A DNA stretch of 64,000 bases from Neospora caninum Liverpool (Eukaryota > Apicomplexa > Conoidasida > Eucoccidiorida > Sarcocystidae): the NCBI RefSeq assembly GCF_000208865.1, contig NC_018392.1, positions 1 through 64,000 of the forward strand. The letters are read 5' to 3'. This document shows, piece by piece, positions 1 to 64,000 of the stretch. The notes below the pieces were generated by a model. The model was not told the origin of the DNA. It made no database searches and saw only the letters and a program-made list of their open reading frames with translations. Position numbers and translations under genes: made by a program. Positions within the stretch are counted from its first letter, which is position 1. Each line of letters starts with the position of its first letter.

Positions 1-1790
1 GTAGAGATCTTCCGGAACCCTAAACACGAAGCCCGTAAAACCTGAAGCCCTGAACCCCTAGAGCCTAAACCCGTGGCCGTAAACCTAAACCCTAAACCCT
101 AGACCCTGACGCCTAAACGCTGAACCGTAAACCCTGAACCCTAGACCCTAGATCCAACCCTAGAACCTACACCCTGAACGCTGAACCCAGAACCCTGAAC
201 CCTAAGCCTAAACATTAAACACTAAACCCTAAACCCTGAACCCTAAACCCTAAACCCTGAACCCTAAACCCTAAACCCTAAAACCCTGAACCCTAAACCC
301 TGAACCCTGAACCCTAAACCCTGAACCCTAAACCCTAAACCCTGAACCCTAAACCCTAAACCCTGAACCCTAAACCTAAACCCTAAACCCTGAAACCCTA
401 AACCCTAAACCCTGAACCCTAAACCCTAAACCCTAAAACCTAAACCCTAAACCCTGAACCCTGAACCCTGAACCCTAAACCCTGAACCCTAAACCCTGAA
501 CCCTGAACCCTAAACCCTAAACCCTGAACCCTAAACCCTAAACCCTAAACCCTAAACCCTAAACCCTGAAACCCTGAACCCTAAACCCTGAACCCTAAAC
601 CCTGAACCCTAAACCCTAAACCCTAAACCTAAACCTAAACCCTGAAACCCTGAACCCTAAACCCTACACCCTGAACCCTAAACCTAAACCTAAACCCTAA
701 AACCTAAACCCTAAACCCTGAAACCCTGAAACCTAAACCCTGAACCCTAAACCCTGAACCCTAAACCCTGAACCCCTAAACCCTAAACCCTAAACCCTAA
801 ACCCTAAACCCTAAACCCTGAACCCTAAACCCTAAACCCTAAACCCTAAACCCTAAACCCTAAACCCTAAACCCTAAACCCTAAACCCTAAACCCTAAAC
901 CCTAAACCCTGAACCCTAAACCCTAAACCCTAAACCCTAAAGCCTAAACCCTAAACCCTAAAGCCTAAACCCTAAACCCTAAACCCGAAAACCTAAACCC
1001 TAAACCCGAAAGCCTAAACCCTAAACCCTAAAACCGAAACCCTAAACCCTAAACCCTGAAGCGTAAACCCTAAACGGTAAACTAAAGCCTAAACCCTAAA
1101 CCCTAAACCCCAAAACCCTAACCCTAAACCCTAAACCCTAAAACCAAAACCCCTAACCCTAAACCCGAAACCCTAGACCGTAAACCCTTAACCCGAAAAC
1201 CTAGACCCTAAACCCTAAACTAAACCCTAAACCCTAAACCCTAAACCCTAAACCCTAAACCCTAAACCCTAAACCTTAAATGCTAAACCCTAAACCCTAA
1301 ACCCTAAACCCTAAACCCTAAACCCTAAACCCTAAACCCTAAACCCTAAACCCTAAACCCTAAACCCTAAACCCTAAACCCTAAACCCTAAACCCTAAAC
1401 CCTAAACCCTAAACCCTAAACCCTAAACCCTAAACCCTAAACCCTAAACCCTAAACCCTAAACCCTAAACCCTAAACCCTAAACCCTAACCCTAAACCCT
1501 AAACCCTAAACCCTAAACCCTAAAAAAACCCTAAACCCTAAAAAAACCCTAAACCCTAAAAAAACCCTAAACCCTAAAAAAACCCTAAACCCTAAAAAAA
1601 CCCTAAACCCTAAAAAAACCCTAAACCCTAAAAAAACCCTAAACCCTAAAAAAACCCTAAACCCTAAAAAAACCCTAAACCCTAAAAAAACCCTAAACCC
1701 TAAACTGAACCCTAAAAACCCTGAGCCCTAAAAACCCTGAAACCTAAAAACCCTGAAACCTAAAAACCCTGAACCCTAAACCCTAAAGAT
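1..1790. repeat. Telomeric repeat tract, left chromosome end
   Basis: The tract is almost entirely CCCTAAA read on the plus strand (TTTAGGG on the G strand), as expected for the left end of a coccidian chromosome. Many units in the first 800 bases read CCCTGAA (TTCAGGG), so the G-strand repeat is TTYAGGG, the same degeneracy as the Plasmodium telomere repeat GGGTTYA. The stretch from about 1280 to 1510 is nearly pure CCCTAAA. Single-base slips (CCCTAAAA, CCTAAA) are scattered throughout. The first 25 bases and bases 1700-1790 are degenerate edges. No gene is present. Confidence 0.97.
1511..1690. repeat. Compound 18-bp telomere-variant array
   Basis: Ten consecutive perfect copies of CCCTAAACCCTAAAAAAA lie here: one normal heptamer followed by a heptamer extended by four A residues. 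They sit at the inner edge of the pure telomere repeats. The regularity suggests expansion of an already mutated dimer by recombination or slippage rather than telomerase copying. Confidence 0.9.
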
Positions 1791-4700
1791 AGTAACTATG
1801 TAACGTAGCTAGAAGTTACTCCTGGGCAAGCAATCAACCGTCCGCCACTAACACTCTCAGTGGCTCTACCCTTACGCTTTTTTCGTAGAGAACAACCACA
1901 TGATGCCAATCGCCTTATCCGCGAAGTGAGGCATCAGATCCCGGTACGTCGCCTACCACCCAATTCACCAACGGTGCCAGCGGCCCGACACCCATATGCT
2001 CATACTCGTGTCCTCAGTGAAAAGACCTCACCAAAGGCGCCGCAGAAGACCGCGCATGACACAGTGAACTATGAACCTCTAGTAACCCCCATTGTCTCCG
2101 GCACTCAAGTTCGCTTGTGTCTGGCGACATTGCCCAAACGAATAGCACAGCTAATCTGATGAAGCAACTACGCCCTAGAACGAAACCTACCTTCAATTTC
2201 TCACAGCAATGCTTCCCGACACTGCTCGCAGGCTCTGCATGGGGGTGGGACTATCCGAGCACCGTCAACGTGTTGGATAACCGTAGTGCTCCGGCTGCTG
2301 CTATCGCGGCGGCAAACCGAAACAAAATCCATCGGAGCAGCGGCCGCCTCGCCTCCACCCCCAGCAGTCGATGACCGGGTCCTACCACCGCCTACGCATC
2401 TCTACCCCTGTGGCGTCTGCATCGCGGCCTCCTGTTGCTTCACCCACATGGCCGCATACAACCACTAGGCCGAGTATGCTGAGCCTGGCTCCACTGCCGT
2501 CAGCATCACGGCTTCACTCATGAGCACACGCCCTGTGCTGCTAGTCCCCCATTCAGAAAGTGTACACTTTTTAAAATGGTTTAGCCTACGAGTCTGCGGC
2601 GACAGGAAGCCACTACGGAACTCTACACCCGCGGGCCAGCACACAATACTGCCGGACATGAAAACACAACTTCCCTACCTGACGATGTATGACGTCGTCC
2701 GTACCTTCTTCCCCTAGACAACCACGACGCTCGCCAAATCGAGCAATGGACGAGGTGCTGCATCCTATCTCGTCCTCTCTGGGACGCTACAGGTCACCGA
2801 TGATGCCAGCGGCCTGACTCGTGTACGTCGACAACGCGGGCTCACGGGAGTGACGTCAACAAATCCGTCGCAAAGGCGAACCGATAACCCGTTGCACTGT
2901 GGAAACGTAGTAGCTGGCATTGTCCTCAGGTGCTCGAGTTCGCGATGTACTTCGCAAAAATACCGTCATGAATACCGCATGTCAGGTAGCGATTCCCGGA
3001 CGCTTAGGTTAAACCTAGCCTCACTTATCTCAGCGGCATTGTCCCTTATACTCTACAACACATCCCATACTGCACCGCGTATGTCTCAAAACCCATATTG
3101 TTGCCGGGGCCAGCGCGACCCTACGAAAGCAATGGACGCCCGTATTACTCCAGGCGGCTCCCATAGCGTTGTACACCGGCTACATGCTCCGTCCTAACAG
3201 CTGCCCCCCGTCACCATAACGCTCAGTCGAAGAACCGGTCCCCACCACAGCCTACACTGCTCTCCACTTGAGGCGTCTGCGTCAACCCCTCCTACCGCTG
3301 TAGCCGCATCAGGCACAAACCTCCCGAGTCAGCAAAGGGTCGCCTGGGGCCACCTCTGTTATGATCACGACTCCACATTTGATCACACTTCTACTCTGCC
3401 AATCTACCGTTGATAAAGGCTACATGTTCGCCTATGTTGTATCAGATCACTCTGTAACACGAAATGATGAGTATCCTGCACAGCTGAAAAAAACGTGCTG
3501 CTTGACACCAAAAACACACCAACTAACACTGTCAACCCCTTCATTCATACGCCTACCAGCTGGCCAGCAAGGAGCAATGACCCAAGGCATACAGTGGCAC
3601 ACTGAATCGCAGCCGGTCGTCGAACACTCAATTTACCGACGACGCCAGGGACCTGCACGCAGATGCCGGCATGGGAGGCCTCAGCGGAGCGACGCCATAA
3701 AATGCGCCGCAGAAGCCCTCTTATGAGACAGTGCACTATGAAAACCTATGCACCACCGTTGCCTCCTCCGGTGCCCGATTTCGTCATGCATATCGATATA
3801 TTGACGTGATGAATACCATCCTTCACGTGATGAATCCCCTACGACAGTGCATAAGCACAACCTCGGCTCTCTCGCCGCCATTCAGTCTCTGCTCCAACAA
3901 CACACCGCACCTCATGATGCTTGACAGATCACGCTGACAGTGTAATGTGAACCAAAGGGGCCATCGACTCTCTGTCCAAACGGTAGTTGTCCATCGAGCA
4001 CCATTTGGCTGCCACGGTATTCGGATGCTGCTTGCACGCAAAAGCTTGAGAGCCGGCGCGTCAGGGCATCACCCGTCGTAGCGCGGACCGCGTCCTGAGA
4101 CCGCCTGATCTGCTCCAGTCTATGACGTCCGCGGAGGGCCCTCGTCCGCGTCTACACCTAGCCACGTCTTCTGCTACAGGGTCAAAAATCGGGCGTCTGG
4201 CTCCACCGCCACCATATTGCCGCGTTAACAAATCCCTGGCTGTCGGTGACTCAGAGTGCCTATACGTGGCAGAAGTCGCTGTGCCCTCGCTTGCCGTCCG
4301 GCGCGCAGCCGCAGAGGGTGGCCGGAGAATAGCAAGCGATAGTGCTGTACATCTGAGTGAACGGGGCTACCTGAAATGTCAAAACGGCTACTTTAATCTC
4401 GACTTTGAAACGGCAGGCGCTGTAACGAATATGCCGGGTCCGTTAAGGCAATTTTATGATCAACGGATGAATCCATGAGGTGTGTCAGCGACAGTACACC
4501 AACTCGGTGCAGCGCTGCTGCAGTATGGGTCTCCGCTCTCAACAACGATCTCGGATCGTACTTCATTTTTTACGTTGATTGACTTCGGCTGTCAGACGAC
4601 ACCCTTCATAGATGTCCCCAGACTCTAATGACCTCATCATTCAACACGCATCCAGTGCACCAGATGGAATGTAGGGAGACTCGTAGCGAGACAAGCAGTA

Positions 4701-7229
4701 AGCGAGCAAGTTAACCTCACTGTGGGTAGCGTCTGTCACGTGGAACGTCAGATTGTGGAAGTGGTGCAAAGACACCAGGTCCCAAAGTCACCTCCAGGGG
4801 TAGTCCAAATGAGGATGTAGTGAGGTACACATACAACGCGGTGGCGGGCTTCGCCTATCACCCCCAGTCGACAGCACGGCTACACGGTCACACAACTGAT
4901 GTAGCCAACGTTACCCGATCGCCCACTTTTCCATCTCCTAATGTGTGCGTATGAGGATTGATTTTGGCGAGTTACAATTCTCTGACTTGGAATGAAATGT
5001 GCATTCCCTAATGTGATTTACCGCTGGTACCAGTCACATTAGTGTCAACTGTCATGACCGACTCCGGCATAACTGCAGCATTCGTCTGCGCGTTTATCAT
5101 GACGGTTTGCGTATTGGTCTGACTGTCAACGCTCTCACACAGGCATACCCCTAGGAAAAACAAATTCTCTCTCGGCGCGAAACGTGTCCCAACCAGCCTC
5201 TTTTCTCCTTCAAGTTTGTGCTGGAATACTACGGTTTCTGTGTTCCTGAGAGATTCAGACGCATTGAGTGCTTCTTTAAGCTGCAATTTAAACATGTTTT
5301 GGTTGCGGTTAACGCGTCAGTTGCGACTTCAAAAAAAGCAAGCGAATGGAGATGGCATGTGTACTATCTGTTTTTTTCCCGTGACTGAAGCAATGACCAC
5401 CAGTGCCTCTCTGTACGTCGTCTCCGCCAACCAGGAGGCAAGTTTTGGGTAATGCGAACTGTAGACATTCGCTTTGTGGATCATTACAGGTTCTATCTGG
5501 GGTACGCCCCTTCGATTTAAAGTTAGTAGCTCCACAGCGAAGCAGCTCTTATGAAGGACGGCAAGAAGTCTACAATGACACGGTGTAGACGTCCACCAGA
5601 TTCCGTAGAATCGTTGCACTTCCTGGGGCGAAACAAGACTCGTACGTCGCGTCTATCCGTAGGAATAGAGGAGATGTGTCTTGTTGGACTGCTACCTACA
5701 AAACGATTTGCTTTTTTGCCACAGGGCAGGAACGCACTGGCGAAGTATAAGATACAGCGTTGGGCGACGCTCTAGAACGAGAGGAATATTCTCACGAACC
5801 GCCGCTACTCTGTGAACTGTTCAGTGTGGAGAGACTATCTCGCTTAGCCCGCTGACGTCACACAACGTCTTATGATTCCTGTTGCGCTAGTGCTCCTCTT
5901 CCGTACACAGAGTCAATCTGGCATCCTGCCTGTTGCCTCCAGTGTGTAATCATCCTCGTGCTGCAATAGCGAACTCGAATTAGTACCTGCTACTTTCAGA
6001 CGTTCTGGAGCGATGCCAACATTGAAGAACATTTCCCGCAGTCAAAACTGGACATACACGTATGTGATCAAGGAATGAAAGAGACTCATCTCCTGTGTTT
6101 GACGGCTGTTCATAAGACTCGCAGCGTGAGACAGAATCATATGTGATCCTGTAACAATGATGCGAGATTATGTGACGGTTTTAGCCTCGCGACCCAGAGA
6201 AATGTCTCCAGCTTCGTGTTGGATGAGAGAAAGTGAATGCCCTAGAACGCTCGGGGTTGTTTGTGGGTACCCATGTCAAAATTTGCTGAATGGGCCAAAC
6301 TATTGCCCAAAAAAGTTTGCGAAGAGCCCAGGAGTACCCTTCAGCTGTCATCCAGCTGCGTTTTCCACGCAACTCTGTAGTCTCTCCTGAGAGTTGTATG
6401 AGCCGACCCAAAGTGTGGCCTCATCCATTGTTTGACGGTTAGTCACATAAATGCGGATGGCTGCAGCGTGCGGCTATGAGTAATACAAAGGTGTGCCAGG
6501 CATCTCCCGTCCCCTGCACTTTCGTTGTTCTCTCCGTCTCTTTCAGGTGGTACGTGCTATGGTTCTTTCTCCGGGTGCCAATCTATTTTCTGTTATCATC
6601 CGGCCCCATTACTGCAATATCTGTTGAGAGTATCGCCCAAACAAAATAGGCTGCTTCGCCGGAACGACAGCTTGCCTCTCCACAAGGACGCATCAATCAT
6701 TTTGGAAATGCGGAATTCCAACGCGGACAAAGCCAGTCTGGCGCTCTGCTGTTTTCTTAGCCAGCCAGCGTGTAGCTGCGTACTACAGCCTGAACGGCCT
6801 CGTACGAAAAGATACACACATGACGGTTGCAGCTCGAGCGGTTCTCTCTCCAGTTTCGAACTTGGTCCCTCGGGTGCAGCGCCATGTCCAATAAGAGAAA
6901 CGGTGGCACTATCAGTCACGAGAGCTCACAGGTAGCACTCCTGGTGGGTTGCTAAGCTGATTGACAATTTCCTTCGGCAAGGAAGAACAGAGCTGTTATT
7001 CACAGAAAACTGAATGCATTCACAAATCTACCGGCGCCTTGTTGTATTTACACCGTAAAAGATTACCAAAGATGCCTCATCAAGCCTCGCTGTATGTGAC
7101 AGTGAAGCGCGTCTGAGTTCCAGTATACTAAACTGTGCATGCAAAAACGCCTGTTTGACGTGAAGGATCCGGCAAGACGACCCTCCTCTCTCAGGTGTTT
7201 TGCGCGTATACTGATGAGAAAAAGAGACC
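1791..7229. other. Gene-poor subtelomeric region
   Basis: I see no reading frame with a convincing start, splice pattern or recognisable family here. Frames are short and overlap on both strands. The left part (about 1930-3960) holds highly diverged tandem units listed separately. The part from about 4000 to 7200 looks like unique non-coding DNA. A minus-strand stretch at 5008-5619 has some protein-like character but no family match I can name. This fits the repeat-rich, gene-poor subtelomeres of coccidian chromosomes. Confidence 0.65.
1930..3960. repeat. Degenerate subtelomeric tandem repeat, period about 0.83-0.84 kb
   Basis: Matching words recur at a constant spacing. A GCCAG-containing block occurs at 1976, 2805 and 3644 (steps of 829 and 839). 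A block of 'atgaatacc' followed about 60-100 bases later by a CTC-rich segment occurs near 2970 and 3810. A 'cctac...ggcgtctgc' block occurs near 2390 and 3245. Within each unit order is kept but identity is low, so these are old copies. No coding content is apparent. The outer limits are uncertain, and a further copy may start near 4480. Confidence 0.5.
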
Positions 7230-8264
7230 TCAGAAGCCTCGTCGAGCTTTAATATACACGTCATCGGGGATCGGGATGACTTGCTCCTTCGGCTCGTACA
7301 GCTTCTCGGGCCGTTCCGCAGCCTGCGTTCAGGTGCATGCAGAAAGACAATGTCATCATTTTTTGCAAACAGAAAAGTGACAAATCGTGATGGCTGCCCA
7401 AAAACACTGTTATACCGACCTTGCTGCTCTGTACCGGTGCGCCAATAATCTCCAAACAACACATGCGGAGCTCATAAAGTTTCCTTGCCCTCCCTCGCCT
7501 TCCGATCATCGATGCAAAATACTCCAGAGTCCTCGCGCAAGCTGTGCTCGTCAAAATCGCGTCTTCTTTTCTCAGGACCGCCTGCTCTGCGTCCCGCGAC
7601 ACATGGAGGAATCAGTCGAGAACAAAGGAACCCAGTCGAATATCTTTTGACGATCCACACAGTTCTGACTGTGGTCTTGCAACAAACTGGAACAAGGTAG
7701 ATATCCATTCCTCTACGACCACGGAAGCATACACACACATGTGCATAAGTTCGGTGGTAACAAAGGGGACGGAAAAGGTGTATAATGCCACTCCTCTACG
7801 AGAGACAAGCATTCTGAAAGCAATCCAACTTTTCTGCATCCCAACGGTTTCCTCACTCACGTCCATGATAAGATCCTTAAGCATTTCTTGGTGTCGGACT
7901 GCCGCTGTCGCCTCTCGTGGCACCTCGCGTAGTGAGTTCAGAAGCAGCTCGCCGCTGAAACCAAACAGCAAGTCTTCACTTCACGTGAGTTTACAAAAAT
8001 ACGTATGCACGAATATGTACGTGTACACAAATATCACTCACATGCACATATTTTGGTGGCCACTCGCACGCATACACATATACGTGTATCCGTACACATA
8101 CGTGTCTCTGCATGTGAAACAGCAAACATGCGTGCAGACGCAGATGCTACACGCTGACAACCGAGTCAAAGCAAAGGTGTACGCAAGAGGGACGGCGTTT
8201 CCGCCTTGGACGTCTCGTCCCGGACGAGGCGCCAGAGCGCCCGCAGGTCGAAGGAGCTGACCAT
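7230..8264 (-). CDS. Unrecognised small spliced protein (about 149 aa)
   Basis: I do not recognise the family. Four minus-strand exons fit in phase: 8264-8183, 7973-7861, 7581-7420 and 7322-7230. The start lies in ACAAAATGG, a strong coccidian initiation context. Exon 2 ends in a consensus GTGAGT donor. Exon 4 has a CAG acceptor and encodes a hydrophilic tail (PEKLYEPKEQVIPIPDD, then VYIKARRGF and stop) that reads as real protein. Exons 1 and 2 are rich in amphipathic helix pattern (FDLRALWRLV; GELLLNSLREVPREA). The exon 2 acceptor and the exon 3 donor (7420 or 7435) are weaker guesses. The ATG lies only 61 bases after the cyclophilin stop, and an alternative splice would make this the C-terminal part of the cyclophilin protein. 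No signal peptide or TM segment is evident. Confidence 0.55.
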
Positions 8265-8325
8265 TTTGTCTTGTACGGTTCAACTTTGCACGCCTTCTCG
8301 ACTAAATTCAGATTAGTCCAACTGC

Positions 8326-11127
8326 TTACCAATTCCAAATTTCCACGGGTCTCTTCTTCCAGCCACCTGGGGTACCCTGCGCTTCAATCTGGTCCAAAAC
8401 TTCTGCGCCAGACTGGAGCTGTCCGAAGACAACGTGCTCGCCATCTAGCCACGGGCATGCGTCGAATGTGATAAAAAATTGGCTGTTGTTGGTGTGCTGT
8501 CTCCGCGCCTTGGCCATCGACAACAAACCTGGCAGACACGCGGAGATACACCCAAGACGATGGGGCAGAGAAGCACAGAGGAGCACGAAAGAAAGCAGAA
8601 CAAAGCGAGGACAGGGGAACGCACAATCGAGACAGAGCACGAATATGGGGAAGAAAGCAGAACCCAAGTCACGCGACGAGAAACTCGGAACCAGGGACAG
8701 AGAACACGCAGTGCCGAGGCGAGAATTGGACACAGCCCGATGGGAGATCGAACTGTCGGTTAACTGCCGAAACCTGGCCCCTTCTTTTCGTTTCAAAACG
8801 AAAAAGACACCAAGTTCCTGCACGCGTCGCGTGCAAGTCCTACACAAGTTAAAAAGTCGCCAGTGAAACGAAGATACCAAAAAACAGAAACACAATCTCT
8901 ACCGATTTCGCAGCACTTGGCACCCCTCGAAGCTACACGCAACCTGGACTACGCAGATAGCGGGAAGAACACGTGTCCAACTGAATGTTGGGGGAAATGG
9001 TTCTTTTGCCCGTATACGACCTGTTCCTAGAAGACGCACGCTTTTCCCTTTAGCTGCATTTAGAGGCAGTCTATCTTCGATCTCCTCACGGCCCCAGTCC
9101 GCATGCCACCCCGTTGTGCGGGAGAGTCTGCCACGGCGACACACAAGTGCTGTCGGAGAAACCTGGAGCACCCACAACTCGCTCGAGCTCCCATGAAGGT
9201 AGTTCTACGCTACTTGTTACGCAGCGCGTGCCTAGTGTCCGTCTCCTCACATGTGCTCTTCACGTCCGCCCTCTAGACCAAGTAGCGAGTCGCTCTTCAC
9301 ACAGCCCGTCAATCACAGGCCAGTGCCTTCATATTAAGGCTCTTTCGCGGCCCAAGCGAGTCCTTCTTTCAGGTCCGTCTCCTCACCTCGTTTCGAGTGC
9401 TTGTAGAGGAAACGCTCATCACGGAAGAACTGACCGTAGATGCTCTCCCCGCCCCTGCCGTCGCCCCGGTGAATATCTCCTCCCTGGCACATCTATAAGG
9501 AAGAGACGGCACGACACGCTAAAGTCGCCTTCCATACTCAAGGCGTCTCCTTGTCAGAAGGGGAGCGGGCCACGCAACGCAGATTCGTCCACTCACAGCA
9601 TAAATGCAATTCAATCAGAACACGGTTTGAATCCTCATCCTTTCTTTCACCTTTCATTGCTTGGACAAGGACGGAAGGATCGTGTTTTCCCCTGCATCTC
9701 CTCTTCACCGCTGACGAGTACACAGAAGACGCTCCGTACCACGCCAAGAGCGCCTGCCACGGCCAAGTCTCGCTGCCACACACACACACCTTTCCCATCC
9801 AGAGACGCAGAGCGTGGCAGTTTCTCTAGCTGCTCGCGTGTTTGAGTAACCGATCAAAAACGACCGCTCCTTTGGTACCTACACACCCAGAGACATACGG
9901 AGCCGCCGAACCGACCATCAATCCCCGGTTCCAGAGTATGCTGATCTCTCGCGTCGAGCACGGCCTTGCGCGCGCTCTTACGAAACGAAAAACGTGTGTT
10001 TTCCGGTGTTTCACCTTTCATCCATCGCGGGAAGACTGGTTCGGTTCTTACAAAGCCGGGGACGATTCTGTGGAAAGGGGTGCTCTTGTACCACCGAGGG
10101 CGCATCCAATAGCCGAGGCCAGTCTCTCCTGGAAAAGAAGCGAAAAGATTTTACGGGTCTACAAGGACCGTGACTCCAAACATGGGCACGTGCCTTTACA
10201 TCCGCATGCATTGACGAATCGCTACATGTGGCCAAGGTGAATTCACAGCAAACAGCCCGTTCGTGACGTGCTCCATGGCTGAGCCTAGGAACAGGCAAAA
10301 GGGGGGTGGTGAGACGAGGCTCCTGAGTTATCGTCGACGGCTTGGCTTTTTGCGCCTCTGGAGTTGCGTGTGACGCCCCCCCCCCTTCCCCCCCAGAGGT
10401 CTAAAATCAGAAGAGCGCAGGAAATGCCTACCCGTGCAGAGACACCGGAAGTTCTCGGCCGTTATGGGGTGTGTGTCGGCAAATAACTGGAAGAGCGAGC
10501 AGGCGGCAGAGGACACAGAAAGGTGAGACACCGCACACGCAAAGAGTAAATGACACGAGGGAAGACGCCCGCGCTCACGTTGAGTGCCTACGAGCGAAAA
10601 GAAGACAAGCTCCAATTAACCAATCAGTCGCCTCGGGACTTCGAACCATCATACGAGCACTTCAATGGACGGTGCAATGCCCTACCCAGACCACTACCGA
10701 AGTCTGAACAGATACTCGGAGAAGCACAGAACTTCATGGTACTAGGAAATCCTGAAAGCGACGGGAACCGGAGCCAGGGAGACAGCAGACCCTCCCTCGG
10801 CTGCTCGCTGCATGATAAGCGGGCGCAACGGTCCTTTCTTTCATCCGCGCTACCTTCCGTTTTCGCTCTTGGCCTCACCTGAAACACCATGCGTCCTGCA
10901 TCTCGACCTCCGATGGAAATATCCAGATGCACAAGAGGGTTGGGGAGGAAGGAGCGTCGACCGGCGTCACTCAGTGGAGACGCCACAGCTGGAGGCAGAC
11001 GAGAAGACGCAGGGGGAGAAGAAGAGGGAGGAGAGGAAGACGCAGCAGGAGGCATGTAGGAGGAGGGAGGGGGCCCAGTTCGCATGGAGCTAGGACTTGT
11101 GATGGAAGGTAGACGAAAGCGAGGCAT
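8326..11127 (-). CDS. Divergent cyclophilin-type peptidyl-prolyl cis-trans isomerase
   Basis: The cyclophilin fold can be followed through five minus-strand exons in phase: 11127-10879, 10486-10432, 10128-10052, 9162-9021 and 8528-8326. A Pro/Ser-rich N-terminal extension of about 60 residues precedes [20 protein letters not shown]. Then come [18 protein letters not shown], a YW-RPRWYK insert, FHRIVPGF (catalytic Arg), SQFFITF and [14 protein letters not shown] (Trp and His of the active site). The strand usually reading CQGGD is VCRRGRL, and the usual SMANAGPNTNGS is [13 protein letters not shown], so several ligand-binding residues differ. Frame and splice sites are intact, which argues for a functional but divergent isomerase over a pseudogene. 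The final TAA overlaps a GTAAGC donor, so the C-terminus may be alternatively spliced. A longer start at 11169 is possible. The length is about 241 aa in this model. Confidence 0.75.
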
Positions 11128-12402
11128 CTTTGGAAAGGGAGAGAAGAAGGCCAGAGGCAGAGCACACACTCTTGGACTTTGCGAGTCTAGCTAGGAAGAA
11201 CACAGATGATGTCGCAGCCCAGAGATCCGCATTGTTGTCCCACCTCTCACTCTAGCGCTGACATTTTCCCCTCCCTCCGACCCTCCTGTCTCCCCCTAAC
11301 CCCCTCTCTCCCCCTAACCCCCTCTCTCTCTCCCGCTGATCCGTGATGCGGGGCTCTCCGCACAGCAGAGCGGCTGGGGTTTGCGCCTGGCGGGATCTCC
11401 ACAGACACAACACAGATCTTCAGAAAGGCCGAGCAGAACAGGCGAAGGCGGAGAGACTCGCGCTTGGACACCGTAACAGGCGCGTACACTCGACACCTCT
11501 GTACGTTGACGGAGCACCGGTAACCAACGGAAAAAGGATCTCCTCTCCGGCGACGATGGATCGGACTCAGCCACACACAGAGCTATTCGTAGACGCATGC
11601 AGAGGCACACTACACAGACTCCTCGGTGCTCGACTCTAGCTGAACGTCGTCTTTCTCCGCATATCAGTTGGTACGCATGTGCATGCTTACATATGCATAC
11701 AAAGTTGTGCAAATGCACAAGTGTCTCTATCTATATATATGTTTATATAAATATATACATTTGTCTCTGTTGTATAGGTATGTGCAGGCGTGTGTGCCTG
11801 CATGGGTGCAAACCCTCGATTCTTCGTGGTGGTAACGAAGCCAAAACGCCACGACACACAACAAAGTGTGTCGACGGTATCTCGGGATCGAACAGAAGTG
11901 ACTCTACCCCCGCGCGTCGTCTGGTTTTTCGAGCTATCGGCATATGGAGACTCCCTAGAAAGGCCAGACACTCCGCTTTTCGCGGCGTTTGCGTGTTCTG
12001 CGAAACCCGCTTTTCTCCCTGCAGTGACCGCATGCGCGCTGGCCACGGCTCCCAACGTGGGACCCGAATATAAGCTGGATCGCGGAGAGACGGCACGGCG
12101 TATCAGAGGGTGAACTGACAGCGTGTTCGACGACTTTTCTCCCGCGATTCGAGAAGAGAGACGAACCCAACCACCGGTAGGGGGTTCGTCACAATTTTTA
12201 CCACGCCTGTGTATGTGGGGTTCATCTGCGCTCTGAGCGTGGTCGGGGAATTTCTCTCCTGCATGTTGCCTGTGGTTCTCGCCCACCGCAGGTTCACTCT
12301 ATCTTGTGTGTTTTTCAAACACCACGCGTGGAAAGAGGGCCTTTCTCCCTTCTCCTTCCGCCCTCGTTTATCTCTTCGAGCAAACAAACCGCCCCCGTAA
12401 CC
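11128..12402. promoter_or_regulatory. Divergent promoter between cyclophilin and RPL23A
   Basis: This is 1.3 kb of DNA between two genes transcribed away from each other, with no credible coding exon. Pyrimidine-rich repeats (CCCCTAACCCCCTCTCTC type) lie at 11270-11335, and a TATA-rich patch lies at 11735-11760. Two AGAGACG words, at 12085 and 12156, lie about 250-320 bases upstream of the RPL23A start. GAGACG is a known T. gondii promoter element. Assigning them to RPL23A is inference. Confidence 0.45.
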
Positions 12403-14487
12403 ATGGCGCCAAAAGCAGGTCAGCGGTCCTCTGTGATGAAGTAATCCGCGCGCTAGACCCCACATGCGTACGGAAGAGAGACGTTTCTTTGCTTCTTCTC
12501 CGTTGGAGGTTTTTTCCTTTGAATCTTCCGGCCATACGTCACCGCCGACGCCCCAGAAATCCCCGTCCTTCTCTGCTGGGGAAAACGGAGGGGAGCCTGA
12601 ACGTGTACTCCCAAAACTCCTCGTGTCCTTGACTGAAACTTTTCCGGGGCTTCCATCAAACTTTTTCCAGGCAGATCTTCAATCGTGTCCCTTTTTGAGC
12701 ACGTCTACACGGGAGAAAACGTTTCCCGCGCAAGCAAATCTCGCCCTCGGATCTGCGGTGTCCCGGCGCGTTCTGCCACCGTCTCTCCGTGTATCCCTAC
12801 AGATGTATATTTAGGCCCATATGGGCATTGATATGCATGCAGATAAAGATGCAAATGTAGGACCGTACGTTTCCACGAATTGGTGTACGTAATCACGACG
12901 ACGTACTGCACGTGTGGATTCGTCCGCAAGCGCAGAGCTGTCTCCACATGACTCGACAGGTTCTGCAGGAAGCCATGTGAACACATCGGCCTGATATGCA
13001 CAGGCGTGCATGCATCCCGTGTATAGGCTGCTGCGCAACTGCGAGGTGTGCTGAAGCCAAGGTTTGAGAGGATTTGTCGGGAATCTGCGGCGCGTGTTTG
13101 TTCAGGAGCCTCGTCGGGCGCAAAGGCCACGAAGAAGACTGTGGCGGGGAAGGTGAAGAAGGCGCAGCAAGCTGCTAAGGGCCTGAAGGCGTCCAGCAGC
13201 TTCAAGAAGGCTCGCGTCCGCACCAACGTCCACTTCTTCAGGTACTTAGAGATTTGGGTGTGGGGACCAAAAGGGTTGACGTTGGCTGCTGTTCAAAGGA
13301 GGAGAGAAAGCTCGATGCCTCCTGCCAAAATGGCTGCACGTCTTCCCCGGGACTGATCATGTCAGAAGTGCATTTTTCCAAAAAGCCATTTGAAACAGGA
13401 CAACGTCGGGGGTGTGTAAACAGGAAAGGAGCTGCATAGGCATGTGTATGTACGTACACATGTTCCACATATGCATATGTGCATATATGTATGTTTGTAT
13501 ATATATATATATATATATAGATGTATGTATATATATATATATATGTATAACTATGCTTCAGGGCTTGGCATTAGGTGATGAGTGATCGCTTGTCTCCATT
13601 TTTGGTTGCTCTCCTGACGACAAAACATGGCAGCGCAGGGGGCAGACAGGAGAGGGGGACGAGTGTACAGGAGAGGGGGACGAGTGTGCGGTGGAGAGCT
13701 TTCGGGGTAGCTGGGTGTAGGGCATCTGATACAGCCGTTTATTCGCAGACGCCGAGGCTGTTTTTTCGTCGGCGTCAGATTGTAGGGCGGCAAGATCAAC
13801 CTGATGAAATTAACAGACGAGGGATAACTCTTTTCTGCCCTCTGCTGTCAGTCGACATCAGCACAAATGCACGGAGAGTATAGCAAGTAGAAAAGCAGCG
13901 GATGCAAAAGTCTCTGTTCTGCCGTTTCTTTCGTCGCTGTGTTCTTCGGATTCTCCGAAGGAGCACGGCGCGTGTTCGTGTTCGCCTGTCGTGCTGGCGG
14001 CTGGCCTCTCGTGTGTCGTTCTGCATGCTCTTTTCGCCGCGCTGTTGGGTGGCAAGCGTTCACGCTGCCACACCGGTGTATGTACACCCTGCTGTGTGGG
14101 CCCACGACGAGCTGTGTGTTGTGCGCGTGTTTTGTCAGGCCACACACTCTGCGCAAGGCCCGTCAACCCAAGGTTGTGCGCCGGTGTTACGAAGCTGCCA
14201 CGTGCACGTTCCCCAAGCTGGCCAAGACAGACAAGTACACCATCGTGCGTCAGCCTTTGACGACGGAGTCTGCCATGAAGAAGATCGAGGAAACGAACAC
14301 CTTGGTCTTTTTGGTGGACCCTCGCAGCAACAAGAGGCAAATCAAGCAGGCCGTTAAGGAGCTGTACGACGTCGACGCACAGAGAGTGAACACCCTGATC
14401 CGTCCTGATGGAATGAAGAAGGCGTATGTGCGCTTGACTTCCGACTACGATGCCCTTGATGTTGCCAACAAGATCGGAATCATCTGA
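12403..14487 (+). CDS. RPL23A: 60S ribosomal protein L23a (uL23 family)
   Basis: Three exons join in phase: 12403-12418, 13106-13241 and 14139-14487, giving 166 aa. The start lies in ACCATGGCG. Exon 1 encodes only MAPKA plus one base. Exon 2 carries the Lys/Ala-rich eukaryotic N-terminal extension ([20 protein letters not shown]) and ends in VHFFR. Exon 3 begins [15 protein letters not shown] and continues through the uL23 core ([19 protein letters not shown], then [27 protein letters not shown]) to the conserved C-terminus ending NKIGII. The family binds 23S/28S rRNA at the peptide exit tunnel and docks SRP and chaperones. The length matches eukaryotic L23a. The tiny first exon followed by a long first intron (687 bases) is common for ribosomal protein genes. 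Confidence 0.97.
13491..13549. repeat. (TA)n-rich microsatellite in RPL23A intron 2
   Basis: A run of TA dinucleotides interrupted by GTATG lies inside the second intron. It is non-coding and probably length-variable between strains. Confidence 0.8.
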
Positions 14488-17198
14488 ACTAAATGTCTCG
14501 AGATGCGGTTTTTGTCTTCGCCAGTTTTTCTCTTGCGCGGGTGCGTCGCCTTGTTCCTGTGAGAAGGACGGACGCGGAAATCGTCATTTCTTCTCTTGAA
14601 AACTCTCTTCTCTGTCTAGTCTCTCTGCACAACCTGAACAAGGGTATGCCGACCTGTGCTCGCTGGCACATCTTACGGCTGCGCGAACACCAGAAACACA
14701 TGTCCAGGCAAAATGGTTGGGCGGTGTCGACGCGCGACATCGGAAACGCCACAAAAGTACACAACATTGCTAAACGGTGGCCGAAAGTTTCCAGCAGAAA
14801 GGGGTTACCGTACGTCTGGGAGATAGACTGCAACACGTGTAGAGGATCAGAAGAGTCACGGTAGAATCGCGCAGCAGAGAGTACGACAGCTGACGCACTC
14901 GAGGGCATACGCATTTCCAGAGGTGTTCAAAGCATATCGGTCATCCGAAGTCACAGTAGAAACTGATTTTTCAAAAAGTGAGGACCAGGTGGAGCAAGAG
15001 GATAACACAGAGAGCGGGGAGACAGGAGAGCCGCAAAGAGCCAGCCTTCGTTTCCACACTTCAGTCCACGTGTATACCGTTGTGTGCATGCACAACAGTA
15101 CAGGACCTAGCGGGGTAGGAACGACAGGGTTACTTCCTTCGGGGTGGGTGCGCCGCTGTGTACAGGCTGTCTAATCTAAGGGGCAAGTGAAGCTCGAGGC
15201 TATCAGAGGGTCTAGGCCCCGACAGCTAAGGCGAACGCCAATCGGGATGCAGCCTAGATAACGAGGCATGCTCGTTTGAGGGGATGGCAGCGGACTGTAC
15301 ACACATGCCGTCCACAGTCACAGAGAGATCTCTCTCTTCAGAAGGCAGAGACGAAACGGAAAGCTCCTCCCACATTCTGCGCTTCCCCGTTTTGCAATCC
15401 ACTGTTGTCTGTCAGCGGAGCGCCACGGATTTCCACGAGGAACGATGCCAACTCCCTTCGCGGCCGCTACAACGGTGATGCAACTCTCTTTCGCTGAGAA
15501 ATACCGAAAAATCTGGTTGATTTGAGCTGACTGGAAACTGTGAATTTGCACGTCAGTGCGCCTGTGTGCCCCGTAACCTTACGCTGTCTCCCCTCGTAAT
15601 AAATTTCCTCGAAACATTTCTTTGCTTGCGTACACCGCATAGATTCACAAAGTGTCAAACACTGCGGAATGCACGAATGCTCGTTCCGCCAAGAAAGAGC
15701 CGGTTGACTCAGAGACTCGGCCGCCTCGCAGCTTGCACCTTCTACACATGATATACGTCTTTCATCCTTGTTGTCGCTCTATGGGGTACACAGATTCTGA
15801 ATGTGTGCAGAAAGCACTCTGTTTCATTTTCGCCACCGTGCTTCTCCGCCCTTACTTTCGTCCCTCCATCCCACCGTCTCTTCCACCGAACCTCGCCCCC
15901 CGTAAGTCGTGTACCCCTGCCGGACGGTCTGAAGCCATTTCACGAGTTTCACTCGCTGATCACCCGGTAAGAGTGGGCATAGGTTGAGGTATAAGACACG
16001 GCGCGTGTGAGGGCCTGTCTGATAGGGTAGTACTGTTTGTAACGCAAATATGTTTTCTTCACACGTCTGCCGCGACACTTGTCCCGGCGTTCCAAGTTCG
16101 CTCATCGCTCTCTCGCAGCTCCAAAGGCTATGGCCCGGGACTGCCTCGCTGCAGCGGGGAGAGAGAGCTCGAGTTCGGACACTTGAAAGAGTGCATCTAC
16201 AGGACTTCGTGGACGTACATACACCTATTTGTGGTCCGACAAAAAAAAATAGTTTTGGCATTTCCACTTGCCCGTCAAAATGACCTGGAACCATCTCTAA
16301 TGAACCCAACCACCAGGGCGGTTGGCTACGTTCGCGTTTTTCACCTTTTTTTATCCGTTGCAACGAAAACGCTGTAGGCGATCCCATCTATAAAAGTTAA
16401 CAGGCAAGAGGGAGGACTCGGGAAGCCGGTAGCGTCCTCGAGAAGGAACACGGTTGCTATCCCATCGAGTCGTCTTCCTTAACCACACAGAAGTCGACGA
16501 CGCGCTGTGAGGCTGAGACGAGCGTCCGTTTGGCATAACCTCGCCAGACAGAAGCACTTCAGATTTCCGTGTACCACCTGCAAATCTTCGACGAGGGATC
16601 GAGTTCTTGGAGGAGTCAATCCCAGTTCGTAGGTTTCGTCTCAGAGAAGAGACCGACCTCCCAGAAACCCCGAACCCCCTCGTGGCGGATTTTTAAGGAA
16701 ATTGTCACCTTGTCCACACGCTTGGACAGGGCCAAGGGAAAAAAGTCAAGGAGTTAGGCGCAGGCACATTCCTCGTTCTCTCTTCTCCACATTCACCACA
16801 TTCGTTGCCTGGGCTCTCTGGTTCTTGCCGGAGAGTCTCGAGTCCCGACACGCTTCTTCCCTCCTCGCATGTACAAGGAAGGAGGCAGTGCCTCATGAGC
16901 ACAAGAGGAGACAGTCTTCTTGCTCCCCTCACACACACTTTTTTGTCTTCTCGGAAAAGGCCAGACTGGAACAGGAAGGGGGGAGAGACAGAAAATTCAG
17001 GAGAAGCGGAACACGACCTGTTTGCTGGTCGCCATATGCGGAGCTCAACAGCTTCGTACACATTATCGGACAATCTTTTTGAAATGTACAGTGGTGTTTG
17101 CATCTGCATTTCCAACCTTTTCGTTCGTTGGAAAGCCGGAACTTCACAAGTCTGCAATTCTACATGGGCGGTGTCACGACACCTGCATCGAGAGAAAA
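14488..17198. other. Intergenic: RPL23A 3' flank and 3' flank of the convergent Ser-rich gene
   Basis: I see no supported gene. Short frames overlap on both strands without conserved motifs or convincing splice pairs. The region presumably holds the 3' UTRs of two convergent genes. Confidence 0.5.
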
Positions 17199-19809
17199 CT
17201 AGGATGGAAAGGAGGGTGCCTGCTCCGGTCTGTGAGGGGAGCGGGCTGATGCAAACGAATCGGAGATGCAGAGAGAACAGGACGGACCCGTCAACTGGGC
17301 AAGATTCGAGATTGCATCTACAGCCTCAGTCGCCTGTTCTTCCTGCTCTTCTTTGGGCTGCTGGCGGGAGCTGACAGCGCTGTACGCACGGATAGGAGCG
17401 GAAGGAGACAGCGGAGCCGTGGTCAAAAGCGAAGCGAGGTGAGAAGAGACAGACGCGGAATACGAGCTCTCAGCGTCGTGCCGCTGAGGGATGCTCTCCA
17501 CTGCCTTTTCCCTCCGTTCACAGGAAGCGTCTCTGAACGGAGACACGAAACTCGCCCTAACGCGCTCAACGGCCCCCTCGTGAGCGTCCAGAGGGAGGCT
17601 TTTATCTCTTTCCCTCGTGCGCACGGAGGCCACGGGCGATAGCGTCACCGGTCTGGTCTCCTTCTTCTTTTTTCGTGCGTCGGCGCACGCCTCCACCGGC
17701 GACGTTTTCGGCTTTCTCATTTCCGTTTTTGATTGTGGAAGAGCCGACGAGAGGGCAAGTCCGTCTCTAGGGCCCTGCGCCCCACATGGACTCTCTCGCT
17801 CACAAGGAGGCGCAGCCGGCGCGGCTTTCTTGCGAGGAGAAGACTGCTGCGGGCCCGAGCGAGGGGACAAGGGACACCTTGTGGGGCGACTGAGGGGCGA
17901 GAAAAGGGCAGGAATACGTGGGCGCGAGAACGAAGGCGGCGAGCCAGCACTCGCAGACGGCATGAGAGAGTCCTCGAGCGATCGAGGCTCTGGCGAGTGC
18001 TGACATCGCGAGATGCACGGCGACTTGACGCGCTGCTCTGCAGGCGACTGCATGCACATCGACGGCGGATAAAGCGGCGGCTTTTGATTGGCGTCTGAAG
18101 CCTCAGCCCCTCCAACGAAGAAACGAAACGGCGCAGAGAGACAGCGACCCGACTGACTCAAGTCTTTGTGTCTCCTTGTCATACATCCACTCGTGCTCTC
18201 GCTATCCGAGAGGTCTCCGCCGACGTGAAGCGAGGAAGACGCGCCGCTGTCTGATCTCACGCTGTCGAGCGTGCCTCTGCCTGGCAAGAAGCACGGAGGC
18301 GAAGAACTGTACAAATCGAGGCCACACGACGAGATCAGGTGCTGTCCCCGAAACGTCTCAGAATGGGAGGCGTCCGGGGTCGCGAGAGACAAGAGAAACT
18401 GCGAAGACGGCGGGGAAGGTGACAACGAACTCAGACTGCTTTGCGAGCTGTCTTGGCTGCTCCCGCTCATCGCACTACCGCCACTCGAGCGACAGCCATC
18501 CGCATACGAATACTGGTGGACCTGAGAACACGGGAAACACCAGTGCGGCAGACAGATCCTCATGAACACATAAAGAAGCTTGTCTTGGGAAAAAGAGACT
18601 TTAGCCGCGCTTTGGAACCACAGAGACGTGCAGACGCTGGAAAAGGACCGTCCCCAAAGTTGACGGTGTACAAGAGTGAGAACCATGCCACACGCCGAGA
18701 GGCGCCTGCAAAGCCGAAGTTGTCGAAGCCTCGAGAGCCGAGATTTTTCTGACGGAAACGGACTGGAACTCCTCCAGATAAACACCGGAACGAGTCGGAC
18801 GAAAATCCGGAGGTGAGACGATTCCGTGTGAAGCCAGGGGTGTGAAGAATGCGGCGCAGTCCCGCAATCGGCCTTGGTTTTCGCAACTGAACACCGGCAC
18901 TTGTTTCTCTTTGTGGATTGAAGGCATACCGGAAACACACACGTCGCGAACAGTCGAAACAGGGTTCACTCTCTGGCTTTCTTCTGGTTTTGCACCGGTC
19001 GCTGAACTTACCTCGACCGACAGCGGGCTTCCAAACGACACGCGCTTCGCCAATTGCGGGTGAAGAGCGGCTTCCTCCCTCTCCGATCCCCGCCGCGAAT
19101 GTGTCAAGCGCACGAGAAACTCTCCCGAGTCGCTCGCCGATCCGCCAGTGTCCCTGTCGCGTTCCTCAAATGCACACCGGCGAGTCGGGATGGGCAGCAA
19201 CAAAGCGCCTGCGCTGGGATGGCCTTCTCTGTCTATCTCTTCCCGTCCTAAAGCCTCAGCGTGGGGCGTGAGGTCTGGAGACAACGCAGCAGCGCCTGTC
19301 TCGCCACACTCAGTTCCCCGACACGCATCTGCCACCGAGGCGAAAGTCTGGTGGAAGAAGGCCGTCCCTGCTTTGTCGCCTGTTTCTTGTCTGCTTACAG
19401 GACTGGGGGCAGAAGATCCCACAGCAGTGGTTGCCTCACTTCCTGCCGCTTCGTCATCCGCGGAAGCTCGCGAAGAAGAAGTTTCAGACAGAGACGAGAA
19501 ACTGGCCCGCAAGACCGCAGAAGTCTCGGGTCTTCTCGTCTGCGGAAGCGAGGGCCGAGTCCGGAGGTGGCTGCCAACCTTCACGAGCATCCCGACACCG
19601 GGACTGCTCTCCAGAGATGGAAGAGACAGCTCCATGGCGGCGTCGTCGTGATGATCCACAGTTTCGAGACTCCCCGTGGGAAACGTCGCTTTTCCTGCTT
19701 GCGCCGGCGCAGTCGGCCGACCTGTCGAGCTGCATGCCCGCGGCGTGTTGCTCGGAGAAGGCCCCGATGCCATGACGACGGCGTTGTCCACTGACAAGGC
19801 GGCGGGCAT
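17199..19809 (-). CDS. Unrecognised Ser-rich, probably disordered protein
   Basis: I do not recognise this gene. Two long open stretches on the minus strand join in phase. Exon 1 runs from ATG at 19809 to a candidate donor at 18694 (GGC|GTGTGG, weak). Exon 2 starts after a TTCTCAG acceptor at 18521 and runs to the stop at 17199. The product is about 812 aa and almost wholly low complexity: Ser, Pro, Arg and Glu rich, with runs such as SGSSQDSSQSSLSSLSPSP and a basic segment DARKKKKETRP. No TM segment, signal peptide or enzyme motif is visible. Long Ser-rich hypothetical proteins are common in T. gondii. The internal donor is the least certain point. Starts further upstream, up to 20109, are open but have poorer composition. 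Confidence 0.6.
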
Positions 19810-20394
19810 TGCAGGCAAGAGGCGGGGAGGAAAACCATACGTGAGCGTCAGGAGACGGATCCAGCGGCGTGCGGGAAGCTTGTGAGGGCCGCAGAAATGC
19901 ACAGGGGAGCAAAAAAACGAAGGAAAAAACCATACGAAAGGTCTGCCGGTAGATTGGAGGCGCCCTGAAGTGTGCAGCCGTGTCTTAAACCCAGGCCGAG
20001 CAGGGAATGCCAAGATTATGCCGGACACTAGACTCGGGTTGAACACGTACTGCTGGCAGAAGGAGACGAGGTAAACGATGCACGTTCCACAGGTGGTCTC
20101 CCGGTACAATTAAAAGTGTTGGTGGCGAACTTTCGCCGCTCAAGGAAATGGTACAACCCAGAAAATAGCGGCCACCCGACAACGGATTCGGACAACGAGA
20201 GCCCCCCTCGTTGCTCGATTTCCCTTGAGGCAGTTTGGCTTCACACTTTATCTGCTCCAAAGGACAGAGACAGCAAACCGTTGTCAATTACCAAGATAGT
20301 GGGAAAGACACATGACGACCGGGACGATGCGTCCGGGAGAAACATATAGCCAAACAGAACCACAGACAGACAACAGCGCCCTGTCAACCGTGAA
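19810..20394. other. Short intergenic region
   Basis: This lies between the minus-strand Ser-rich gene and the plus-strand gene starting at 20395, so it is probably a shared divergent promoter. I see no coding exon or clear motif. Confidence 0.4.
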
Positions 20395-21976
20395 ATGCGC
20401 AGCAAAGCGTCTAAAGCTCCGCAGATTTTCCCGTTTTCTCTGAAGCAGGCATACGGCATGAACGGTTCCGAATCCTGTAAGATGCTTGCTTGAAACGAGG
20501 CATTTGTGGCATACCGACGGTGTATAACAGGGGTCCCCGGGGACGACGGTTGATACCTCTGCAGTGGTTTGAAGCTTGTTTTCGAAAGGAGGACGTCTTC
20601 GTTTTTTCCATTCAAACAAAGCGTCCTCTCTTTTTGAACAGCGAAACCAGAAAATTCACAAACACAACGCACTTTCTGTACGGGGGGCCTTCAAAAATCG
20701 GCATAGGCCGGGGCGCGTTGTTGCGTGGGCGCGCTTCGACCGGTGAACACGGTTTTGCGAGTAACCCAACACCGAAGATCAGAAAGTAAAAAAACGTACC
20801 CGCAACGTTTCCCTGGAAAGAGCAAGCGCGGATATGCGCTTTTAAACGGGAAAAGTACGGGAGGAAAAGCGCATACTTTTTGAAGAGCAAATACCAGCAC
20901 ACCTTCGATGATCAAATTCTGAGGGGCAGCCGGTTCACCACTGTACACGGACTGGTCACCCCTCCCGAAGCGGAAGGAAACCGTCAATCTGGCCGCGTGA
21001 TAAGATATAAATCGTTCGGAGAAAGACATTGTTTTGCCCTCCTCTGAACGCTAAGACACAGTGCAGTAGAAGTCGCCCCTCGCGTCCACATTTCCGGGTG
21101 ACCACTTTTCCCTTGCCGAGCTCCCAAACCCAAAGCGTCCTGTGCGCGCGGAGCGAAGCTGCACGGGAACCCCCGTCTTACCCCCCCGTTTTGCTTTGCA
21201 GCGACAAACGGACGGGGAGAGGCTCAGTCGCGGAACCCCGTTTTTGCGGAACCCCGCCTTCTTGTCGACGCGCTGATAGCTGCAGTGAAGAAGGAAGGTG
21301 TCGAACTTACGAGGAGGGCCTTGCTCCTGAAGAAGCAGCTTCTCACCGCAACAGGCAAAATCAAGGTGAGCCATGCAGCACAGGACGCTTCTCGTTGTAG
21401 GAAGATTCATCCAGATTGTTCCGCCATGTACTGGATATTTGTACTTGTGGCAACTGAGAGTCAATGCCGGCATGATAATGCCGTCTTTCCTTTTCCTTTT
21501 CTAGATTTTCTAGAGATCTAGACTGTTAGTCGGAATGTGCCGCAGACCACCAGGTAGCAATCCGTACCGCTTACTACAGGAACGTTAGAATTCATCTTCA
21601 TGAGTCATATGATGNNNNNNNNNNNNNNNNNNNNNNNNNNNNNNNNNNNNNNNNNNNNNNNNNNNNNNNNNNNNNNNNNNNNNNNNNNNNNNNNNNNNNN
21701 NNNNNNNNNNNNNNAGTTCCTGCGGGAGTTAATCCCAGCAACTGGTTAGTAAGCGAGTACGAGTGACGACGGTGCCCGGCCTAGGCACGACAAAGCACAT
21801 GGTTTCTGACCCTACAAAAAGGCACTCTATCGCAGGTTCTCGATGCGGCATCCCGCTCCGTTCTCTCAGGGGTGGTGGAAGCAATCAAAGAAAAAGAACT
21901 CAGAGACGCGATCGTCGGGATATGTAGCGACAACCTGAGATTGCCTGCCACCTCAAAGGACCTTGTTGAGAAGTAG
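20395..21976 (+). CDS. Unrecognised small helical protein, spliced across an assembly gap
   Basis: Exon 2 (21202-21365) lies between a TTTGCTTTGCAG acceptor and an AAG|GTGAGC donor. It encodes a helix-rich segment (PRLLVDALIAAVKKEGVEL, then TRRALLLKKQLL). Exon 3 (21836-21976) follows a CGCAG acceptor and encodes VLDAASRSVLSGVVEAIKEK, then ELRDAIVGICSDNL, ending KDLVEK and a TAG. The exon 2-3 junction is phase 0 on both sides. A plausible exon 1 at 20395-20476 (MRSKASKAPQIFPF...) ends in GTAAGA with exactly the phase exon 2 needs, giving about 128 aa. The 470-base intron 2 contains the 100-N gap, so a further exon may be missing. I cannot name the family. Exons 2 and 3 are much better supported than exon 1. 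Confidence 0.5.
21615..21714. other. Assembly gap (100 N)
   Basis: Exactly 100 unknown bases, the conventional placeholder for a gap of unknown size. It falls inside the intron predicted between exons 2 and 3 of the plus-strand gene at 20395-21976. Confidence 0.99.
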
Positions 21977-23801
21977 ATGTCGATGTCTCTCCTGCTCCGT
22001 GCCTGGTGTGCATGTGGCAGAATGGACGCGGGAGAGAGCGGGAGAAGTCGTGAGCAAAATGTCGCCACGAGACGACGCGGAGAACTGCAGTCGCCAACTC
22101 CTTCCCCCCCCCCCTCCCCGCGAATTCGCCAACATTGCGGTCGTTTTGACGCCCGTGCCACAAACGGCTGTCTGATTCCCCAGGTAAGGAGTCCCTTTTT
22201 GTGCAGGTGAACAGTGCTGGGGGGAGAGATACATCCAGGCGGGAGAGAAATGCTGTAACTCTAGTGATACGCAGTCCGCGAGTCAGTGAATTAAAATTAA
22301 GAATACGGAAGAGGCAGTTGTAGCTGCCTTCAGCAGACCAGTGGGGCGGCGTACAGCAGTCTTACAGAACTTGGTTGTCTGTATCTCATAACTGGAGTCA
22401 TGTCCAGTATCGTAGGTACAATAGTGCTTCGGTTTATTTGGTTTGAGAGAACGGAGAGGAAAAAAAGGATTGACGAATGAAGTCTCCAACAACGACCCTG
22501 GGTGTTTTTTCCTCGCCGACGACGGGTCTCGCCAGTCGAGTGACAGTACCGTTGATACCACGGGCCCTCACAGAACTAGCTTTCTTGCACTCCTACACCA
22601 ATGTCCTAGTGACGGAACGCTCTGTTGTGTGGCAAAGAGCATTGATGCAAGGGGGAAAACTGTCACCTGTTGCCAGGAGCCACCGATTTTCACCCCGACA
22701 TCCCCGTGCCTTCGTCTGGCACGTCACAATCTTTTTCGCTTTCAACGCAGTGAACCGGGCCACATAAATACGGAAAAACGTGCTCAAACTGTCCGTTCTC
22801 TGGAGAGACGCTCTTGCCAATTCGAAAAAAGTGAACTGTGCACACGCAACAGAGAATCTGTTCTGTACGGATGGCAATCCGAACGGAGTGGGGGTGGGAG
22901 GATCCTGTTTCGCGAACGGTTTCCCTTCCGAAGACAATCCTCTCCAGCTGGGTTTCACCTCGTTTTTACCGTCTTCACTCTTGATAGGAGGACGCTGCCT
23001 GGCAAGCGGACACTCTAAAAATCTGGAATGCCGATTTTCTTTGGTCGGTGACTTGACGATGAGAAGCAGTCCGATGACCAATCTTGCGACAGAGGTTCTC
23101 ACTAACGCACCGCACAGTTCATGCCAGTTTCTCTTAGGTGGAAGCAAGGAAGGACGAATACTGCAGTTGGGGATACGCTAAGCCACCCAAGGTTGAGCAT
23201 TCATCAGTGAGTTCTGGACAGGTGGAACAGTATGACATCGGAGGCAGCGGCTGTGTCTGTTGACCATCCAAGACTTTAACAAAAGTCGTAACAGGATGTT
23301 GCACGTTAATATGCGTGTGTTGCTGCAGGATAGTTTATTTGCCAGTAGCCTACTCGAGTATTAATGACATTGTGTACCGAAAACAGATTTTTAAAACAGT
23401 TGCCGACCTCTGACATCTACATGGCATTGCCTTCGTCGACCTCATGGCCCCGACCTCTGTCGCGCGAGAGAAGTCGTTGCTTTTTGAGGGGTGACTGAAT
23501 CTTAACGGAGCCGATTACCACAAAATGACGGCCCATATATACAAACACAAGCAGTGAAGCCCAGAATCTTAAGAAGATCGACGAGCGAAAGCCACAACGG
23601 AACCACAAACGCAGTATGTAACGCACAGAACGAGGGGACAGCAACCCAGCGCATGGGGCCCGCCTTCTAGGAAAAATCACGCCTGAGAATTGGTGACAAA
23701 AACACATATCACCCCTCTTCTCTGAGTGATGTATAACGCGTCTCCATCAGAAAGACCGGGAAGCCGGAAAAAGTGCTTCTTCATCAATTCCTAAAACCAA
23801 C
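21977..23801. other. Intergenic between two convergent genes
   Basis: This holds the 3' flank of the gap-spanning plus gene and the 3' flank of the glycosyltransferase-PDI gene. A 184-codon minus frame (22593-23147) and a 191-codon plus frame (22443-23018) overlap each other and have no recognisable motif or splice context. I leave both out as genes. Confidence 0.5.
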
Positions 23802-26800
23802 TCATAGTTCATCACGCGTGGAATCAAACATTCCACTCACGCTAGCATGCTCCACAACGAACTCCCGCAACCCATCAACTGTTCGAACACCATTGAATTC
23901 AATGGGTTTTCCGCTGCCTTTCCTCACCAACCAAATGGTGGGGAAGCCTGTCCATTTGAACTCGGGGTTGTCTAGCGTGTTTTGAGTCCCGTCCATCTTC
24001 GCTACAACCAGATTCTTCGCAGCAGTTGCCGATTTTGCAGCTTCTCGCGCAAATGCCTCATACACAGGCTCGAGCTTCTTGCAGTGGCCGCACCACGGGG
24101 CGTACACCTCCAGCAACACGTCCTGTACCACAGAACCACCCCGCGCCGTGCAAACGCGCCTAGTGAACCCACAAGCACCCGTGACACATGTCCCTCGCAT
24201 TGAGAACAGAACTACATCCCGCCTTATCCATCGAAAACCTATGCCCTAATGCTCACCTTGTCGCTCTGCAACACCTCCTTCTCGAAAGTGTTCCTCACAA
24301 TGACCTTCACTGGGCCACTGTTATCGGTAGGCACTGACTGGGACAAAGGCTTCGGTGGCTCCTCTGGCGGCAATTCGACCTCGATCTTCGACGTGGCATG
24401 TTCCTGCACAAACTTCAGCAGGTCCCTTGCCGATCGGCCCCCGGTATGTTTGATGGGCTTGCCGCTTCCCTTCTTGATGAACCAAATGGTGGGGAAGCCT
24501 GTCCATTTGAACTCGGGGTTGTCTAGCGTGTTTTGAGTCCCGTCCATCTTCGCGACAACCAGATTCTTCGCAGCAGTTGCCGATTTTGCAGCTTCTCGCG
24601 CAAATGCCTCATACACAGGCTCGAGCTTCTTGCAGTGGCCGCACCACGGGGCGTACACCTCCAGCAACACGTCCTGTACCACAGAACCACCCCGCGCCGT
24701 GCAAACGCGCCTAGTGAACCCACAAGCACCCGTGACACATGTCCCTCGCATTGAGAACAGAACTACATCCCGCCTTATCCATCGAAAACCTATGCCCTAA
24801 TGCTCACCTTGTCGCTCTGCAACACCTCCTTCTCGAAAGTGTTCCTCACAATGACCTTCACTGGGCCACTGTTATCGGTCGGCACTGACTGGGACAAAGG
24901 CTTCGGTGGCTCCTCTGGCGGCAATTCGACCTCGATCTTCGACGTGGCATGTTCCTGCACAAACTTCAGCAGGTCCCTTGCCGATCGGCCCCCGGTATGT
25001 TTGATGGGCTTGCCGCTTCCCTTCTTGATGAACCAAATGGTGGGGAAGCCTGTCCATTTGAACTCGGGGTTGTCTAGCGTGTTTTGAGTCCCGTCCATCT
25101 TCGCGACAACCAGATTCTTCGCAGCAGTTGCCGATTTTGCAGCTTCTCGCGCAAATGCCTCATACACAGGCTCGAGCTTCTTGCAGTGGCCGCACCACGG
25201 GGCGTACACCTCCAGCAACACGTCCTGTACCACAGAACCACCCCGCGCCGTGCAAACGCGCCTAGTGAACCCACAAGCACCCGTGACACATGTCCCTCGC
25301 ATTGAGAACAGAACTACATCCCGCCTTATCCATCGAAAACCTATGCCCTAATGCTCACCTTGTCGCTCTGCAACACCTCCTTCTCGAAAGTGTTCCTCAC
25401 AATGACCTTCACTGGGCCACTGTTATCGGTCGGCACTGACTGGGACAAAGGCTTCGGTGGCTCCGCTGGCGGCAATTCGACCTCGATCTTCGACGTGGCA
25501 TGTTCCTGCACAAACTTCAGCAGGTCCCTTGCCGATCGGCCCCCGGTATGTTTGATGGGCTTGCCGCTTCCCTTCTTGATGAACCAAATGGTGGGGAAGC
25601 CTGTCCATTTGAACTCGGGGTTGTCTAGCGTGTTTTGAGTCCCGTCCATCTTCGCGACAACCAGATTCTTCGCGGCAGTTGCCGATTTTGCAGCTTCTCG
25701 CGCAAATGCCTCATACACAGGCTCGAGCTTCTTGCAGTGGCCGCACCACGGGGCGTACACCTCCAGCAACACGTCCTGTACCACAGAACCACCCCGCGCC
25801 GTGCAAACGCGCCTAGTGAACCCACAAGCACCCGTGACACATGTCCCTCGCATTGAGAACAGAACTACATCCCGCCTTATCCATCGAAAACCTATGCCCT
25901 AATGCTCACCTTGTCGCTCTGCAACACCTCCTTCTCGAAAGTGTTCCTCACAATGACCTTCACTGGGCCACTGTTATCGGTAGGCACTGACTGGGACAAA
26001 GGCTTCGGTGGCTCCTCTGGCGGCAATTCGACCTCGATCTTCGACGTGGCATGTTCCTGCACAAACTTCAGCAGGTCCCTTGCCGATCGGCCCCCGGTAT
26101 GTTTGATGGGCTTGCCGCTTCCCTTCTTGATGAACCAAATGGTGGGGAAGCCTGTCCATTTGAACTCGGGGTTGTCTAGCATGTTTTGAGTCCCGTCCAT
26201 CTTCGCGACAACCAGATTCTTCGCAGCAGTTGCCGATTTTGCAGCTTCTCGCGCGAATGCCTCATACACAGGCTCGAGCTTCTTGCAGTGGCCGCACCAC
26301 GGGGCGTACACCTCCAGCAACACGTCCTGTACCACAGAACCACCCCGCGCCGTGCAAACGCGCCTAGTGAACCCACAAGCACCCGTGACACATGTCCCTC
26401 GCATTGAGAACAGAACTACATCCCGCCTTATCCATCGAAAACCTATGCCCTAATGCTCACCTTGTCGCTCTGCAACACCTCCTTCTCGAAAGTGTTCCTC
26501 ACAATGACCTTCACTGGGCCACTGTTATCGGTAGGCACTGACTGGGACAAAGGCTTCGGTGGCTCCTCTGGCGGCAATTCGACCTCGATCTTCGACGTGG
26601 CATGTTCCTGCACAAACTTCAGCAGGTCCCTTGCCGATCGGCCCCCGGTATGTTTGATGGGCTTGCCGCTTCCCTTCTTGATGAACCAAATGGTGGGGAA
26701 GCCTGTCCATTTGAACTCGGGGTTGTCTAGCGTGTTTTGAGTCCCGTCCATCTTCGCGACAACCAGATTCTTCGCAGCAGTTGCCGATTTTGCAGCTTCT

Positions 26801-29800
26801 CGCGCAAATGCCTCATACACAGGCTCGAGCTTCTTGCAGTGGCCGCACCACGGGGCGTACACCTTCAGCAACACGTCCTGTACCACAGAACCACCCCGCG
26901 CCGTGCAAACGCGCCTAGTGAACCCACAAGCACTCGTGACACATGTCCCTCGCATTGAGAACAGAACTACATCCCGCCTTATCCATCGAAAACCTATGCC
27001 CTAATGCTCACCTTGTCGCTCTGCAACACCTCCTTCTCGAAAGTGTTCCTCACAATGACCTTCACTGGGCCACTGTTATCGGTCGGCACTGACTGGGACA
27101 AAGGCTTCGGTGGCTCCTCTGGCGGCAATTCGACCTCGATCTTCGACGTGGCATGTTCCTGCACAAACTTCAGCAGGTCCCTTGCCGATCGGCCCCCGCT
27201 ATGTTTGATGGGCTTGCCGCTTCCCTTCTTGATGAACCAAATGGTGGGGAAGCCTGTCCATTTGAACTCGGGGTTGTCTAGCGTGTTTTGAGTCCCGTCC
27301 ATCTTCGCTACAACCAGATTCTTCGCGGCAGTTGCCGATTTTGCAGCTTCTCGCGCGAATGCCTCATACACAGGCTCGAGCTTCTTGCAGTGGCCGCACC
27401 ACGGGGCGTACACCTCCAGCAACACGTCCTGTACCACAGAACCACCCCGCGCCGTGCAAACGCGCCTAGTGAACCCACAAGCACCCGTGACACATGTCCC
27501 TCGCATTGAGAACAGAACTACATCCCGCCTTATCCATCGAAAACCTATGCCCTAATGCTCACCTTGTCGCTCTGCAACACCTCCTTCTCGAAAGTGTTCC
27601 TCACAATGACCTTCACTGGGCCACTGTTATCGGTAGGCACTGACTGGGACAAAGGCTTCGGTGGCTCCTCTGGCGGCAATTCGACCTCGATCTTCGACGT
27701 GGCATGTTCCTGCACAAACTTCAGCAGGTCCCTTGCCGATCGGCCCCCGGTATGTTTGATGGGCTTGCCGCTTCCCTTCTTGATGAACCAAATGGTGGGG
27801 AAGCCGGTGATCTTGAAGTCATCCTGGGAGGGTCGGGTTTCGGTGCCGTCCATCTTGGCGACGACAAGGTGTGCGCGGGCGCTCGGGGATTTTGCTGCGG
27901 CGGTGGCGAACGCCTCGTACACGGGCTGCAGGCGCTTGCAGTGCCCACACCACGGGGCGTACACCTCGAGGAGAACATCCTGAGGCAGCCACGGCATCGC
28001 ACAATCGAAGAGACGGTCGCAAACTGGCCCCAATGTCTCTGGAGAGAGGTGACGCGCCCTCGAACGCAGCAGAAACGTGGCACTGAGCGGACCAAAGGAA
28101 GCGCAGGCTCCCCGTCCCAGCCGATGCCACCCCGGGGCGTGAGTGCACCCGACTGCTGTCGTTCCGAGATCTGCAGCTGGCCGTCAACCCTGTAGCCCTC
28201 TGGCCCGTTATCCCATGCTGAGCCACGCGAGCGACGTGTGTGCCGCTCCACGTCGCCGGTCGTTTGATGGCCTTCCAGACGCTGCGGTCCGCAGGCCGGA
28301 CCCTGAAACACTGTCCCGGGGTGTGCGGCGCGTCGAAAGGCGTACCTTGTCCCCGTTGACGATTTTGTCAAAGTTCGCGGCGTTCACGACTGTGGCCGCA
28401 CTAGGGCCGGAGAAGACATCCACCTCTGGCGGCGGAATGCCAGCGATGTCGAGCGCGGGGTTGCTCCCGTGCTTCACAATGAAGTCGTAGAACCCTCGGA
28501 GCGTGCGGGGACCTGAGAAGGGAATGGGCGTTCGAGACCCGGCCTTGATGAACAAAATGGTGGGATAGGCCGACCAGGAAAACGCCTTGTGTCGGGTTGA
28601 GTTCTCCGTCCCGTCCATCTTCGCCACTACGAGAGACTTTGCAGACGGAGAGAGCGAGGCGAGACGAGCAAACTCTTCGTAGGTCGGCTTCAGGTTCTTG
28701 CAGTGTCCGCACCACGGCGCGTAGATCTCCAAGAGAACGTCCTGCAGGGCCACAGCGCGCACACCCCTCGCCGAGCAAACCCCGTGTCAAAACAAGAGCG
28801 AGCGCAGTGCTCACAAGCAGGCAACTAACGACAAACCGCTGAGAAGTAAACAGAAGCTCTCGCTCGCGCATTTCAGATGAAGGAGATCGGCGGCCGCCGC
28901 TATGTGGATAACGGGTCTTTCGGTGTGCGCCTCGAGTTCTGTGTATGTAGGTCTGTGTAGTTGCGTGCACGTGTCTACTTGAGTCTACACTGGCAGCCAC
29001 GGAGGTGGAGCTGCCCAGACTTGTGTGAGCCCATATCTTTCCGTCTCTGGCCGCCCGTCATTCTGCGTCCCCTCTCGTGCGCAGTTACCTGCTGCCGAAA
29101 GCGTCGAGCCTGCGTCGAACGGAGGCTCTCAGCTTTGCCGCCTTGCTCCCCCACACGCGCCACAAAGCGAACGCATGCAGCGAAAAGGGAATTCTACGGC
29201 GGACTCTCTACGCGGAAGAGCTAACGCGATCTCCTATTTCCTATACTATTAGTGAACCCTTTTTGTCTGATCGTAAGTACGCAGTGAGCCCGCTGAGTGC
29301 ATCCTTGTCCTGGGGCACCTGAATCCCGAAAAACGGCTCTTTTCAAGTTCGGGGCGGGCGAATGCGAGAGACCTTGCGGTCCAGGGATCCCCAAAGAGAC
29401 ACACCCGAGAGCTCTGGAAACCTAGGGGCCTGCCTCGTCTCTGTGGACACGAGATCTTGGGTGTCTTTAAAGTATTTGTAGCGCGCTGGTTACATACTTG
29501 CCAACAAACTATAGAAGTTTACGCAAAAGCAAAGGTGCGTTATGTAAGGTATTCTCGGAACCATTTACAATTTTATAGCTACATTTTGTTGAAGCGGGGG
29601 GGGGGGACAATCTTCCAATTTACATCTTTAAAGTACATAACGGCGGGTGGGCACTCCCAGGGTCCTTGAACCACCTTCGGATCTGATAGTTACCTTTTCT
29701 TCGTTGAAGACGATGCTGTCGAAGGTGTTCCCGACGACAACTTTGACCGGTTTCGAGTTGTCTTCAGGGACTGCCTGGGACATGACTTCAGCCAGATCTT

Positions 29801-32800
29801 CGGGGACCGTGGGCCGGAACTCCGCAGCTACGTGCTTGGCGACGAATTCCACCGTGTTGTACACGGTGAGGGCGTCCTCCATGACTTGAACTTTCTCTCG
29901 GTCGTGTCCCGGCGGCAGAACGAGAACTCGCGGCTGAGATTTGTAGTTGCAGAAGTCGAAGGGCTCTGGGTACCGGTTCGTGAGACCGTCGGCCAGGGCG
30001 AACGTGACAGGCGCCTTCTTGTCGGCGAACGCCCGGGCCGCCTTGAGGAATTTAGGTAGGAACGAGGAACTCTTGTTGCAGAAGGAGGAGTACGAGGCAA
30101 TCACAACGACCTGACAAGGAAACACACAACGGCAATTGGCGAGGATCCAGGCTCCGGACGGCGCCGAGGCAGAAGCAGGCGTGAACGAGTACAGCGGTTC
30201 AATCGAGAGTCGACGCATTCGATAGTGCGCAGAGCTCCGGAGACAGCGCAGCTGAGTTGCCACAACAGGGACTGCCTCACTCACACCGGGGCTTCAGAAC
30301 AGCCGAGAACTTCCCGAAAAGGACACTGCGGGGTCGGAAAACGCGCTGTCCCTCTTCAGTGCCCTCGCCTCACTGGGAGTGAACCTCGACTGTGGCGCCA
30401 CCCGCCGAGGACCAAATTCACTCCCCTTTCCAGACAGACGAGCTTCACGAAGCAGCAGACCCACAGGTGAGAAATGCCACAGAGACGTGCCAGTCGGCTT
30501 CCGGGCTCCGTGTTTACCGGACACAAAGAGACGCGGGGCTGCTTTCCACGCAGAAGCGCGACCTCTCCACGGTTTCCCAGAGAGACACGGGGAAGGGTGA
30601 TGCAGAGGCATCACGGCACACGGCCTCCGGATGCAAGACGTGGGAACTGCGCGTCTTCTCTGCAGCCCGCCCCACTCAGAGGGTACCTTTTCCTTTTCGA
30701 GGACGTTCGCGATGTTTCCGGAGTAGAGCTGAACGAGCGGATAAGGACGGTTTGCGTCTTTCCGCGGCTCTGCCTCGCACGCGCACCGCGGCGGAGCCGT
30801 CGTGGGATCGACTTTCACCATGTCGTCGGCGACTGTCGGCGTGCCTTTCTGTCGAGACGCGTACACCTCGAGAGCTTGGAAGTAGTAGCAGAAAATCTTG
30901 TTCGGAACCAAGTGCTCTTGGGCGTACTGGCGAGCTGGACAGGCAACCCAAAATCCCCAGCGACGGTGCCCATCGGATCACCACCCGAGAGAAGAAACGC
31001 GCCAGGAGAGAAGAGACAGAAGGATAGGGCGAGAGACAGACGGACACCGGGGGACTGAGGCAAGTGAAGAAGGCTTCATCCGTCGTTCGGCGCGAAGCGA
31101 GATTTACCCGGCCTTCACGCTCGGACACACACAGCCTTCCTTCTGGATCCACGCGCGCGAGGCCGTCTTGACAGAGAGCCGAAGACCCGACCAATGACCG
31201 GCTCTTCAGAATTGCTGGACGGGGGGTGTGCATAAACACGCGCAAAATTCCGTTCGCCTGAGGCTTTCCCTTGTGTGTCTATGCGAACGTGTAATATTCG
31301 TACCGTACCTGGGGCCACGTGTATCCGCGTATGTGCATGCATACAAGTAGACACAGCCCAAAAAGCCGAAACTCTCGCAAACCTACCCCGGTCGGCGATG
31401 GCTTGAGCCTCGACAGGGTGCTCCTCCGCCCACTTCAGCTGGTCCACGAGATCGGAAAGATCGTTCTTGAAGGGAAGGTAGTGGACGCCAGCCTTTAGGT
31501 CCCCGTAGAACCACTCGTAGTACCGCGACTCGTGCTTCAACGGGAGACTTCCAGCTGTTGCCAACACACGAGAGGCAGGCGCGTCGAGGACAAGACTGGT
31601 GCACAGACTGGGAATGCTCGCACGTCTTGCAGCTAACAAGAAGAGACACACGTTATGACCCACAGGCGGCGCTCCGGAGATCAAACGCAACGTCGCGAGG
31701 GACACGGCTGCACTTGTGTTTTATATATTTACATATATATGTTTGCATACGTATCAGTGTATGCATGAACGCTATGTACGCCTGCGGTGGGGCAAAAGGG
31801 CCCGAAGACGATTTCCGGCTGCATCGGGGTGTTGACGGCCGGTCGACGTTCCCGTTGCTCCACGAGCTCTTTCGTCTCCAAAACCCTACTTACTCATGAG
31901 GAGGTAGGGCGTCCGGAAGGGTGCGACGCTTCCGTCGACGAGGAGTTGGTATTTGTACTCGCCGAACTTCTCGAGAGGAATTCGGGATTTGTAGCCGCCT
32001 CCAAGTTTCTTCTCCTGCTCGGCGTACGTGTCGTTTTCCCAACTGGTGATTGCCACGTCGAGAATGTCGTGCTTCTGGGCGAGTTCCGCGAGTTTCACGC
32101 GCAGCGAGTTGCTGTCTCTGCCGCGGAAGAGAGCCTTCGGAATGCGCTTCGCCAGAGGTTCTCCCGATCGCGCCTGATACACCCAGAGGGGAGTAGCCGA
32201 AGAAAGTTAGGAAAAGCGACACGGACAGCCAGGAAATGTGCGCAGGTGCCTCCTGGCGAGCCGGCGAAGAGGAGACAGGAAATGTCGTGTTCCTCGATGG
32301 CCAAAGAAGAAAAGACGGACTCGAAAGGAGCGGTAACGACAAGAGCAAAAGACTCGCCCACTGAGTTGAAAACCCTCTGCTTCACTGCTCACCTGAATCG
32401 TGAGGAGATCGGGTTGCGACTTGCCGAGACCCACGGTGCTAGTCTTGGCGACATCCCACTGAGGAAGAATGATGTCGAAGGTGTCGTCGGAGCCCGACCA
32501 GGAGAAGAGCGGCAAACCGCCTTCGTCTGCATTGCGTTTCTCCAGAGGCCAGTCGCCCAAGTTCATGAAAAACTCAACATCTGCAAAAGGCCACAGGGTC
32601 CACAGTCCTGACGCGTTCCTCCACTCCCTAAGCAGGTGCCAGGCCAACAAGAATCCGATCCGTGCGTTAAACCCCGAAACTCTGCGCACATCCCGGCGTC
32701 TTCACACTTCAACGCATGCCCATTGGCTGTAGCGACTACCCTACAAATACCACCCGGCATACTTGCATGGGTGGAGACATGCAAGTACCCAAACACACAC

Positions 32801-34655
32801 ACACACGGACACAAATACACGCACGCACATCTGTGGAGTTGCACGTATATATATGTTTGGGCGGTAGACAGACTGGTTAGACAGCCGTCTGTGCCAAGGA
32901 TACAACAAACGAGATACTTAAGCAAGGTGAAGAGCCTGTATTACGTGGAGAGACGCAGAGAGCAGGGATCTGTCGACCCCGCTGCTCCCCATGTGGGTGT
33001 CGGTGGCGACGCGGCTGTTTCCATAGCGTCCGCTGTTGCCTTACCCGGAAGCTTGACAGCTGCAGCGAGGTAAAGCAAGACGTTGTCGATGAAGTACTGG
33101 AAACCCGGGAGAGGCCCAAAGTGCCGACGGAAAATTTGGTTATCCTTGACCACGTAGTGAACCACTGTCCGCAGGGTATTGGGCGCCGCGAACGCCGGGC
33201 CGTCCTTTCTCAGACGTGCCAAGTCGACGACGGGGAATTTCGAGATATCCTGAAGACAAGAAGCCGTTTCAAACCAGAAATGTCAAGTGCTGCGCCACAC
33301 CGGTTCATGCATGTGACAAACAGTTGCGCACACACGCAAAGGGACAGATACAGAGATCCTTGTGTTGAGGGGAAAATGAGACACGCACATGTCCACTGGA
33401 CGCGAGACTCACGCGCCCGTGTGGGGCTCTCTGTGTGTGGATCCGCAGGCAAGTGACGTTCAGGAAAAGGACCAAACATGTCAAAACGTAGACGCATGCA
33501 TGCGACTTGAGCCGTGCAAATACAGCTCGAGAAAGAGCGAGACACAGATGTAGACCGAAAGCCAGATCTAGTAGATTGATATACAAAAAGGTGCCTTTTC
33601 CAGGGAACTCTTTGGCCGTTTCATCGTGCTGCAAGGTTCAGGTGCGTATCATCCGGTAAAACATAGACCATCGCAGACATGTCTACGCATCCAAACCTTG
33701 CAGCGAGTTCCCGTCTCAACATGCATTCCAACCCCCCCCCCCTCCCCCAGCCGAGAGTTTCACGCACAGCCACACGCTGTGGAGTCGGTGGAACCCGAAC
33801 CATCGTTCCTCTGTCCGCTTCCTGCCTTTTTCTTCCTCCCCATGCCGCTCGCGCCGCAGGCTGGATCGTATATACAAATACATATGCATGTGTGTTTGTG
33901 CAAAGCTATGCTCTCTCTCCCTCTCTCTGTCGCCCTGTCTACTTCTCTCCCTCTCCTTTCGACCTCTTTCTTCTTCTCCCTTCCCGTCTTTGTCTGGCTC
34001 TCACCCGTTCCAGTTGGCGGGGCAGGGTGCGAGGACAGCTGAGTGCCTGCTTCCAGGCGTCTGCGTTTTCCGGGCATCTGCAAGTTGCCGGGTGGATGGG
34101 GCCTTCCATCTTGAAGACGAACGGCTCAACGATGCTTCTGTCTGGCTTTTTGCCAGCGTAGAGAACCTTTCCGCTGAGCGTGTGCCCCGCGGGAATGGCG
34201 TCGTGGAGCGAGAAGCGGAAGAGGAAAGTTCCATCTTGTCGACTGACCACTTGCGAGCTCAGCTTCGCGCCTCCGGGAAGGCGCGGCGTAGTCGACCAGG
34301 ACACGCTGAACTCGGAGGAAAGAGCCTGTTTCTCTCCCTCCGTCAACGCACCTTTGTCGGAGTGGAGCGAGAGCGAGAAGAAGCGAGACGGGACGTTGAA
34401 GCCCGGGTGCATACCGGGGCCCTCCGCCACGAAACTCAGATGCGACGCACTCAGGAGGCGCCTTTGCACGACGTAGTAGCAGAGCGCAAAGAGGAGAACG
34501 ACGAGAGAGAGCGACGACACTGTCAAGTATCGGCGGAGACGCTTGAACGCGGCGCTCGCGCGAGAAAAACACCCCGCGACACCCGAACGTCGACGCGCCA
34601 GAGACGCCGCTTTCGGCCCGGGCGAGCCCGCTGTCACAGGGCGGCCGGCCTTCAT
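23802..34655 (-). CDS. CAP10/GT90 O-glycosyltransferase fused to a multi-module PDI chain
   Basis: Sixteen phase-matched minus exons: 34655-34005, 33249-33045, 32580-32393, 32173-31894, 31554-31387, 30934-30687, 30110-29694, 28741-28346, 27979-27563, six of 417 bases starting at 27428, 26877, 26326, 25775, 25224 and 24673, and 24122-23802. Predicted length is about 1,930 aa. A basic N-terminus and TM segment (about 43-63) suggest a type II anchor. A filamin-like region and CRCP motif follow. The CAP10 domain (about 218-580) shows DVEFFMNLGDWPL, KRIPKALFRGRDS, KYQLLVDGSVAPFRTPYLL and YYEWFYGDLKAGVHY, as in POGLUT2/3 (KDELC) enzymes that glucosylate or xylosylate Ser in the ER. Residues 581-719 form a thioredoxin-like module with FCNKS in place of CGHC. 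Nine modules with WCGHC follow. The C-terminus is RDEL, an ER retrieval signal on the lumenal side for a type II protein. Separate genes are possible, but exon 6 to 7 is in phase and completes a thioredoxin fold. Confidence 0.82.
23930..27805 (-). repeat. 551-bp tandem array of PDI exon plus intron, seven units
   Basis: A 551-bp unit (417-base phase-0 exon and 134-base intron) recurs about seven times with near identity in both exon and intron. ORF and splice landmarks repeat exactly every 551 bases: donors after 24257, 24808, 25359, 25910, 26461, 27012 and 27563. Six full exons plus the shared 3' part of exon 9 and the shared 5' part of the last exon make up the array. Identity stops at the same short word (ccaaatggtggggaagcc) at both ends, inside the GFPTIW codons. 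Only scattered single-base differences separate units. Confidence 0.95.
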
Positions 34656-37600
34656 CTTGTCCGCTGCATGCACGGCTGATAACGAGGGAAAGGGTGCGAG
34701 AGAAACGACGAAAGAGGAGAGATCGAAGGAAGATCTTTGGGAGAGGAAGCCGGCGCGAGTGCTGAGGCAGACGCGACGGGCGGTGGAGAACGGATGTCTC
34801 CTTCTTTTGGCCCCGTAGAAAGAAGAGAGCACGAAACGAGAAGTCCGACAGCGGAAAGAAGACGCCCAAGCGCCTGTGCGGGATGCTCAAAAGGAAGAAG
34901 GGAGAAGTTTTGAAGACGCGATCGACTGAAAGCTGACTCGGTAGCCTGCAGAAGCATTCTCCCTTTTCTGTGTTTTGCGCGCACGCCGTAAAGGGATGTG
35001 ACACAGACAACACATAACCTGGGAGGAGAGAGCAAGAGAGCATCGAAACAGAAACCGGATTGGAAAAGGTTCATACTCTCAACGGCGACATCTTCGAGAC
35101 ACAACTCCTAAAACTACAGATATATATATATATATACTGGTGCATACAAACACTTATTATACGCAGGTTAACGGCGCACAGAAAATGAAGTGTGTACTCG
35201 TTTGTTTGTAGTGTTAAGCCTGCTGCACTGTGTACATATCCGCAACACCCCTTAGAGTCGGAGAAGACGAAACTCGGTGTGCGTCTTTTCAGCGCCTCAG
35301 ACTGAGCCTGTGGAGTCGCTTCTCTTTGCTTTTTGCCATGAGTCCGTTGCCCAGAGGCTTCAGGGCACAAATGCACTCGTGACAACAGGAGACGACAGAA
35401 GATCGCATGGGGCTCAAAGGCCTCCGTCCTACTTCGAGACGAGCCGCGGCAGATCCTTTTTCCCCTTGTCTTTCACTCTTTCTTGTCGGGCTTTGCCGCA
35501 TTACCTTTCACTGCTGCTGTCGGTCATGCAAGGCGATGACCAGGAGGGCGAAAACGGTATTCTTTTGGCCTTGTGGATCCTGTCGGACGAGAGTCGAAAG
35601 TTTCCTCCGGCATCTACAGAGGAACGACGATGTGTTTGAGCGGCACGGTCGCGGCGCCTCTTCTCCGGTTCGCCGTAGACCAAAGAAGGTAAAGACGGTA
35701 CGGCAGTCTGCTTTTCGAGAAACGTTGCCCCGGTGGAGACCTTGAGCAGAGACGAACACGTCCTGTGTGTTTCTGGAAAAAAGGACGGTTGACTCGCTGG
35801 CTCCAAGGAACAGGCGAGGGGAATCCAGAGAAAAGATGTGTACGGTGAAGCGTAAAAACCTGCACACTTTAAAAAACACTGCGGGGTTGCATCTGTGTGT
35901 GTGTGTCCTCTCTCCCAGCGATCTAGCGTGCACCTGCACAGCCGGAAGAGATCACTCCCTCCTCCGCGAGGGCTTCAGGCATATTCATGAACTGGATAGA
36001 GAGGATCTTCAGATTCGAGAATGCGCGATGTCAATCTCGCTCTTTGGCCAGGACTGTTCTGCGCAGCTCAGACAACGGACGAAGGGGGGCGCCTGCCGGG
36101 CACACACACACGCACCAGCCCCGGAGGAGTGGAGATGCTCGGAACGCGTCTAAGAAGAGGGACAAATTCACACATGGACCGTCGTCTTTGAGTTGTCTCG
36201 CGTGCTTCGGCAAAACGTGGCGGCAAGACTCCAGGAAACGGGTACAGCATGTCGAAAAAGACACGACAAAGCGGCAGCCTTGTGGGCAACAGCGAAGAAG
36301 TTTCGCGCGCGCGAGACTCTCGGCCGAGCAACCGACTCTCCCAGTCGGCGCGCGCGCCGCTGGCCCTCTGGCCGCTCTCGGATGGACCCCTCCCGGACGT
36401 TTTCTCGGGAAAACGCGGCCGGAAACGGGGAAGAGCTGAAGCGAACATGGCAGGTTGCGCCCGTGCTTCTTCGTACCAAAGGAAACGCGAACTTGTCGAA
36501 GCCAGAGCAGAGACCTCGTGCGTTTGCGCGCCTCCTCCAGCCAGCTGGGTGCCTCCTCGCAAGGGCAGAGAGGCCGACGCGCGCGCGACGCGGGGCACAC
36601 ACAATCGTCTAAAAACTGAGAGGGGGCGCGAAATGCGCGGTGGAAAACGCGCTTTCTTGTCTGCACTCTTCCTCCTTTCATCCCGGCCGAGTTGTTCGCC
36701 GCTGGGCTTTTTTCCTCCCGCCAAACTTCCGCTTCGTCGCTGCCATCCGCGCGTTTCCGGTTTCAACGGAAAGCGACTCTTGTGTCGGGTGTACATACAC
36801 CCGGCCCTCCAGCGCCTCCTATAGCCGTGGCGTGCCAAATGGGGCGGGGAAACCTGGCAATTTGGACGAAGTAAGGGACGGACGAGAACGCCTTTCAAAT
36901 CGAACCCCCCGCCCAAGGGCTAGGTTGCGGCCTGCCCTTTGAGGTCCGGGCAAAACTGTGACCTTCTCTCCGGCTAGTGATCGCGCGCCTTTTCGGCAGC
37001 GCGAACCACACAGAAAGCCTCACAAAAAAGGGAGCGGTCTCTCCGAGTGCCCGCCGCGCCGCCGCGAAGAGGGCAAATCCGCGGCCTCCAGAGATCTTTG
37101 CCTTTTTCTTGAATTTGCGGCGTTCTTTGGCTGCGATTCGTCGACCCGGTGCTCGTCGTTTCCTCGGTTTCTTCGGGTCTCGTCTCCTTTGTCGGGTCTC
37201 CTGCGAGCGACGTACGCCAACCAAACTTGGATCTTGCGGAGAGAGGACGCGTCTTCGCGCGCACCGCTGTCTTCCCCAGCGAGTGGTACTCAGGGGGGCT
37301 GAAGCTGATCACTTCCCAGCAGTCCGTTCCTTGCTTCGCATGTGCATCTCTCCTGTCTCGCTCCTTGTGGGCCGCGCGAGGCTTCGCGTTTTCTGCCCGT
37401 TTTCCGTATTTTTCTCCCTCTTTCCCCCGCCCAGCGTCTTTCGCTGCTCGCCGTCGAAGCGCCTTCCCGTTCTCTTCGGTTTCGTCTGCGGTCTCCAACG
37501 CGTGCGCGCCTTCTTCCGTTTTTTGCCGAAACACGGGAGAAGAATCAGGGCCGGAACTTCGATCGTGCCGACACATCCGTTTCCCCCAGATTTAGTGCGG

Positions 37601-37680
37601 CTGAGCACCAGCGAAGACTATCACTCTCCGAACGTCTTTTTCGGGGGAAAAACCCAAAATCTTCCCGTTCAAACGCCAAA
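34656..37680. promoter_or_regulatory. 3-kb divergent region between the GT-PDI gene and Tudor-SN
   Basis: This separates two genes transcribed outward. The right half is GC-rich, so several frames of 100-280 codons stay open on both strands (for example minus 36068-36916), but they overlap, lack conserved motifs and conflict with each other. It most likely holds both promoters and long 5' UTRs. A (TA)n run lies at 35119-35139. A minus-strand ATG upstream in frame with the glycosyltransferase at 34832 would extend its N-terminus by 59 residues; the 34655 start places the TM anchor close to the N-terminus as usual. Confidence 0.4.
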
Positions 37681-40600
37681 ATGGCGAGCGGTATTGCAAC
37701 AGTGAAGGAAGTTGTGTCGGGCGACACATTCGTCCTCGTCGGGGCGCCTAAAGGTAGGATTCTTCTGCAAATGCAGTCCGTTCGATAAAAAAGATCTTCT
37801 GCTACAGGGACATGGGCGTGCTCTCGCGTTGCAAGCGCCACGTGGCATGACGAGAACACAAAAAACACCAAATTCGAGAGAGGTTTGGAAACGGCATGCG
37901 GGGTCAGAGTTCACTCGCCTCCCGACATGGACGGGGGAAGTGTGAGGGATTTTCTTCTGTTTTCCTCTCTTTCAAAACTGGAGAAACAAACGCGCACCTC
38001 GCTTCTTCTGCTCGGCCTCTATGTAGCCTGTGTCTCTCCCTCGACGTCCCTCCCGGAGTGGCCTCTCTTTCGCGTGTCCCTGCGGCTCTGGCACGTCTCC
38101 TTGCTTCGCTCTTGCGAGAATTTCCTTCGAAACGCATGCTCGTTCTTCTTAACACCCCTTTGACTTCCTCTCCATTGCCTAGTCGCTCGCCATTTCTCCT
38201 CGGGTGTCTCTGCGGGGTCTCTTGCCCTCGAACACGCTCTTTGGTTTCTATGGAAAAAGGCCATCTCTTTCTCGCTTCAGTCTTCTCTCCCGTCCTCCTC
38301 CCTTTTCCTGTCGCTTCGTCCACCTCGAAAATTCTTTCCTCCGTTTTCTCTGCCGCTCTTCCTCCTCTCTGTCTGGGCTCGCCTCCGCAGTGCGTGCTCA
38401 CTTTCTTCCCCCCTCCACTGCCTCTACTCCCGCATGCACACGCTGTCTTTGTTCTTTTCCTTTACTTTCTCTCGCTTCCGCCCCGCCCTTACTTCATTCT
38501 TTTGTCTACCCCCCTGCAACTCCCCGTCCCTGCGTCGTCAGGTGTTCGTATGTTTCTCTGTGGCTGTCTTCCGTTCTACGGCCACACGCGGTTTTTTCCG
38601 TGTTTCGAGGCGACCCCGAGCAGAAAGGCGTCTCCCTCTTCTCGGTCTCCCTTCCCCTTTTCTCTCTGTCTCCCTTCCCCTTTTCTCTCGGTCTCCCTTC
38701 CCCTTTTCTCTCGGTCTCCCTTCCTCTTTTCTCTCTGTCCCCCTTCCCCTTTTCTCTCGGTCTCCCTTCCCCTTTTCTCTCGGTCTCCCTTCCCCTTTTC
38801 TCTCGGTCTCCCTTCCCCTTTTCTCTCTGTCTCCCTTCCTCTTTTCTCTTTGTCTCCTTTTCTCACTCTTCCCGCTCCTTGTCCTGTTTTCCCTCAGGGG
38901 GGCCGCCGCCGGAGAAGCGGCTGTCCCTCGCGTCCGTGCAGGCGCCGCGCGTGGCGATGAAGTCGCTGAGTCACGAGCTGCAAGACGAGCCTTACGGCTG
39001 GGCTGCTCGGGAGTGCATGCGGAACCGGTTGATCGGCCAGCAAGTCGAGTTCAAAGTGGACTACGTGCTGAGCAACAAGGAATACGGAACCATCAAATTC
39101 AACGGCGAGAACATTGCCTGCAGCCTCCTCAAACAGGGGCTCGCGAAGCTGAAGCCAAACAGGAACCCGCCGTGCGCCCCCGACATCGAAGGTAAACGGA
39201 AAAAGAGAGAGGAAAGGAAGAGAGAAGGGGAAGCAGAGAGGCGAGAGAAGCCAGAGAGATCCGAAAAAAGAGAAGAGCGAGGTGAAAGAAGCCGAGATGA
39301 CGGGTCCGCAACAGACGGCACTAGCAGCGGAGTGCCCGGCAAAATCTGTACAGAGACCAAACGTCGCGTTTCGGCGTTCAGATCCTCGCTTCCCCTTCCA
39401 AACGTGGAAAGACACGCCGACAGGTTGCCGCGGAAACGTCTAGTTCTTCGCGTAGCCTGCGGTACAGATATACCTTGGCCGCGACGCCTTGGAAGCGGCG
39501 AACGCGCGAGGCCGCGCGTGTGTCTCTCTCCGTGCCCGCTTCTCTCGACGACAGAAAACGCGTGTTTTCTTCTCGTGGGTTCGCAGAACTCGAGCAGTGC
39601 CAGGACTTCGCCGAGCAGCGGCAGCTCGGCGTGTGGGCTGCGGACCCTGCGGCGGGGAGTGGGACGGTGCGCGAGATGAAGTGGGCGGTGAACGACACGG
39701 CGTTCGTCAAGGCCTTTGTGGCGGAAAACAAGGGAAAGAAACTCCCGGGAATCGTCGAGTACGTCCGCGACGGCGGTTGCATGCGCGTGGCCCTCCTGCT
39801 TCCGCAGAAACCAGGAGAACCTCTCAAAGTCGTCTACCTCCCCATCCTCCTCTCAGGCATCCAGTGTGACGGTTTCAAGCGCGAGCAACAGGAAGGCTCG
39901 ACTGAGTTCAAAGTGGTCCCAGAGCCCTACGCAGGTAGACGCAACACCGAAAACGCGGCAGAAAACAGAAACGACAAAGTGCTTCAAGACAAAAAGGGAA
40001 AGGCGAAGAAGAAGCGAGGGTTCTGCATGTCTCAGATGCACATGAAAGACTTCACTCAGTGGCAAAGCGAGCGTGGTTTCCCAACCCCCGCTGATTGAAA
40101 CAAGTCTTGTTCGTCGAGCTCCACAGCCGGTTTCCACTTCCTGAGACATATATACATAGTTGTATGTAATTATATATATATATATATATATGTATATGTG
40201 CGCACTTTTGTACACGTGATTTTCGACATCTGGACGTCCTTCCTTGGACGTGTCTCTGGTAGATACACGCTTTTTCCGTGTTAAAACTGGTTGCGGCCGT
40301 GCGTTCCTTCACCTCGAACCAGATGAAGCTACCCACATGCGTGTACAGGTACTTGTAGCAGGTCCATATATATGTATATATATGTATATATATGTGTGTA
40401 TATGTATAGTGTGTATTTAGTTGCATGCAAGGATCGATTTGTCTGCCTTTGGTTGGGCCGCCGCAGGACTCGTGCGTGGTTGAGAGTCTGCGTGAGTCTC
40501 CATCTGTTTTCCATCTGTTTACCGCTTTTTCACCCACGTCTTTTTTCAGTCGAGGCGCGTTTCTTCGTGGAGATTCGATTGCTGAACCGGGATGTAGAAG

Positions 40601-43600
40601 TTCGCATAGAAGGCTGCGATGAATATGGCAACGTGAACGGGACGGTCTACCACCCAAAGGGGAACATTAGCGTCTTGCTCCTGCAGAACGGCCTCGCGAA
40701 GATCCAAACTGGAACATTGAGCCTGACCGAGTGCGCGTCTCAACTCTCACAAGCCATGCGAGAGGCCCAGCAGAAGCAACTGCGAAAGTGGAAGGTAACG
40801 CGTTTTTCAGGCATCGCCTCCAATGAAAAAATGCGAAACCTGAAAAAGTCTGACGCCAAGCCTGATGAGGGCTACGGGGGTTGCGACAGCTGGACCTGCG
40901 TCCACAGGGAAAAGGTGGGGGGGGGGGGGGGGACGGGGGGGGACGGGAAGGCGGCTTATCTGGAAGCCAGGAAGCGAGTGGGTGAGACAGGGCGAACAAA
41001 GGAGAGATAGAGTGAACGCCGAGGGACTAGGAAAAGCGGTTGAGAAAAAAGACAAGACGGAGGAGGGAGGGAATGCGCACGCGTTGTTTTGAGTTCGGTT
41101 AGCCCCTTTTTTCTCCGTTTCCAGGGCTGGTCGTCTTCGACGTCGGCGGTCGCCTCGAAGAATTACATGGCTCAGGTTGCAGAAATTTTGAGCGGAGACA
41201 GCGTCGTTCTGCGACTCCCAGACGGCAGCGAACGGCGCGTGTACCTCGCCAGCATCCGGTGTCCGCGTGCTGCCGGTGTCGGCAAGACTGCGTCTCGCGA
41301 GGAAGAAAGCATCGCGTTCGAAACGAAGGAATTCGTTCGCAAAAAGCTCATCGGGAAGAACGTCAAGGTGAGAAAAAAACCTCAGAACCGCGCAAAAGAA
41401 GTCGCGAACAGGGGAAAACGACCGAGAAGATCGCGAGCAGGACAAAACTCGGCTTTCGTCTCAGAGAGGAGAGAAAGAGAAAGCAGAGAACGGTTTCTAC
41501 GTGTCTGCAGACAGGGAATTCGCTATCTGGTTGGCAGAACGTGGCGATTTTGATTTTCTTTTAGGTCTTCGTGGAGTACCTTCGAGAGCCGCTCCCGAGC
41601 GCGTCGGGCGCGGCGTTGCCGCCCGCGAGCGACGACCAGGGACGCATGCACTTTGTCAGTTTGTGGATTCCAAACAGCCCGAAGGACACCGATCCCACGC
41701 AAACGAAAAACGGCCAGAACATTGCCGAGTTGCTTCTCCAAGCTGGACTCGCCAAGACTATCCCCCACCGAGCCGACGACGAACGCGCCGCTGTGAGTCG
41801 CAGCCCACTTTCTTTCCCCGCCGTGTCTCGGTGGTTTGCGCGTCAAAATCTGAGAGGCTGCATGCGCACGGTCTGTTTGAGTCGAGCACGCTTGGATAGA
41901 TCCACACACTGCACCTTTGAAAAGGGGCGTTTGCACATGTCGGCGTGCTGGCAGTAAGCGTATAGGTGGAACGGCGGGTCGAGGAGGTACAGTTTTCCGG
42001 ACCTCGGAGCACTTTTTGCATCAGTCTGTTTGCGTGTGTGGGTCAAAAAGTCTGGATTGAGAGAGCTGAAGGCGCAGAGAGTGGCGCGCATGTGGGGAGA
42101 TTGACGGCTGTGTTTGGTTCTGTGTTTTCAGGAGTACGAGAAATATCTGGAGCTGGAGCAAGTCGCAACTCAGCAGAAGAAGGGTTTGCATGCGCCGCCT
42201 CAGCAGTGGAAAGTCCACCGCATCATCGACTTGCTCGGCCCCACAAACGCCCAACGCGCCAATGCGTATTTCCAACAACTCGAGAGAATCCCGAAACTCG
42301 ACGGTGTCGTGGACCATGTCTTCGGCCCTGGCAGATTCAAGATTCGAATTCCTTCGGTACGCGTCCATCTACACAAAAATATGCGTTGTATGTGTATTGT
42401 ATATACTTACATCCGAGTACGAGTTGTGTATATATATATATATGTATGTGGATGCATATAAGTGAAAAAAAAGTTCTCGCCGGAATTCACGTTCAGCACG
42501 CATATCGGGAGGGGGGGGGGCGGGTGAACCTACGGATATGTGTGTGGGACGGCTCCCTGTGTTTGTATGCATGCATACGTTTGTTTGCCTGCGTCACTGC
42601 TTGTTTTTCCGTGGCCCGTTTGCTCATCTTCTGAGCGTGCGCTTGCGCTCGGACAGCTCTCGCGCCTCATGATGTCCACTTCCGGCCGTCTCCAGAAGCC
42701 TCTTTTCATGAGGTCTAGTTCCCCTCCCTGAGTGAGCAGCAGGACCTCCGTTTCTCTTGCGTGTGTGTGCCTCTGCAGCAAAACATTGCGATTTCGTTTG
42801 TGTTGGGAGGCCTTCGGTGCCCCCAGACTGCACCTCGCCCAGGGTCGTTTGCGGCGACTGCGCGGCCAGGCAAGGCTCGCGAGGCAGAGCCGTTTGGGGA
42901 GGAGGCGCTGAGTTTCTCCCGCGCGCGGGTGTTGCAGCGCGACGTGCAGGTGAAAGTTGAGTCCGTGGACAAGGGCGGAAACTTTATCGGCAACTTCTGG
43001 TACGGTCAGGGCAAGCAAAACCTCGCAGTCGACCTCCTTGAGCTCGGCTACGCCCACACCGTCGATTTCTCGCTCGCCAGGTGTTCGTTGCGCGAGTTGC
43101 TCACGGCGGCGGAGGCAAAGGCGAAGGCTGCTCGGATGAACATTTGGAGTCTCCCGGGAGCTCTGGAGGCGGAGGAAAACGCGGCGAAAGAAGTCCAAGT
43201 CGACGAAGTCCTCCCCCACGTGACTGTGACCCACGTCGAGGGCGTCGACAGCTTCTTCATTCAGGTGAAAAACTCTCCGATCTGGAGAGAGAATCGGATA
43301 TTGCAGGCGGGGCCTCGCAACTCGCGGTAGCGATTGACGGGGGGAGGGGGTATATACTAGCACAGAATATGCATTTGTATCTATGTGCATCGACGTAGAC
43401 AGACGCATACACATGTGCACATGGAGGCAGGCAGATACAGAGAATGAGAGAGTTACATGCATCATATGCACAAGCATCTACCATATGTTATAGTAGCACT
43501 TATATATATATATATATATATGAATTTGCAGATGTAGATGTATGTGGCGTGAATGTGATGGATGTGTATGTGCCTTTTGTTTTCTCAGGATCCATCGAGT

Positions 43601-45272
43601 GCTGATTTGCAGAGTGTCATGTCGACGCTCGGGAAGTACGGCGCTGAAGGATCCTCGAACCTCGATGACACGTACACGCCGGGAGGGTTGCCGCGGAAAG
43701 GCGAAGTTGTCATTTGCAAATTTTCGGCAGACAACCTGGTGAGGAGACACCCGAGCGAACGGAACTGAACAAAAATCGCAAAGGTGACGCATGCACGGCA
43801 TCTGCCACCTGCACATGTGCGTAAAATGTGTGTGTATATATATGTATATGTATATGGCTAGACGGATTTTGTAGCGGTAGCTCCGTGGATGCATAGTAGT
43901 AAACAACGGAAGTGTGTGCATAACAAACATGGATATTAAGGTGTGGAGTGCATGCAAATTGGTTTGTTTTGCAGTGGTACCGCGGGCGCGTCGACGCGAG
44001 AGACAGCAGCGGGAAAGAGCCGCAGATTTCCGTTTTTTATATCGACTTTGGAAACCGGGAAACTCTGCCCCTCCACGCAGTGCGCAGGTGTCCAGACGCT
44101 GTGGCCACAAGCAAGTTTCCGCCACAGGCGAAGCAGTGCTGTCTCTCAGGTGAATCTCGACACAAGAAGGCTCGTGCATGAACTCAACCAAGAGGCGCTG
44201 AGGGATGCCGTCCATTCCGAGAAGATACACGCCTGCGCGTTCTCCCCGAGACCGAGAGTCAGAGGCTGCTATATGTAGAGGCCCACAAAACCTACAATGA
44301 TATATATATATATATGTAGATATTATATTATATATATTATATATATTGCGGATGGCTTAAAAGACCTGTTTGTCTGCCAATTCCGTCCTATTGTCGGCAG
44401 GACCGATTTGGGGATCTCATATATATATATATATATATATGATTATAAATATATGTAGGTACGTGTATACGTATGCATGTATATGCATACACGCATATGT
44501 AGATGCTTGTCGACTTCTTGGGAGTGTGTTTTTCATCCTGTTCGACTGTTCGAGTGTCGCTTCGTTCACTCGCTGCTTTCTGTTCTTTTCGACCTTTCTG
44601 CTTGGGCGAGAGGCGTGCAGATCTTTGTGCGCGGTTTAGCGCGCTCCAGTTTTTCTCGGATCGTGTCTGTTCCCTTAGGTCTTTTACCGCCGCCAGAAAT
44701 GGAATTTGAAGCGGCTTCCTACTTGGATGAAGTGACACAAAACCTCGTTTTCCAGTGCAAAGTCGAGAAGATCGACATCCAGAAGAGGCGGCATTGCATC
44801 CTCACACCGCAAGAAGACCTCGGAACAGGAAGTAAGTTTTAGAATCTCAGAGAAGGAGCAATTTCTCAGGAATACGCACGAAAACGTACACAAGCACGCA
44901 TGCAAATATACATATGTACATGTGCGTGCATGCGTATGTATGTGTATATGTCTATGGTAGATGATCAGGATCGGATACATCTTTCGTTTGTCTTTATTTA
45001 GGTGTATGGATCTGCAAAGGTGGAGAGCTGTTGTTGTGAAGCAGCGGGACACTTGTTTTTTGTGTCTTTTTTCAGAGACTGGAAACACCGTGAACGAAAA
45101 GATGCTCCGAAAAGGTTTGGCGTGCTTGGACAAAAAGTCCAACACGAAATACTTCCACCGATTCCAAGTTGAGGAAGAAGCCGCTCGCAAGGCTCACGTG
45201 AACGTATGGAGATACGGCGACTGCGGAGGAGACGATGAAGAGGACTACCCCTCTCTCAACGGGCGAGGGTAG
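37681..45272 (+). CDS. Tudor staphylococcal nuclease (Tudor-SN / p100 / SND1)
   Basis: Twelve exons join in phase: 37681-37753, 38898-39191, 39587-39934, 40550-40794, 41125-41367, 41565-41792, 42132-42356, 42779-43264, 43589-43738, 43975-44149, 44679-44831 and 45076-45272, giving about 938 aa, the family's usual size. Four N-terminal SN-like OB folds start at MASGIATVKEVVSGDTFVL, VEARFFVEIRLLNRDVEV, MAQVAEILSGDSVVLRLPDG and LDGVVDHVFGPGRFKIRIPS. A Tudor domain follows (VICKFSADNLWYRGRV, VFYIDFGNRETLP) with the aromatic cage that binds dimethyl-arginine, embedded in a fifth SN fold ending NVWRYGD. The family acts in RNA stability, splicing and stress granules. The start is AAAATGGCG. The C-terminus is uncertain: the frame reads to TAG at 45272, or splices at 45268 to an exon at 45795 that stops within five codons. 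Confidence 0.95.
38641..38863. repeat. 23-bp pyrimidine minisatellite in Tudor-SN intron 1
   Basis: Nine copies of a 23-bp unit of the form CTCGGTCTCCCTTCCCCTTTTCT plus a partial tenth lie just upstream of the exon 2 acceptor. Variants (CTCTGT for CTCGGT, CCTCTT for CCCCTT) mark individual copies. Because 23 is not a multiple of three, long spurious open frames run through it. Confidence 0.9.
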
Positions 45273-48200
45273 GAAAAAGTCGACACACACACACACACAC
45301 TGGTTTTTTGCGAGATGCGCTTTCCGCAAAAAGAAACCGTGGACTGTGCGCGAGGGTTTCATCGGATTATCTTTTCTACTCCTGCAACGGGCGCGAGAGC
45401 ATCTTTTCACTGTCCTTTGCAGTTTATGTGAAGAAATGTTTTGGAAGGCGCTTTCCCCGGACTTCGTGCATGTTTCTCTTCCCCGCTTGTGAACCTGCAA
45501 GTGTCTCTTCTTTAACAGGAGCTCACATCTTCTGTTCCCATAGGGTGTCTACAATAATGGAAATCATCATGCACCCGCGTCTTCTGCGTCCTCGTCCTTT
45601 CCTGGGCGTCTGCCTGTCTCTCATCCAGAACTTCTAAAGCGACGTGTTTTTCGGTCCTCAGGAAACCTACAGAGAAATGCGCGGTCTGAGGGTTTCCCGT
45701 CTCTGTGCGCGGGCTTCGGCATTCTGTGGTGTCTTTTGTGGATTCGTTCGCCAATTGATACACGTTTTGTGCCTGTTTCTCACTTCTCTTTCAGGGGACG
45801 ACGGTAAACAAGACGCCCACAGGGAAGAGGGAAAGCAAGAGGAGAGCGCTTGGTGCGCCTGAACATCTCCCGATCTTCTTCGTCTGTGGTTCCTCGGTTT
45901 CCCCTCGAACAAAGGAAACGGTTTCTTCCGCAATGGGTGTTCCGCCTCGCTGCTCTCCGCTTCTTTGTCGATGCCGAAGTTCCAGGTTTTGAGGCTCTCC
46001 AAAGAGACGCCAGAAATTCTCGCTTGCAGACGGCCAGAGGCGAGGGTGTGCTCGCGTGGCTGGACATTCACACGGGATGCAGCTTTGTTGGCGTAGAGAG
46101 GGAAGGTTTTCCGCGAAAGAGGAGAACGGGCGAGGGTTTTGAGGCGGCCGGTATTTTTCATGGAAAACGGAAGCAAAATGCGTTTCCGTTTGTTGTTGGT
46201 GATTTCCAAACTGGAGACAAAGTGTCGCACTTTTCTCTAGGAAGCGAGCCTCCGGCGGTGGAAGAAATCGGATTTCTCTGGTGTGATATCTTGGGAATGT
46301 GTGTCGCGTTTTTTCGTTAGATAAACCGAGCTTGGTCAGCGGCAATTTCACGTCGTGGCGCTTGCCAAGCTGAAATGAGTGCTCGTCTTTCGGCGTTGTG
46401 TTGTTTCCGCTCAACTCGAGAGTCTGTTTTGCCGCCGCTTTTTTCGGTATAAATCGTTCCCAAGGAAAACGACACAGAGAACTTTCTGGCGTTTTCGTGT
46501 GAAGTTTTTCACGCACTCCGCACGTTTTCCGGGTTATCTGCCGCTATCAATTCCATAGAGGAATTCCCAAACCAACGGTCCCTACTCTGCGCCTGCACAT
46601 GAGAGTTTGCACATTCTCGGATGTGCTCGTCTAGGACAGAATGCAAATTCATGCTTACGGAAAAGCTGCAGTCGCCACTATTGGATAGTCGATTTTTTCC
46701 CATCAAGAGGAAATGTGCATGCATACGCATATGTCTCGTCTTACGCGGCGGCATCCTGCGTGGTTTAGTGCGGGCGCCCCCCCAGGTCCAAATATTTACG
46801 GTTTACACTTGGCATCCAAACAGATGTTTGTAGCTATGCATAGCCATGTGGATAAGAGAGTGGCAGCCATTAAAAATATGCATATATATTTATATGCATG
46901 TATGGATTCATTCATATATACAGGTATGCATGCGTTTGTCTACAAAAATAGGCGTGTACGTGCTGAGGCTGTGGTTGTCAGACAGTACGGTCGAGCTCTC
47001 AGGTCACAGCTTTGGATCAGGCGTGCAAAGGCGGAGCAGCATCGTCCAAGCTAAGTGACTTTCTTCTCAAAAAATCAACTGTTTTGTTCGTTCCAAAACT
47101 GCTTCTGTAACTGTCGCGAGGAGCAAAAATTGCTGCCGCGGATTCCCTAGGTTAGGGCCGTCGAGAGCCCTTTCCCTTCGCTCCATGTTTTCCTCTACTC
47201 TCGACCAGTCACAAGAAAGGACGCTTTTCAAAGCCTACATGACACGCGCATACATACACTCATATATATATATATATATATATAAATACATATGTAAGTA
47301 AACATATATATATAAGTAAACAAGCATATTTTTCTACAGGAGAAGGCCCTGTGTGTTGCTTCGAGCAGCCGGAGTGGCGAAAGAGTGAGGAAGGGAAGAG
47401 AGGGAAGCAACAGGCTGTGAGATGGTTTCGTAGAGAACGAGGCCTTTTAAGTGTTCGTGCCTCTTTTCTTTTGTTTGTTTTCCAGTTGTCTCGGCGGTCG
47501 GTCTCTGCGGTGTCCATCGTGGTTCTGCTATTCCGTGTCTGAAGGAATCTGCGTAAAAACAATCGGGGATGGACGGGAAACGGAACATGGAATGCCACAA
47601 GTGCTTCCTACGGACAGCGAAACATACAGTCACCGAACAGATGCTTTGTGTTGCGTAGCTGGCGACAGTTTCGTTTGAGATAAAACGTGGTGTGGCTTCG
47701 GAGGAGACGAGCTGGAACGCTCCTCAGCAGCGCCTGTCCTGGTCGCTAGCAACGTTGAAAAAGGAGAAATCGCGACTTGGTGAAAAGGTGCTTTAAACCC
47801 AAGTGGGCACTTTTTCCGGATAGCGTCCTTCTTCGTTGGCTTTCATACAACGTTTTAGGTCGGTAAGGAGAATCTGGACTTGGGAAGGGACACGTGCAAT
47901 GTGATCCCAAGCACGTCTTGTTTCCAGAAACCTAGAGGACGAATATCGCACGGCAACGGCGCATGTCCTTTGACTTATGCTTCGTGTTTGATACTGGAAA
48001 AGTGCATGTGCCCCACAGCCTGCGCAAGAAGCCCCGCAGTTTCACAGGGCTGCGCGAGGGTAGCTAAACTATGAGGAGAAAGGTTTTCTCTGTGTGAAAT
48101 GCAGAGAGCAGCACACTTGGGAGAGCGAGGCCTCAGGGATACTGGCTGTTTTTGCTGGGCCTGCCTAGGAGGGAAATTTACTACGGTTCCGCGCTGTCTC

Positions 48201-48654
48201 GTTTGTTATGTGGAATCTGCCCGATCGTGTGTGCAAAATAACGATCTCTCGGAAACAGGCAAGCAGCTTTTCCGCTGAGCCACCACGATTCCGCCCAGTC
48301 GCGTGGGGATATGAAATGCTCCATCCGCGGTAAAGAAACGAAGCGCTGTCGCCATACACATTGGGAAAAAAGAGCAGCGTCGGCGCGCAAAAGTCGATCG
48401 ATTTAACTCAAAGTGGACTCCTCCCTCTGTGTGGACGTCTCTTACGAACGGGGAGGGCACGCACGCACGGGATTTGAATGCCATCAAGTCTCTTCGTACA
48501 CTCCTCTGGACCCAAACTTGGCGGTATCTCGCTCTCTCTCTCGCACAGGAACGGACGGATACCCCTCCGCACACACACACACACACGTCTGTTCAAGTCC
48601 TGATGTGAGACTGCCTCTCTCCATTCGCTTTGCCTTCTCTGGTGAGCTGTGGAG
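45273..48654. other. Intergenic between Tudor-SN and the EF-hand gene
   Basis: No supported gene. The first part is probably Tudor-SN 3' UTR, with a possible short last exon at 45795-45807. A (CA)n run lies at 45284-45300 and a (TA)n run near 47260-47285. Overlapping frames at 45791-46516 on both strands have no recognisable domain. Confidence 0.5.
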
Positions 48655-49560
48655 ATGGAACCTCAGCTGCGATCTGTTGTTCGCGGGGCCGTCGGGCGTC
48701 TGGCCGAGGCCGAGACATTGCTGACTCCGCAGGAACTCGCGCTGCTCCGGCAAGCTTTTGCGAAATTGGACCAAGACGGCGATGACTGGTTAAGTCCGGA
48801 AGATCTTCGGCGCAGCATGCATGCAGACGGGATCTGCGCGACAAAGGCAGAAGCAGAAACATACGTCTGGGAAGTCGATGAAGACGGAGACGGCAGGTTG
48901 GCGTTCCCGGACTTTGCTCTGCTGTATGCTCGAGCTAGGCGTGGTGTCCGCCGCCGGGAACCGCGAAAGTTGTCCAACTATTTGATTTATCGCTTGATTG
49001 ATTTAGACTGCGACGGAAAACTCGACACCGCCCAAGTGTACTCTTACCTGTGTCACATCATGGACAAAGACGCCGCGAACCGGAACATGAACAAGATCTT
49101 TGGGGTCTGCTCGGATTCACCCACGACGGCCGAAGTGACCCCCGCGCAGTGGCTTACCATTCTCGAGACGTCGCTCTGGGAAAAGGACTGCCCGATCGTG
49201 GATGACGAAAGCGCGGCTCGGCACGCCAAACAGAATGCGCGCTTTCCACTGCCTCCGAAAGATAGTCTGCAAAGCGTGCGACCGAGGGTCTACGATCGAC
49301 TTGACATCAAGAAACTGCGAGAAACCAGGAAGCAAGTTGTCGCGGGAGTTGCGCCTCTTCGGCACGAACCCTACCGAGGCAGGTGTCCCAGAGCGCGAAA
49401 TCAAAAAAGTCCAAAGCCACCGGCAAATGTCACTCCAGGAATCTGTTCTCCCGGCGCATGCGAAAACTCCAGTCGGAGACTCCATGGAGGCCTCGCTACC
49501 GGGATTCAACGAGAAACGACGGGGCTGAAGCAAGTCAAACTTCAGACAGGAGTCAGATGA
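48655..49560 (+). CDS. EF-hand calcium-binding protein, single exon
   Basis: This is an uninterrupted 301-aa frame. The ATG at 48655 is in frame and follows a pyrimidine-rich leader. EF-hand 1 has loop DQDGDDWLSPED (39-50) and EF-hand 2 has DEDGDGRLAFPD (75-86); both keep Asp at 1, 3 and 5 and an acidic residue at 12, so calcium binding is likely. A third loop, DLDCDGKLDTAQ (116-127), has Gln at position 12 and is probably weak or inactive. The C-terminal third is basic and low complexity (RARNQKSPKPPANV). I cannot assign an orthologue. There is no signal peptide or TM segment, so it is presumably cytosolic or cytoskeletal. The lack of introns contrasts with its neighbours. Confidence 0.85.
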   Translation: MEPQLRSVVRGAVGRLAEAETLLTPQELALLRQAFAKLDQDGDDWLSPEDLRRSMHADGICATKAEAETYVWEVDEDGDGRLAFPDFALLYARARRGVRRREPRKLSNYLIYRLIDLDCDGKLDTAQVYSYLCHIMDKDAANRNMNKIFGVCSDSPTTAEVTPAQWLTILETSLWEKDCPIVDDESAARHAKQNARFPLPPKDSLQSVRPRVYDRLDIKKLRETRKQVVAGVAPLRHEPYRGRCPRARNQKSPKPPANVTPGICSPGACENSSRRLHGGLATGIQRETTGLKQVKLQTGVR

Positions 49561-51743
49561 GAAGGCGGGGAGAGGCAAACAGGGCAGAGATGACATGAAG
49601 GACGCCGCGTGTCAGAAACAGACTGGAAGGCTCAATCACGACACCGCGGTGCAGGCGAGAAGCGTTTGCGAGAGAGAAGAGATGAACGCGTCGTACTCCC
49701 GTGAGAGAGCAACGTCTGAGGAACCAGAAGATGCCACTTGCACACGCTCGTGCTTTACCGAAGAGAGCCGGGAATTCAGTGGTTCCCCGAAATCCCCCGA
49801 CATTTATGTTCGCGTTTTCGAAGCAATTCAGTCGTGCCCTTTTGAGAGAAGTCGCACAGAACAGGCGACTGTTCACGTGTATCGCCGGTGGCATTCGTCC
49901 AACCTACGCAATTGCGAGCAGGTAGTCATTGTACAGGTATATATATAAATATGTAGCTGTATTGCAGGTGTTTTTCTGCGTTACGGGCAGTCCGCTTAAC
50001 GTAGATGGATGGCGTTTGGTGGCCCAGAAGGTATTTGCTGTCGGGCGGACTCTCCAGTGGGCCCCGGACGACGGGTGTCGCATTAGCCTGTCCAGCCAGA
50101 GCGTTACGGAAAGGACGTTTCGTTTCACTACAGCCTGCCACAAACCGGATGATTTCCCCTGAGAAAATGCAGTTTCTCTAGTACCACGTTTTGCCGCATA
50201 CTCGCGGGGGAAGGCTGAGAGTAAACACGGAAGTTTTGTGTCTCCTCTTAGGGCGAAGGATTGCACCGACATTTGGAACTTCGATGTACGCATGCCTGCT
50301 CGAACGTTCCCAGTTGTTTTTAGCGGACGCCGAAACGCAGCGAGTTTAATAAACGAGTACATGCGAGAGCATTTGGATGTATAGGAACTCAAAGGGGGAC
50401 GGCTACTTTTTCAAACCCTCCAGTTTAGAAACGCCGGTGTTGCAGTGCATTCGAATCGGATGAAAAGCTGTCTGTAAAAAGATCTCAACAACGTCACCTG
50501 GATTCTTCCACCCTGGGATGTAGAGTCGACACAGTTCGACACCTCAGCACCCTTATAAGATCTCTGCTACTCTATATACCGATAGCTTTGGGGCTCTGTC
50601 GCAATCGCTATCGATAAATATGTGAAAGGTAACTGTATATAGATTTATTTTGAGGCATCCCTAGCTATACAGGGAACTGTCTACAGATTCACAGATATAT
50701 GTGAAGAGATGCTCATTTTTCTTTTATTGGAAGTGTTTCGTTATCGCTGGACGCGTGTCTGTGTCTGTCGAGGCACAGTGCCAATAAAATCAAATATGAC
50801 AACAGTCGTATCCATTGTGTTCTGTTATCCCCGGCATTAGCTTTTGTCCTCGAACGCTTTTGTTCACGCCTTCACAAGACGTTGGACTGACATAGAATCA
50901 CAAAAAGTTTCGATACGCCGGTTCTCACGCCCTTTTCGCGGCGCCCGAGAACACCTCAGTTGCCTGGACCGATACAAGTGTCCCGAAAACGTTGAAAAGG
51001 AGAAATGAACGAGCACCTGAAGGGTCGTCCGTTCCTTGCCATGTCACTGAGCCTGTTCAACTCCACCAATTGCTTCGACGGAAACTCTTTCTATCAAAGG
51101 AAAGGTCTTTCGGCAACAGGTTCCTCGTCCGGAATCGGCTTCACTCACGGCCCCCCTTTTCGCCGGCGTTTCTCGCGAAGCACCGCCTGGCCTTGCTTTC
51201 CCGAATCTCAGAAGACGTCCGATGCTTCTCCATCTGATTTTCTGATGCTCAGAGCCTCTCCTGTCGCTGCTTTTCTCTCCGGCCGCGCGAAATATCTCAA
51301 CTCTGATTTCATTGTCCGAAGAAAGTGGCTCTGAGGGAGACGGAACCGGCCCGAGACTGTCTCGAGCGCACATGCAAAACCGCGTGCATGCGGCGCAACT
51401 GCTCCTGCGGAGGTCTCACAAGAGCCGCAAGGTGTTTCCTTTTCTCCTGCGTGGAAAAGAGTTGTTTCTCCCTTCTTCCTGGGCTTCACGCGTTTTGTCG
51501 CCTGAGCGAATTTTTTGTACGCCCTCCGTGGAGTGTCTATACACCTGCCGACCTCGCCGCAAGGAAAGCGGGCGAATCCTCGTCCACTCAAACAGTCGTT
51601 TTGCAGCCAGTGCGGAACCGCGTTTCCTGTTTCAACCTCGTATCCCGCTTTTTCTTCCTCCGGCTCGCCCCGCAGGAGCCTAGAAAACGCGCGCCTCTTA
51701 CAGTAAGACTGTCGTTTTTCTCGATTTCCCCTTCTTCGGCACC
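49561..51743. other. Intergenic between the EF-hand gene and glutaredoxin
   Basis: I see no supported gene. Bases 49560-49950 continue open in several frames and look like 3' UTR. Bases 50500-50830 are AT-rich and contain AATAAA-like words (AATAAAA at 50784). Bases 51000-51743 become GC- and pyrimidine-rich, consistent with the promoter and 5' UTR of the glutaredoxin gene, which ends in a strong start context (ACCATGGCG). Confidence 0.5.
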
Positions 51744-52290
51744 ATGGCGAGCAGCATGCAAACACTGAAGAACGGTGACGAAGCAACTGCCTTTCGCCAG
51801 GCGAAAGGCAAAAAGGCGCTTCTCTTCATTCAAGCCGCCCACGGACCCTCGCAGCAAATGCAAGAAGTCTTTGAAAACTTCCAAGAGGTAGACGGCGCCT
51901 GTCACTCTTCAGCTGCCTTCTTTTTCTGATTTGAATATCGAATTGTAGCGAGACAGAGCTGTTTCCAGCCGACTCATGTACCTATTAATATATATATCCA
52001 TACATAGGGATACCAGCCTTGGATGGGGATGGGAACGGATGAAGCTTCGACAAAGCCAAGAAGCCGGTATATATCCAAATCTAACTGTTGCAACTTTCAC
52101 CTGCGAAAGTGAATGTGTTTCAACATATTCGCAACGCATTCTACGGTGCATGTGTACATCTGTAAATACATGAGAATGCCGCTATTGTGTCCATCAGTCA
52201 GCTATATCTATATATACGCTTGCATTTAAATGCTTCCGTGTCGCTATGCATCTCTGCATAGTGAATATGTGAATGAAGTGGAGGTAGTAC

Positions 52291-52324
<34 letters not shown>

Positions 52325-54342
52325 GTATATTATATATATATATATATATATATGTAGAGAGAGAGACGTGTGAATGGATTTACGTGCATCTTCGTGTGGG
52401 GCGCGACGATGGGAAACGCGTTTGTGTTGGTCTGCTTTGCTCCGTAAAGCGTTTGTCGTTTTTTCTGTCTCTTCTTCAGGATTTTCCCGCCGTGGCTTTC
52501 GGCGTTGTGGATGTGACGAGCAACAAATGCTTTGCTCACGCCTGCAGCGTAACCGAGGTCCCGAGCACGCTCTTCTACGAAGTCAGTGGAGAGTTCATCT
52601 CTTTTTTTCTTGCCTTCCCTTCCTTCTCGTTCCTCTCTCCTCTTCCGTCTCTTGCTCACCTCTTCCTTTCTTTTTCTCGTGCGTCTCTTTTCACTCTTTT
52701 TCCTTGTCCGCTTTGCTGTTTGTCTCTCCTGCACCGTCGCGCGGCACGTTCTGTGGACGCGAAAACCGCGCGCATACACCGCAGTGGATCGTTTTTTTTT
52801 GAAGAGGGAACCGGAATGTTCCGTCCATTGCCCCTAGGGCCGCGCGCGTTTTCGTTTCTCTTCTCTCAGGCACAGCCCTCGTGGACGGCGCTCACGCCTG
52901 TGCCTCGCGTTTCGGTTCCTCTGAGCAACGGAGCGAGTTGTCTTTTGGCACAAAGTGTTGTCGACCTAAAAGGGGAAAGCAAGCACTTTTCGCCCCTCTC
53001 CGTCGTGCTCCAGCGGAGAGGGAAAGTTCCTGAACAGAACGGCCATTCGCCTTCTCACTGAGTGCCCGAGAGTGCGGGGGTTCTCCTGTTTGCGATATGT
53101 TTTTTCTTCAGGATGGCGAGTTCCTGGGACGATTGGTCGGTGCAGTCCCACCCTCGGTGGCAAAAGCTCTGACTGCCTGGACGCATGCGGATCGATCCAC
53201 GCTCCTAAACTCCCTTAGGGAAATGCAGCCTGCGCATCAGCCAGCGGTGCGTCTGAGACGGGTTCTCTTGCTGTTCACCTCTCGAGACACCAGAGCGAGC
53301 TTCTTGTCTTTCGCGAAAAAAGAAGATTTTGCGTCTTTTCGCAAGACCAAAATTGCGTTTGAGAGCCCACCTTCAAATTTCCAGTTGAAAAAGAGTGTGC
53401 GCGTCGTGTCTCGTCGAGGACTAGAGTGAATCTCCAGCTACCCAGGCACTGCGAGTGAGCTCTAGTCGATTGTCGATGCTTGCGCGGAGAGGAGAACTCT
53501 CGTTTTCGCTCGTTGTGTGTGTTCGCAGCCGCGAGACACAGAAGTGCCGCTCCAGGAGAGACTTGCCAGTCTCGTGAACAGCCATCCCGTGATGGTTTTC
53601 ATGAAGGGGAAACGCGAAGCGCCTTTCTGCCGATTCAGCAAGCAGCTGATGGCGATCTTCGCCGAGAAACGACTCGTCCACTTTGGCGCCTTCGATGTCT
53701 TCGACGACGAAGAAGTCCGCGAGGGGCTAAAAACCTTCTCCAACTGGCCTACCTATCCTCAAGTCTACGTCAAGGTAACCGCCCGAAACGAAAACGAAAA
53801 TGGTGCCACAGATACATCTGTACATATACATACACGTATGCAAATGCATATATATATATATATATATATATATGCATATATATTTGGAGATAGCTGTTCA
53901 TGCGTATACATATACAGCATGCATATGTGTATATGCATATATGCAGGGATGCGTTCGCGTATAGGCATATGTGTATATATTGAACTATGTGATACTTATC
54001 AATGTTACTTTTGTATAGTTTATATCAGTGAATAGGCGCAACCTGAGAAACTAGGGGTTGATGATTTTGATTTTGGGGAAAAGAAGTGAGAAGGATAAGG
54101 GTCTAGGGACACAGTTGGTTCATGTTCCCGAGATGCAAAACGCATCTCTTCGCCTGTTTTGCCATCCTGATCCCTTTTTGTTTCGACAAGTTGCTCGCCG
54201 CCCCTCTGTCCGTGCGAAAAAAGACTTGCATGCGTCTCTCGGTGTCTCCCAGGGCGAACTGATTGGCGGAGTCGACATCATTCGCGCGCTGTGTGAAGAC
54301 GGTTCCTTTACCGAGGTGTTCCCGCCGGAGGCCTTCGCCTGA
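51744..54342 (+). CDS. Trx-Grx fusion glutaredoxin (Grx3/4, PICOT type) with CRFS motif
   Basis: Five phase-0 exons: 51744-51887, 52480-52581, 53112-53246, 53529-53774 and 54253-54342, giving 238 aa. Residues 1-127 form a thioredoxin-like domain (ALLFIQAAHGPSQQM, then FGVVDVTSNK, VTEVPSTLFYEDGEFLGRLVGA) in which the WCGPC motif is lost, as in PICOT proteins. Residues 128-238 form a monothiol-type glutaredoxin domain: MVFMKGKREAPFCRFSKQL, AFDVFDDEEVREGLKTFSNW and PTYPQVYVKGELIGGVDII, with the glutathione-binding TYP and GG-D motifs. The family's CGFS reads CRFS here (161-164). Cytosolic Grx3/4 proteins carry a bridging [2Fe-2S] cluster and serve iron sensing and Fe-S delivery. Only one Grx domain is present, as in yeast, against two in human GLRX3. 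Confidence 0.93.
52290..52355. repeat. (TA)n microsatellite in glutaredoxin intron 1
   Basis: A nearly unbroken TA run with GTATAT interruptions, intronic, followed by a GA run. Confidence 0.85.
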
Positions 54343-54416
54343 AACAACAGCACGGAAAGCCCCAGAACTTTCTTTCAAAGCGACGAACGTTTGGAAGCCC
54401 AAAACGCACACTCAGC

Positions 54417-54457
<41 letters not shown>

Positions 54458-54481
54458 ACTTTGTATTGGTATAGGAGAGAC

Positions 54482-54515
<34 letters not shown>

Positions 54516-56483
54516 GTGGTTGGCTCTCACCCCCTGTGCAATGGGCGTAAATGCGCATGCATATGCATGTGTGCATACGTGCCTATATGTATGTGGACAT
54601 ACGTTTGTGGTTTTGTAGCGAGACAGTCGCGTTCCTTTTGCGTTTCTGGAATGAGGTGAAGAAAGCAATGCTTTCGTCGTGTCGACAGAGAAAGACAGAA
54701 GAGGGGAGTGCCTTTTTCGTTGTGCCGAGGCGGGAAGGGGTTGAGAGGAAAGTTCAGTTTTCGCTCGCTTTTTCTCGCCGTGGAGAAAGCGTCGCGTTCG
54801 CTTTCCTGTGCTTCTCGTCCCGCAAGCGATATCTTTGGCCTTCTTTGGTTTTGCATGTGGGCGGCTGTCACGTTTTTTGGTTTCCTTCGCCTTGGAGGCG
54901 TCATCCCCTCCTAGGGGGGAGCGCAAGAGCTGGTGTCTTCTCCACTGGGCGCACACTCCCGAGTCGCTAGTTCGTTTTCTTCGTTTCCTCAGGGTTTCGT
55001 TTTTCTGTGTTTGTTTGCTCCCTCTTTGTGTGGGGATGCGCGTTCCTCGTTTCCGTGACCCCTGTCCGTGTTGCCTCTCCGTCGTCTTTATTCTTCTATT
55101 TTTTTTTCTTGTTCCCCAAGTCGGATGGAGTACAGGACTCTGTCCGCAACTCTTGCATTGTCTTTGAACCGTTTCTGAAGGAGTCTCCCGTCACTCGTCT
55201 TTCAAAATCTTAGGTGGCGACGACGACCGCCTGAGAGAGCGCTGCGCGTCTCGCTTGACGCTTCTGTCTGTTTATGTTTTTCTGTCTTGCTCGTGTGTGT
55301 CTGACTCTCTCCCTCTCGTCCTCCGGAGTCGTCTCTCTCTTTCGTTCTCGCGCCGCCTTCTCATGCTGCTGTACATCCTTTCTGTCTCTCTCGGTCGTTC
55401 TCTTTCTTTTTCTTTCTTCTTTCTTCACTGTTGCTCCTCTCTCCCCTCTTCACAGAGAAGGTGCGTAACTCTGAGGGCGACACGTTGGCGTCCGCTGCGT
55501 TCGAACATGATGCCATACGCCTTAGAAAGTGAAAGGAGAGAAACAGAGAGAAAGAAAAGGAGAGAGAGGAAGAAAAAGAGAGGGAGAAAGAAAAAAAGAG
55601 AGAGAAAAAGAGAGAAGGAAGGAGAAGAGGAACGAGAAGAGGTAGCCGGGATGTTCCGGTGCCACAGACTGTCACAGGGATTCCTAAAAAGCCGCGATGC
55701 GAGCGCCAAGGAGGCGTAGATATCCAGAGAGCATTTAGACAAGAGTGACAGATTTCAAAAGCGTTTTCGGAACAACTTTCAAAACAACTTTCCCTTTCCC
55801 AGACGTGTGCCCCTGGTTCTGCTTGCACGGAAACACCGTCTCCGAATCCCTCTCTTCGGGGGAGCGTTTTGACGAAAACAAGAAGCGAGACGAAACCGAA
55901 ACCCGGTGTGAGGCTCGTCTCTGCTGTCTACACTTTCTACTGCGAGAGATGCGTGCGAACGCAAAGAATCGACTCTTTTTCCGAGACCGCCAAAACGAAT
56001 TAACAGTCACGGCCCTCAGAAACGAAGAAGCCCGACAGGGCGCTTGCAAAACAATGCGAAAATAGGGAGGAAAACTGTTTCTGCATCCGTTCGCACGGGA
56101 AGGGAAATGGCTGCGAGCCCGTCTGGGGCCGCGATTCACGCACAAAATAGTTTTCGCCAAGACCTCGAGAGGAAAATTGAGAAGCCACATTTCTAGCTGG
56201 TCCATCTGAACACTTCTCGGTCCTGCCAGAGAGGAGTGCGCGAAGCGCGCAACCTTTGGTGACAAAAAGCGCAGCGCGACAAAAGAAACGAACACTGAAA
56301 TGTACACTTATTCGTCAAGTTATATATATATATATATATATGTACATACTTGTATATGTGTACGTGTGTGTCTGTGTGTATGCACATATACATACATATA
56401 AATACATTTACATACATATACATGCATATACATATATATACATATATATATATATATATATGCATACAGTTACGTATCTTTAT
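54343..56483. other. Intergenic between convergent glutaredoxin and large Ser-rich genes
   Basis: No supported gene. It contains two (TA)n blocks (54419-54511), a polypurine GA/AAAG-rich block at 55527-55645, a pyrimidine-rich block at 55300-55450, and more TA-rich repeats at 56320-56461 just past the stop of the large minus gene. Open frames across the polypurine block on either strand are composition artefacts. Confidence 0.55.
54419..54511. repeat. Paired (TA)n microsatellites in the glutaredoxin 3' flank
   Basis: Two runs of TA dinucleotides, 54419-54456 and 54484-54511, lie about 75 bases after the glutaredoxin stop. Confidence 0.85.
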
Positions 56484-59400
56484 TTACACAGATTTTGCGG
56501 TCGACAGTGCGACATGTTTGTGAGTCGACTGTAGCGAGAGGCAAGCTGGAAGACGTTCCTTTGTTCCCTTTCTGTCCCCTTTCATCTTTCGTGTGTCTGG
56601 GTGGTCTCTGTCGCGTCTGGCCCTCTCTCGTTTCTGATCTGGGCGTGGCGCATCGGCGTCGCCCTCTTCGCTGTCCCAGAGACTTCGGAGACTCTCTGAA
56701 CTTCCCGCGCTTTTCCCTCGCGCAGGCAGGAGAGGTCTCTCGTGGTGAGTCTGTGGCGGAAAAGGAAGCGGAGAAAACGCGGCCGAAGGCGACGCGAAGA
56801 GAGCCAATTTCAAGAGGTCCAGAGGAGAAACGTCTGGGAAAGGCTTTCGCGGAAAAAGAGTCGGCAGCCCGGTCGGTGTCTGTGTCTCCTCTTCTCCCGA
56901 CTCGGATTCTCTCTCGTATCTCTCCGGTCTTTTGAAACCCTCCACTGGGCCGCTCCTGGAGTGCGTGGACGGCTGCGGCGCATGCACTTGAAGCTGCCTT
57001 TTCTCTGTCTGCTCGTCCCGCCTCGAGGTTCTTTCCGTCTTCGTCGCCCCTTCTCTTCTGGTGGTTGTCAGCCGCAGCGAGAGGAAACCCGTTTCCCTGG
57101 ACGCAGTTTCTCCGGAAACGCCCCAGCTACGCGTCGGCGCGGCCATGGTCTCTCCTTTCTCAAGAAACGTGTCCAGTGTTCTTGTCTCTGCGGAACAAGG
57201 CCGAGACGACCACGACGCGCGCGGGCCGGACGACGCACCTGGACGGCGCCCGGGAGAACAGAGAAAAAAGGCAGGAAATCCAACAGGAGGTGCACACGCC
57301 TGTGGAAGAGAAGAAGGGGGAGGAGAAGAAAAAGAAGAAGGGGGGGGAGGAGAAGAAAAAGAAGAAGAAGGGGGGAGAGAATAAGAAGAGGGGGGAGAGG
57401 AAGGAAAGACGGGACAAGGTTGAAGCGACCGAGGTGACAGAGAAGGACAAAAATGAGACCAGGAAGCGGTGGAAAAGCACGGAAACGGAGGAGGCGACTG
57501 AGGAAACGGAGGCAGAGAAGACGGACGAGAAGGAGGATGTGGAGGGCGAGGGGAGACACAAACGAGTTCTTTTCGCGTTCCGTCTTGGGCGCTTGCCGCG
57601 CAGCCCGTTTCAGGGAACACAGCAAAGTCCAGCTGGTCAGGCGCGTCTCGCAGATTTTCAGGAGGGCGAACAATTTCGTTTTGTTCATGCCACAGAGGAA
57701 CAGCGACAGGATTCGCAGAGGCGACTTCGCTTCTCCCTCGTCGGGAATCGAAGACTCTCCCGCCGGTCCTCGGCCGGTCCACGACCCAGTCGGGTCTTTC
57801 TCCTGTGTTTTGTCGCGCTTTTTTCTCTCTGTTCTCATCCGTACCCGCAGTCACTCTTTCTCCTCCCCCGAACCTCTGCGCTCCTCCACTTCCTGCCTGC
57901 CTCCTCGCTTTCCCTTCGGGCTCACATGCCCGACCAGAAGCACAAGCAGACGGAACAGAGGAAGAAGACGGAACAGGAGACGGAACAGAAGGGAGAGGCG
58001 TGAGGAGAATGATGTGTCGCCGGCGAGAAAGAGAAGAAGAGGGCTGAGGGCGCTCGGGAGAGCGCGGCGGTGCGTGGAGAGAGGCACGTTGGCGAGGGCA
58101 GTTGGGCAGGTGACAGGAGGCGACCTTCACTGAAACGCGGCCAGACGAGCTCAAGGATGGAGAGAGGAGCACCGTCTTTTCCACTGTTTTGTCCTTCGTG
58201 GAGGGAACAGTTTCTCCAGAGCAGCCCTTTTTGCTGAAGGTCTCCGCGTCTCGCCGCGCGCCAGCTTCTTCCTTCCCCTGCGCGGCCTTCTCATCTGTCG
58301 ACGCCTCCCCACAGCGTTCTCCACTCGGCGCGTCTTTCCCTCGTTCTCCTTTGCCCGTCGTTTCCGCGCGAGACGCGACGAGGAAACCCGAGAGGAGAGT
58401 GGGGAGCTGTTGTTGGGGGACGGAGAGAGAACGCGGAGAAAGAGCGCATGGAGAGAGAGAAGAGAGAGAACAAGAGACCGAAGAAGAGACAGAAGGACGG
58501 AAGGCTAGAAACGTAGAGCAAGCGGCCGATGGAGGAAAAGAAGACGACGGCAGGGGCGAAGACGACGGACGGGAGAAGGGAGACGTCCGCCGCGGTAAGA
58601 GTGGAGACGCGCACGTCTGCAAGGAACAGGAAGAAATCAGGGAAGATCGCGTCCGTCCACTGCCTTGAGCTAGCGTCGCCGCGCGTCCGTTCGCGTGCTG
58701 AGGCGGCTGAGAAGACGAGACGGGGAAAAGCCTTCCGCTTCTTCCTTCGCGGCCAGTTGCAGCCAGAGAACTTTCGTCTTTTGTCTCCCTGCATCTCGCG
58801 CGACCTAATCCAGACAGAGAAGACGAAGGACGCGAAGAAGGACGGGAAGAGAAAGCAGGGCGGGAAGAGGAAGGGAGAGAGGGGACAGCGGACTGTCGCG
58901 CGTGCGAGCGCGGTGCGAGAGCAGCGCGACGCGAAGGAGAGGACGAGGGGAGAGAAGAAGGCCGTCGCGATGCAGAAAGCTCACGAGAATTCGAGGTTGC
59001 GCGAGAAGAACGAGGCAGCGCAGGAGACAACAGAGAGCGCGGTGCCTTGTTGCTCGAAGGCGCCGAGGCCATCCGGCGTCGTGTGTCGCTCTCGAGCCCC
59101 CAGGAGAGAGACGCAGAAGAGAAAGGAAGCGAACTCTCTACAAAGTTCCTTCTCTCCCACTGCGACTCGAGTGTGCGTCGTGAAAGACAAGAAAAGGAAG
59201 CAAAAGGCGGAGAAACTCGGCCTCGAGGAGAAGCTGCGACCGTGGAAGGCTGAAGTGTCGAGGCAGTTGGTATGCGAATGGAAGAGGAACGCGTCTGCAT
59301 GACTATTTCCTTCACTCCTCGGTGTTGTCCCTTCTTCGTGGTTGCTTTGTTTCCGGTTTCGCTGTTTGCTTGGCTTCTCTCGTCGCCAATCGCGGTTCCT

Positions 59401-61487
59401 CTGGCGCCTTTTGGGAGACTTTCATTCCGCCTTCCGCCTTGCTGGTTTCGCTCCTGGGAAAACGAGGCCGCCCGAAACCGCCGCATCTGGAGGAGTTTGT
59501 GGTTCGAGAATGCCGCGCAGAGCCGCTCGAGGATCTCAGCATCTCTCGCCTGCTTTTCCAAAGTCCACTTCTGGAGCCGCTCGCCTTCCTGTCTGACTCC
59601 TGAGACACACCGTCGCGGGTGACCGTCGTGTCCCACGCATTCGCGTCCTTCTCTACCTTGTTCTCCCTCTTCTTCTCTCTCTTGTTCTCTTGCTTCTCTC
59701 CCTTGTTCTAGTCCTTCTCTCTGTTGTTCTCTCTCTTCTTCTCTCTCTTGTTCTCTTTCTTCTCTCTCTTGTTCTCTTCCTTCTCGCTCTTGGCCTCTGT
59801 CTTCTCTTTCTTTTTCTCTCTCTTCTTGTCTCTCCTGTTCTCTTTCTTCTTCTGTCTGCCGCGTACTCTCCCGTCTTCTTTCTTGGGTCGAGAAAACCGT
59901 AGATGGAGCGCGCGTCTCCTCGTCTTCTTTGAAATCGTCTTGTGCGTCCTCGTGATATCCTTTTTCTCGTCTCTCTGTGGCCAGAGGCGTTAAAAGTTCG
60001 GCTTTAAAGGCTCCCTTTTCAATCTCAGATTCCAGTTCATCCAGGAGGCTACTTCTCGCCTCTCCCGCTCGCTTTCCTCGTTCGTCTCCTTCTTGCCCCA
60101 TCGATTTGTTTCTTTCATGTTCTCCTCTCCCTCGCTCCTTTCGTGCTTCGCTTTTCCACCCTTTCTCTCTTTCCGTTTCTGTCGCACCTTGCCTGTGCAA
60201 TTCGAACACAGAGCTGGGCCCTGACGGTCGCGAATACGAAAGTGTCTTCTTCCTTCTCTCGCCTGCTGGGGAGACACAGACAGGAGAATCTCTTACGCCC
60301 AACGCTCTCTGACCCGCCACGGAGAAACACAGAGAAGAAGAAGAAGAAGAAGAAGAAGAAGAAGAAGAAGAAGAAGAAGAAGAAGAAGAAGAAGAAGAAG
60401 AAGAAGAAGAAGAAGAAGAAGAAGAAGAAGAAGAAGAAGAAGAAGAAGAAGAAGAAGAAGAAGAAGAAGAAGAAGAAGAAGAAGAAGAAGAAGGTGTGTG
60501 TTGGTAGTTTCCGAGGTTCGAGAGAAAGTGCAAATGACTCCGAAGTCTCTCGAGAAGCTCTTCGTGGGACGAAACAGGAAAGCCCTCGTCCTTCTCGTCG
60601 CTTGTCAGAAAAGGCGAAAGGAGCGAAGGAGAGTCGCTGGCAGATCTGCAAGAGAGAGAAGCAGCGTTCTTTCTTCGTCTGTCTTTCTCTCTCTCTTGAA
60701 AGACCCGCTTCTCACCTCTCTCCGCTTCTTCTCTTCCGCCCGTCCACCCTGTCCCTTTACCTCCTGTCTCTTCCGAGACTCCTTCTTCCTCTTCCTCTTC
60801 TTCGTCTTTGCTTTCCTGTCCCTCCCCTTTGTCTGCCGGTCTTGGTCTCTGGAGCTCGAGGTGAGATTTCTCTCCGGCTGTCCGATTCCCAGCAACGCAC
60901 CTTTCTTCGAATCTCCCCGCCGCGCCGACCGCAGTTTCCGCGGTTGTCTCCTCCTCTGCACATCGCAAGACGGGCGAGGAAGAACCAGAGAACGCGAAGA
61001 TCGAAGAGGCGGCAGAAACGTTCCCAGACAAGGGCGAGTCCGGCGACGAACGGAGCGAGGAGAGAGAAGACGACAAACAGAAGGAAGAAAGTGCATCTGA
61101 GGGGGACGCAGGCGTGGACGCACCGCCAGCAGGCGGCGTCTGTACAGCAGAGGGGAACTTCCTCTCGCCACGAAGAGGAGATCTGCGCAGTTGCGTTCTT
61201 CGACAAGCAACGCGGCGGCGCAGATGCGAAGCGGGGGGGGGTTCGGCCTCGGAAGGCACCGCAGGAACAGCAGAAAACTTTCTTTGTCGGCAGGAGGGAG
61301 AAGAGAGCAAAGGCGGGGACGCCTTGTCAGAGGAAGAAAGAAACGTCCCTGGAAATGGACTCTGGCAAGAAGAAACAGAACGCAGAGACATTTCTCGAGC
61401 GCTCGGCGGGGGCCAGGCCTCTGCAGATCGCCGTCGCACTGTTGACGTCGGCATCGTGACGAAACGCGCCACACCGAGAAAAGGCAA
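56484..61487 (-). CDS. Large low-complexity protein (1,667 aa) with poly-Ser tract
   Basis: This single minus-strand frame stays open for 5.0 kb, far beyond chance even in GC-rich DNA, so I take it as coding although I do not recognise it. It is Ser/Arg/Pro/Glu rich. About 53 Ser residues in a row (near 332-384) come from the TTC/GAA repeat. An acidic run (DEEEEEEEEG) precedes it. A Glu/Arg/Gln heptad-like block (EREEREQEREEREQ and variants, about 550-615) may form a long charged helix. A Pro/Ser-rich region with PPSSFSSPPPSS follows near the C-terminal third. No TM segment, signal peptide or enzyme motif is seen. Upstream exons are possible because bases 61455-61560 on this strand are pyrimidine-rich with AG steps. 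Such proteins are typical of T. gondii. Confidence 0.65.
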   Translation of the reverse strand: MPFLGVARFVTMPTSTVRRRSAEAWPPPSAREMSLRSVSSCQSPFPGTFLSSSDKASPPLLSSPSCRQRKFSAVPAVPSEAEPPPASHLRRRVACRRTQLRRSPLRGERKFPSAVQTPPAGGASTPASPSDALSSFCLSSSLSSLRSSPDSPLSGNVSAASSIFAFSGSSSPVLRCAEEETTAETAVGAAGRFEERCVAGNRTAGEKSHLELQRPRPADKGEGQESKDEEEEEEEGVSEETGGKGTGWTGGREEAERGEKRVFQEREKDRRRKNAASLSCRSASDSPSLLSPFLTSDEKDEGFPVSSHEELLERLRSHLHFLSNLGNYQHTPSSSSSSSSSSSSSSSSSSSSSSSSSSSSSSSSSSSSSSSSSSSSSSSSSSSSSLCFSVAGQRALGVRDSPVCVSPAGERRKKTLSYSRPSGPSSVFELHRQGATETEREKGWKSEARKERGRGEHERNKSMGQEGDERGKRAGEARSSLLDELESEIEKGAFKAELLTPLATERREKGYHEDAQDDFKEDEETRAPSTVFSTQERRRESTRQTEEEREQERQEEREKEREDRGQEREGREQEREEREQEREEEREQQREGLEQGREAREQEREEEGEQGREGRECVGHDGHPRRCVSGVRQEGERLQKWTLEKQARDAEILERLCAAFSNHKLLQMRRFRAASFSQERNQQGGRRNESLPKGARGTAIGDERSQANSETGNKATTKKGQHRGVKEIVMQTRSSSIRIPTASTLQPSTVAASPRGRVSPPFASFSCLSRRTLESQWERRNFVESSLPFSSASLSWGLESDTRRRMASAPSSNKAPRSLLSPALPRSSRATSNSRELSASRRPSSLPSSSPSRRAALAPRSHARQSAVPSLPSSSRPAFSSRPSSRPSSSLSGLGRARCRETKDESSLAATGREGRSGRLFPVSSSQPPQHANGRAATLAQGSGRTRSSLISSCSLQTCASPLLPRRTSPFSRPSSSPLPSSSFPPSAACSTFLAFRPSVSSSVSCSLSSLSPCALSPRSLSVPQQQLPTLLSGFLVASRAETTGKGERGKDAPSGERCGEASTDEKAAQGKEEAGARRDAETFSKKGCSGETVPSTKDKTVEKTVLLSPSLSSSGRVSVKVASCHLPNCPRQRASLHAPPRSPERPQPSSSLSRRRHIILLTPLPSVPSPVPSSSSVPSACASGRACEPEGKARRQAGSGGAQRFGGGERVTAGTDENREKKARQNTGERPDWVVDRPRTGGRVFDSRRGRSEVASANPVAVPLWHEQNEIVRPPENLRDAPDQLDFAVFPETGCAASAQDGTRKELVCVSPRPPHPPSRPSSLPPFPQSPPPFPCFSTASWSHFCPSLSPRSLQPCPVFPSSPPSSYSLPPSSSFSSPPPPSSFSSPPPSSLPQACAPPVGFPAFFLCSPGRRPGASSGPRASWSSRPCSAETRTLDTFLEKGETMAAPTRSWGVSGETASRETGFLSLRLTTTRREGATKTERTSRRDEQTEKRQLQVHAPQPSTHSRSGPVEGFKRPERYERESESGEEETQTPTGLPTLFPRKPFPDVSPLDLLKLALFASPSAAFSPLPFPPQTHHERPLLPARGKSAGSSESLRSLWDSEEGDADAPRPDQKRERARRDRDHPDTRKMKGDRKGTKERLPACLSLQSTHKHVALSTAKSV
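60334..60493. repeat. (GAA)53 triplet repeat
   Basis: About 53 uninterrupted GAA triplets on the plus strand (TTC on the minus). In the frame of the large minus gene they read TCT, giving poly-Ser. The plus-strand reading as poly-Lys is a shadow. Confidence 0.95.
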
Positions 61488-61905
61488 AGGAGAATCAGAC
61501 GAAAGGAGAAATAAGGAAGGAAGAAGAAAAGGGGAAGAGGAAGACGGGGAAGACTGGGAAGACGGGGAAGAGAAGAGTAAGGTGTTGCCACAGGACTCCC
61601 CCGCGTAGTGTTGAAGTCGGTGGCATCTCTAGCTCTGTGGCAATCTACACGAAGAAAGGAAACGGAGAAGGATGGCGGCAAGCAGAACACGAAAGGAGCA
61701 CACGGAAGGAAAGGTGGTACGCAAAGGAAACAAGAGCCCAACGCAGAACAAAGCGTCTCGTCCTCTCCAAGATCGCGACGGAAACGAAACTTCCAATGTG
61801 AATGTCCTTCCAGCGTTTCTGTGTGACAAAGAGGCACCGAAACAAAGATACATCTACAGATCCATTTCTCTCTGCATTTACAGACACGCACGTGCATATT
61901 ACAAC

Positions 61906-61937
<32 letters not shown>

Positions 61938-63603
61938 GCACATATAGGTACACATATAGGTATATCCATATATAGAGAGGGATATATATAGATATATATA
62001 TATATATATATATATATCGATATATGTATTTATACATATATATACATAGAAACCTCCATGTCAGTTCCGCTTTTGAGGTGTGAAAAGGAGTGGAAGAGTG
62101 TCATCATCTTCTTTCATCGAGTCGAATTTGCGCTGTACGTACACACTGCTCAGGCGCACGCTGAGTGTGCAGTAAAAGGCAGTTTTGCTGGGAGGCCTGA
62201 GAGCCTCTTTTTTCTGCGTGTTGGATCCGCAGAGAGCAGCTGGAAAAAAGGCTCCGGAAGAGAAGCTGGATGCACACTGAACCTGCAAAGATTGCGGAGT
62301 TTTCACCTCCGGGAAGCCGGTGTGCCGTTAGAAGAGCTGTCTCACAGATGGTGGCGCAAGGTCGGCGCGATTCCTCGCGTTGTGCGAAGAACGCCAGAGA
62401 GAAGAAAGTTGAGATTTCTCTGGAAAGGGTTAGAAAGTCGCAGTAAAGGAAACGACAGAGACAAAGACACCAAGTTTCCCGTCGAGTGATGCACACGCGA
62501 TGAGGAAGAGCCTCCGGCTTTGCGCAAAGAGCAGCGAAGAGAAGAAACTTGGACACGAGTTAAGCATCTTTTCGACGAAAAGAATCTTGTTTTTACAATC
62601 CTTCGAGTTTGTTGATTGCGTTTTCTTCCTCGCCTTTTTTTCTTCGCCCTTTCTTTTTCTGTTTTTCGCTTTCTTTTCTCTCCTCCGGACAAATTCGAGG
62701 AGAGCAGGTGGGGTGTTTTTGAGCCTGCTGTTTCTGCTCACGCTCGTTTTCTTTTCTTGTCCCATCTTCCGCGATTCGCCGACAGCGAATTCTTCTCTGG
62801 CATCCGAGGGGGTGGTCCGTGTCAGGCAGCGTTTCGTTTTCCAGGCTTTTCTCCTTTTCCATCGTCTTTTCTTCTTTTCGCTCTTCTTCTGACCCTACTG
62901 GAAAGGGCGGCTGCATGTCGCGGCACATTTCCCGTCTGGACGAGACCCAGAGAGAGGAAGAAGGTTCCACGTGATTCTGTGACTCGCTCGAACGTCTTCC
63001 ATCGACTCCTCGCTGACAGTGCCGTTTCGCCTTTCGAATCCCCGGGGCAGCTGTATGTACACCTCCGAACCTCCGAGGGCCTTCGCTGCTTTGGCGTCTC
63101 GCCGCGGTCCCCCGTTTCTCCGTTGGCCAGTTCCACGGTTTCCTTCTCTGGGATTCTAGTGATGTCGGTTTTCCGTGAATTCGCGCTTTTGACGTGAGCG
63201 CACAAAAGTCGCGTTAGAAGATCCGTTCCCCTGCGTCGGTGTGCGGTCGGTTCAGGGTTACGCTCGAAGAACCTCGGAGAAGCAAGGCCAGGGCGCTGTA
63301 GAAATCGCGCCGTGATATCTCCGAAAGAGGGGGGTGAAAAAAGGAAAAGAAGAGGGAGAGAAGGAGCAACAGAAGGACAGGAGAGAGATTCACTTTCCTC
63401 GCTTCTCGAGCTTGTCAAAACTGCTTGAAGACTTGCTCTTGTTTGAGAGCCCGATTCTGCCGAGGGGAAAGGCAGAAAAACTGCGTGTCGTCTCTCTTCT
63501 CCTTCTCTTCCTTTTCTCTTCTCTCCTTCTCCTCCTTCTCTTCTCTCCTTTTCTTCCTTCTCTTCCTTCTCCTCGTTTTCTTTCGCTCCTTGCTGTCGTC
63601 TTC
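61488..63603. other. Upstream region of the large minus gene
   Basis: No supported gene. TA-rich repeats occupy 61904-62046. From 62580 to 62890 and again from 63480 to 63600 the plus strand is T/C-rich, which opens long meaningless frames. The region probably contains the promoters of the minus gene (starting 61487) and of a possible plus gene starting near 63604. Confidence 0.45.
61904..62046. repeat. (TA)n-rich microsatellite
   Basis: Long TA-rich tract with CA, GA and GG interruptions, about 400-560 bases upstream of the large minus-strand gene. Confidence 0.85.
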
Positions 63604-64000
63604 ATGGAGCCCTCTCCTCGTCGAGTCCCTTCTATCGGGCATCTGGAAGATCATCTTCCTCCGCACCATCGCTCTTCTCGCCACGACGCCCACAGCCGTG
63701 TCTCTCACCGTTCGCGTCCCCCTTTCTGTCACTCTGGGCCCAGGCGCTCAGAGAGACATCCGGAAAATCCCTCTTCGTCCCCTGGCTTCTCTTCTTTTTC
63801 CTCTTCGTTCGGGGGCCGCGAAAGCCCCAGCGCGTCTCCTCGCGGCCGAGACGGCCGACGCCCGGGGCGCGGTAGGCTGGGCACTCGCTTCTCAGGCCTC
63901 CGAAGGGGAAGAGGCAGGGAAGAGAGGCTGCATCGACGCGAGGGCGAACGCGTCGAGGAAAAGGTGAGAGACGAACAGAGAATTCCAAAGCGAAAAGAAG
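63604..64000 (+). CDS. Possible first exon of an unrecognised gene, truncated by the window
   Basis: From an ATG at 63604 the frame is open to the end of the window. After exactly 120 codons it meets a good donor (GAAAAG|GTGAGAG, exon end 63963). The encoded stretch is Ser/Arg/His/Pro rich with no domain. The initiation context (TTCATGGAG) is acceptable. The opposite strand and another plus frame are also open here, so this is only a candidate; sequence to the right is needed. Confidence 0.3.
   Translation, partial: MEPSPRRVPSIGHLEDHLPPHHRSSRHDAHSRVSHRSRPPFCHSGPRRSERHPENPSSSPGFSSFSSSFGGRESPSASPRGRDGRRPGRGRLGTRFSGLRRGRGREERLHRREGERVEEKVRDEQRIPKRKE

Follow-up and report, generated by a model that had tools for sequence, protein, structure and literature searches.

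What is encoded by a locus in which the exons of a GT90 (CAP10-type) glycosyltransferase run on into a long chain of thioredoxin modules, and what might such a protein do? The locus, NCLIV_015430, lies on the minus strand of the window, i.e., the whole 64,000-nt stretch of Neospora caninum DNA analysed here. Scripted joining of its 16 exons yields a protein of 1930 aa (213.9 kDa) with no internal stops and with RDEL at the C-terminus. Introns 1-15 are all GT-AG; the first five have phases 0/1/0/1/1, and introns 6-15 are uniformly of phase 0. Thus, both the 15 phase-compatible junctions placed by the first-pass annotation and its central claim, a GT90 enzyme fused in frame with a protein disulfide isomerase (PDI) chain, are borne out by one open spliced frame. 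The public N. caninum protein (P0032, 1915 aa) is identical to the joined protein except for three gaps, the five residues DVLLE being omitted by the public model at each of exons 13, 14, and 15. For exon 5 (31387..31554, GT90), the acceptor at 31554 was preferred to the possible alternative at 31632 because the resulting join, YLLMTGS, is also read in the Toxoplasma and Besnoitia proteins. A Pfam search of the joined protein, as the first-pass annotation had proposed, detected GT90 (PF05686, 220.8 bits against a cut-off of 24, residues 242-544) followed by thioredoxin stretches (PF00085), nine of which were reported in the scan of P0032. Elsewhere in the window, 20 other open frames gave nothing related in Pfam, the matches being two to SNase and, in one frame, to EF-hand; Rfam returned no matches over the whole 64,000 nt.

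The thioredoxin chain consists of ten modules, the number originally counted, but the first of them lacks CxxC: nine modules carry CGHC and m0 (exon 7, 29694..30110) has C-N-K-S. The CGHC modules are m1 (exon 8, 28346..28741), m2 (exon 9, 27563..27979), m3-m8 (exons 10-15, 24257..27428; individually 27428-27012, 26877-26461, 26326-25910, 25775-25359, 25224-24808, and 24673-24257), and m9, which shares exon 16 (23802..24122) with the RDEL terminus and the stop. Profile and fold searches identified PDI-family proteins as the nearest solved relatives of the modules, and the closest profile match of m0 is to PDI a' domains. From the middle of exon 9, whose second half is included, to the middle of exon 16 (23929..27805, the ends being set by exon comparisons) the chain is encoded by an array of near-identical 551-bp units, each a 417-bp exon plus a 134-bp intron. 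With a maximum period of 500, Tandem Repeats Finder did not detect the array. Telomere-type repeats are found close to the locus; this proximity, the homogenised array, and the CxxS first module were all absent from the earlier account.

The copy number of the distal modules depends on the assembly, and the real gene might have fewer or more near-identical modules than are counted here. We regard such a miscount as somewhat unlikely, although it is the likeliest of the alternatives: the units vary at only 9 of 551 sites, and the Toxoplasma VEG protein, flagged as partial, terminates within its own array. Conversely, no two of the six pure units share a haplotype, which disfavours a simple assembly duplication, and the array border falls mid-exon in Toxoplasma as it does in Neospora. 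The number of distal modules is likely to drift through gene conversion or unequal crossing-over among the near-identical exon-plus-intron units.

With respect to the glycosyltransferase, the KDELC-like kinship noted earlier can be narrowed to a POGLUT2/3-like enzyme, that is, a filamin-like domain followed by GT90. Exon 1 (34005..34655) encodes a hydrophobic N-terminal segment (residues 45-63), the filamin-like domain, and the start of GT90. The filamin assignment comes from a structural match of the Toxoplasma model to 9w47 that begins at model residue 72 and chain residue 27; the sequence match to 9w47 begins at chain residue 86, and the Pfam filamin model gave no report in the window protein or in the six public proteins scanned. 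In all six of these, out of eight coccidian proteins found, PF05686 was detected as well. A POGLUT1-type activity was considered and rejected, the filamin domain and the sequence score both favouring POGLUT2/3. GT90 continues through exon 2 (33045..33249, from the joined frame and Pfam) and, by alignment, exon 3 (32393..32580), with the catalytic base D295 in NLGDWP, and exon 4 (31894..32173), with the predicted UDP diphosphate ligands R367, S369, R373, and R435. These five residues correspond to D238, R310, S312, R316, and R376 of POGLUT2 and are invariant in all 20 rows of the alignment; altering any one of them cut the activity of human POGLUT2 (PMC13084666 section 3). Neospora also has six cysteines (C192, C194, C207, C513, C548, and C550) for the three inter-fragment disulfides of POGLUT2, the alignment at C548/C550 being off by two residues such that POGLUT2 C493 is paired with A552. 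One of the two CxC pairs is missing from the GT90 of Eimeria and Cyclospora.

The acceptor side of the enzyme is partly changed. Among nine EGF-contact residues compared with POGLUT2, F210, F213, W239, and D271 are kept and four are changed (Y270W, Q187R, H207L, and N336S), the alignment of F338 to Neospora being unreliable; in the uracil pocket I354 is kept and H353 is replaced by R. Moreover, the coccidian rows have TSWE where POGLUT2 has TNFFFF. Given the changes at the substrate rim and the uracil contact, together with this replacement and the ability of POGLUTs to transfer xylose as well (PMC7803782), the fusion could be real while its GT90 part uses another acceptor or donor, such as xylose, with the thioredoxin chain acting as a general oxidoreductase whose sole gain from the fusion is its anchor. 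We consider this unlikely, because the catalytic base, the diphosphate ligands, and the disulfide cysteines are kept in Neospora, and the N. caninum genome encodes EGF domains that match the POGLUT2/3 site motif exactly. Less probable still is a GT90 part that has lost sugar transfer and does no more than bind EGF domains as a platform for the PDI chain; the substitutions at H353 and at several EGF contacts would suit such a role, but it is at odds with the invariance of the five activity-critical residues.

Since the GT90 part is POGLUT2/3-like, the expected clients are EGF repeats with the site C3-x-N-T-x-G-S-F/Y-x-C4; the presence of this motif is weak evidence, because N-T-x-G-S-F/Y also belongs to the common EGF_CA consensus. 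For EGF sites of the form C-x-S-x-P/A-C, the 27 loci yielded only one plausible case (CKSFPC), the other pattern match containing a stop; this scarcity was a further reason to reject a POGLUT1-type activity. The first-pass annotation had named both EGF- and TSR-rich proteins as clients; the EGF part agrees with the enzyme type, and EGF-bearing parasite adhesins are plausible clients. TSRs were set aside: their known O-fucose is made by POFUT2 and the glucose cap by a GT31 enzyme (PMC8724618 section 12). An O-FucT match (PF10250) is found on another contig of the N. caninum genome.

The two halves meet in exon 6 (30687..30934), which encodes the GT90 C-terminus with CAC and then the start of the first thioredoxin module: its last 19 residues, YPLVQLYSGNIANVLEKEK (30687-30743), correspond to strand 1 and helix 1 of that module. 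Consistent with the original suggestion that the fold crosses the exon 6/7 boundary, an AlphaFold model of the Toxoplasma protein (pTM 0.61, with the placement of GT90 relative to the thioredoxin modules left unfixed) folds the equivalent stretch together with the exon-7 part, so that module 0 is predicted to span the junction. That gene finders wrongly joined two adjacent genes, for a POGLUT2/3-like enzyme and a PDI, in every coccidian genome is extremely improbable: intron 6 (30111..30686) is indeed 576 bp long and there is an in-frame Met 36 codons before the start of exon 7 with no intervening stop, but exon 6 holds the first thioredoxin strand and helix with a Y-P invariant in all eight species, its unspliced read-through would end the protein without an ER-retention signal, intron 6 contains neither AATAAA nor ATTAAA, its phase (0) and fold position match those of introns 7-15, and both parts are joined in the public models of all eight species.

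In P0032 the best 19-residue hydropathy window (2.18) coincides with residues 45-63 and has basic flanks, and a helix occupies residues 33-69 of the Toxoplasma model, which suggests an N-terminal membrane anchor. The best window reaches at least 1.38 in seven of the eight coccidian proteins and 0.57 in E. mitis, whose model has no clear anchor; the N-termini modelled for E. necatrix and E. mitis are unlike those of the other coccidian proteins. The RDEL after the thioredoxin chain, which confirms the retention tail proposed earlier for N. caninum, fits the pattern [KRHQSA]-[DENQ]-E-L quoted in PMC7803782. It is seen in only one of eight species because the other seven public models stop earlier.

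A search for the same architecture in other coccidia, as had been suggested, found it in seven further species; the join is present in all eight coccidian GT90 proteins returned (eight species, including N. caninum) and therefore is not due to chance. Outside coccidia no fusion was found: among the best 120 of 302 matches, 113 rows not named coccidian carry PF05686 without PF00085, and none occurs among the matches listed in two further searches (25 of 31 and 2 of 5), in all of which scoring covered the approximately 8000 candidates sharing most words. In a tree built without an outgroup from 39 rows (31 of them picked from the matches to accompany the 8 coccidian ones), the coccidian GT90 domains form one side of a branch with 100/100 support. 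Because they do not nest within the animals shown, acquisition by lateral transfer from one of the animal lineages sampled was rejected; an early lateral transfer may have occurred. Public names of the fusion proteins include 'thioredoxin' and 'PDI domain-containing'. In agreement with the first-pass annotation, which knew of no described GT90-PDI fusion, no description was found among the papers listed in literature searches; the Toxoplasma glycogene study (Gas-Pascual and others) might mention one.

The interpretation we favour is that a single predicted gene combines a POGLUT2/3-type O-glucosyltransferase with ten thioredoxin modules and RDEL, and that the product is probably a fold-then-tag machine of the ER. 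The open spliced frame, the putative catalytic base and diphosphate ligands, the nine CGHC sites, C-N-K-S, and RDEL are read from the sequence; joint action of the two halves on one client is what we infer. CxxS proteins such as ERp44 hold clients through a mixed disulfide. By analogy, the C-N-x-S module beside GT90 would retain clients in this manner instead of releasing them, keeping them close to the transferase as disulfides in their EGF domains are formed and rearranged by the distal CGHC modules; once folded, these domains would be glucosylated by the GT90 part. Because EGF repeats must be folded for animal POGLUTs to accept them (PMC7803782), glucose would mark folded domains. More tentatively, it is possible that coccidian EGF O-glucosylation of the POGLUT2/3 kind is built into one chain in which nine CGHC modules fold, C-N-x-S holds, and the transferase stamps folded EGF, the length of the folding line being set by a telomere-near exon-plus-intron array, homogenised lineage by lineage, and hence able to change rapidly.

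Several known systems offer partial parallels. The animal EGF O-glucosyltransferases POGLUT2 and POGLUT3 (KDELC1/KDELC2) share the order of filamin-like domain and GT90, the catalytic base, the diphosphate ligands, the disulfide cysteines (in Neospora), and an ER-retention tail; in contrast, the coccidian protein inserts ten thioredoxin modules between the GT90 end and the tail, has several altered acceptor-rim residues, and likely possesses a hydrophobic N-terminal anchor, whereas POGLUT2/3 are described as soluble. PDI, ERp57, ERp72, and ERdj5 have CGHC modules and a retention tail in common with the Neospora chain, which differs in its fusion to a glycosyltransferase, its nine CGHC modules (m3-m8 near-identical), and its C-N-x-S first module. 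We take the ERp44/AGR2-type CxxS thioredoxins to be motif kin of m0, with which they share a single N-terminal active-site cysteine; the Neospora module, however, is part of a larger chain beside a glycosyltransferase. UGGT likewise unites thioredoxin-like domains and a glucosyltransferase in one ER protein that senses folding state, but it belongs to GT24 instead of GT90, acts on N-glycans, and is not known to have CGHC in its thioredoxin-like domains; among the 13 Pfam families reported for P0032 at E up to 0.1, none is a UGGT family. The EDEM/Htm1-PDI complexes (8pko and 8zpw, both matched in the structure searches) similarly pair a glycan enzyme with a PDI, but as two proteins, with a glycosidase and no fused transferase.

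In a cross-taxa glycosylation review, EGF O-glucose is described for animals, and the enzymes responsible for O-glucose in Trichomonas and Trypanosoma brucei are given as unknown (PMC8724618 section 12). The fusion gene is a concrete coccidian candidate for animal-type EGF O-glucosylation. If both halves share a client, disulfide formation and O-glycosylation would be physically coupled in one chain, and the fusion would be useful for testing POGLUT-type enzymes as folding checkpoints.

The predicted join between a GT90 glycosyltransferase and a PDI-like thioredoxin chain holds up: it is in frame in N. caninum and recurrent among coccidia. The gene occupies 34655 to 23802 on the minus strand and, in agreement with the first-pass annotation, is consistent in its splicing, with 15 of 15 introns GT-AG and the frame kept across all 16 exons; the joined exons yield a product of 1930 aa (213.9 kDa) and bear out the predicted RDEL C-terminus. 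The start of exon 5 is placed at 31554 because the same join is read in the Toxoplasma and Besnoitia proteins. This product and the public protein P0032 (NCLIV_015430, 1915 aa) are the same protein: identity is 100% over the searched region 190-720, and at full length the sole difference consists of five residues skipped at exons 13-15, despite an acceptor identical to that of the neighbouring exons. The gene is thus already annotated in N. caninum, as 'Thioredoxin-like protein'.

Three protein searches for this architecture in other coccidia gave, counting Neospora (P0032), eight proteins with the same join, the others being from Toxoplasma (P0001, partial), Besnoitia (P0002), Cystoisospora (P0003), Eimeria flavescens (P0004), E. 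necatrix (P0005), E. mitis (P0006), and Cyclospora (P0035). None of the remaining GT90 matches listed, mostly animal POGLUT2/3, has a thioredoxin domain (the largest GT90 search listed 120 of 302 matches, and each search scored its best ~8000 candidates). A described GT90-PDI fusion was not found in the full-text literature searched, outside which lie most subscription papers, including the Toxoplasma glycogene survey. The separate parts are of known kinds, and the protein is POGLUT2/3-like by sequence and fold; the architecture is its own, unlike known POGLUT2/3.

The join does not fall between finished domains, because the first thioredoxin module already begins in exon 6, whose final 19 residues supply its strand 1 and helix 1, so that the fold spans the exon 6/7 boundary as originally proposed. 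When the Toxoplasma protein is modelled with AlphaFold (alignment of 20 rows; mean pLDDT 78.4, pTM 0.61), the stretch equivalent to exon 6 forms a strand (567-570) and a helix (575-580), and the exon-7 part comes next (strand 585-591, helix 596-614). All eight coccidian proteins keep the Tyr-Pro of strand 1, and intron 6, in phase 0, interrupts the fold where every later module intron does. Exon 6 read unspliced reaches a stop, with no ER-retention signal there. Given an in-frame Met 36 codons upstream of exon 7, the thioredoxin part could, as far as sequence alone tells, still have a separate short start.

Within the single fused protein, the claim of ten thioredoxin modules holds for Neospora, but only nine carry CGHC. 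The Pfam thioredoxin model finds nine stretches and misses the first module, which matches PDI a' domains in a profile search (2b5e, E 3.7e-8); whereas these have C-G-H-C, the coccidian first module has C-N-[KRQ]-S at that place in 8 of 8 species. In a tree of 29 module rows, of which three were trimmed by hand, the first modules of all coccidia form one group (100/100), as do, with weaker support (83/76), the second modules (exon 8). The later modules form two groups, one of Eimeria (95/89) and one of Neospora with Toxoplasma (95/90), the latter with no clean split by species; the exon 9 module of Neospora pairs with its Toxoplasma counterpart (100/99). Five models (Besnoitia, Cystoisospora, E. 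necatrix, E. mitis, and Cyclospora) extend 4 to 35 residues beyond a module boundary, as if reading through into an intron, and the E. flavescens model ends in unrelated sequence; hence these six public models, none of them flagged as partial, probably lack part of their 3' side, which would account for RDEL being seen in one of eight species (N. caninum).

Between the middle of exon 9 (27805) and the middle of exon 16 (23929), on the minus strand, the gene is an array of 551-bp units (417 exon + 134 intron). All eight genome matches of the unit lie within this array. Among the six pure units, nine of the 551 sites vary (8 in the exon, 1 in the intron), with 1-7 pairwise differences and six distinct haplotypes. 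Comparison of the exon 9 and exon 10 modules between Neospora and Toxoplasma gives eight sites that track position and none that track species at residues 1-60, and four that track species and none that track position at residues 61-139. On these few sites, the homogenised unit appears to be cut in mid-exon in both genera, which would explain the mixed module tree; unequal crossing-over or gene conversion would yield such a cut. The seven 134-bp array introns (24123-27562, minus) are identical to the first at 133-134 of 134 positions, and, because they are as alike as the exons, homogenisation seems to work on DNA, beyond selection on protein alone. Module number depends on the assembly.

CCCTAAA-type repeats, degenerate and then regular, extend from the contig start to about 1790 (1-1790), likely a chromosome end, which places the 3' end of the gene ~22 kb from it. 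Elsewhere in these first 64 kb of the contig, Pfam detects Staphylococcal-nuclease domains (PF00565) in two open frames (38183-41007, plus strand), possibly exons of a single Tudor-SN-like gene, and an EF-hand pair (PF13499, E 6.6e-15) in another frame (48646-49557, plus strand); a 1714-aa frame at 56487-61628 (minus strand) has no Pfam match at E 0.001.

With respect to clients, the N. caninum genome has 27 EGF_CA matches, and the loci of these contain six distinct EGF sites that fit C-x-N-T-x-G-S-[FY]-x-C exactly, together with one plausible POGLUT1 site. Part of this motif is shared with the usual EGF_CA consensus, and these sites are therefore only permissive for a client role. The exact POGLUT2/3 site motif occurs in four EGF-rich loci (L006, L013, L014, and L016, on contigs 10, 8, and 13). 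A separate locus (L032, C10:3221270-3221623) matches O-FucT (PF10250) with one TGA inside, possibly because the six-frame search read across an intron. ERp44 is a CxxS client-holding protein, and by analogy the CxxS first module would hold clients. EGF O-glucose is described for animals, and the enzymes behind reported protist O-glucose are called unknown, in one review (PMC8724618); according to PMC7803782, animal POGLUTs accept folded EGF repeats only and are regarded as quality control. The thioredoxin chain would form disulfides and the fused transferase would read the folded EGF; this joining of a predicted disulfide-making chain to an enzyme type that reads folded EGF suggests, by analogy, a fold-then-tag role for the coccidian protein.
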